This document shows, in pieces, positions 1-53,143 of a stretch of DNA of 53,143 bases. The notes below the pieces were generated by a model that searched no databases, was not told the origin of the DNA, and worked only from the letters and a program-made list of their open reading frames with translations. This DNA is from Saccoglossus kowalevskii (Eukaryota; Hemichordata; Enteropneusta; Harrimaniidae). Both the position numbers and the translations under genes were made by a program. Position 1 is the first letter of the stretch, and each line of letters opens with the position of its first letter. The stretch lies in the NCBI RefSeq assembly GCF_000003605.2, contig NW_003140811.1, positions 1,268,659-1,321,801 on the forward strand, in the 5' to 3' direction.

Positions 1-750
1 ATTCATCATGTTAAACAGCACTTTTAGCAGGAATTGGATCATTCATATATCTTATCTTAAAATTGTATAATCCAAACATAAACCAGTTTGACATTAAGAA
101 TCAAATAACAAAACAAAATATCATGTGTGTTGTTCAAAACAAAATCAGTGAAAGTATGTCTGAGAAATGGTTAAGGACACCTGGAAATTAAACCAACATG
201 GTCGCCAGTTAACCATTAACCAGTTTGAATAAAATCGGTCAAAGCATGCTTGTGAACCAGTTGATGCTGATTTTTGGTATTTTGGGAGAAAAATCGCCGC
301 CAGTTGGTCAACAGTCGCCCAAATAAAAAACAGATTGAAACACACATGCATTATGACTTGTCTTTGCACCAACTTTGAACAAAATTGAAATGACAAGACG
401 GACATGCGTGCACACACACATGCATGCATGCATGTATGGATAGAATCAAAAACATAAGTCCCTGTTATAGACTTTGTCCAACAGCGACTAAAAATAGCCA
501 CTTAAATTAGAGGTACTGTACCTACGAATCAAACTAATCCAGTTGTTTGTTTTCAAGATGTTGAAAATATCCCAGCTCATGAGATGACAAAAATATTCAC
601 CAAAATATAGAGAATTATATACAGGAATGCCATTATGACATTATCACTAGTATATCGTTTGAACAAAACATGTTAAAATAGTTTTGCAGTGGTCCACCTT
701 GTGTATGTCAACAATATAGAGTTGACTGATGCAAGAGTACCTTAGTTTAC

Positions 751-890
751 CTACAATTTCGCCATGCTGTGTCAGCTTCCACGACTCTGTCCACCAACGT
801 AACATCTTTATAGCGTTTGACTTGATTCTCGGTGATCTTAGCAGGATCTCCTCCCGCGTCAGATCTAAACAGTTGCAAATCAAGCACCAT
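751..890 (-). CDS. SARS1: Seryl-tRNA synthetase, first coding exon, copy proximal to the rest of the gene
   Basis: Read on the minus strand, ATG at 890-888 opens 46 codons and ends in AG before a GTAAAC donor (750-745). The protein starts [11 protein letters not shown], then GGDPAKI, and ends in [12 protein letters not shown]. This is the start of the N-terminal tRNA-binding coiled-coil domain of cytosolic seryl-tRNA synthetase, which charges tRNA-Ser with serine (family knowledge). The conserved MVLDL-LFR, GGDP and VV-ADT-WR signatures make the call firm. It has no stop or frameshift and its donor is intact. A TATAAAA-like box lies at 945-939 on the minus strand, about 50 bases before the ATG, so it may have its own promoter. 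The remaining exons would lie left of position 1. A second, nearly identical exon lies at 2773-2912. The two could be alternative first exons of one gene, or this one could be a duplicate that is no longer used. Confidence 0.85.
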
Positions 891-1345
891 TCTGGGTGTC
901 TCAAACAAAAATGAATACAATTCTCATGTCCTGCTGAATTTTATAGGTCATAACGCCACGAAATTTGCATATCATGACAACTGATTGCATCACACCACTC
1001 AAACTATATTTACCTTCAGTGCCAGTTGAAGTAAACAACAGAAAATATTTAACGACAGCAACATACAACTATAGTCTCAGTCAATTAACAAAAAAAATGG
1101 AGTGGAAATACAAAGCCGTAAACAACAGTCTGCCATTTTAACACGAATTATTTGAAATCAGTGTTTCAATTTGGCATGAATATTGCATCTTATTCTGTTT
1201 GTATATTCTGAGATAATTTCCAAACGAGTATGGTGAAATTTATTTTCATGTCCTGCTATATACAACACATCAGGGATGTGTTGGTCCAATGCCAAAAGAA
1301 TTCTATATCTTGAGAGCTGATTGCATCAGACCACTCCTATACTTT
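890..1345 (-). repeat. 5'-flank repeat units 1 and 2 of the seryl-tRNA synthetase start
   Basis: Two copies (about 902-1000 and 1212-1345) of a degenerate unit that also occurs at about 2915-3060 and 3226-3380. Each contains a segment like TCCTGCT(A/G) near a TATA-like stretch, followed on the plus strand by a segment like AGCTGATTGCATCAGACCAC. Copies at 902 and 2915 adjoin an intact coding exon. The copy at 1212 has lost the exon or never had it. Confidence 0.6.
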
Positions 1346-1484
1346 ATTAACTTTAAAGTGTAACCCACAATAAAGTAAAAGCCATGCATGGCACAGTCCT
1401 CATTTGTTATCAAACTTAAGATACATTTGTTTATAGTAATATGACATTCAGTCATCTTGTATCTGATTTTCAAGAGTACATTAA

Positions 1485-1660
1485 TTGAAACAAAATGGCC
1501 ACAGGTCGGCCATTTTAAATACATCTGTATATTTATAACATGATGTATAATGAATATACAAAATTTAAACATAATCAGTCAAATCATGTCAGAGATACGA
1601 CTCAAGAACCACACTCATTAAAACAAAATGGCCACCAGTCAGCCATTTTGAATCCGATTT
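1485..1660. repeat. Repeated self-complementary AAAATGGCC...GGCCATTTT motif
   Basis: Short inverted repeats of the form AAAATGGCC, a few bases, GGCCATTTT occur at 1493-1517 and (as AAAATGGCCACCAGTCAGCC) near 1624-1650. Weaker relatives are near 196, 293 and 1742. They alternate with copies of an 'ATCAGTCAAAGCATGTCTGAGA'-like phrase (near 148, 233, 1575, 1849). It is a degenerate local repeat family; I see no coding role. Confidence 0.5.
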
Positions 1661-1988
1661 GAAAAATAAAATGACGTACATCAGGACCCATAATGTTTTA
1701 TGTACATCCATAAATGTTTGATTTTGATGATTTTCAGCACAAAAATGGCCGCCATTCGAACATCTTGAATCACACCGTGAATTGAATTAATGTGCATATG
1801 TATAATATTATGTACATGTATGATGTATGTTTGATGTTTGAATGTAATCAGCCCAGGCATGTCTAAGCTATAGGTCTGGACGCATGCACGGACACACGAA
1901 CGCATGCTCGTTTTCAGACTGTGTCTGAACAGGGATTAATAACACAAAATGTTAATTAGTTACAGGTCTCACACCACAATTATAATTT

Positions 1989-2010
1989 GTACATGTACAT
2001 GTACATGTAC
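1989..2010. repeat. GTACAT microsatellite, self-complementary
   Basis: Repeats of GTACAT form a perfect 22-base palindrome. It is a simple repeat with no obvious function. Confidence 0.8.
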
Positions 2011-2772
2011 CAAGGCACAGAGTCATATAGGATGCCATGGATGGCTTGATTGTATTTCAAACTGTTTTATCATAGCAGAAAAAGACAAGACTAAGATTAA
2101 TTGAGTAGAATTTTAGCACAAAAAATTATTTTGAAATGGCGGACTAATGCATGTACATTTCGAGTGAGTAGTCTGATGGGTCAACATTTATATAGCCATT
2201 ACCAGTGTAGTTGAATCATTTTCTTTTGGGGGATTTTTTTTACATCTGTAAATGATCTCATCTATTATTGGATTTAATTTAGTTGTAGTACGAGATCTAC
2301 AAATAGTATGTACTCTCCACCACTTTACACCACGGTATAATTACATTTGGCCGAGTTCGACTGTTAAGACCTGGCAGAGTTTGAATCTGACTGAGTTTGA
2401 CTGCATTATTAAAAAATAACCCCACGATGGTATGGACAAACAACGAAGGTAGAATATTTACTAATGCCTACGTGTATAGGTTAATGAAGGTTTATGTCCT
2501 AAATCAAACACGACAATATGGACATGTTGCTGTACAACCGTACGCGATAGCATGTGTATGTTTTTCATTGAACTATGACCCCATTCAACTGGATGATACA
2601 ACGTGTCAAATGTCGGGTAATGATCGATAGCCTTGTAGCGACCGAGCTGACTTATAGATAGTAAAACACTCTCTGTGTATCTATATTCAACGGGATATTT
2701 CGGCGATATCATTATATGACAGACAGACACATAGACTAAACATGGTGCAAATCATCTGCACGTTTAGATTAC

Positions 2773-2912
2773 CTACACTTTCGCCATGCTGTGTCAGCTT
2801 CCACGACTCTGTCCACTAACGTAACGTCTTTGTAGCGTTTGGCTTGATTCTCCTTGATCTTTGCAGGGTCTCCTCCCTTGTCGGATCGGAACAATTCCAA
2901 ATCGAGCACCAT
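2773..2912 (-). CDS. SARS1: Seryl-tRNA synthetase, first coding exon, distal copy
   Basis: On the minus strand, ATG at 2912-2910 opens a 140-base exon ending AG before a GTAATC donor starting at 2772. The protein begins [19 protein letters not shown] and ends [12 protein letters not shown]. It is closer to the usual family sequence than the copy at 751-890: it keeps the Lys of DKGGDP and the basic residue in W-K-C-R, where the other copy has Ala and Asn. This makes it the better candidate for the main start exon. It has the same length and the same ending phase as the other copy, so either can splice in frame to a common exon 2 off the left edge. Function: cytosolic serine-tRNA ligase, N-terminal arm. 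Without transcripts I cannot tell which exon is used. Confidence 0.88.
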
Positions 2913-2914
2913 TT

Positions 2915-3380
2915 TGGGATAATATCCAACCGGTATGGCAATAAAATATAATTCACGCGTTCTGCTGTATACGACACACAGACAGAGCATGCGCAGGAGT
3001 GATTCCACAAAATTTGCATATGTATATACATATTGATAGCTGATTGCATCAGACTAAAGCTAACTGTCGTCACGTCCTTATGTTCTACCTATACCCTTTC
3101 TTCTATGCCATCGATAAAGAGTTATAGCTCGAAACGTCTAGATATTTTGAATAGTTACTCAGGTCAACAATATTATCTACTATATATCAGACTACAAGTC
3201 AGTTACTTCAATTACATCGGTGTATTCCGAGACAATATCCAACCGATGGAGAGAAAAAAATTACGCTTTCTGCTGTGTTACACACATACAATGCATGAGC
3301 ACATACAATGCAGTGACAATGAACTGACAAAGAGATGCTGTTACAAATTGGTACGAACTGATTGCAGAGACAACTATTTA
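2915..3380 (-). repeat. 5'-flank repeat units 3 and 4 of the seryl-tRNA synthetase start
   Basis: Unit 3 (about 2915-3060) directly precedes the coding exon at 2773-2912. Unit 4 (about 3226-3380) shares the block reading CAATATCCAACCG on the plus strand, the TTCTGCTGT block and the CTGATTGCA block, but has no exon. The shared order of blocks points to tandem duplication of a promoter/5'UTR region. Confidence 0.55.
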
Positions 3381-6300
3381 GACAACTTGAATGTGTACTT
3401 TAATTTAATGTGTTTTCATTTTATTCAAAAGCAAACAAGAGCTGAAAACAACGTTTTGCGCGGCATACAGTATATTGATTGCTTCTCAAGACTGACTGCA
3501 AAAAAAAACAGAAACAAGGAAAGTCGATACGGATATTTTTACTTTTAGCATGAGTAATTATAGGCTAGAAAAAAGACGGAAGAAATTCGAAAAATGCTTT
3601 TATATTCAGTAAGAAAAAATCCAGGGTACTAATGGGGCTGGTGTCAGGTCAGTAAGCGCGATGCGCCGCCCGTACCGGCCGCTTCTTGGTCTACAAGTTA
3701 TAGCGCCCTCTAACAAAAACTGTATTACTGCTTCCTCCGTCAGCGAAGCGGAGAAACAGACGAGGGAAGCTGGAGGTAACTCGTCGTATGGTTTCTCCGA
3801 TAACATGAATATTATCATAGTACTGAGAAGCAGGCCATCATGCTAACCCACGAAAGGTCACGTGACAAAAGTCATAGACTTAAATTAACAAAACAGGCAA
3901 AAAAAAAAGACTTAGGGCGTATGTGGGTGATTTTTTTGTTTTTATCGTGATCCGCATCACCACATGACGTATTAAACGCAACTCGTTCAAGGTTTAACTT
4001 TAACAGCCTGAGACCCATTCACTCAATTGCCAAGCGTTACAGCTTCGGGTTAGAAACTGAATTAATTGATGGATATTATCTAGTGTCTGGAAACTTTTGT
4101 TCTAAGGCAATGGAGCACTTAGGGCGAGTAAAATATCAGATTATATTCCGATTGGAATTAAACTTGACAATCCGTCTGTTAGCTGTCGTAGACACTCGGC
4201 TATTCTATTCTCTTCTTTCATCCCACTAACAATTACTCCACTTATCCAATTAATCATAGCCACTGCAATTTCAAAATACGTACATTACCGAAAAGAAAAA
4301 GGCGCATAATCTATCCAGAACATGTGTTAGCTTGTAGTATGTTTTATTGCACACGTCAGTGGGCGTTAACATGTAATATAGCAGGTTTTATTAGGATATG
4401 TACATATCCACGGCGATCTAGTACTCCTGCCGCCAGTGTCATTAGACGTGTTTTCATACCCAGTGAAGTCAATTGCACAAATAGTAAACGACATGTGAAC
4501 TTTTTGTTTGAGTTTCTGTTCACCTTTTGTAGTTTGCGAGGCGCTTACAAATAATGATGATATTCACAAATACAAAGATCGTCATCACAAAAAAGTATGA
4601 TTTAATTTCTTCGTGCAACCACATAACATTACATGTACTTATGAAACATCATTAATTTGTTATGACACTTGAAAGTCACGGTGAAATTTGTACTTATGAG
4701 AAAGGTCTACCTGTGAATTGTTGTTGCTGTATCTACGATCGTCGCATCGTTTCTTGATGTGACGTGGCGACGGATTAAACTGAATTATTATTTACTGGAT
4801 CATGGTGCAGCAGTGTGTCTCGAGAAAATAACGTCCTCAGAATAATATCGTAAAATGCACCAATAAACTGACACATAAATGACGGTACCCGTTTTTTTGT
4901 AGGCCCATAATTGTTATTACATACCATTATCACTACAACTATATATATCGTAACAAGTAAGATGCTTTCTCTTTTTTGTTTTATTATTGTAAAAATATTT
5001 CTCCTTTTCGTTTTATTATTGTAAAAATATTCTCCATGGAACGCTTCTTATAAAACATTGAGGTATTTGTGTCGCAATACAATTACGACGACCTGTTGCA
5101 TAAACAGGTATGAAGTGCATAACTACTTTCACTGTGACCAAAATGCTATTTCAGAAATAGGAACAGTTTTTTTTTTTTTTTTTTTTCGCTACTTTATTTA
5201 TGAACTATTCTGAAAGACGAGTTATTTGTGAAACTATTATCCAGCACTGACGACGCTGACTACGCAGCGCAATTTACTCGATTAAGATTGTGCCCAGTGA
5301 CACCATGTGTACGGTGTTATTCAGCAGAGCCCGTCATGTGCTGCTTGCTTTGGTATACGGATTGATAAAATATGTTATAAACATATTGGAATGCCATAAA
5401 CTGTTTGGCTTAACAGGTATTGAGCATCCATCGCTATAACTAAAGCCTGTTTTAATTGGGTGACAGACTCCACGTGTTAAATGATTGTAGCACATACCCC
5501 TAGAATTGAATATATATCAGATTATCTCCGAAGATCTCACTGCACAATCATTTACATTTGAACATGCATCACCCCGTGTTTTCTCAGTTACTTATTGATG
5601 AAATATTATTTACCCATATTTATTTTAATTTTTGAATTCTAATTTTATTATATTCTGTTCTGTACGTGTACTATTTATTTAAGCTGGTATCACTATCTCA
5701 GTTTTTTATGTTATGTACATCAAAGTAGGCGCTGATTATATGCGCGTTCCATTCAGATATAATGTTCATAACCGTATGACCGCATTGTGTGCCGGCTTCG
5801 TTGCAGACACCACCCATGGACAACGCAGCGTACTCAGTGTCTGTTATGATTAAAAATAGTTCCAAATATTTTGTACAATTACAATTGTTGTGTCCGCACT
5901 TTTTTGATAATTCATTACGGTGCCAGTCATGATGATTGGCAGTTTACGTCGAATACATTAATTCCGAGTGTATAATTCTCCTGGTTGTCTAATCACAATA
6001 TAAACGCTGCGTGAAACATTCACGTTAGTTAGATGATTACAATGACATCAGCTTGCATGGTTGCACTCGTTACGGGTCCACGATACGCTCCAACGCTAGA
6101 GCGCCCTCTAGCAACAACGTACAATGATTTTGCAAACATCTATGCCACATCAAATATAACAGTATTTCAATTTAGTCAATAGACTGCTCGAAATTCTTTA
6201 ATTGTACGAGTCTTTGTTCTATTACCCCACCTCGACGATAGTTTGTTTCAAATGTAGGTATGAACTCTGTGTTCTTGTGTGTTTGTCCGTCGTCAATAAA

Positions 6301-8700
6301 AGGGGTTGCAGACTTCGTCAATCAACAATACGAGTAGTGCATCTTACAACTGGTAATACCAGTAGTGTGTAGCGCGGGGTGTTGATCTGAAAACTAGACG
6401 GTATCTCTGACCCCGAATGTATTGAACGATCAAAATAATGAAGGTCTTCACATGAGATCGTCGCTCATCGACAGTAATGGATTTACCACTAAATAAAAAC
6501 ACCCAATTTGAAACAGTGGACTACATGGGGTCTTACTAGATGATCATTACTGAACGATCCCAATTCAATGAAAATCCGTCAGTCTTTTTGTTACTGTAGC
6601 CTCTACAGTTTCTGGATTATTTAAATAACGTGACAATCATTAAAATGGGTCCCTGGGAATAACACATGTCAATTGCATGACCGTTACCGGTCTACACTTC
6701 TCGTTAGAATTACGTCATTCATTTGAATATGAAAGTAGCGTACTAATTCCTTTTTCATATTGCCTGGCAGTTCTTGTTGACAGCTGGTATCAACAGTTTT
6801 TTATGTAATTGGTTAAACAGTCATTGCAATTATATTTTCCATTTAATCCCTTTTATATATTGCCTAGCAAGTCTTGTTGAAATGGCAGATTGTATCATCT
6901 GTTGGTTTTTATAATTATTTTTATAATTGAAGCCTCCAAATCGCAGCGTGATATGAAACAATACCTTGGACAAACCGCTTTCATTTTTGTACGTATATAC
7001 ATCGAAGAGAGATACATAGAAATGGTAGCCGTCTAATATTAAATATACTTTATCATTTCTTCCAAATTCGTTGCTCGCACAGCAGTATAAGTATATGGCT
7101 GGATGGAGACGATATTATCAGTCGACCGCGTTTGTTGTTCTTATCTGGATGATCGAGGTTATTGAAACTAACGTTTTTGAAAAATGTGGCGATTTCAAAC
7201 ATAGTGATTCAGCAAAAAAAATATGTTTAAAATATTCTTTATAACATCGTACATGTATAAAAACTACAGTTTTATTTCATTCTAATTATTCAGTTTGAGA
7301 AGAAAATTACACCATAAGAGAAAAAAAATATTAATTCAATCTCATTCCAAGAAATTAGAATCAAATCGTCATTTCATACAAACATTGTCTGTATGATGGT
7401 TGTGATGCATAGCCTTTGTGTGCGCCATCGTGGTCTAGTTATGATCTTTGGCAATAGCTGAGTTCGTGATTAGAATTCACCGGGAACGCTAAGAAACAAG
7501 ATTCAACGGGACACCAGTACTGAAGTACCGCTCTTTCACTGCACGTCATATACATATTGATTTAATCGCCAGTAGTAGAGGCTCATTGAAAGCATTCAGT
7601 ACTGTGCGTGTACCGTTCATGACAGGTCACAACAGTGAATTCCGGAGGGAAACGTAGTTGTGCAATCACGACGAGGAGTATATGAAATCATTCATTGCTT
7701 TCTTCACAACCAAATACGACGCAAATTTGTTTATACCACCAATGTAATAAGAGGTGAAGCCATACGAGCAAGCACCAACACACAACTCGAGCTACTATTA
7801 CAATTCACTCTTTCCCACCTCGTTTTGAAGCACGTGTGAAACACTATAATACACTAGGCTGGTGCTTTCCATTTAGTTTACTCTCAGTTAACTCTACAGA
7901 GATTGCGCCATAAATAAATACGCACAGTTGGTGATTGGAAATTAGAACGAATGGCAATTTTGCATTGCTGTCAAAACTGTAAAATATTGTGTGTTTAGTC
8001 ACAATCCCTCTATCGAGGATAGAGGGACTGTGGTTTGGTACAACAAACGTCGCATTATTCACCGTGAGAAAGTAAATAGTACTACCCGGGTTACGACATG
8101 TCAAGCACTGTCTGCCATCCTCACTTCAAGCAGTTACAAGCTACCCCTCCCTAATTTCGTTAATCATATGAACACATCGTTTTAATGTTGTGGAAACTTC
8201 CTTTCTCGTTTTGAAATGTATTGCGCAGTGATCGCGCCATGCAGCAGGGCCTATCAACAAACGAACCGTTTTAAGTTCATATTCTGACCTATGTAATCTT
8301 TACTGACAGAATACAATCAAATATGCAAGTTCATGGTATGTGGCCATGGTATGTCACTGAAAAGACGCATTGTATAGTTGGAAGATCAACTGTATGTACC
8401 AACAAATAGATTCACAGTCGAGATGTTGTCTCAATAAACACATTAGAAATGTGATACACGATAACAGTACGTGAAACGAAAATAATGTACGCTAACGAAG
8501 TTTTAAAACTGTGTATGCCTTGTTTTGTTTTGTTTTTGAAAATGGCGATTATGAATACGACGACAAATGTAAATGGGCGGAGCATCCGCCCAGGGCCCAG
8601 CAAACTGGAATGAAACGATCCAAGGGGATTTAGTTGTTCTTGAAGGGTAGCTGATTAACATAATAGTTTGACAGTTAATGAAAGCATTACTAACCGCCAA
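3381..8700. other. Intergenic, no recognisable gene
   Basis: No open frame here resembles a known protein or shows clear exon structure. The stretch 3620-3850 is GC-richer and looks like a fragment of an interspersed repeat (it contains TAGCGCCCTCTA at 3701). A tandem pair of about 33 bases built on TTTTATTATTGTAAAAATAT lies at 4968-5033. A poly-T run is at 5167-5186. Another GCGCCCTCTA is at 6101. The rest is AT-rich unique-looking sequence. Confidence 0.6.
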
Positions 8701-8707
8701 CTTGTAA

Positions 8708-8755
8708 TGGGCGGTATTTAAAGGTGTAGCGATGCCAGAGATTCATATAACATTC
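8708..8755 (+). promoter_or_regulatory. Core promoter of the Ig-domain gene
   Basis: A GGGCGG GC box (8709-8714) runs into TATTTAAA (8715-8722). About 30 bases downstream an initiator-like TTCACA occurs near 8753. The ATG follows at 8822, giving a predicted 5'UTR of about 70 bases. The spacing fits a TATA-type polymerase II promoter. Confidence 0.55.
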
Positions 8756-8821
8756 ACATCTCAGAGAAGAAAGCACACAGGTGGCGCAGCTCCGACAGGT
8801 ATAACGATTTAACGTGTTGTA

Positions 8822-9298
8822 ATGGCTACATATGCACTATGGTTGATGCTGGCTTGCCTGGCAGTGCTATCCACACATGAGGTATCGTCGAAGGCACCTC
8901 GACAGGGATACCCGAAGTGTTGGACCGCCGGACTGTGGACTGACAATTCACATAATAAAAACGATGTCGGAGACGAAGTGACCCTGATGTGCGAATCCAA
9001 AGGAGCGAGTCCGCCGCCGTCACTCGTATGGACGAAAGACGACGGAACAATCGTCAGCCCAGACTCACAGTCGACGACCAACACGAAAACGAAGAAAACT
9101 ACGAACACTGTAACCCGGGCGTTAGAAGCCAGCGATAACGGAGCCTACCTGACATGTACGTCGACTCACCCTGAAGCCGAAGCCACCACCTGTTCGGTAG
9201 GACCAGTGCGAGTGTATGCTTCTGGTAGAGACCTGCTACGAGACAGTCGTTTCTTTGACGCCTTGTTAGACTTGTTAGACGAAGAAATGGACCCGTAA
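8822..9298 (+). CDS. Small secreted protein with a single Ig-like domain, intronless
   Basis: 158 residues in one uninterrupted exon. Residues 1-23 form a signal peptide with hydrophobic core LWLMLACLAVL. An Ig-like domain of C2 type spans about 45-132. It has the B-strand Cys57 (VTLMCES), the C-strand Trp70 (LVWTKDD) and the F-strand motif D105-N-G-A-Y-L-T-C112. The proline-rich ASPPPSLVW segment resembles the CD80-like C2 family. Cys33 and Cys124 could make a second disulfide. A hydrophilic Ser/Thr/Lys stretch covers 79-98. The last 25 residues form an amphipathic acidic tail (FFDALLDLLDEEMDP). There is no transmembrane segment or obvious GPI signal, so secretion is likely. The coding region is clearly more GC-rich and CpG-rich than its flanks. 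A polyadenylation hexamer ATTAAA lies at 9562-9567. I do not recognise the specific family; roles in adhesion or immunity are guesses. Confidence 0.8.
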   Translation: MATYALWLMLACLAVLSTHEVSSKAPRQGYPKCWTAGLWTDNSHNKNDVGDEVTLMCESKGASPPPSLVWTKDDGTIVSPDSQSTTNTKTKKTTNTVTRALEASDNGAYLTCTSTHPEAEATTCSVGPVRVYASGRDLLRDSRFFDALLDLLDEEMDP

Positions 9299-10369
9299 AT
9301 TACTTCCCGGAGACGTCCGTGGTTGCCTGCCATATGAGTTATACAGACATTCCGTCTAGTTTACTTCTTGTATTTACTACTAATTTGTAGATAACTTTTC
9401 TCGTTTTATTTTATACTCGGTCAATCAAACAGTCAGCCAGTCAAATGCTGTGTATTCTGTTGTTACCATCATAGAAGAAAAAAAAACTTTGCTGTTTTAC
9501 ACACTTCTACATCGTCTGTTTTTGTATATGTATTGTTGTGTATAAGTATTGCGTAATGATTATTAAAACTCTGTGATATACGCTGTATTCTATATTGTAC
9601 ACGTGTTGTTTGTTTACTTGTAATGGTGTACATTTCGCATGGTCTAATGTAAATTACTTTATTTGGCGACGAACAATGGTTCCGCACTACAGAATTTCTT
9701 GAACCAGTGCTGCGCACTTTGACAGTCAGTTAAACTCTCATATCGTACATGTACTGATTTTCAATATGTCAGGTTCAAGTTCATACATGCTAAAAATGAT
9801 CCACCGCTGTACTAGGCGGAATAAGGTGTGTTTGTTATGAAAATTCGTTTGAAGTTTTACAACAAAAACAAAATCCGTTAATATTTAAAACTCGACAGAA
9901 TTACCTGTAGGCCGCAGTGACCTGAATCGAGCCGACTGTTGGTCGCGGTGAATGCCCACAATGATTGATTCAGGTGTTGTACAATAAGCCCGGTATACGC
10001 TTTTTTCCTTTTTTCAACCATTCAATTTCAAAATACCCGCTAAAATACGTTAATTCAATGCATTATAACAATGACACGATTGTCAATGTGTAAAGGTAAA
10101 TAAAGTACTAGTAGTCACGACGGCGTCTCAGGTGTTAACTTGTACGTTATTCTTGTTGTAGCAAGTTCAGAGATACCTAACAAAAGAACACCTACATTTA
10201 TTACTCCGTTACAGGTATAATTAAGCAACTTGACCTTGCGATGTCTATCATTATTGTTCCACGCCACACTTACTATCGTTTTATGTATACCCCAAATAGT
10301 GGCCGTGTCTGCTATAAAAGGTGCCTTGCAGAACATGCGAGATACAAGCAGTCATTTCATAGATAGACG

Positions 10370-10680
10370 GACGGCGACCAATAATTGCGACCGTGAATGG
10401 TAACTCAGTGACGGAACCGGTGACACAGGGGGTGTTGAGGTCGCCTCTCGCCGAAAAAAATGTTGAGGGGGCGTCGCTCCTCCAAATCAAACCTTTGTGT
10501 CAGCAAAATTAGCCCCTCAAAATGCAGGAAATAGCGTTTCAGAAGGTATAGATTTCAAACATTTAAGGTGGAGCATGCCCCGGACCCCCTAGTAAGGTTG
10601 CGCCTTCGGAGCAAGGTTGGTCATGCAAAAATTCGTGCCACCGCCTCTGTACCTGGCACGGTTATGTCGGCGACACCCTC
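10370..10680. repeat. GC-rich interspersed repeat fragment
   Basis: Marked change in base composition, with CATGCCCCGGACCCCCTAG and GCGCCTTCGG, phrases typical of dispersed repeats in marine invertebrate genomes (recognition from general knowledge). A weaker relative with GGGGCGCTCGCCCCCTCTG and TTCGCCGG lies at 15890-16050 in intron 2 of SDR gene A. The class cannot be assigned without a repeat library. Confidence 0.5.
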
Positions 10681-13258
10681 TCCCAGTGTAAGGCTAACAC
10701 GTTTCGAGTATGCAAGATATTTGCTCAGTTGACCCGTTCCGAATTATGACTCACATAAACCAATCCCATCCTGGATAAGCAAGCTGTAGTTCACCTGCAT
10801 TGTGGCATTTAGACCACAATAACCATTGTATACGATCACTAAGCGTATCTGTTTGAGCGTAAATCGCTAATTGCTACCCGAATGCTTGTATTCTGAATGG
10901 GGTTCTGTATAATTTTTTTATAAATACTTTATAAATTACAAATGGTGAATAAACACAACTTAACCAATCACAACGCGATAACAAATGTGTGGCAATGAAC
11001 GGGTGGGCAAATTATTGAAGAAAACTCGCATAGAATCATGTGTATCAAATGACTTCTATGTCCAACGAAAGCGTATATATTTCAAGGTATATGTTTATAG
11101 AAAACGTCACGCCTTGATGAAATTCCCTATAACAAACACGATCTGTGAAAATTGAAAGTGCACAGTGAGCGTTTTTTTTTCCGGCAGATCGTTTTTGCGC
11201 GTATTTAATATATAATAATACATATAATACAACTCGTTTAAGTTAATAGGCATCGATGATAATAGACAGTATTTATCGACTGACAGAAATCAACATTTCA
11301 ATATTATTTCTGATATGATATGGCATTACCCTAATTGCAATTAGTTTATTGTTTCCACGCCAGTGTAAACTCAAATGTCAAGTGAAATATAGAGTCTGAG
11401 TCAAAGACGCCTGGTAACTTCACTAATATGCGCGAACAGAAGCATTCAAAATACGACACCAGTTACTGGTTCATTTGTAGTAGGAAACTATTATAAACAC
11501 AAAAATAAACAACAACTTATCTTTGATGCATGGGAAAACCGAGAATCACGTAACACATGTCAATTGTTACTACAGCTCAGATGTGTTTCTCTCTGAATTT
11601 CAGTGATTCCGACTGTGGTGGCGCTAGTATAATACATGGTAGTTGACAAATGACAACTTGAATGCACTGCGTATATAAGGATTTCCAGCGTTCACCAATC
11701 AGAAATTCATGGCCGGTGTTTGATAAGTTTGTTTACTTATGAGTTAAACATTTTTTAATCGTAAAATAACGCTGTTTCTACAGCGAAATTAGAATGAAGT
11801 GGCACGTATTTTATTGCAGCATATATATAGTTCATTGCTACTACCATTCTAGCGTTCCAAAAGTAAGTCGTAAAAGTGTGTGCACCCGATTCGCTCGGCA
11901 GGTTATGCTCACACGGTAGACCAGTCTACAGCAATATTGCCAGACTGCCAACTCGAACCACACAAGTCTTAGATTTCTTTTTATCCGCTAATGCACCGTA
12001 AAATAAGTAGGTTGTTGGCCAGACCATACATAATTTCATAACATCGTGTTAAAACACGCGTATGTACTGTCTCTATGGAAACACTAGTGTGTAAAATCAG
12101 TAGAGCACGTGATTCGACCACGAACTCGATCACGTTTAGTGTCCAATGTTTACAAAATTACAACATTGGGTTATGAACATATTTACAATTTCAACGCGGC
12201 AGTAAAACAAAAATGACTCTTTTTATAATAATCTTCAGTTAAATAAACTATTAAAAGCAATATTTAATATGTTAATGGACTTTTACAAACAATTAATCGG
12301 ATAAAATTCAAAAATATTTTAGTGACTTAGCCATTTTAAAATCATATCCCATTCATCCTTCTACATACATTTCTACGTACAAAGTACGTATAACCTAGTC
12401 CTGTATTCACAATTCTGATAAAGTATTTCAATACAAAAAGTTATAGTTTGAATGTATTTGTAGGTATCTGTGGTGGTTTTAATGAGCCTTTTGTAGTTTT
12501 GAGGTTGGTTCCAAGAACAGGCAGTCTGAAAGAGAAAGCATTTCCTATTATGTCTATGGAGCTCCGAGACTGATCGAAAGGTTAAGAATTGAATGGCTTC
12601 TTTGTTTGTTTATTCGGGGTATTATCATGATGCTGGATATTACACAGACATGGACGGTGTTAGTTGTTGCGCCCTCGTCTACGTCATTTCACTGTGACAT
12701 TGTACTTTTATTTTGACAACAGATTTATTAAAATAACATTTAGAACATAAATTGGTCTTCCCAAAATATTTTTAAAAAAATCTTAAAAAATACCAAACTG
12801 CCGTTAAACGGCCCGGGCGAATTTATGGCAAAATCCGGTAACATGTGATACACTCATGTACTATTTTGTTTATACAAAATTTGTTGTGTTTCGAAAGTGT
12901 TTTTTGTTTTTGCTGTACAGCTTCCTCCTCTTGAAACAAGCAGTGCACACATCTTATCAGCTGTGTGTAAACTACAAACAGATATCTTATCAGTTGTTTG
13001 TAAATAGCTTAGCCCCAGTTCAGTTATGTTTGTTAACCATGAATATTAATGAGAAGCACTCATGGGGTGTACACTGGATAAACAAAAAACTTGGGTATTT
13101 GTTTGCACACAAGGAAAAAACCAGTTTACTTGTACAAGATATTATTTTTTCAATAAAATAAATACACTAATGTATGTGGCATGCCTTATGGAGCTATGCT
13201 TGTGATTTTCAAAAAAAAATGTGAAAAGTGCCCAAAAAACTATTCCGCTACCTTAAGT

Positions 13259-13576
13259 TACTGTAAAATACTCAATTTTCGTTTGTAATTGATTTTCGCT
13301 ATTTTCGCTGAAGGGATTATTCAGTGCAAATAAAATCCAGCGAATATACATTTTTCCTATATGTTACATTCAACTCATCAAAAATCAGTGAAATTAAGAA
13401 TATGGACGTAGGGTGACATGAATTGTTGATCTTTATTCGGTTGTGCATGTCAGGGGGAAATTCTCTTCCGCCCGCGTTTCAAGTTCTCCTTCACGTGTCA
13501 GAGGGGATGTTCGTCTGTCTCTATATCTCGTCTGCTTGAGGTACCGGACCGAGAAAGTCACTTAAGCTTTACAGTA
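13259..13576. mobile_element. Non-autonomous inverted-repeat element, TACTGTAAA family, copy 1
   Basis: Starts TACTGTAAAATAC and ends TTTACAGTA, inverted copies of the same terminus. It has no coding capacity. An internal phrase AAATCCAGCGAATAT matches copy 2 (19548-19761: AAACCCAGCGAATAT). The right boundary is less certain than for copies 2 and 3. Confidence 0.45.
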
Positions 13577-14146
13577 AAATAGACGCACACAACGAAATAC
13601 ATATCAATAGCCGGTCTTTAGCCACATCGAGATCGCCCCCAGGCAAATTGCCTCGTGGGAGACTCTGCCCAGGACTGACAAAGAATCTCTCTCGGGCGTA
13701 ACCTTCACACATGCACATAGCCAATCAAACTAAGTACTGGACACGTCATATCTTTTGATTAATCGTTCACTATATTAATAACTGCAAATACCAAGTAATC
13801 AACTAAATAAGTCGGACAACATATACGCGAAATCTAATTCATTATGACAGTTACATCGGGAAAACAAAGCCTAGCCAGAGCATACAATACAATGGTTGTT
13901 CCTGAGCGTTGGGTTTCTAACGCAAAAGAAATAGAATGCGTAAAACGATTTTTTTAAATTCTTTACTTATTTCACACAAGCTATGTCAACGCATATGGTA
14001 CGCGTTGGTGTTTTTCTCTTTGTCATTTGTAATAAAGTGACAATGACCTGACTGCATTCAAGCGTTTCTAGATATCGTGAAGCGTCATTGTGTTTGAACA
14101 CCGACCAGCGTAAAATCAGACCTCCTCTCCGCCGACACACATCAAC

Positions 14147-17100
14147 ATGGGAAAGATTTGGAAGATTGCAGCGGTGCTCACGGTCTTTATTGCAATGTAC
14201 ATTGCATACACACTGAGAGACACGTTTGATCCAGGTGAGGTAAAACAAGACGCCACAAACAACCGCACTATTACTTTGACTCGAAATTTTGATCGCAATA
14301 CAGTGACACCATTTCACTGTGCATTTAGTAGTTTTGCACAACTTGTCTGTACTACGGAGCTGTGTATCACGGTTTCTAGTTCCATTGTAGTACCAATGGC
14401 CGGTGATGCTTCAACTCAACTGACATGAGTTAGTTGAACGCGTTGCATGCCATATTTGATGTGCGTCAGAAAATTAAAGGTGAAACGCGGCCGCGGAGTA
14501 CATTTATTTGTGCACAATTGTTAAGGTCAAAGTCCGATGTCCAGCTAAGAGTACACAACTACTGAGTATATGCTCGTGAGGTTGTTGCAGTGTAATACCA
14601 GCTGTGTTTGCACGGTGACATTGTCAAGGGGCGTGAGCGAGAGCACAGTAGCACGTACCGTATTACTGCAACAACATCAAGGCTGTCTGTTTGCCCGTGT
14701 TTCAGACCGTTTCCGTCATTTTGCAGCCTACGTTGATATTATCGACTTCGCCATGCCACCTGGTTTCTTCAAAACTAATGCTATTCAGTTTATTTCATGG
14801 AAAAAATTATCGATTTATTACTTTTATTTGTTCATCATAAAATGTCCACTTTAATATTATCAGTGTTATGATTGATATTATTTTCACCAGTCGTTTCAAA
14901 AGTTTCAAGGTTGCAATACGTGTACTGTATTCATAGTTAGTTATCTTAAATATCAAACAAATGTTTTCAAATGTTTCCTTTATATAGTCCTTTACTGAAT
15001 AGTAAAACAGTGCGAGGATACACAATAGGCTTTTATGGGACAGCGCCCTCTATCCAAGAAGTATATGGAGACTGGACGTGGCTAAATTGAATAAAGTTTA
15101 TGCTGAGTGAAAAAAGTTCCGTGGAATAAATAAAAATCAAATGAAAAGGCTTATTTTTATGACCAATCGCTTTAATGTGCTAAACCCTACTTATTTTGGA
15201 TTAGAAAATCGGCAAGACTGAGGTTAATAATTAGCAAATTGATGATATCGATGGAGCACCCCCTCAACTTAAGTAATTGATGAACATTGTTCTCTATTTC
15301 AGGAGTTGGTGAACAGTCCGATGAAAAGCGTTTAATAGTCGAAAATAAGTTGTTGCCAAACAGCGCCCTCTATTTATGTGGTTGAACAACGTCCTCTACT
15401 TATATAGCTAAAGAACAGCGACATAGTCATAGTCCGCACACAAATTAAACAACTTATGTTTCGTGGCCTTTAAATAAAGTGATAATTTGTTATTACAGAA
15501 AGCATACATGGAAAGCGAGTGATTGTGACCGGTGCAAGTACCGGTATTGGTGAACAAGTCGCCTACCAATATGCAAAGCTGGGAGCCAATATATTAATCA
15601 CCGCACGGAGAGAAAACCGACTAAAAGAGGCGAGTGATATTATTAGCATATTCAAGTGTTCTGTAATTCGTCGAACATGTATATGATTTCCCTTGATGTT
15701 TGATACTGTGGCGTAGTTCAGTTTATCGCACCGTGTAGTGGGTAATACACGCTTCAGTCGAGGCCTACTTTTGTTTCCACTACACCACTACTGGCCTAAC
15801 TCGTGCTGGTTATTTACATACATATCATTGACATAGACGTCATGACCACATTACATTAGGGAGCATGTTTGTACTAATAACCATCATGGTCCGAGAAGGG
15901 GCGCTCGCCCCCTCTGCCCATCAAAATCCTCAACTGCCAGCAATAGCGAGTTACAGCCTTAGTGGTTTACTACAAATACATTGCAGTCTTCATATGGATG
16001 AAACTCATCGTCCGCCTGCACGGTGTTGCTCCGTTCGAGCATTCGTGCTTCGCCGGAACATTCACCGTGAGATTTCAAGATGGATGAAACTGTATACTGT
16101 GACATACCCCATATGAATACAACAATAGTTTCAATAAAATAGAGACAAGGAGACAAGTGTAATTTTAAAGGTACAAACTGAATATTCGTCTCTCAAAACC
16201 ATGAGTGGTAGAAATATACATGTATACTATGACATTTTCTGAAAAAGATAATTTCTTTATTTTGTTTATTTTCAATGCAGGTAGTAAAGAAATGTTTAGA
16301 CTTGGGTGCTCAATCCGCACATTACATTTCTCTGGACATGCAAGTCATTAACGAGACTGGTAAATTGATAACTGAAGCTGAGAAGACACTCGGTGGATTG
16401 GATTATCTCGTTTTAAACCACGCCCTCTACTACTGGGAATTATGGGATGGCGATATAGAAAGACTTCAGGCACTAATGAATATCAACTTTGTTTCCTATG
16501 TGAATCTAGCAACCAAAGCACTACCCATGCTGTCTAAGTCTAATGGTAGCATCGCTGTGGTCTCATCTAGTTCAGGTATATGTTTTTTTTATGGAAACAT
16601 CTATCTACATAAAGTATTTTTATATATGAAAAGAATTTAGGTTGAAAGTCAATTGGGAATTTTAAACACTTGTGCCCGCTATTACTGTGGGCCTTGTCCA
16701 AACTGCTGTCATAAAGACATTCCTACAGTTATCAGTTCATTACAGGATTAAATATAAAATCATTCTATAATAATCTAAACCCAAGCTATATCAGACCGAC
16801 CAGTTCTCTTCGATATTCCGACAAGAACCTACTAAGTACACACAACACTGCGAAAAAGAATTTCAGTTTTCAACATTATGAATTCTTTCGTTTTTTGGGA
16901 GAAAATGTTTTAATAACAATGATTTTGACAAGATAATTCAAAAAATTATACCAAGAATAATTCAAAACGAAATATATTCCCTATGTACCCATAAATAATT
17001 ATCGATTACACAAGAATACTACCGAAAAAAAGAAATTTGCTATATTCTCTATATTTTTGCTTGTTATTTGTCTTGAATTATGACTGAACGAAGCTGAATG

Positions 17101-18056
17101 AAATTACAAACTATGTAATGTGTTTAGCGACACATGTATGAACACTAACTTTTAATAAATATGATTTCCTATAGTAGGAGTGATGTGCTAAAAGTTGGAC
17201 GGGCATCGAATTTGAGTATTTTTTTGTTACATTTATTTGATTGATTGCGTCAGCTACATTTATTACAGGCGCTGCTGATGAGCAAATTTATATGAATATT
17301 TACAAGTTTAGAACACAAAGCAAACTACTGACAACATTTGACAAAACAATCCTCAACATAACAAAACCTTAGCAATTACACTACAAACAAGTAGTATATA
17401 TAACCAACTAAAACTAAAACATAATGTTCTCGATGTGATAAAACAACAATTATATTTTTTATAAATAACCAATTCGAGTTTTTCATATGATTATTTATCT
17501 CGGGTATGTCAATTGAAGCTTAATTGATTTACTCTTGATTCATAATTACCATGTGGATCCCAGCAGCAACGCATTTTACGCCTTGTATGTCAGAAGTGTC
17601 CAGAAAATGTGACCCTACATAAACGCAACCCTAACCAGCATGCTTATATTTAATTATAATCATTACATTGTTTTTCTTTCTATAGGTTTAGTCAGTGTAC
17701 CTGCTGTTATTCCATATTCTGCCTCAAAACACGCATTGAATGGATTCATTGAAGGACTAAGACTTGAACTCGAGTATATGGGAATTGATGTAGCAATAAC
17801 GCTACTTTTAATTGGTGGGGTGTCCACGGATCACATGATTGACATTGTACAACGTCGTGAAACCTTAGCACAGTTCGGTGAGCCAGCTGAGGCTGCCTCA
17901 TTCATCATGAAGGCGGCAAGTTCTAAAAGGACAGTTGCTTACTACCCCTGGGCAATTGTCAGGATACCTGAAATAATACATACTATGTCACGTGATCTGA
18001 GTGATTTCATGATGTCAAGATGGATGTTTCCAGCTCTGCGAAGGCGGAAGATGTAG
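14147..18056 (+). CDS. HSD11B1L: HSD11B1-like short-chain dehydrogenase, gene A
   Basis: Four coding exons: 14147-14234, 15499-15629, 16281-16575 and 17686-18056 (885 bases, 294 residues; phases 1, 0, 1). Residues 1-29 hold a short N-terminal membrane anchor (VLTVFIAMYIAY), as in ER-bound 11-beta-hydroxysteroid dehydrogenase 1. The Rossmann motif TGASTGIGE is at 40-48. TARRE after the second beta strand has the Arg expected for NADP(H). The catalytic tetrad is Asn142 (MNINF), Ser169 (VVSS), Tyr182 and Lys186 (YSASK), one residue off the vertebrate numbering. The family reduces or oxidises steroid and other carbonyl substrates. The first ATG in ATCAACATGG context was chosen because it is shared by genes C and D. 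Intron 2 has a GC donor (GAG before GCGAGT). The stop follows a basic tail (LRRRKM). HSD11B1 versus HSD11B1L orthology is unresolved. Confidence 0.88.
15256..15420. repeat. Degenerate tandem repeat in intron 1 of gene A
   Basis: Successive phrases of the type GAACA-CG-CCTCTA-TTAT occur at 15283, 15360, 15390 and 15415 (for example AACAGCGCCCTCTATTTATG and AACAACGTCCTCTACTTATA, about 31 bases apart). It includes the GCGCCCTCTA motif discussed in the findings. Confidence 0.5.
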
Positions 18057-19547
18057 TTTTGAAAGATAAAATATCACTTGGCCATATTTCCAAAGACACT
18101 GTCGAACTATTCAGATTATAACAACTCATGTGCTTGTTTTTACGATTTCAGAATTGTTATTAAATGGTTTAACTATAATATAAATGTTTGTGAAATTTTG
18201 AAATTGTTTGTAGCAATGATTAAGGACAGCGTATAGGATATAACAACCCGTTTTCCTCTATCATTAAACAAATCAATAAGAAAGGTGCATGTCCATAGAA
18301 TAATGTCAAAAGAAAATGACAGGGACAAGATTATTCTCATACATTGCAGCGGAAATTAGCGCAGTTCAACAATCGGATAGTGACACTGGTTTGATGAGCC
18401 AACATAAAGTAGTATCTCGACATAACACACACTGACTCAAAACGATGTAGCAGACGAGTATTGCAAACATGGTTTACGTGGATTACCACCAATCACAGTC
18501 ACTCTACTGTGCACAAATGCATGAAGCCACAGTAGTCATCGCCTGGTGTTGTTAAACATGTGTCACCAGTTTGACTACTGATCATTATTGATACAATATT
18601 ATACCGGCTTTACACTTGACAGGCTTACATCATTGTTTCTGTAAATAACGAAATAAAACAAACGCTGTTCATATTGAACTGTCGTCACGTGCATAATTAA
18701 TTTCAACTCTACATGCATGCAGTAAGAATCGTGCAAAGATTAGCAAGAAAGCAATCTGAGTAGCGGTTTTCAAGAAGTGTTTTCTTTAATGAAATATCGA
18801 TACCGGCGAAACGGACTTCAGTTAAAACATAACCTAAAACTGAATAGTTAATATTGGTATAGTCCATGATTTCGTCTATACATAATGTATTGACAATCTA
18901 TTTAGTATTTATACATTTACAAATCTCGAAGTAAATGTACGGTATATACGTGAAGATTTGAGCAATGATGTTACTTTTTTACTAATATCCTAATATTATT
19001 TGCACTTGTCTTTTGAAGCAATTTCTTTAATATACGTTAATCTATTACACTTGTGGAAATAGACGTGATAGGCAAAGTAGTTCAACTCTCATACCAGCAA
19101 GGAGTAAAATATTGTACTGTACCGGTGTATGGAACAATATTTCATCCGAACGGAGGTCTTGGACGAAGAAGTCGAACAAAATTGCGTTTAAAGTTGCATT
19201 CCTACTTGTGAGAATTTCTGAAATATATATGATATACCTAAAACAACATTTGAACACTACTGCTCCTCCTACTGATTAACAGGAGATTATCTCCAATGCG
19301 TTTAGACTGTCGGGCCGAACGAAAGCCGAGATCTGCCAGGGTTCTATTCAGTTCGATTAGAGCCGAACGGAACCGTGCCCTCAAATAATTAGTATGAAAA
19401 CAAAACATGGATGAACACGATTTTGGTGTTTCATTACTTGGCACGATGCTGTTGAGGTGTGTGAAAAAAAAGAAATTGTCACGAGTCTGAGCATGGAGTT
19501 GTAGAAAAGAGAATGCACTGGTGTTACGATTTAGCCTGAGGTACAAG

Positions 19548-19761
19548 TACTGTAAAGGGTTAATTATTCACTGGGTTTTAATTTAGCTTATTTCGCTGAC
19601 TGGAAAATGCGTTAAATTACTAAAACCCAGCGAATATGTAAAATTGAGCATAGAACACATTATCTAAATGATAAAACAGTGAATTTAAAACCCACTGAAT
19701 ATGCCTGAAATGATAAATCAGTGAAATTTAAACCCAGTGAAAATTAGTCATTTTACAGTAT
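19548..19761. mobile_element. Non-autonomous inverted-repeat element, TACTGTAAA family, copy 2
   Basis: Starts TACTGTAAAGGG, ends TTTACAGTA. The terminal region continues as an imperfect inverted repeat of about 40 bases (ATTCACTGGGTTTTAATTT at left against AAATTTAAACCCAGTGAAAA at right). Internally, AAACCCA(C/G)(T/C)GAA is repeated four times in alternating context. It is 214 bases long, non-coding and typical of a MITE. Confidence 0.7.
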
Positions 19762-20048
19762 CTTGAATAAATAGGAAACACGGCAGCTAAAATGTGTTGC
19801 AGCCTATTCATGCAAAATTACCATTTTGTAATTGTCCATCTGTTGTGATATGTGTAACAGTTGTCAATCCAAACATACTAGGAACATGTCACCGTATCGT
19901 GACCGCTTATACGATTTTTACTTCGGTGTCTTTAAAAAATTTCTTCAATTTTCATTGGATCTGTTCAGTCGTTCTTTCAAGTTTTTGTTGCATAATTTCG
20001 TACGCCAATTTTTCTGTTTCCCCTTGAGTTATCAATCTATCGCAGTAT

Positions 20049-20160
20049 NNNNNNNNNNNNNNNNNNNNNNNNNNNNNNNNNNNNNNNNNNNNNNNNNNNN
20101 NNNNNNNNNNNNNNNNNNNNNNNNNNNNNNNNNNNNNNNNNNNNNNNNNNNNNNNNNNNN
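20049..20160. other. Assembly gap (N run)
   Basis: 112 N characters. Any open frame across it is an artefact. Confidence 1.
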
Positions 20161-21280
20161 AATGAAATACGGAATTTATAACTTTAACTTTTAATAGTAA
20201 TGCACACCTGACCGTAGTACGGGAGTTCTGGCTTTTTTTAGCTTCATGAATAAACATAGTTTGTAGAGGTTTTACGCAGACATTACGCAGACATTATAGG
20301 GGCTGTTTTTCGCCGCCACACCCCAGGCTTTCTTGTCGTACTTTGGTGCCGCAAAGGGGCTGGGATGGTACGACGTTGGTGTACGTCGTGACTTAATTGA
20401 TTGCATGGGTCAGGCTATGATGAAAGGTCAATTGGCGTGATCAGTCTATACCCTTTGTAATAAAAGTGACCATGGCCCATTTATAGTCGAGTGTGATTAG
20501 ATATAGTGGAGTGTATTGTTCAAACACTGAGAAAACCAGAGTTAGCCGGACCAGCGCAATATAAACGTGACCTTGATAATGGGATTGTGTTTTTCCAGAG
20601 TGTTCAAATAGTAGAAGCTGACATTTTTGGACTAACGTTATGTAATTGAAACACAAGCCACAAGTATTAGATGGCTTACAGAAGAGGCTATAGTTAATAT
20701 GGGCATATGATTTGCTTGAGCCATTGGTAAATTTATGGAATTGATTTTGCTGTGACAATGTATACATGTATGAACAATTATGTTAATATGGTGTTGTGTG
20801 TTATACGAAGTAGGTGATGTTTTAAGTCTTTTGGTTATGTCATTTGGATCAAGAGGGGGAGGTTAAAGTACTTGATCGGAAAGAATGATTATATTTGTTC
20901 TTTGGCAGTGAATGGCTTATTTGTACTTGACTGTAACCCACCCACCACTTGATTGTAATTTGGCCAGTTGCTATTAGACATCACTAGCAGACTAGTTGGA
21001 AGACAACCAGGTAAAAATAGTGTGAATAAAATAATCGTCTGTAATGAACAAGGAAATAATAAAGTTTTTATTTTTTATTTTAAATAACAATAAACAACAA
21101 GTTTACAAAAAACATTCGAGTAAGAATAAAGTAAGAACTACCGTGCGTAAAAATAATGAATTTATCGCATGGCAATGGCAATGTGCCATCTGACATATAA
21201 TCGAAGTAAATTTACCATGTGCAAAGACAGCATTGTTGGTTTGCATAAGACAGCCCACACACATGCTATAAGGAGTAAAA

Positions 21281-21468
21281 TGCCAGAGTTGGAAATTCTC
21301 AACTATGCATAATCATTTATATACACAATTCTATATTGTCCTGTATACACAATTCTATATTGTCTTACCTGATATTTCAATTTACCTGATATTTCAATTT
21401 AGTTGAAATATCAAACAGGATGCTTCAGATTTATCTCGAATGATTATGAATAGTTGATAACTCTGGCA
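21281..21468. mobile_element. Fold-back element with nested short repeats
   Basis: Left arm 21281-21317 (TGCCAGAGTT...ATAATCATT) is complementary to right arm 21439-21468 (AATGATTATG...AACTCTGGCA). Inside are two direct copies of TATACACAATTCTATATTGT and two copies of TTACCTGATATTTCAATT. These are followed by an inverted partner, TTGAAATATCAAACAGG. It has no coding capacity. Confidence 0.65.
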
Positions 21469-22218
21469 GCAAAGAAAAGAAATGCAGTCCTAGCGTTTGA
21501 GGGCGTGCACTCATGCGCAGATTGACACAACCTGAAGACTGGTATCACAGAGAATAGAAATTGTCAAATTTCGTCATAAATGCGTAAAATCTGGAAAAAT
21601 AAATGATTTATATGTCATCGGACAACATTTTGCGATAGTTCAGTGTCTCATGAGCACTCGTAACTGGTTTGGACAAGGTATTTTGTATTTTGAGGTGTGA
21701 TTTTCGGCTGCTAGAAAAATGTGTGCACATTTTGTTTCCTCCCTTGTCTTATATATAGTGCAAGCTGATGGGCCGGAAACAAGTATTAGTGATTTTCGTG
21801 GTTTCGGAGCGTGATGATTAAATTTAATAACATATGCTTGCTTTACATTACTAAACTGTTTTAATTCTATCATTTCTATTATTTTGAGCAAGGACAAGGT
21901 CCTGTACCGGGTCATAGTCGCTCGGTCCCATAGACGTCCATGCATTGAGACGAATAGATCGTCAGGCCCCTGTGTGGGAAAACGTCGTCAATCTTATTTT
22001 ATTAACCTGAACTTTGTCTTGACAGCCCAAATTATACCAAAATAAGCGTCTTTGGTTGATTTCTGGCACCCAAAATTGATTCTCGTCTCAGTCCTAATTA
22101 CGCGTTTAGGAATGACCTGGTTATCCAAAATTGACCTCGCATGAAAATACTGCCGCCTACGGCGGGTCCCGGGATCATTGCGTCCAGTCAGACCTTTTCC
22201 CTGCGGACACACATTAAC

Positions 22219-25200
22219 ATGGCAAAGTTTTGGAAGATAGTAGGACTGATAATCGTGTTCATTGCAATGTACATTGCATACACATCGAAAGACACATTTG
22301 ATCCAGGTGAGATAACACTATTATGTGGACGCTACAGTTTGATGGCGATCTAGTGGCACGACTTTATTCAGTGACTGTGCATACATTATGTCTCAATGGC
22401 CGGCGCATGATCATGACTTTAGTCAGTTGTTATGTGCGTGGTTGGGCCACGACGTCCCTTTCATGGGATTGACAATTTTAGGGGCTGCTGAACCGAGTGC
22501 CCACCTCTTCCGACCTGCCAGGCTATAGGTAGTTTAATTTAAAATAGAATATGTGCGTTTACTGTATGTGCAATGATTATAAGGGATTATCCATTTAAAC
22601 ACGTGGAGGGTATGGGTCGCTAAGACATTGGTTTCCATCAACTACTTTATTCAAATCTGCAAGACTACAAATATAGTTTTGGACTTATTGTCCTTGTTTT
22701 ACACAACCTGTTATTCCTACAGCAACAAATTGGTTTTCTCGATATGCTCCAGCACCACGCTTGATGGTTGTGTCAAGGCCATGTCAAAGTCTAGGGGTCA
22801 AACTGCAATGTACATTACAATATACGGAAAGACGACAAACAAATAAAAAAAATTGTTGACAACGTCTGCTTCATGACATTTATATGTTAAGCCTTGGAAG
22901 TAAATTTGTTATTGCAGAAAGCATACGTGGGAAGCGAGTGATTGTGACTGGTGCAAGTACCGGTATTGGTGAACAAGTTGCCTACCAATATGCAAAACTG
23001 GGAGCCAATATATTAATCACTGCTCGGAGAGAGACCCTACTCAAACAGGTGAGTGTTATCATTATTATACACCATCTCCATTGTTAAGAATACATTTGTT
23101 TCAACATGTTATCAGCTGATTTTAAGATACAGCATAAAAATGTTCCGAGTAAATTTTTAATAGCGCCCTCTATAGATACATAATTTTATGACATTTGACT
23201 ATCAGACACAAACTGATTTCAAGAAAATGCAATGCTTATGAAGAATTTTGGTGTGGTTTTTACGTGAAAATATCAATCTGACTAAATGCATAATACCCAG
23301 AAATAAGATTAATTAGTTTCGTTTTTAATTGGGGGTGGGTAGATTTTTTTTTAATTTTGACAAAAACCTACACACCTGTTCATGTTCACCTGCATATGTA
23401 CCTTTCTATGCCCCGGTACATAGTGTCAATACATCCACACACAGTCACATCAAAGATATTTAACACTCATCATTTTGTAATTTGGTGTGTTTGCTAACCA
23501 GTATCCTAATCCCATCTCCACTAATCTAACCCAACCTCCGCTAACCTAACCCAACCTCCGCTAACCTAACCTAACCTAACTTTACCTAATGTAGGTTAAT
23601 AAATGCACTACAATTACACCACAATTCTCCTTCCAGAGCAGTGACTTCTCTATCCGCTCCCCGTAAAATAATGACAGAAGAGCTGCCTTGTCTGACGGGT
23701 TTGGTTTATTTTAAATGCAGGTTGTAAAGAAATGTTTAGACTTGGGTGCTCAATCCGCACATTACATTTCTTTGGACATGCAAGTCATTAACGAGACCGG
23801 TAAATTGATAACTGAAGCTGAGAAGACACTTGGTGGACTGGATTATCTCGTTTTAAACCACGCCCTCTACTACTGGGAATTATGGGATGGCGATATCGAG
23901 AGACTTCAGGCACTAATGAATATCAACTTTGTTTCCTATGTGAATCTAGCAACCAAAGCACTACCCATGCTGTCTAAGTCTAATGGTAGCATTGTTGTAG
24001 TATCATCGGGTGCAGGTAAGTCGATTGTTTTCAATTTCCATGAAACTAACCATTTATATCTACCTACTTTATATTTGTGAATGAAACGAGCAAATTTTAA
24101 GTATGGGAGCATTGGAGATGCCAAGTAAAAATATCTTGTATATTTGTCGATATATTGTTGTTTGACATGGCAAGTTCATAATTAACGTGAATTGTGATTT
24201 ATTTTGAACTGAAAAAAAAAATGACATTTTTCGCTACATATGTGCACTGCTTGTTTTGACATATACAATATTAGTTAGTGCACATACGCGTTGGTGTTTT
24301 CCATTTTTCATCAAAGGAATACTATTTTGTGTGCCGCAAAAATATCTTAATAAATCCTAATCCAGTGTTCTGTCAATAACATTATTAAAAATACAGCTGT
24401 TTTGCAGTAATTGCATGTAAGCTTTACAAGAATGACAAAGATCATAGTGCTTGTTGCTAGGAATAACTCCATAATACTGTATTTATTTTCACATTAATTT
24501 AGTTTTACTATTTGGATATTTTGAACATTCGCTGGGTTTCAAGGTCAACAATTGTCCAGGGAAACAACGAATTCACTTGTTATTTCGCATGTTCAATTGA
24601 ATTTAATTCAGCGGAATATAATTATCAGCAAGAATGAAACCCAGTGAATGATTATTGGATTTACAGTATTACATTCAAGAACATATATATTTAGTCAGCA
24701 TTATATATGTACACGCAATGCATCACTGGGAATTATATATGCGCATAATTAACGAAACTATGTGTCGGGCTAATGGTACATTCAAATCGCTTCATCCATA
24801 TGGACAATGTCCAGTAGTAGTAAACGCAGAGCTGCAATAGTTCTTCTGAAATTAGATACGCAAATGATCTAATTTTCCATCTCCCAATGAGGTCACGTGA
24901 CCAACTAATTATTTATCCTAATCCAATTAGTAGTATATGTGCATCTGCGTTAGATTTCGGAGGATTGCTTTTGTGCATAATTGATGAGGTCAGGTGACCA
25001 TTTAATACTTTATCCAAATTGTTTTATCCATGTGAATATTGTTCAGTTTGCAGTAAATGCAAATCTTAAATAGTTTTCTAGCGATTTAATATGTACATAA
25101 CTAATGAGGTCACACGACACCCTCCAAATCACCACCATCACTTTTATTAACAGGTATTTAACCTAAGAACTAAATTCCAGCCTAAAACGCATACCTCATT

Positions 25201-27775
25201 TTGAAATTCTATCCATCAATGTATTTCCTTTTCACTGAATAGTATAATTTCTGAATAAATGCACTACATGAGATTGTCGTTCAAATACCGTAGGGAATAG
25301 TGGCTCAGACAACTAATAATCAAATGAAATTCATATACAAATTTCAGTTACTAATAACTATCAAGTCATGTGTCTAATTTCAGCATATGCGTCGTTCCAT
25401 GTGGAGATATGTAACCATACCAACATAGATCGGGAAACTTTCATCTATTGAACTGGACACTTAATGTTTTAGGAAAATAATGAATGCAAAAATAACAATG
25501 AATATTCACTTCAATATTGCATCAGTTATAGCATATACAGATTCGGTCTATATAGCGGATGTGCATAGTATTTTGTCAGCTATTAGGTTTAGTGATTTAA
25601 TTAGTAACGTCTTGTTGTCAATGCAATAATTCTATTTAATTTTGCTCTGATCTGCTTCGTCATACACTATAAATACATCATCGCTCTCATCGCTTTTGTT
25701 ACATCATATTCATCAATTTTTTTTCAGTAACTTTTTTTAAACCTTCTGTGTAAGTGATAGGCCATTTTCCGTTCATTGCGAGATCTCACATTATGCGCGA
25801 AAACAGGGCAAAATTTGCTATACTCCTTTGATGATGGTCAACTTTGATTAAGTAACGCCATTTTGAAAGATCGGTATTCGAGATTGAACTATAAAAAGAA
25901 ATTCAAGTTCAAAAACAAATCGTTAAATCTCCGTGGCTGACGTTCGGTCTGCGCCTTTCACGCATCACGCGAGATCTCGAAGTGAACAGAAAATTACCTA
26001 CATAAGCTATTCAATGGCAACAGCGGCAATTTCTTCTGATCTTATATCGTATGCTGTTTAATTGTTACTACTAGAAATTTTAGCATTTTAAAGTTGAAAG
26101 TTGTTTTAGGACCTCAATTAATGTTATCACTATTATGTAATTTCATAAGTTTGTCTTCTATAAAATCAAAATGATTGACAGTAGTCATTTGGAGATATAT
26201 ATGGTCATCTAATTCTCGTGAAATATTTAAAATTATCAATTTTACAATCATATTTGATAATTTATACATATATTTATATTTTATTGCGAATTATGTATAC
26301 ATATAGCTGACACTCACAGTGTGACCGTAGTTAGTATAGTAAGCATTACACGATGTGATTAAGCACAGTCTAGTATTGTAGATTAATTATCATGGTGAAA
26401 ACTTTCCAATAAATCATATGAACGATCGTTAGGTCATATCTTGAAAAGTGAGAAATATCATCACAGTAATGTGCTTTTAATATGCCTATAACTAACAAAG
26501 TGATAATGGAGATCATGAGTGGTGAGTGAGGGGAGGTGAGTGAAGTTAATAGTCTTCAACATTTTGGTTGGTGTAAATAGCGAGCAAATAGTGAGAAAAT
26601 GATAATTTAGTCAACCAAAATTCATTTTCCATCTTCTTGGCGTTGCTTGGATATGCATCATTTTTTCAGCATGTGTGCAGCGTTACTATTACATTGATAT
26701 AAACTGTTTTGGACACTTGGGAAATCAAATCACCACGTGGCATGATAAACTACAAAATGTAGCACATAAACATACACTACACCAGTCACAGACCGTCTCA
26801 AATATATATAATCATTACTTAAAATACTAATTTTAAATATTGCCTATTTCTGTTTCATGTACCTACAATATTTCATAGCACATGGGAGTTCTTTTTTTAC
26901 CTTGCTGTTGTGTGTTAAAACTTGATATTAACATCAATTATTGTATGTCATTGTTAAAGAGCTTTTCGTGTTGTTTTTACCCATTGCTCAGATAAACGTT
27001 AACGGACTTTATTTAAATTTGGCAAACTTATTTTCAGGTTGGGTTTTGGTGAAATTTAGCCTGTTTTTTCAATAAGGATTATAATATTAAATATCTATTG
27101 CTGAACATCTGATTTGTTATTAATCTCCATCCAAGTCTTCTCAAAATGGTGCTACAATTGGTAATTTAAAACAGAAACTTCTAAAATCTGATTAAAACTA
27201 ATTACATGACTATAAATTATGGCATTCCAGTCTGCTTTCAATAAATTGTACTATGATTGTAAACGAATCAAGGTATATGTCAGATAGGTTTTATACTGAA
27301 CATTGCATTTGTATGTTCTTTACACACATATTTACTCATATGGTGGCAGTATTTTTTGGTGTATAGCTGAAACGCATTATAATTTGTGTACACAGGAACC
27401 ATGGGAATACCATCTATGATCCGATACTCCGCTTCCAAATTTGCAATTCATGGGTTTTTCTCCGGATTAAGACAGGAACTGAATTTACAAAGAAAAAACA
27501 TTTCCATATCTGTTTGTGTACTTGGTTTAATTGACACAAAACATTCCATGGAAGGAACGAAACAGTTCCTTAGTGCAGGTCATCCAGCTGGAGCACCAAC
27601 GGTGTCGTCGGTAGAGGATACCGCCATACAGATAATAAAGACAGGCTCTGCTGGGATCAGAGAATTGTATTATCCATATTCTCAAACACGCATTGTTCAG
27701 CTTATATATACATTCTTTCCAAATTTCATTGAATTTTTGGTGAATTCAAGCATAGATTTAAACGCCCTGGAATAG
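22219..27775 (+). CDS. HSD11B1L: HSD11B1-like short-chain dehydrogenase, gene B (with terminal exon 4a)
   Basis: Exons 22219-22306, 22918-23048 and 23721-24015 join in phase (1, 0, 1) to the first available terminal exon, 27396-27775; 297 residues. The anchor is residues 1-29 (MAKFWKIVGL then IVFIAMYIAY). The cofactor motif is TGASTGIGE, Asn is in MNINF, Ser in VVSSGAG, and the YSASK catalytic pair is in exon 4a. Exon 4a is the most vertebrate-like of all exon 4 versions here: YSASKFAIHGFF and CVLGLIDT resemble the vertebrate 11-beta-HSD1 segments. Intron 3 is long (3380 bases) against 1.1-1.7 kb in the sister genes. Two further intact exon 4 versions follow at 28348 and 30673, so this gene may have alternative ends. 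AATAAA at 28094-28099 would serve exon 4a. An in-frame upstream ATG at 22141 is probably not used, since the sister genes start at the MGK/MAK position. Confidence 0.82.
23510..23600. repeat. CCTAA-rich short repeat in intron 2 of gene B
   Basis: Repeats of CTAACCTAACC and CAACCTCCGCTAACCTAAC. The (CCTAA)n portion resembles pentameric telomere-type repeats but is short, degenerate and internal. Confidence 0.7.
24475..24668. mobile_element. Non-autonomous inverted-repeat element, TACTGTAAA family, copy 3
   Basis: Starts TACTGTATTT and ends TTTACAGTA. Internal TTCGCTGGGTTTC and GAAACCCAGTGAA are inverted partners shared with copy 2. It is 194 bases long, non-coding and lies in intron 3 of gene B. 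Confidence 0.65.
24770..25125. repeat. Three degenerate tandem units with GGTCACGTGACC-type palindromes
   Basis: Units of about 100-120 bases in gene B intron 3. Shared phrases are ATTCAAATCG / CCAAATTG, CATCCATATGGACAATGT / ATCCATGTGAATATTGTT, AGTAAA-GCA and GCATAATT-ATGAGGTCA. The palindrome is perfect at 24891-24902, has one mismatch at 24988-24999, and is decayed at 25108-25118. Confidence 0.55.
25754..26000. mobile_element. Fold-back element in intron 3 of gene B
   Basis: Left arm at about 25754-25803 (GATAGGCCATTTTCCGTTCA, GCGAGATCTC, ATTATGCGCGAAA) is the imperfect inverse of the right arm at about 25953-26000 (TTTCACGCATCACGC, GAGATCTCG, GTGAACAGAAAATTACCTAC). The arms are about 48 bases with a spacer of about 150 bases and no coding capacity. 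Confidence 0.6.
27396..27775 (+). CDS. Terminal exon 4a of gene B (vertebrate-like type)
   Basis: Acceptor ACACAG just before 27396. The split Gly codon is completed in the same phase as in genes A, C and D. It encodes GTMGIPSMIRYSASK, then CVLGLIDTKHSM, then LYYPYSQTRI, and ends in DLNALE. The catalytic Tyr and Lys are intact. It lacks the TDH and SRDL phrases of the other exon 4 copies and carries a longer loop after CVLGLIDT (SAGHPAGAPTVSSVE). Confidence 0.8.
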
Positions 27776-28347
27776 TAGAATATCTTAACATGTGGTAATT
27801 GAAAAATAATCAGCAAAACGCTGTTACAATTCTCAATATGTGTAATAACCTAGATCCAGTTAAAATGAATATATTATTTGTGCAAGGTACTATACCTGCA
27901 ATAAACGTAATAAACGTTATGTATTTCAACAGCTGTTTGTTTTTTTCTAACTCGACACAGATGTGTATTGTATGTTGTAATACATATTTGACTCGTATTA
28001 GCAGTTTTCTTCTTAACATGAATTAGTTTAATGCATTAGTTTAACCGTTATATTGTTTAATCACTTTTGAAAATACCCAATACTAGTCTGGCCAATAAAA
28101 ATACTTATCAACCAGTTCCTCCCAATGTTAATTTCCAAATATCATTTAAGCACTTATTATATAAATAGCTTTTATTCATTATTTTGCATACTGTAAAATA
28201 TATTGAATGTTTATTATATGTGTTATTAAAATAACATAATTCACAATCAATGAGTTATAAATGTCTAATTTTTTCTCTATGGTTGGTTTGTTTCTAGAGT
28301 TGATAAACTGAAAATGTACTTGGTACTATATTTTGTCTATATTGTAG

Positions 28348-28760
28348 GTCTTACTAGTCTACCATTGGCTCTGACGTACTGTGCTACCAAACATGCAATT
28401 GGTGGATTCTTTGAAGGATTTCGACTTGAACTAGAGTACACAAAGAAAAATGTTGCTGTTACTATTTTTATCCCGGGAGTCATTGCCACCGAACATGCAT
28501 TCGATGTTGGTGAACAGCTTGAAGTAGATACTTACGCAATGGGCATGTTTATTTCTCCAGTTGACACAGCCATGGAATTAATTAAGTCTGCATCCGCCAG
28601 ATTAAGAATATCCTATTATCCATGGTTTCATTCCAGGCCATTAGAATTCATACACACTCTGTCACGAGATTTATGTGATTGGTTAACTTTCAAGATAGCA
28701 TCTAAATTCATGGGAATAATGGAAGATAAAAAGAATAATTTATACAAAAAAATAACCTAA
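28348..28760 (+). CDS. Alternative terminal exon 4b (or orphan 3' exon) of an HSD11B1-like gene
   Basis: Acceptor TTGTAG before 28348, same phase. It encodes GLTSLPLALTYCATK, FFEGFRLELEY, then GVIATEHAFD and YYPWFHSRPLEFIHTLSRDL, with a lysine-rich end. The catalytic pair is Tyr...Lys in YCATK. At 136 residues it is the longest version, with an added tail of about 20 residues. AATAAA lies at 28773-28778, only 13 bases after the stop. No exon 1-3 copy lies between 4a and 4b, so it can be used only by joining to gene B exon 3, unless it is a dead remnant. The open frame and the intact splice and active sites argue against decay. Confidence 0.72.
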
Positions 28761-30672
28761 TCTAGATTTAAAAATAAAGTTATTCCACGCGAACCATCAT
28801 TAGTTTGCAAATATTTCTGCAGAACAATATTTAAATAGATAGTTGTAATTTATACGTTCATCTTAAATGCCTTCACATTTCCAGTCAACTTGGTATGAAA
28901 ATGTCACACATGGATTTACTGATGTATAATATATATTTTAAATGATAAAATCATGCCCAAGCTCAGTTTTAACATTTGTCTCATGTCCTTTTATTCAAAA
29001 TATTGTTCAATACGTAGCTCATACATAGTCACTGGTTGAATAAAGCCTATGTCCAATTGACCAAGATTCAAATTATTGGCTAGAGCCTCGGATTTTGTTT
29101 ATTTCTTTCATACAAATTCTCTTGTACGATGAAGAGCATTAGCGATCAATAGAACGTGCACAGTTGGCAAGTCAACATCAACAAAACACGGATATCATTC
29201 ATCTAACTACTGAGCTATTGTAATATTGCTTGGTATTATTAATTTTATCCACCATCTTAAGTCTTTATGTAAATGAACATACGTTCAGCAATTTGCACAA
29301 GCCATGCAGTCAATTACTGAATCTTTTACGTGATATAATTAAACACATTCACTCGAAAGTAGGGGTTATTGGACATTATGCCAATAATGCCACATTCATG
29401 GGCGGTTTTTCAAATCGCACCCGCGCTTGTAGGCAGTTCTAGAATCACCAGGAGTGTATTCAAGATAGTTCAAGAACTACCCGGAATTTGTTCATAGAAT
29501 TCACCTAGTGCAACTGCCTCTTCTGACTGAACTTAACTGGTGATTGATGAAGGCATGCAATAAGTGACCAATGATAAATGCATGCATTATATGTGTCATG
29601 CTATGTACGTCCAGGTACATTTGGTTCAATTCGCCATTAATTTGTGTATCTACTCAAACAGTTACATAACACATAACGCATATGGGAACTACTATTTAAA
29701 TGAATATCAATGGTTCAAATAACGCGGATGATTCTGGAACATATTGGTAACAATCACTATGCAATTACGCGGTGTTCTGATGGACTAAATACCAATGAGT
29801 ATTCTATTGTGTGTATTAATGGAAATAAGCTCTGCGTATGTATATACATTAGTCCGTTTACCCACTAAGGATTGACCGAGTGGTTCAGATGAGACATAAT
29901 GCAATATATAATTTGTTTCATTCAATGTTCAATATGCCCATTAATGTGTTACAGTTGTCACAATGTGCCATGCTATTTTGTGTGATCACAATATTTTATT
30001 CAAAAACAAACTAATAACTTGTTTTCTTTAGCTTGTAATGTTGCCTTAATCGTATTATATGTATATATTTTTATGTCAGCAAATTGCATTAATTTATTTT
30101 TCTTCTGCAAATGCCTAAAAGAATTAGGTTATCATGATCGACTTATTCTAACACATTTGGCTAAGATCATTCACGTTTTAAAAACGACAATGACCTGTTG
30201 AATTACCAAATAGGTGGCATACATTGCCCCACTATTTGACCTGAATAAATTTGCTTAACATAAAAGCATCATAACCTTTTCAGTATAATAATGTTGCTGA
30301 AGATAAAAGATCTTACTCCGAAAAAATCTTAACTCTTGCTGATTGATGTTCAGCTATATAACTAAAATATACCTTATATAACAAGAATACACCTACATAT
30401 GAGATACTGTATTTCAAATCCTGTAATCTGTTTGAAGCTTTGATTGTAATTTGAAGCGTGAGGAACGTCACCTGCCCATGCGGGAATTGAGACACAAGCG
30501 ACGATAACAACACACGCTAATGACGCTAAGACTAATGGGTAGACACGCTATGGACACCTGCCGCATGCGTAGGTGACGACTCTCCCGCTTTAATCATTTC
30601 TATTTACAGTACATTCAACAGCCACGTTTGAAGTGAATCAATGTAAATGATTGTATTATGTTCCACTTGCAG

Positions 30673-31058
30673 GATTGTTTTGTATGCCTGCTGCTATTTC
30701 ATACTGTGCCTCAAAACATGCTCTGAATGGTTTCTTCGAAGGCCTCAGACTTGAACTTAACTATATGGAAATTGATGTACATGTAACGCTGCTCTTAATT
30801 GGTGCCGTAGCCACCGATCATGCAATCGATATTTTAAAAAGTGGTCAGTCTGCTAGTGACGACTTCATGGCGATTTATGGTGATCCAGCTGTAGCAGCGT
30901 CAGTCATTATGACAACTTCATGCCGTAAACAGACATCCGCTTACTACCCATGGGCAATTGTTAGAACCCCTGAAATTATGCATACTATATCACGTGATCT
31001 ATTTGATTTTGTGTCTTCAAAGTGGATGTTTCCAGAACTGAGAAGTATATTGCTATAA
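30673..31058 (+). CDS. Alternative terminal exon 4c (or orphan 3' exon) of an HSD11B1-like gene
   Basis: Acceptor CTTGCAG before 30673, same phase. It encodes GLFCMPAAISYCASKHALNG, then LLLIGAVATDHAIDI, YYPWAIVRTPEIMHTISRDL and an end of WMFPELRSILL. The catalytic Tyr and Lys are intact. It is close to the exon 4 of genes A and C, but has an insertion of a few residues around KSGQSASDDFM. No exons 1-3 of its own were found between 28760 and 30673. It is either a third alternative end of gene B (intron 6657 bases) or the surviving end of a truncated gene copy. Confidence 0.72.
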
Positions 31059-31750
31059 ACATTATCACTATTTTCATATGATAAGGAAAAGTAAACAAAT
31101 ATACATTGCAGTACATATATTATTTTATACGACAATGATACAAATTATAATTCACAACCTTGAATATAAGCGTAATTGGTTATTGAAGTTAGCGAGAATT
31201 GAACGAGATATGTTATGGACTTTGGACTTTAGCGACTTTCATCAGATTGTGGTCACTCATTATCAAACCGCTGTCGCACAATATTATAATCTTGTATAAA
31301 TTAGTTGTAAAAGACATATGACGATTTTTCCTATTATCACACATTACTAATTTTCAGTAAAATCGTCTTCTTGTCCAACTTTCGTAGTAATGCACGTTTT
31401 AGGTTTCAACTATTTGAAATCATTCTTTTAATATACGTTGTATGTTATATGTTATTTTTTCTTTCCAAACATCAATGTCTTGGACTGAGTCAAATTACAT
31501 TCAAGTATAGTCGATATACATTATAATGCGTATTTTACCCGTCCACTGCTTTGCCAAAATACTAGTCGAAACATCTTTTTATATGTGTATATCGTTTCTG
31601 AATTTGTATTTTGTTATATTTTAGTTAATGAATAATTATATAGAGATGCATTCAACAACATTATTATCACTGATTAATTGTTTGTATTCAATAACCACAT
31701 CTGACATAATATTCCTCTTTAAAGGGCTTCACAATAAATGGAAGGTACTG

Positions 31751-31765
31751 TGCGCGCGTGCTTGC

Positions 31766-31806
<41 letters not shown>

Positions 31807-31832
31807 TGTGCGTATGCTTGCGTGCGTGCGTG
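31751..31832. repeat. (GTGC)n microsatellite
   Basis: Near-perfect GTGC tetranucleotide array with a few interruptions (CTTG, GTATGCTT). Alternating purine/pyrimidine sequence of this kind can adopt Z-DNA (general knowledge). Confidence 0.9.
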
Positions 31833-32304
31833 AATAGAGGGTATAAGTGGCGTCACCGCTTGAGATACATACCAACAAAGCGGGACCGTTTGTACAATCG
31901 GAGCTCAAACGTAGGGATTCACAATATTTCATAATTTATATTAATATTTAAGTCAATTTTACATTTAGTGAAGTTTACAATTATATACAAACTCATTTAC
32001 TAACCCTAAGCTTCGCAAACATTTCCATGTTAAGCCACAGGATTTATTATGTTATTTTTCTACTTGCATTTTTATTTAATTAAAAAAACAATCCTATATA
32101 GAATTCCAATTTAATCACAACCCTATATAGAGTCGCAATATAACCAAAACATAACGCAAATATATTAATAATTAATCCCAATGTATCGCGTCAAAATGTA
32201 AGTGCGTGCATATGTCGAGGTGCTGTGAATAAATTAGACATGGAAACCACAGATGTAAAATCCAATTAATTTTCTTATTATTATAAACTTCTGTAATGTA
32301 TATT

Positions 32305-33168
32305 ACATTGTTTTCACTTTGTGCATCTCAAATAACAGACACATAACAGATGTATAGCTTCTTGTGTGGAAGCCTTATCTAAGATTTTGAATTATTTTTT
32401 AAATGCGTCTCCAATACTCTCAACACACGAAAGTTCTTTCTAAGTTTACTTTGATTGAACCTGGGACTTGATGTAGCTTTTGTTTTTATAGGCCATTCAG
32501 AAGTTGCAACACAGTTATCTACTACCCATGTTCACATGATAGACCATTGGATATAATTCGCATCCTTTTCTGTGAATGAATTTTATCTTCGTGGCGGTGG
32601 CCTGTTTTGACAAGTAGTAGACCCTAGTATCGTAAATGGCAATAAGATAAATTGTCTGAGAGATATTTGTTTGCTGAATATGAATCTTTTATCATTTTAA
32701 GTGGAGGTGGCCTGTTTTGACAAGTAGTAGACCATAGTATCGTAAGTGACAATAAGATAAAAAGGATAAAACATATTAATTAATAGTAGTGCTAGTTTGA
32801 TCAGAATCATAGTCAAATAGCGCAGAACATTATTCAGTTACTGTAATGCATATCATTGGCTAAACTATTGTAATACTTGAATTTCACAGTACTCAGTGGG
32901 TGCGGTAGGAAGCAACGTTGAGGTAATGTATAACAAGTAGTAATGAGTCATGTTATCCATCAATCGTAAACTATGTTTACTTTGTCATATTACTGACTGT
33001 CGGATTCCTTGCGTCATGTGATTGCTTCGTTATTTACATAAGGGGTTCTTTTTTATGTGCGTAAACATGATCTAAATGAACGTTTCATGGATATGGTTAT
33101 TTAGGTGGGAATTTTACATTATGATGGAATAGAATGTGACATTGTTCACTTTAACCACTATATCTAAT
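32305..33168 (+). repeat. Segmental duplication, copy 1 (B-C spacer)
   Basis: Matches 46187-46955 in the same orientation. Shared phrases in order: TTTTCACTTTGTGCATCTCA, AATGCGTCTCCAATACTC, CAAATAGCGCAGAACAT, CATATTACTGACTGTCGGAT, ATTTACATAAGGGGT, AAATGAACGTTTCATGG and GATGGAATAGAATGTGA. The two copies differ by many indels. Confidence 0.75.
32591..32760 (+). repeat. 60-base direct repeat, two copies 110 bases apart
   Basis: 32591-32650 and 32701-32760 both begin GTGG(C/A)GGTGGCCTGTTTTG and end CAATAAGATAA, with only a few mismatches. This block is absent from the duplicate at 46 kb, so it was gained after the duplication or lost there. Confidence 0.8.
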
Positions 33169-36100
33169 GAAATCGATTATGTTTTGATTTGTTTATGAAT
33201 TAAGACTATTATGAGAGTGGAGCGATTTTGTCCATCAGATCGTTTATTTTCTTAACCCGAACCCAGGTAGAGTATATCCGAATGATGGCCACTACTCTGC
33301 ATTATCATTCGCAAACAACTTATTTATTAACTAAGCAAAAATACAACTGGCAGCCGAATTTCATAGTTATAATTATTGGTACACAAAACACGAATGAAAC
33401 ATGTGAAGTTACATCCATGCAGAGTGAAGGTCACCCTTGGAGTATGTACATACTAATTGAAACAAAACTATGCTAATTTAGCAGGTAAACCACCAGTTAG
33501 ATTAAATCCAATCAACCCAATGTATCGCCAAATAACTCACATTCTCACCCATATAACTACCAAAAATTGGGAAATAGCAATAAAATAATATGCAGCAATA
33601 AGCCTGGAAATGGGCACGTAGATGTAAGGCAAATAGCCAAAATTTGTAGTAATATATACACAGGTACATTGCAGATAGGACCTAAGATTATATGCCGACC
33701 ATAATAGAATATCTGTTTACACAAACAATTATGACCTGTATTCATACCAGGGATACTATATCTATGCCAACTTTCTTCTGACTTTTCTCAGTTTCGTAAG
33801 CTCTCGTATACTTACCTCATGTCTGTCTACATGTATCAGCCAGTCTGCCAGGACGAAATATCATATCAGCTTGGATATTATTTTTATAAGGTATTTTCTG
33901 TGCCAAACTTGACAGATTTACCACAGGCATTGTTAATTTCATCTCAACTGTCTATCACCGATGCTATATAATCTCACTATGAAATCTTTCTATTTTATAT
34001 CTCTGGAACAATGAAAGAGTTTTTTTATCAGATATCTATTCCTTTACCCGCCCATCTGGCTGCTCTTCTTTCTTATCATTCAGGTATGTGTTGTCAGATT
34101 CCTGGTTACTGTTTCATGTCACACGTTTGTTTTTTGGCATTATTTCCAGTGTGTGTCTCACCACTGATACCAATGCCGTGAAAATCGCTTTTGTATTGCA
34201 GATCTGTGTGTGCTTGAAACAGACATTTTGAGAACAGCTTCACCCACTTTCTATTGGAACATATCAACAAAAATATAAATCATATACATATTATTATATC
34301 TCCAGAAAGAAAACGTTCATGGAGAATCCATCTGCTGTTTAATCAATGCCTGGTGAGATTGGTCAGTTATACTAATGATGTACCTTATATTTATAATATG
34401 CTTTTTGGACGATTGGGGCCGTACAGCTAAAAAAGTAAAAGACACAAAACACAATCTGGCCAGATTCAAAAGGATTTTATAATATCAAAGTTTATTTTTC
34501 CAGTACTAATAAATATTTAAATATGACTTCAAACTGAAAGTAAGATTGAGTGAATCTTCTCATGTAAATTCAAGTGAGATACTGCACACAGTATAGTATA
34601 AAATAAAATAGAAGAGAAAAATGATAATTTTTTAATAACAATCGGAAGGCAATACCACTTCAAAGGATTAACAAGTCTATGAGGTTAAACTTGTCAAGAT
34701 ATTGCAGCACACTGTACAAGGTTACGAGCCAGTGATGATAACTCATTAGATAAGCCAGAGAGGGTATACTAACTCTGAGTGAAAAATGAAAAAGATTGTC
34801 ATAAATAGCAATGTTAATGAAATGATAACATTTGATACCATATGTCCTCTATTAGCGTATGTGCTTACGTAATTTGACAAACGTGTTTGTATAGTACACA
34901 ATATTTAGCTAGTTACAGTATATAATATAATATAATAGAAAATTTCAATAAATCTGTGGACAGAATCCTTGTTAATTATAAAATACAAAGTATCTTAGCA
35001 ACTGTAAAACGAGGACAAACCAACATAATATTTTTTAAGGAAATAACATTTTCAACTTCCCAGCAGAAGCACCATTTTAATAATAAAATTAACATTGGAT
35101 AGTATATTAAATTAAGAGAACAATTCATTATTCACCAGTATAATACTGCAGCAATGCTGTGCCTCCCAGGAGACCGCTACATTAGCATATTCAGTACAAA
35201 CCCTCACAATGACACAGTTCACCGCCCCCGCCAACAATTAAATCGGTTAATACATTATAATTTTTTCGGAAAAAAATAAATCACTGCTTTTTACCCGTGG
35301 GGAGTTACATGATACGATTGGTTGAAATAAATAAATTTAATATTCATGAGCGATGCGAAACTCAGTAAAATTGTGCCAAAATGCTTCCCGATAGCACGCA
35401 TACAATGTAAATCTAGGTTTTAAAATATGACACATTTTGTCACCTTTTTAAAATCACTTTAAGTGACAATAAGTGTTTTTCTCAAAATCGCAAATGGGTT
35501 ATTTATTTACTATCACAACTCTTTGAAAGGTGATTTTACTAGACACACATTCTGAAAAGAGTTTCCACTAGAAATATTTATTGAAAAAGTGTTTAGCATC
35601 GCAAGTAAAACACAAACTATTGACAAGTGCTCGTAATATTAATACACATTTTAAAATCTATTTACACTGATAACATGGTGAATAGTCATTAACATTATCT
35701 TTTTTGACACAAAAATATATCAAATTATGCGTTTCATGATGAGGCACTCTATTGTACAATAATCAAAACATGCGATAAACAAATCACATAATCAGGCACA
35801 TCAAATTCCTTCGGGAAAATACTGGGACATACAAAAATCTTTAGTCTCATTTATTGCGATCCCATTCACTTATTCATCTTTTACTTTTCTATCCGTCAAA
35901 TGGGTTGCTTATTTTCATCACTTCCAAATCACCCCTATTTTGAAACTATATTTACCTAACCAGAGTTATTCTCGCATAGAAGACGATACCACTGAACCAA
36001 CAATAACCCATATTAACAGGATAAAATTAATTCCGAATATTAGCACTATCATCTTGTCCGCTCCGATCGTTTCTCTTAAAATCTGAAATGTATAATGTTA

Positions 36101-36378
36101 TCAAAATGAGTAATGTTTGAATAATTATCATTATTGTTTCAAGCGATATTTGAATCAGAAATATACGATGCAAACTAGTATTATATATTGTTGTTATGAA
36201 CTGAAGCGCATGTAACAATTGAACTGTAATTTCCTGTTAAATTCTGCAATCTTGTCTCTGAAGATGTCGGCAAAGACGTAATGTAGTATGAAATTCTCTG
36301 GTCCATTAAACTCACGAACTTGAGTTTAATCAGTTATCCCGCACATAAAGACATGAATGGAAATATCAATATAGTACA

Positions 36379-36703
36379 CAACTGCCGACGCTGGCGCTAT
36401 CAATTATATTTTCCACACGCTTTGTAACGGAGTAATAGTACCCTCATACCTTCAGTTTGTTTAGGATAACTTCCGGTTCTCGTCTTTCCTCAGAAAATCA
36501 AAAAAGACATCATCCGGTTCAAGCTTTTATTGTACACAATGTAGTAAGCAACTGCCGACGCTGGCTCTATCAATTACATTTTCCACACTTTGTAACAGAG
36601 TAACAGTACCATCACACCTCTAGTTTGTTTGATAACTTCCGGTTCTCTTCTTTCCTCAGAAAATCAAAAAAAGACATCATTCAACCGGTTCAAGTTGTTA
36701 TTG
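36379..36703 (+). repeat. Tandem duplication of about 155 bases upstream of gene C
   Basis: Copy 1 is 36379-36532 and copy 2 is 36549-36703. Both start CAACTGCCGACGCTGGC, contain GATAACTTCCGGTTCTC and TTTCCTCAGAAAATCAAAAA, and end near GGTTCAAG...TTATTG. They lie about 0.45-0.8 kb before the gene C start codon. Confidence 0.85.
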
Positions 36704-37148
36704 TTTTTTAAACGAATATGCCACCTATCCATACACTCCCTATAGCATAATTTAATCGCGAATGAACGTGCGCATGACACAAGTTAACAGTTACACGCAA
36801 CAACAACACACCGTCGTTTACGAAAGAAGTAGCTAAATAATTTATTGTTTAATATTTGTTTTCATATTGTATGTATTGTATTAATTACATTTTTAAATAA
36901 CAATTCAATGGCTATGTATTATTATAGGCTTAGAGGATTAGGTTAACAACTTCCTTAAATAGAAACTCGCGTTAAAAGTGCGCCCTCTTCGAAAGTCCAC
37001 AGGGGTCAAAAATGGTGAAAGTTCATCTTAGTGTATTGCCCTTATTGCGTGATCACGACTCCTTTGTGTACAATTGTGACGTGATGTCCTTGACATCAGA
37101 CACTGACATTATTACATTAATACCTCTACGACACATACACATATCAAC

Positions 37149-40100
37149 ATGGGAAAGTTTTGGAACATAATAGGACTGCTTATAGTGTTCATTGCAATGT
37201 ACATTGCATACACAGCGAGAAATACCTTCGATCCAGGTGAGATAACACTATTACTTTAAGACACAATGTGACAACAAAGATATAGAGAAGTTACACAACA
37301 GACCTTTAAAGCACCAACAATATATACAACTGTGACCTAGATTCTGAAATGTTCTATTCGCAACCATGGCATATTGTTGTCAGTGTTACCAGGTTTATTT
37401 ATGTAGTATTTTGTTACCGACACCATTAGAGACGACGTCAAAAGATCGATGTCGTATAAAAAACTTACTTAATTTAGGTTGGGGGTGGGGGTGACCTCAA
37501 AAACTTTCCATTCTACAAAAACGATTCTATTTTTTAATGAAGTCAAAACAATCTTGTAGTATTTGTAGTTTATTTTCTATCCAATCATGGACAAAAATAA
37601 CAGAAAATGAAAAAAAAATCCAACACGAGAAATTTTTTTGGTCCAAGTTTAAATATGTGCGTCAAATGAGGTCAATTTCAGGGCATGGACCTAGAACCAA
37701 CTGCTATGCAATACTACTGTCCGATTATCAATTTATATTTAATGGTGAATGTAGTCTGACCTCATGATCAATATTTATCTATTAAGTTTCAGTGGGGGGG
37801 CGCTAAAGCAATTACATTTTTTATCCTACATTGAACTTTTGATGTTGTCTCGTAATCTGTGTAATATTTTCTCAGTTGACATAATTTCATAATAGCAACA
37901 ACAGAGACGCTGATTAGTGTTATATTCCATTGGACATAGGTTATATAAGCCCTGCTTGTGTAGTTGATAGTTGAGACTACGCTCTCGCCTGAGCCTGAAC
38001 AGATTTATATTCATGTAATTACAATTCTAGTATAATACTTACACTACGCCACCACATACACTTAATGTAAGGGGTCGGGAGCAATGCTTAGAATGACGAC
38101 ACATAATATTGTCATCCATTGTGTAATTTCATTGTTTTCCTGCCCTACAACAATCTCGATAAAGATTCTGCCCTAAGATCAGTTTTGAAAAGAATAATTT
38201 ATTCAGCCTTTAAAACAGGAACACTATTCACCTTGCCAGTTAAGTAAAAGCTTGGAGTCAAGGAGTGTATACTACAATTATGTAGTTACGTTATTGCTAC
38301 AGTTTAAAATACTAAATTATTCAACACTTTAAAGAAACGTTGGGGTAAAACAAAACAGCGGTGTTACAATCCTTTACTTAAAGACACGTATGACAACTTT
38401 CGTTTCGTGACATATGTTCATTCCTAGATATAGTGTAATAAGTTGTCATTGCAGAAAGCATACGTGGGAAGCGAGTGGTTGTCACTGGTGCAAGTACCGG
38501 TATTGGAGAAAAAGTCGCCTACCAATATGCAAAGCTGGGAGCCAATATATTAATCACTGCTCGAAGAGAGATCCGTCTTAAACAGGTGAGTGTTATCATT
38601 ATTATATGCTATCTGCATAGTATTTTGCATTCTAGAGTTGTTGTGATTATCCTGTATCATTTTTAAGTAACCATACAATATATGTATTAAAATGGGACAC
38701 AACTAAGACGGATTTCATTATTCGTAAACGTTAAACATATCTGTATCGTAGACTTTGGCATGATCATCTGACATTGAAATTAGAAATATGTTTAACTTTG
38801 ACCACAAAACAGGACGAGAAACATTTCCCAGTTTTCGAAAAACATGGTTTTTACATTTTTTGATCAGAAAATTTAACAAAATGTATTGGAAATGAAGATA
38901 ATTTTACTTTTTATTATGATCGAATATAGAAAAGTATTATTGTATGTCACAAGTGTGCCTAAAGTGCCTGTGAAATAGTCCACGACTACAAAAACCATCA
39001 ATGTATACGTTGTCAAGTGATTTCGAAATGGTGCCTCTATACACAAAATAACTGTATGACTTTTGATGGCGTAGTAATAGACTAACCGAACACAAAACAC
39101 AAAATGGTACATATATATGCAAGGATATATGTCCTTTCAACTAACATAAAATATTTTTAAACAAAATGCAATGGTTTACAGAACATTTGGGTGAGAAATA
39201 ATTTTCATGAAAAGAAAAATAAATCGATGCATTGTTTAACACCAGATGTCCCACCTGATGATATATCTTTTCAACTTGTTTTCCACAACCTTGTTTTGCT
39301 AAAATATATGCGAACAGCTGAAACGTGCCTTGCCCATCCGACTATTAAACGCATATTAAATTGGTTTCGCACTCTATTATTCGAACCTAATTATTGTGTT
39401 TCCTGTATTTCTAAGTCACTATAAGGTGATATATTCTGACGATTTATTTTCTGTGCAGGTAATAAACATATTCTGAAAATAATAATAATTTGTTTTCAAT
39501 GCAGGTAGTGAAGAAATGTTTAGAATTGGGTGCCCAATCCGCACATTACATTTCTCTAGACATGCAAGTTATTAACGAGACTGGTAAATTGATAACTGAA
39601 GCTGAGAAGATACTCGGTGGATTGGATTATCTCGTTTTAAACCACGCCATCTACAACATGAAATTATGGGATGGCGATATCGAAAGACTTCATGCACTAA
39701 TGAATATCAACTTTGTTTCCTATGTGAATCTAGCAACCAAAGCACTACCCATGCTGTCAACGTCTAATGGTAGCATCGCTGTGGTCTCATCTGGTACAGG
39801 TGACTCTTTTCATTTGCGTTTTTCATGGTAATAATTATGTATAATAACCAGTGCGTGCTTGTTTCCGTCGTTTCCAGCAGTTATCAAGTTGATCGTTCAT
39901 ATTTGATAGGTGTGCATCGTAAGTCCCACACGAAAGTGCCAATGATTGTATTTTATTCTCACTTTTGTTCTGAAAGGTAGCGCCTTTTTCTTAGGCTTGT
40001 GTCAATTACCATCTTGTATCAATCATTATTAAATTATTGTTAGACCAGACATTGAGTATCCAGCGTTGTTTGCACAAGGTTAGCGTGAATGTCTAATTAT

Positions 40101-41913
40101 TTTACTGACGTGTATTTATTTGGTGCCACATTTTGAATTTATATAACATATGAAAATATTAAAAACGTTGTTTTAAAATGACATTGTAAAGTGGCTGCAC
40201 TTTGTGCTGAAGAAAACGAATGACATGACTGATGCCCCACCTTTTTTTTTTAGAAAATTTAAACATAGATATTTTTTTCGGTTCGCATCTTTGATATCAT
40301 TGACTTCCTTGAAAGACAGGTATACTTTGGTTTGAGATAACAGCAACTAAATATTACCTAACCCTCGTACATTTTTAACCTAAACACAAAACACAAATAC
40401 ATACTATTCACATAACAACTTAGTACAGAGTATGTGTAGTATGTTCATGACGTTTGGAAGTTTGTCAATGACATATAAACAAATAAATACTTTTAATGGA
40501 TTATTGTGTTTGTAACATTTTTTTTTAATTTTCACGGAAGTTTCCATTAGCATCAATGTCTGAATTGGCCACACTTGAAAATGATTGGCTTTAACCCACC
40601 AATCATTGACGGTAGTAACTTTTTTAACTCGTTCAAATTCAGCGTTGTTTGTGATTCATTTTACCCTCGGAATCCCCCAACTTTGATTGTGCTTAAATTG
40701 TTTGATACCAACAATTACCAATGCCTTTAACTAAATGATAACTAAATGATAACTGATGATAACTAATGATAACTGATGATAACGAAATCAGTTGCAGTAA
40801 GTGATTACAGTGTCTATTGTTCTAACGGCAATACCTACAATGCCAACAAATAATTAAGGCTGATTACCAAACAAAACCGTCAACAATACATTTTGCACTC
40901 CGAATTTATGTCACGAAACGGACACAGGACTAGTGTTGTGCAAGAACATAGTTTTAAGGTAGAGATGCAGGTTCGTGGGTACTTGGGAGTGAATTTTTTT
41001 TTGCGTTTTATTATTCAAAAAGTCTTGTGAATAGTGGAACATACTCAAAAAACGATTTTAAAATATAGATAACAGGTGCAAAATTATGTCTTTTGAATGC
41101 TTAGCAAGATTTAGCAAGGCTGTACATAAATATTGGGTGTTAATTTATGCATAAACCTGAAGTAGTGAAAATTGAGCTGCTGCCCTACAAAATTGACAAC
41201 TGGTAGACAGTTTTCAAGACGGCGCTTTCTTCATAGTAAACAGATGTACCCATAAACCATTTTTGACAGGAAACAGAAGCATGGTTTAGAAGCTATTTTT
41301 TTAAAATCACTTTTGACCAAAAAAGCACATTTTTGTGCATATTTCAAACTACAGTGTCCATAAAAATAAAATACTAATAACACTTTAAAATTCATACAAT
41401 AAGCTTTCCGAAAATATATAGTTTTGTGGACAAGGGAGGTCATCTTGGTTTCCTAATTAACTAATTAAAATACCTGTCAGGTAAACTGCATCTCTACCTT
41501 AAGTGTTCATTGTCCATAATCATTGTGTTGTTTTTCTTGCAGGCCTGTTTAGTTTGCCCGGTGCGGTTTCCTATTCTGCCTCAAAACACGCCTTGAATGG
41601 GTTCTTTGAAGGATTGAGACTTGAACTCAAATATAAGGAAATCGATGTAGCTGTAACATTGCTTTTACTTGGTGGTATAACCACTGATCATGTGATTGAT
41701 ATGTTACCGAATCGTGACACTTTGGCACATTTTGGTGACCCAACTGAGGCTGCCTCATTCATCGTGAAAGCCACAAGTTCCAAACAGACATGGGCTTACT
41801 ACCCTTGGGTTGGTGTAAGAACCATGGAAATAATACATACTATTTCACGTGATCTAATTCATGTCATGATAGCAAACTGGTTTTTCCCAATGCTGAGAAT
41901 ACTGAAGATATAG
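37149..41913 (+). CDS. HSD11B1L: HSD11B1-like short-chain dehydrogenase, gene C
   Basis: Exons 37149-37236, 38455-38585, 39505-39799 and 41543-41913 (885 bases, 294 residues; phases 1, 0, 1), all with GT donors. The anchor is MGKFWNIIGLLIVFIAMYIA. The cofactor motif TGASTGIGE is followed by KVAYQYAKLGA, and TARRE gives the NADP(H)-type Arg. Asn142 is in MNINF and Ser169 in VVSSGTG. YSASK carries Tyr182 and Lys186, and the end is WFFPMLRILKI. Predicted role: membrane-anchored carbonyl/hydroxysteroid reductase of the ER, substrate unknown. Exon 3 differs from its siblings at a handful of residues (HAIYNMKLWDGDIERLHAL). A TTAA-flanked MITE ends only 40 bases before the exon 4 acceptor. AATAAA is at 42104-42109. 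The 5' flank (CGACACATACACATATCAAC before the ATG) pairs it with gene D. Confidence 0.9.
40730..40786. repeat. GATAACT/GATGATAACT minisatellite in intron 3 of gene C
   Basis: About six imperfect copies of ATGATAACTA/G in a row. The repeat is rich in GATA sites. Confidence 0.8.
40954..41502. mobile_element. TTAA-flanked MITE (piggyBac-like ends)
   Basis: Perfect 17-base terminal inverted repeats: TTAAGGTAGAGATGCAG at 40954-40970 and its exact complement at 41486-41502. Both ends include TTAA, the target site duplicated by piggyBac-type transposases (established knowledge). It is 549 bases with no transposase frame, so non-autonomous. It sits in intron 3 of gene C just before the exon 4 polypyrimidine tract. 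Confidence 0.75.
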
Positions 41914-42178
41914 TATACACAGGTTAAACATTACTTAAACACGTATGATTCAGTGGGACGTCAGCAGATGCATAGATGAAAGTGTTACTGATTGACAATA
42001 GAATATATGATGTATTGTATGTGTTGCATCATCGTTTAATATATTCTAGCAATTTTCATATATTATCTTGATCATGGGATATGCTATGTAAGTCACTGAA
42101 AAAAATAAAATCATACCACTTAACTCACGTGGCTCAATGTACTCCTATTTATACTAGTTTTGATGTTGGGCCTGTACT

Positions 42179-42671
42179 NNNNNNNNNNNNNNNNNNNNNN
42201 NNNNNNNNNNNNNNNNNNNNNNNNNNNNNNNNNNNNNNNNNNNNNNNNNNNNNNNNNNNNNNNNNNNNNNNNNNNNNNNNNNNNNNNNNNNNNNNNNNNN
42301 NNNNNNNNNNNNNNNNNNNNNNNNNNNNNNNNNNNNNNNNNNNNNNNNNNNNNNNNNNNNNNNNNNNNNNNNNNNNNNNNNNNNNNNNNNNNNNNNNNNN
42401 NNNNNNNNNNNNNNNNNNNNNNNNNNNNNNNNNNNNNNNNNNNNNNNNNNNNNNNNNNNNNNNNNNNNNNNNNNNNNNNNNNNNNNNNNNNNNNNNNNNN
42501 NNNNNNNNNNNNNNNNNNNNNNNNNNNNNNNNNNNNNNNNNNNNNNNNNNNNNNNNNNNNNNNNNNNNNNNNNNNNNNNNNNNNNNNNNNNNNNNNNNNN
42601 NNNNNNNNNNNNNNNNNNNNNNNNNNNNNNNNNNNNNNNNNNNNNNNNNNNNNNNNNNNNNNNNNNNNNNN
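42179..42671. other. Assembly gap (N run)
   Basis: 493 N characters just after gene C. Exons of a minus-strand gene fragment could be hidden here. Open frames running through it are artefacts. Confidence 1.
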
Positions 42672-43799
42672 TATGCGACATATATTTAATAGTGTTTTTT
42701 TTTTGTTTAATGCGAAATGTGGTGTCATAACCCCCCCTTTTTTTGCTTATTTCTGGTATTATTACTTCCATTCTGTTAGTTCATATTTTATCATATACAT
42801 ATTAGAATGATTTTCTGTAATATTATCTTGACACACAAAAACTGCCTTTTCAGGATGTCTTATGACAATTGTGGGGTTTTTCATTTGAAATAAGATATAG
42901 TAAAGGCCTATATGCTACATATTGTAATATTATGTGTAAACTAACTACATATTTGTAGTGTTACTGATCATAAACTTAAGTATCAATACAAAAAATACAT
43001 TAGTCATATATGATATCAGTGAAGGAATCGGCATCTTGTTGCAGCTTGTTAAATTAAGAGAATTACAGTTTTAATAAACATTTGGCACTTATTTAGAGGT
43101 TAAACATTTCATGTTTATGCATTTTCAATCATTTCATCTTGGTCAATTTAAAGAATGTACTCATGCCAGGTTGTTTTAGATTTATTGCGGTATACACTTC
43201 CTTATAAACAATTAATGATTTCCACTCGTTAAATATATTGTCAATTATTTCGGTAAAAATATCTGTGGGTTTTCAGATAATTTTAACTTGTGGACGGAGG
43301 GAATAAAAGCTGAGCAAGTGCTTGAAAAATACACATTTATTCCTGAACCCAAAATGAAATGAGCCAGTTGCTGGTTTGCAGAGATGGATGCAGCGCATTG
43401 AAGGGATTCCATACCTTGTTGGGAGAGCATTACCATATATATGTAATGTTCCCTATTACATCAAGCCCGACTTACTCTCAGACATAATTTGTTGAAGTGC
43501 TAGTAAACAATAATATGTAAACGTTCTAATTAAGTGTTGTCATGTGATCTGCTTTTGGCGAACACTGCACATAATTTATATCTGTGCCATCCAGTAATTA
43601 TCTATGTGGTATATATGTCAGATGCTGTTGCAGCTGTTGCAGAGAATAACAGTTTAAAAAATATTTAACACGTATTTTGAGGTTGAACACTGTCAATCAT
43701 TTCATCTTGGTAAATCGAAAGCATGTATTCATCACGAGTTATTTGAGATAATAATTTGGTATCTGACTGACAAAATGTCTCTATACAGTTTGTTCTGAC

Positions 43800-43949
43800 C
43801 TCAAACGAGTCTCTCGATGCGAAGGCAATGTAAACAGCAAGCAATGCAATACATACCCCAGATGTTTTCCAAACAATGTTTTTATGAGTAGAATGTGGTT
43901 TGCTTACAAGAATTATATCAAACAGTGAAATAGAAATGTTTTGTTGCAA
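43800..43949 (-). pseudogene. Exon 1-like fragment of an HSD11B1-like gene, reversed
   Basis: On the minus strand, IVWKTSGVCIALLAVYIAFA followed by SRDSFE aligns with exon 1 of the array (MGKFWNIVGLLIVFIAMYIA then SRDTFDP). It ends at GAG before GTCAGA, four bases shorter than the siblings' GATCCAG end. The conserved start ATG is lost, though an in-frame ATG lies further upstream at 43949. No partner exons 2-4 follow on this strand outside the gap. It is probably a relic. Confidence 0.55.
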
Positions 43950-44555
43950 ACGGCGGACTTAAATTAGGATTGACAATAATCTATATATATCATATGTATT
44001 TAATAACATGCGCTTTATGTCATATGTATGTCAGTGTCTGTCATGATTTCCATCTAGTCACTGTGAGGGTGGACCGACATATCTTATTCGTTAATGTAAT
44101 TGGCCTGTACTTACCCACAACAAACTTGTTCCGATCATTTGTGACCTGCTATAATTTTAAGTAAATGTGCCAATTTTCATGCTTTTTGATTGAGGGAAAA
44201 ATTGGGTAGTATACTTTTAGACAGAGCTTCTTTCAGTAAAATTATCAATATATATAGATTGTTATTATTTTAAATTTAAGCAAACTCTCGTTCATAGTTC
44301 TATGTATGACCGTGTTTGCTTACTTTGGGTTGGGCCATTTTGCCTTAAATGTGTCGTATTTGAATGACTAAAATGTTTTGAAAAGTTAGGTGTGTGTATT
44401 TAAACAATTAGAAAAGTGACATAAATGTACAAAAACGCTTGAGTAAGTTTATTCCCATAAGAATAGTATGGCCTAGTGTGTTGATAACAAAAAATATATT
44501 TTACATGTTACGTGTTGAATGTTTGAGACGACAAATGTTCAAAATACGTATTAAC

Positions 44556-44692
44556 CTGTGAATATTATATGTAACACTCTACAAGAGCAGAGGTTAGTAT
44601 ATCAGCTCCAAGTTTTGCATAATGGCAGGCAACTTGTTCAACAATACCTGTACTTGCACCAGTCACGATCACTCGTTTCACACGTATACTCT
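44556..44692 (-). pseudogene. Exon 2-like fragment of an HSD11B1-like gene, reversed and broken
   Basis: On the minus strand after a TATTGCAG acceptor: ESIRVKRVIVTGASTGIVEQ, then VACHYAKLGADILTSA, then a stop codon TAA before the end. The third Gly of the TGASTGIGE cofactor motif has become Val, and ARRE is lost, so the encoded fold could not bind NADP(H) normally. It lies upstream of the exon 1-like fragment on the minus strand, the wrong order for one gene. So it is either a rearranged pseudogene or the remains of two copies. Confidence 0.8.
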
Positions 44693-44699
44693 CTGCAAT

Positions 44700-47143
44700 A
44701 AATATACATATTATGTACTCCACTGCAAAGTCAAATAACCGATATATAAATTCAACGGGTATGTTATCTCTGAATTAAGTTTAGAACTGTTTTAAATCAA
44801 CCCACATATATCATTCATTTCAATATTCGTGCAAAGATGTACGAACATGGATGAGATGTTCAATAATAACGCTTTATCCTTGGATTTTACTAAATATGAT
44901 TTGTAAATCTACTGATGAATAGTACAACAAAAATTGTTAATGACAAATATGAATGTCACAGTATACGTTTACTCTATAACATTATTATCATAGACAAAGT
45001 TGAAAACGACTAGAGAAAAGACGGACAATACCACTATTGTCTGATCTGTGATCTGTAGCACAACAACAAATATCAATGTTGTGCTGTGTTTACTCGGATC
45101 ATACAACATATCACTATTATATATATAAGAAATATCATGCCTCATATAATTTTACATACTAAAACATGATTTTTAAGTCAGGATAATGTGGTAAAAATCA
45201 AGTTTACTCATATGTTCTTGACAATGCATTATATTTTAATCGCTGTAATTAATGGCCATTCCTAGTCTTGTTTCTATGGATTTCTCGAACAAAAACCTAG
45301 TACTACAGATCATGCATGTACAGAGTGCAATTATTATTGATTATCTCCTACCAGAACATTTTTTGTCTCTCAAATCAAAGCGGGACGTGGCGTAAATATA
45401 ATATTACAACGCCTTATACTAACGGGCACTAATAACGTTGTGTAAACAGTAAATCAGTTATAAATCTGTTTATTGCAAATATTGACAAAGGTATGCTAGC
45501 ATATTTCAAAAATCATAAATACTTAAATATCTGCAAAGTAATACAGCATGTGGAAAATTATGTTGATATACGTTCTCAAATGTGTTTTGCTCCAGCATTA
45601 TTGTATTACTCAACAATGCATTCATTCGTTAAATACCTATTCCTTAGAGAAATCAAAAGCCAAATTGCATACACATATGTAGAATGTGTGTTATGTGTTA
45701 TTATATACGTAAATACAGAATATAAATTGCCAATATAAACAAGCATTATATACGTTAAGGTGAAACAGAACAAACTTGTCGTAGCACGATGCTAAAATGG
45801 CGCCAGACAGCCGTCACGATGAACTTATAATCACATTAATTCGTTATGGAAAGTGATACCTGTAACTGAACACATGACACTAAAGTTACCAAACAACGAG
45901 CATGTAAAATAATAATAAAATAAGCGGTAAACCAAGTACGATAGTGACTGTAATGCAATATGTAAAAGTTGACATACATACCCAACCATAGATCTTTAAA
46001 ATCACAATTATTCGGTAGTTCGGCTCTGTGGAGATGCTTACTTATACTCTTGCCTTCATATTCTAGCTAGTGAGACCTGAAATGTTTTGTACGATATTTA
46101 TATCAATCAAGGTCATCCAGTAGACTTATTTCACACTTCTGTTTCAATCCCAAAACTGGTTTGTACTCAAAATGAATTAGATCGCATTGTTTTCACTTTG
46201 TGCATCTCAAATGGCAGACACATAACAGTTGCATGTTTTTGTGTGAAAGCGAAATCTTAGATTTTGAATTATTATTTAATGCGTCTCCAATACTCAGCAC
46301 ACGGAAGTTTTCCTGGATTGAACATTAGACTTGTAATTGGCTTTTGATTTTTATAGACCATTCAAAGTTGCAGCACTTGTCTTGATCAAGTCTACCAGGA
46401 TACCAACTATCTATGGTCTCATGATGGAGCAATGGATATAATTCGTTGAATATGAATCGTTTTATTTTAGTGTTCACCGCGTTTAACATTAACAAGTTCA
46501 CATGAAGTATAAAACACATTAGTTAATAATAGTGTTGGTTTGATCACAATCATAGTCAAATAGCGCAGAACATGTTTTCAGTAGTGCATACCATTGTATA
46601 AATTATTATAACACTTGGATTTCGCAGTATGCAGTGAGTGCGACAGGAAGTAATGTTGGGGTAATGTAGAACATGTAGTAATCAGTTATGCTATTTATTG
46701 ATTGTAAAATACCTTGTTCTCGTGAAAAATCTTCAGCTACCTATGTTGACTTTGTCATATTACTGACTGTCGGATCCCTGGCGTCATACGTTTGCTTCGA
46801 TATTTACATAAGGGGTGCCTATTTAATGTGCATAAAACCTAATCTAAATGAACGTTTCATGGTATGGTTATTAAGTGTAAAATTTGGAAAAAAGAATATA
46901 TTTTTGTTTTGTTATGTACATTGTGATGGAATAGAATGTGATATTGTTCACTGTTTTTACTTATGGTTCTATGTCTGGTCCTCCCAGTATGACCTATCAA
47001 CCAAGAATATGGCCTGAAACTATCTTTTGTTTATTGGTCAAAAAAAGGTTGACATGATAATCCGACTTCTTGGTCTGCAAGTAAAACTAGAGAGTGAATA
47101 ATATATATTCATTTTTATAACGTTGCCTACAGTCTCCATTGTA
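44700..47143. other. C-D spacer, no gene seen
   Basis: AT-rich sequence without supported exons. It includes the second copy of the segmental duplication (46187-46955). The frame at 46688-47017 lies partly in that duplicated segment and is not conserved as protein in the other copy. Confidence 0.6.
46187..46955 (+). repeat. Segmental duplication, copy 2 (C-D spacer)
   Basis: Partner of 32305-33168, same orientation and same order of phrases. It lies about 1 kb upstream of gene D, whereas copy 1 lies about 4 kb upstream of gene C. This fits duplication of a C/D ancestor together with its flank, followed by insertions in the gene C flank. Confidence 0.75.
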
Positions 47144-47735
47144 GCTAAGTAAGTAATTTATTATAGTGACCTGCAGCTCAAAGAACTGCCCAGCCCAGTG
47201 GACTTATAATTTACCTTAAAGAACAACGATTACATTTACAAATAAAGGTTAAGAAAGATATCTTGAAATAATATATCAACAATACAATCGTGTAGTTCAT
47301 TAAATTCAGACGTACAACAAATTTCTTCTTTTGTAAAAAGCCTTTTCTATAAAAAATGCAAGTTTTCTTATTGGCCCTGAAAATAAACGAACCAGTATTT
47401 GTTCCCGTGATATGCCAGTTATTTCATTGAGAATAGAATCTACATACTAGTGCCTCAATTCATTGTATTGCTGACAGTCAAACAAAAAATGTATTTCGTC
47501 CGCAACAACGTTTGCATCACAACATTTACAGATTCGTTTACTCACAGGCTCGTGTCTAAATCGCCCAGTCTCAATACGGAGAGACAAAATGCCCATGCGC
47601 AGTTGAGCTAATAGTGACCTTTGATCCGACTTAAATGTATTAGCACGTACCTTTCTGATTTATATTCAAATTTAAAAGTTGCATAGACACGTAACTGTGG
47701 TTTGTGACTAACATCTTCTGACCAAGATTGTTTCA
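47144..47735 (-). mobile_element. 3' fragment of a LINE-type retroelement (broken reverse transcriptase C-terminus)
   Basis: On the minus strand, a reading frame of about 140 codons (roughly 47730 to 47306) contains LRVYATFKFEYKSERY, LLAQLRMGILSLRIETGRFR, then CKCCDANVVADEIHFLFDC. This is the Cys-Cys-His-Cys knuckle segment typical of the end of LINE polymerase proteins in marine invertebrates (family recognition). One in-frame TAG interrupts it after NELRH, and the frame then continues to a TGA at 47308-47306. The 3' tail has an AATAAA-like signal and ends in a short TTAC repeat near 47145-47160. It is 5' truncated and dead. It ends about 235 bases upstream of the gene D start codon. Confidence 0.75.
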
Positions 47736-47970
47736 TTTAGAATCCATAAAATACCTGTAATAATGTGTTTTTCTTAGAGATAAAGCTAGTAAACCCCCAC
47801 ACTCCAACATTCTCAACAGCCATGTCTTGTAAGGTCATGTCCTTACTATATGCCCTTGTGTTCATCGCGAAGTACATCGTCAAGGTTAATTTTGGCTCAT
47901 TGATAGGGCATTCTGTTTCAAACGGTGACCTTATAACATTCATACCTCAACGACACGTACACATATCAAC

Positions 47971-50900
47971 ATGGGAAAGTTTTGGAACATAGTAGGACTG
48001 CTCATTGTGTTCATTGCAATGTACATTGCATACACATCGAGAGATACCTTCGATCCAGGTGAGATAACACTATTACTTTAATGCCCATGCCCTGTGAATT
48101 TATTAATTTGTACTTGGCTTTGTAGTTGGCGTAATAGAGACCTTGACATACGTCAGCTACGCGTACGTGATACACGACGAGAGTACATATATGAAGTGAA
48201 ACCGCTCACTTCAATTTTAAAAAATGTTAGTAAACGTAAATGACACTTCGTATCCTCGGTCGTTGAAACCCACTCACACTCACAGTAAGCTGGCGCACAC
48301 GTGATCATAAAATAAATACGATATTTACTATATGGGGCCGCCATCTTGAATGCAGCGTAAAACTAAATAAGAGACAAGTTGTGAAACGCGTTTTCCAGAT
48401 TCCTGCAAATCAGGACAAAAATACCAATCTTTCACAAAAATGTGATCCGTTGGACGTTCTTCTATTGGACCGTCGGTTCCTGTCCTAACCTGTCAGCTCT
48501 CAATTAAGTCTAGGACTTCAGGTTTCCTGAATATTACTGACGTTTCACTGGAAACATCACCAGGCGACCCGATGAAAATATATCAACATAAGTTTTGTTT
48601 GAATTATGTTACACTAGACCACCACATGCAGGTTTTGTAAAATGTTACCTATTTAAAAATTGGCAAGGTTGAATGGAATTACTTCTGCGTGATAACAAAT
48701 ATATTTCATCCTTCATTGTTTTAGGGACATTGATTTCTGCCCTTCTACCACAACATACTTCCAGTAGCCTCCAGTCCTCCGCCCAGTTTTCAACTTGGTA
48801 TCCCTATGTTCATACATTTTATTAATCAGAAATCATCTTACCGGTCACGTACATGTTAGGGGTCAATGTTTAATCAGTTATTGTTACAGTTTAAAACACT
48901 GAATTATTTATTTGATTACTGAGCGGCTCAGGGGAGCAGGAAAGTGTATTTTTTCAAGAAAAAGGCAGGACAAGCATTGTATTCAGATAAACGAAGAAGT
49001 AGAAAAATTCAACAGGATATAGAAACTTTACTCCCCGCTCCTATCCCGCAGTACAAGTGTTCTGTCAGAATGCAGAACTGAATTAAGGAGTAGTCATTGT
49101 TACAAGTCTTCATCACATTACACAATTGATGACATCTACTTCATGAAATATGTTAAACCTTGGAATTAGAATAATAATATTTTATTGCAGAAAGCATACG
49201 TGGGAAGCGAGTAATTGTGACTGGTGCAAGTACCGGTATTGGAGAAAAGGTCGCCTACCAATATGCAAAGCTGGGAGCCAATATACTAGTCACTGCTCGG
49301 AGAGAGAACCGACTCAAGCAGGCGAGTGATGTTGCAATTTCATGTAAAGAAAAATTCTGTCCCTATTGCATAGACATATACACCTCACTTTGTATTTGGC
49401 TTATACAAGTGCTTTTTATATATCGAGTTTTTAGTATCACACGGAGCACCCCTCAGAGTTAATGTCACAATCCTGTAATAATCGTACTTGATTCAACCTT
49501 TATTTCGTGGTTAGAGTATTCTATTTGTGGAATGTGTCACTGCAATATAATAAACTATGACATAACCTGACAAATTCCTTCATTGGGACATGTTTTACGA
49601 CATTAGCATCTTACATTTGGCGTGTTCTTTCGACAATGAAATAAAATGTATGTTTTAATAATTTCAATTCTGAAAATAGCGCCCTCTATACAAGAAATAC
49701 TATTCACATCGTTTTTAAAGACTAACATGCACAGACTGACACCAAGGCAATGCAAAAGCTTATGAAATTGATGCAGTAAATAATATGGGCCATACAAGTA
49801 AAAAAATAACTTTTCATTGTTTTACATCATTTACATTTTTCAAAAAAATTTCTTTCAAAACTTATGATCAAATATAAAACAGTGCTGTTGAACACCCAAT
49901 TTCAAAATACACACGATGAACAAAAACGTAATATTCATTATTATTATAATCAGTATTAACCTTTGTTGTCCACCTTTGGCATTCGAACATAACATTGTTT
50001 TTAACTAGTACGTAAGTAAATATAAGGATACTTTACATATTCTGAAGATATTAACAATTTATTTTCAATGCAGGTAGTAAAGAAATGTTTAGACTTGGGT
50101 GCTCAATCCGCACATTACATTTCTCTAGACATGCAAGTCATTGACGAGACTGGTGAATTGATAACTGAAGCTGAGAAGACACTCGGTGGATTAGATTATC
50201 TCGTTTTAAACCACGCCCTCTACAACGTGGAATTATGGGATGGCGATATCGAGGGACTTCAGGCACTAATGAATATCAACTTTTTTTCTTATGCGAATCT
50301 AGCAACCAAAGCACTACCCATGCTGTCAAAGTCTAATGGTAGCATCGCTGTGGTCTCATCATTTGCAGGTAAGTCGATTATTTTCAGTTTGGTACCACAA
50401 TGTCAATACCAGTCTAAAATTGTATTTTTACATCCCCAGTGATTTAACCTGTCAAATACAAACGGAAATATATTGTTATGTAGCCTTACATAGCAACATA
50501 TACTCAATGTAAACCTAGAATAGAGTATTAGCCGAGGAAAAATACTATTACCGGTCTGCCACCATTATAATTTGAAAAAATCACGTGACCCGAACCACAA
50601 ACACACGCGTCTTTATTGTTGTACGTGACAACAAAAATAGTCTCTATCACGGAGTACGACGTAAAGTATGTACTACTAATGAGCTGTTTGATCTGTGGTA
50701 GGTCAACGCCGGCCAACAACGCTCCCGATAAACATTTGGTGGCGTCATATTGTCCCTAAGTTACGCATGGGCAGAATACCGAGAAAACTGCGATGTACTT
50801 TGGCGTCGGTTCTAAATTATTTTAATTATTCTCGCTGTTGAACGAGAACGCGGTTCCACAGAAAGTTTAACACTGCATTTTCAGCAAGTTATATAAAGAA

Positions 50901-51805
50901 AAAAAAATAAGAGTTACGAAATGTGTAAATACGCAAAAAATAATTAGTTAGACATAGCTTAATATTAATATTGTGACGTGATTGGACAGAGGGCCGGTGG
51001 ATTAATACACCGCGTGCAGGGTACTGAAAAAGGATAAGACAGTTATATCGTTATGTCGGATAAGACCTTCTTCTCAACCTAGTATAGCATAGTATATCAT
51101 CAAGTGCACAATTGGTATATTCATTTCAGAAGCACATTGCGAATAAAACAGCGTGTATATTTATGGCATACTAGATTACTAAAGTATGGCCTATTATTAC
51201 ATTAGTCAAGTTGAGGTAAAAGAAGGGTATGCCTTCCTATGTTAATATAAATTGTTATGTCTATTGTCAAATACCATCAATTGCCTTTTTCTTTCTTTTC
51301 CTCGAAGTTGACTCTTCACTCTTTCACGTTATAACTAGTATTTACGTACAATGTTTTCTATTGCGTAACATACAATTTATACTTAAGCAGCTGTAGAGCA
51401 AGTATTAATCGGGCCAACAATTGTTCATATTATAATAATCATTGTGTTGTATGTCTTGCAGGTTTGGTCACTATACCATCTATGACTACCTATTCTGCCT
51501 CCAAACACGCATTGAATGGGTTCTTTGAAGGATTTAGGCTTGAACTCAATTATAAGAACATCAATGTATCTATAACACTGCTTTTACTTGGGGTTGTAAC
51601 CACTGATCATGCAATTGAATTGATACAAGATCGTGAAATGTTTGCAAAATACGGCGATCCAGATGAGGCTGCCACTTGCATAATGAAGGCTACGAGTTCC
51701 AAACAGACATGGGCTTACTACCCTTGGGTTGCAGCCAGAATACCTGAAATAATACACACTATTTCACGTGATCTATGTGATGTCATGATGAGATTGAAAA
51801 ATTGA
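47971..51805 (+). CDS. HSD11B1L: HSD11B1-like short-chain dehydrogenase, gene D (short C-terminus)
   Basis: Exons 47971-48058, 49191-49321, 50074-50368 and 51462-51805 (858 bases, 285 residues; phases 1, 0, 1). Intron 2 has a GC donor (CAG before GCGAGT), as in gene A. The anchor is MGKFWNIVGLLIVFIAMYIA. TGASTGIGE and TARRE form the cofactor site. Asn is in MNINF, Ser in VVSSFAG, and Tyr/Lys in YSASK. Exon 4 ends early: after SRDLCDVMM it reads RLKN and stops, so the hydrophobic W-FP-LR tail of genes A and C is missing. Exon 3 carries the most changes (IDETGEL, IEGLQ, NFFSYANLA). AATAAA is at 51931-51936. The 5' flank resembles that of gene C. It is predicted to be an active ER-anchored reductase; the effect of the shorter tail is unknown. 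Confidence 0.88.
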
Positions 51806-53143
51806 ATGCCAAATATATCGTGTACTCGACTGAAACATAACCACTACTGTTGAACAAAGCATATAATACAAACATGTGACAGTGTGACGTCAGAAGGTTG
51901 ACATGCTTGCATCAATTACAAATAACATATAATAAATAATGATTAAATGCATTTGAATCATAGATGAATGTTAAGCAGATGTAGAATACATCTGAAATAA
52001 TGATTTAGCAACTCCTTAAATTATACTCAAGTTATTACAAGGGTGGTAGGCAAAAGTGCCTGCGTTAATACAATACTAGAAATAATACATGAATATTAAC
52101 TTATTCTTAGATAAAATAGGTTAATAGTGACATTCTAGAAATGGAAAAAAACAGTGCTGCAAGCATTGCCGTGGTGACATGTTTTTTATCTAACTCGTAA
52201 ATGTAGTGATTTTGCGTCTTGCTCAGACTCCGAATTTTAGAATACGTACGTATAGCGCGTACAAGACATGGCCACGCGCTTTTTAAAACGTTCAAATGTA
52301 GGACGCTTTCAGCCCGCTCTTCATAATGAATAGACGGGGTATGAAACATCCAAAGCTGACCAATAGGTGATCGCAATATAGAACACGTGACCAGCAATTT
52401 TTCGTCCAATGCTCGTACCATTGCATACGTGTACCATGCTCTTCTTCGCATTATTATGCATGTCTGCCTTTTATAAAACAAGGTACACACCATGTTCAAT
52501 CATTAAAAAACATAATTCACTAATCTGAGCTCAATATCGAATGTTTGCTGTGAAATGCAAAAACTTTAATAATCGCTGTTGTGCGGTCACTCATGATGCA
52601 TCGCTATCACTAGATGCATAGCTGCCGTTCTGTGCATATTTAAATCTAGTTCGATGACGGGCAAAATATTCATACCGGCAATAAAACAACGATATACTGT
52701 CATGAATTTGTTTTCGCGTATCTGTTGGTCAACTTAATTAACTGATTATTAATGAATTGCTGTGTTATGTCTGTCATCGTATGATATGACGTATTCAGTA
52801 CTTAGTGCGATTGGCTTTATGATTGAAGGTTACGCCCTAGAGTCTTTTTACTGCTTTGTAATTGGTTAGAGTTTTGAAAATGAATAAAGAGAGTTTGAGT
52901 TGGTCTTGGCAAGTACTCTACGAGAGACGCAGTCTGAGAGAGAGTGCAGTCCTGGAGAGTCGAGTCCTGGGGCGAGCCTTGAGGCAGTCCAGTCTTGGGC
53001 TAGTCTTGGGTCAGCCTTGCGAGAGTCTTGGGGACTTTTCCCCAGGGCGCTGTGTTTTATAGAGTGCTCGATTGACCGACTAAGACGAGAGCTGAAACGT
53101 ATTTCGTTGTGTGCGTCTTATTTGACTGTAAAGTATAATTGAC
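51806..53143. other. Right-end flank
   Basis: Gene D 3'UTR, then sequence without supported coding exons. At about 52880-53060 it turns G-rich with degenerate repeats of AGTCTTGGG / GAGTCCTGGGG / AGAGTCTTGGGG. Overlapping open frames there are repeat translations (Leu/Ser/Arg/Glu-rich) and not convincing proteins. It could be the 5' region of the next gene. Confidence 0.55.
52895..53045 (+). repeat. G-rich degenerate minisatellite (AGTC(C/T)TGGG)
   Basis: At least six imperfect copies of a 10-20 base phrase containing AGTC(T/C)TGG. Its composition is very different from the surrounding AT-rich DNA. Confidence 0.65.

Follow-up and report, generated by a model that had tools for sequence, protein, structure and literature searches.

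Gene B, an HSD11B1-like gene, probably combines one NADP(H)-binding module with alternative catalytic and substrate-binding terminal exons, which would yield three enzymes by splicing. The gene lies in a window (the whole stretch of DNA that was analysed) of 53,143 nucleotides, corresponding to contig C3160:1268659-1321801 of a 572-Mb assembly in 4,830 contigs. The genes mark the source as an animal, and mitochondrial ND1, in which AAA reads as Lys at conserved positions, speaks against the echinoderm code. This arrangement of one module and three ends, put forward in an earlier note on the same DNA, is favoured by a single set of exons 1-3, by the intact state of all three exon 4 versions, by selection acting on two of them (4b and 4c) and by a repetition of the layout in gene G; the branch test of the third version, 4a (p=0.11), stands on the other side.

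In the mechanism we propose, a single promoter would serve exons 1-3, which encode the presumed membrane anchor, the NADP(H)-binding half and the catalytic Ser. Through three predicted junctions, these exons would be spliced to any one of the homologous terminal exons that stand in tandem behind them, each of the three supplying its own Tyr-x-x-x-Lys motif, substrate pocket, stop codon and 3' end. The three resulting enzymes may well differ in their substrates.

Structure of gene B and its predicted products

Exon 1 (22219..22306, + strand, 88 nt) extends from the ATG to a GT donor and has homologues in genes A, C, D, F and G. It contains the start codon and, as judged by eye, codes for a hydrophobic N-terminal anchor. 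Exon 2 (22918..23048, +), bounded by an AG acceptor and a GT donor, carries the TGxxxGxG cofactor motif in the form TGASTGIG and is 90% identical to the gene A copy over 162 nt. Exon 3 (23721..24015, +), with an AG acceptor and a GTAAGT donor, encodes the remaining cofactor fold and the catalytic Ser region; it shares 95% identity over 319 nt with its counterpart in gene A.

The three versions of exon 4 reported in the earlier note were all found behind exon 3, intact and in gap-free sequence: 4a (27396..27775, +, 380 nt, YSASK, TAG stop), 4b (28348..28760, +, 413 nt, YCATK, TAA stop) and 4c (30673..31058, +, 386 nt, YCASK, TAA stop). The only N-runs of the window are located at 20049-20160 and 42179-42671, none of them within 24016-31058. 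Each version has an AG acceptor, opens in the same phase, keeps Tyr-x-x-x-Lys and ends in its own stop, just as had been described. Also borne out is the statement that no further exons 1-3 occur between the exon 4s: profile HMMs of exons 1-4, run on both strands of 123 kb (including 21.8 kb of N), listed no exon 1-3 homologue at 24016-31058 with E up to 0.05. The copies from which the profiles were built necessarily give strong HMM E-values, and these were not counted as evidence. Support independent of the copy itself came from tblastn, which matched 4a to 4b (E 5e-18), 4b to the gene D exon 4 (E 1e-27) and 4c to the gene A exon 4 (E 1e-46). As the splice phase is identical in all seven genes of the cluster, it is an inherited family trait and by itself no argument for alternative splicing.

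Proteins of 297, 308 and 299 aa are predicted from splicing with 4a, 4b and 4c, and all three match Pfam adh_short (E 8e-43, 1e-40 and 1e-40, respectively). In the PDB, the B-4a protein matches 11beta-HSD1 best (residues 10-275 of 297, E 8.1e-66): the top 23 rows are all 11beta-HSD1 (204-226 bits), and the next row scores 78 bits. Judging by its motifs, Pfam and the closest structure, gene B is an HSD11B1-like gene of the classical SDR type with putative 11-oxo or hydroxysteroid oxidoreductase activity. Exons 4b and 4c taken alone likewise have 11beta-HSD1 as their best match, and comparison of solved 11beta-HSD1 with single exons gave E 1.2e-16 for 4a, 5.4e-7 for 4b and 1e-6 for 4c. Against chain 2irw_A, five of the 11 exon-4 copies were compared, and among these five 4a (64.2 bits) is the closest to solved 11beta-HSD1, followed by K4 (54.0), A4 (33.2), 4c (29.6) and 4b (28.7).

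In human 11beta-HSD1 numbering we take the catalytic Ser170 to fall in exon 3 and Tyr183 with Lys187 to fall in exon 4, and the alignment of the B-4a protein with 11beta-HSD1 is consistent with this placement. Positions 177, 180 and 217, which presumably line the substrate pocket, are by eye I/M/L in 4a, L/A/V in 4b and M/A/A in 4c.

Nearby AATAAA signals, noted earlier for 4a and 4b, are indeed there: two of them (27900..27914, +) 125 and 134 nt past the 4a stop, and one (28773..28778, +) 13 nt past the 4b stop. 4c has no AATAAA within 600 nt downstream, the nearest one being at +675, and ATTAAA is likewise absent over 800 nt. AATAAA is present within 200 nt of 8 out of 10 exon 4s of the cluster, 4a and 4b included and 4c excluded. 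Its background frequency is 0.27-0.34 per 200 nt (N left out); since the hexamer is this common here, little can be read into any single case. The pyrimidine tract of the 4a acceptor is poor, with 11 pyrimidines out of 20 versus 13-17 in the other seven plus-strand exons and 12 and 14 in gene G, which could reflect regulation or weakness. When the 500 nt next to the donor were matched with the 400 nt that precede each terminal exon, competing RNA pairing did not exceed that of 60 dinucleotide shuffles, with z from +0.26 to +0.73. Exon choice would most likely depend on how acceptors and poly(A) sites compete.

The gene cluster and the history of its terminal exons

Searches of the 572-Mb genome, in which only the best candidates were scored, led to the same 11 exon-4 places with 4a and with 4b among the matches listed, and to eight places with exon 3, also among the matches listed. 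Ten of these exon 4s and seven of the exon 3s make up the cluster on C3160, and one of each is on C3574 (gene K). The reading frame is open in all 11 exon-4 places listed. Genes A to F share one strand and gene G is on the opposite one. A single terminal exon is present in each of A, C, D, E and F, three in B and two in G.

Besides B, the window contains three genes with one terminal exon each: A (14147..18056, +; exons 14147-14234, 15499-15629, 16281-16575 and 17686-18056), C (37149..41913, +; exons 37149-37236, 38455-38585, 39505-39799 and 41543-41913) and D (47971..51805, +; exons 47971-48058, 49191-49321, 50074-50368 and 51462-51805). Exon 1 of gene E was not found with the HMM, and a 14,177-base gap is located upstream of E exon 2. 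The exon-2 donor is GC and not GT in three out of seven genes, which seems unusually many: gcgagt in A (window 15629/15630) and in D (window 49321/49322), gcaaga in G (contig C3160 1366242, minus strand).

Gene G, inverted and about 59 kb downstream, has one set of exons 1-3 (profile HMM matches at contig C3160 1370274-1370361, 1366242-1366372 and 1365714-1366008, minus strand) followed by two terminal exons, G4x and G4y, whose first full codons are at contig positions 1360337 and 1359042 (minus strand, profile HMM). The 903 bp separating G4x and G4y contain no N-run and no exon 1-3 match. No relics of 4a or 4b were detected by tblastn in intron 3 of gene G, which contains a 1,579-base gap; a further terminal exon may lie in this gap. 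G4y (contig C3160 1358692-1359042, minus strand) is five codons shorter than its relatives in the STDHM / TTDHV stretch, the frame being kept, and the deficit is near the presumed substrate loop.

The cluster also contains decayed pieces. An inverted exon 2 (window 44568-44704, minus strand) is 82-87% identical to the intact copies of the window; an exon-1-like piece lies at window 43800-43877 (minus strand), in an order relative to the inverted exon 2 that makes no gene. A second inverted exon-2 relic is found at contig 1356818-1356928. Stretches of about 1.5 kb downstream of C and F (contig C3160 about 1313.2-1314.7 kb, that is, window 44.5-46.0 kb, and 1356.8-1358.2 kb) are 72% similar. Each of them includes an inverted exon-2 relic, so the two relics seem to be related by copying. 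A possible decayed exon-4 tail at about 32491..32579 (+) gave weak matches (HMM E 0.014 and 0.033; 18 aligned residues, E 0.065 and 0.076). We rejected it as a relic of any weight: the match is weak, and a near-copy at 46.4 kb has diverged from the 32.5-kb one. A non-coding duplicate of about 0.8 kb (window 32306-33150 / 46185-46952, 13.9 kb apart, 76-94% identical in pieces) flanks this possible relic.

In the protein tree of all 11 exon 4s, K4 and 4a separate first, then 4b, then the remainder (bootstrap 97% and 90%). The remaining copies are weakly resolved: the consensus pairs B4c with G4x at 49, and the ML tree does not pair them. The nucleotide tree was built for eight exon 4s, with 4a, 4b and K4 excluded as too divergent; there B4c and G4x are sisters with 98% bootstrap, and G4y is placed among the type of the single-exon genes. 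From the nucleotide tree alone, B4c and G4x probably represent an exon type common to genes B and G. In physical order, the trees would give the types a, b, c in gene B and c, d in gene G. An ancestral array a-b-c-d was probably produced by successive duplication of terminal exons, after which different members would have been lost in different gene copies. Alternatively, the exons may have been duplicated independently after the genes split.

Selection on the terminal exons and alternative readings

The codon model (F3x4, 122 codons, 11 sequences, on a fixed topology that pairs B4c with G4x) gave a one-ratio omega of 0.34 across the exon 4s. In tests of omega=1 on seven terminal branches, neutrality was rejected for A4 (p=0.00014), B4c (p=0.0006), B4b (p=0.0011) and G4y (p=0.005), all of which stay below 0.05 when p is multiplied by seven. 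The results were weaker for G4x (p=0.042, no longer significant after multiplication), K4 (p=0.05) and B4a. Branch omega is 0.27 for 4c and 0.035 for 4b, the latter belonging to a very long fitted branch and not to be taken literally. Hence the dN/dS check of each exon 4 suggested in the earlier note speaks for purifying selection on 4b and 4c and does not reject neutrality of 4a. Omega is an average over the whole branch and is compatible with recent loss of use.

4a has diverged from the other copies nearly to saturation (dS 1.6 to saturated). Constraint on this exon is supported indirectly, by its intact frame together with the highest 11beta-HSD1 similarity of the five copies compared, since an exon long free of constraint would not be expected to top the 11beta-HSD1 list.

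The leading rival reading, to which we would give a small chance, is that partial tandem duplications produced the array and only 4c or 4a is now used in gene B, the others being recently orphaned and still intact. Decay does occur in this cluster, as illustrated by the inverted exon-2 relics and the weak 32.5-kb trace of an exon-4 tail. When neutrality was simulated over 0.1 substitutions/site, B- and G-like frames stayed open in 14-24% of the runs without indels and in 0.4-1.4% when 0.1 indels per substitution were assumed; over 0.05 substitutions/site the corresponding values were 35-49% and 7-11%. Given these survival rates, orphaning within roughly the last 0.05-0.1 substitutions/site is possible, and so it is possible that one gene B terminal exon has recently gone out of use. 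However, 4a, 4b and 4c are all intact at only 25-36% pairwise protein identity (dS 1.53 to saturated), and they are separated from the exon 4s of the other cluster genes by dS of 0.81 to saturated. Omega is significantly below 1 for two of the three, profile HMMs found no exon 1-3 relics beside 4b or 4c, and gene G repeats the layout. The intact frames and the omega values below 1 agree poorly with the alternative named in the earlier note, in which the extra exons remain from truncated copies, unless they fell out of use recently.

Exons 1-3 are unusually uniform over the cluster, and two further readings draw on this. dS is 0.06-0.31 for exon 3 and 0.10-0.44 for exon 2 in all 21 gene pairs, and 0.12-0.69 for exon 1 in 15 pairs (gene E has none). 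The lowest exon-4 dS of a pair exceeds its exon 3 dS in 20 out of 21 gene pairs; a general rule that exon 4 is always more diverged was rejected, as it fails in C-E, where exon 4 has dS 0.16 and exon 3 dS 0.26. Between B and G, dS is 0.81 for the c-type terminal exons and 0.26, 0.17 and 0.31 for exons 1, 2 and 3. In five pairs the ungapped identity is 0.22-0.35 over the 41-100 bases before exon 3 and 0.31-0.44 over the 21-100 bases after it. The spacers of gene B (24016-30672) have no match to the spacers of the other genes with E up to 1e-4; the third introns of C, E and F are still partly alignable. These patterns fit homogenisation of exons 1-3 across the cluster by gene conversion. With exons 1-3 so similar and exon 4s diverging beside them, the cluster would make a natural test case for the action of conversion and selection on the modules of one enzyme.

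It is conceivable, if unlikely, that the whole cluster is a system of shared fronts and variable backs, in which seven fronts kept alike by conversion would be combined with ten diverging backs by splicing within the arrays of B and G and across neighbours, giving a combinatorial steroid- or lipid-modifying repertoire. Less probable still is readthrough or trans-splicing that joins 4a, 4b and 4c to exon 3 of other genes, e.g., A, besides or instead of B. The phase common to all exon 3s and exon 4s of the cluster, the near interchangeability of exons 1-3 and the location of A to F on one strand would permit it, but the nearest upstream donor of the family is that of gene B exon 3, with its consensus-like GTAAGT. 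It is very improbable that 4a, 4b or both belong to genes of their own, which begin with unrelated 5' exons or at an internal start: 4a does hold an ATG in ACCATGG context at its second full codon, but the product would be without the Rossmann half and the cofactor site, and profile HMMs revealed no exon 1-3 homologue in the intervals.

Comparison with known systems

Vertebrate HSD11B1 is linked to gene B by the PDB comparison, in which it is the top match of the B-4a protein; the difference is that here seven copies form one cluster and two of them have candidate alternative terminal exons.

The alternative exons of the Drosophila gene pip (pipe) encode alternative sulfotransferase domains. 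Homologous terminal exons that exclude one another have been reported for fly pip and PGRP-LC, in a source that treats the pip exons under UTRs (PMC9013439); as in gene B, a common set of 5' exons precedes them. Both fly genes belong to other protein families, and competing RNA structures were reported for 3' choice there, whereas none were detected here.

In Anopheles gambiae GSTD1 a common N-terminal exon is joined to alternative C-terminal substrate-binding exons. The likeness to gene B lies in the splice variants of one detoxification-enzyme gene (PMC1761136). The difference is in the fold, which is that of a GST, whereas the predicted product of gene B is an SDR with the catalytic Tyr/Lys in the swapped exon.

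UGT1A, in which thirteen alternate first exons precede four common ones (PMC9013439), likewise splits a substrate part from a shared part by exon choice, but its variable part is at the 5' end and each version has its own promoter. Among human tandem-duplicated-exon events, 77 out of 236 swap homologous C-terminal regions, and the swapped regions of all positions together overlap only 10.7% of predicted functional residues (PMC9741552); in gene B, unlike these, the swapped piece holds the catalytic Tyr/Lys. The earlier note had likened gene B to a mirror of UGT1A at the 3' end. The idea is not new, considering pip (PMC9013439) and the 77 human events (PMC9741552).

No report of an HSD11B1 terminal-exon array was found in the literature searched, which was covered in part, by titles and abstract beginnings. 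Terminal-exon arrays as such are already known, and gene B adds to them a predicted case from the SDR family with Tyr/Lys in the swapped exon. If our reading is true, gene B would exchange, by the choice of its last exon, the dehydrogenase half that is responsible for catalysis and substrate binding, and would be the SDR family's 3' counterpart of UGT1A.
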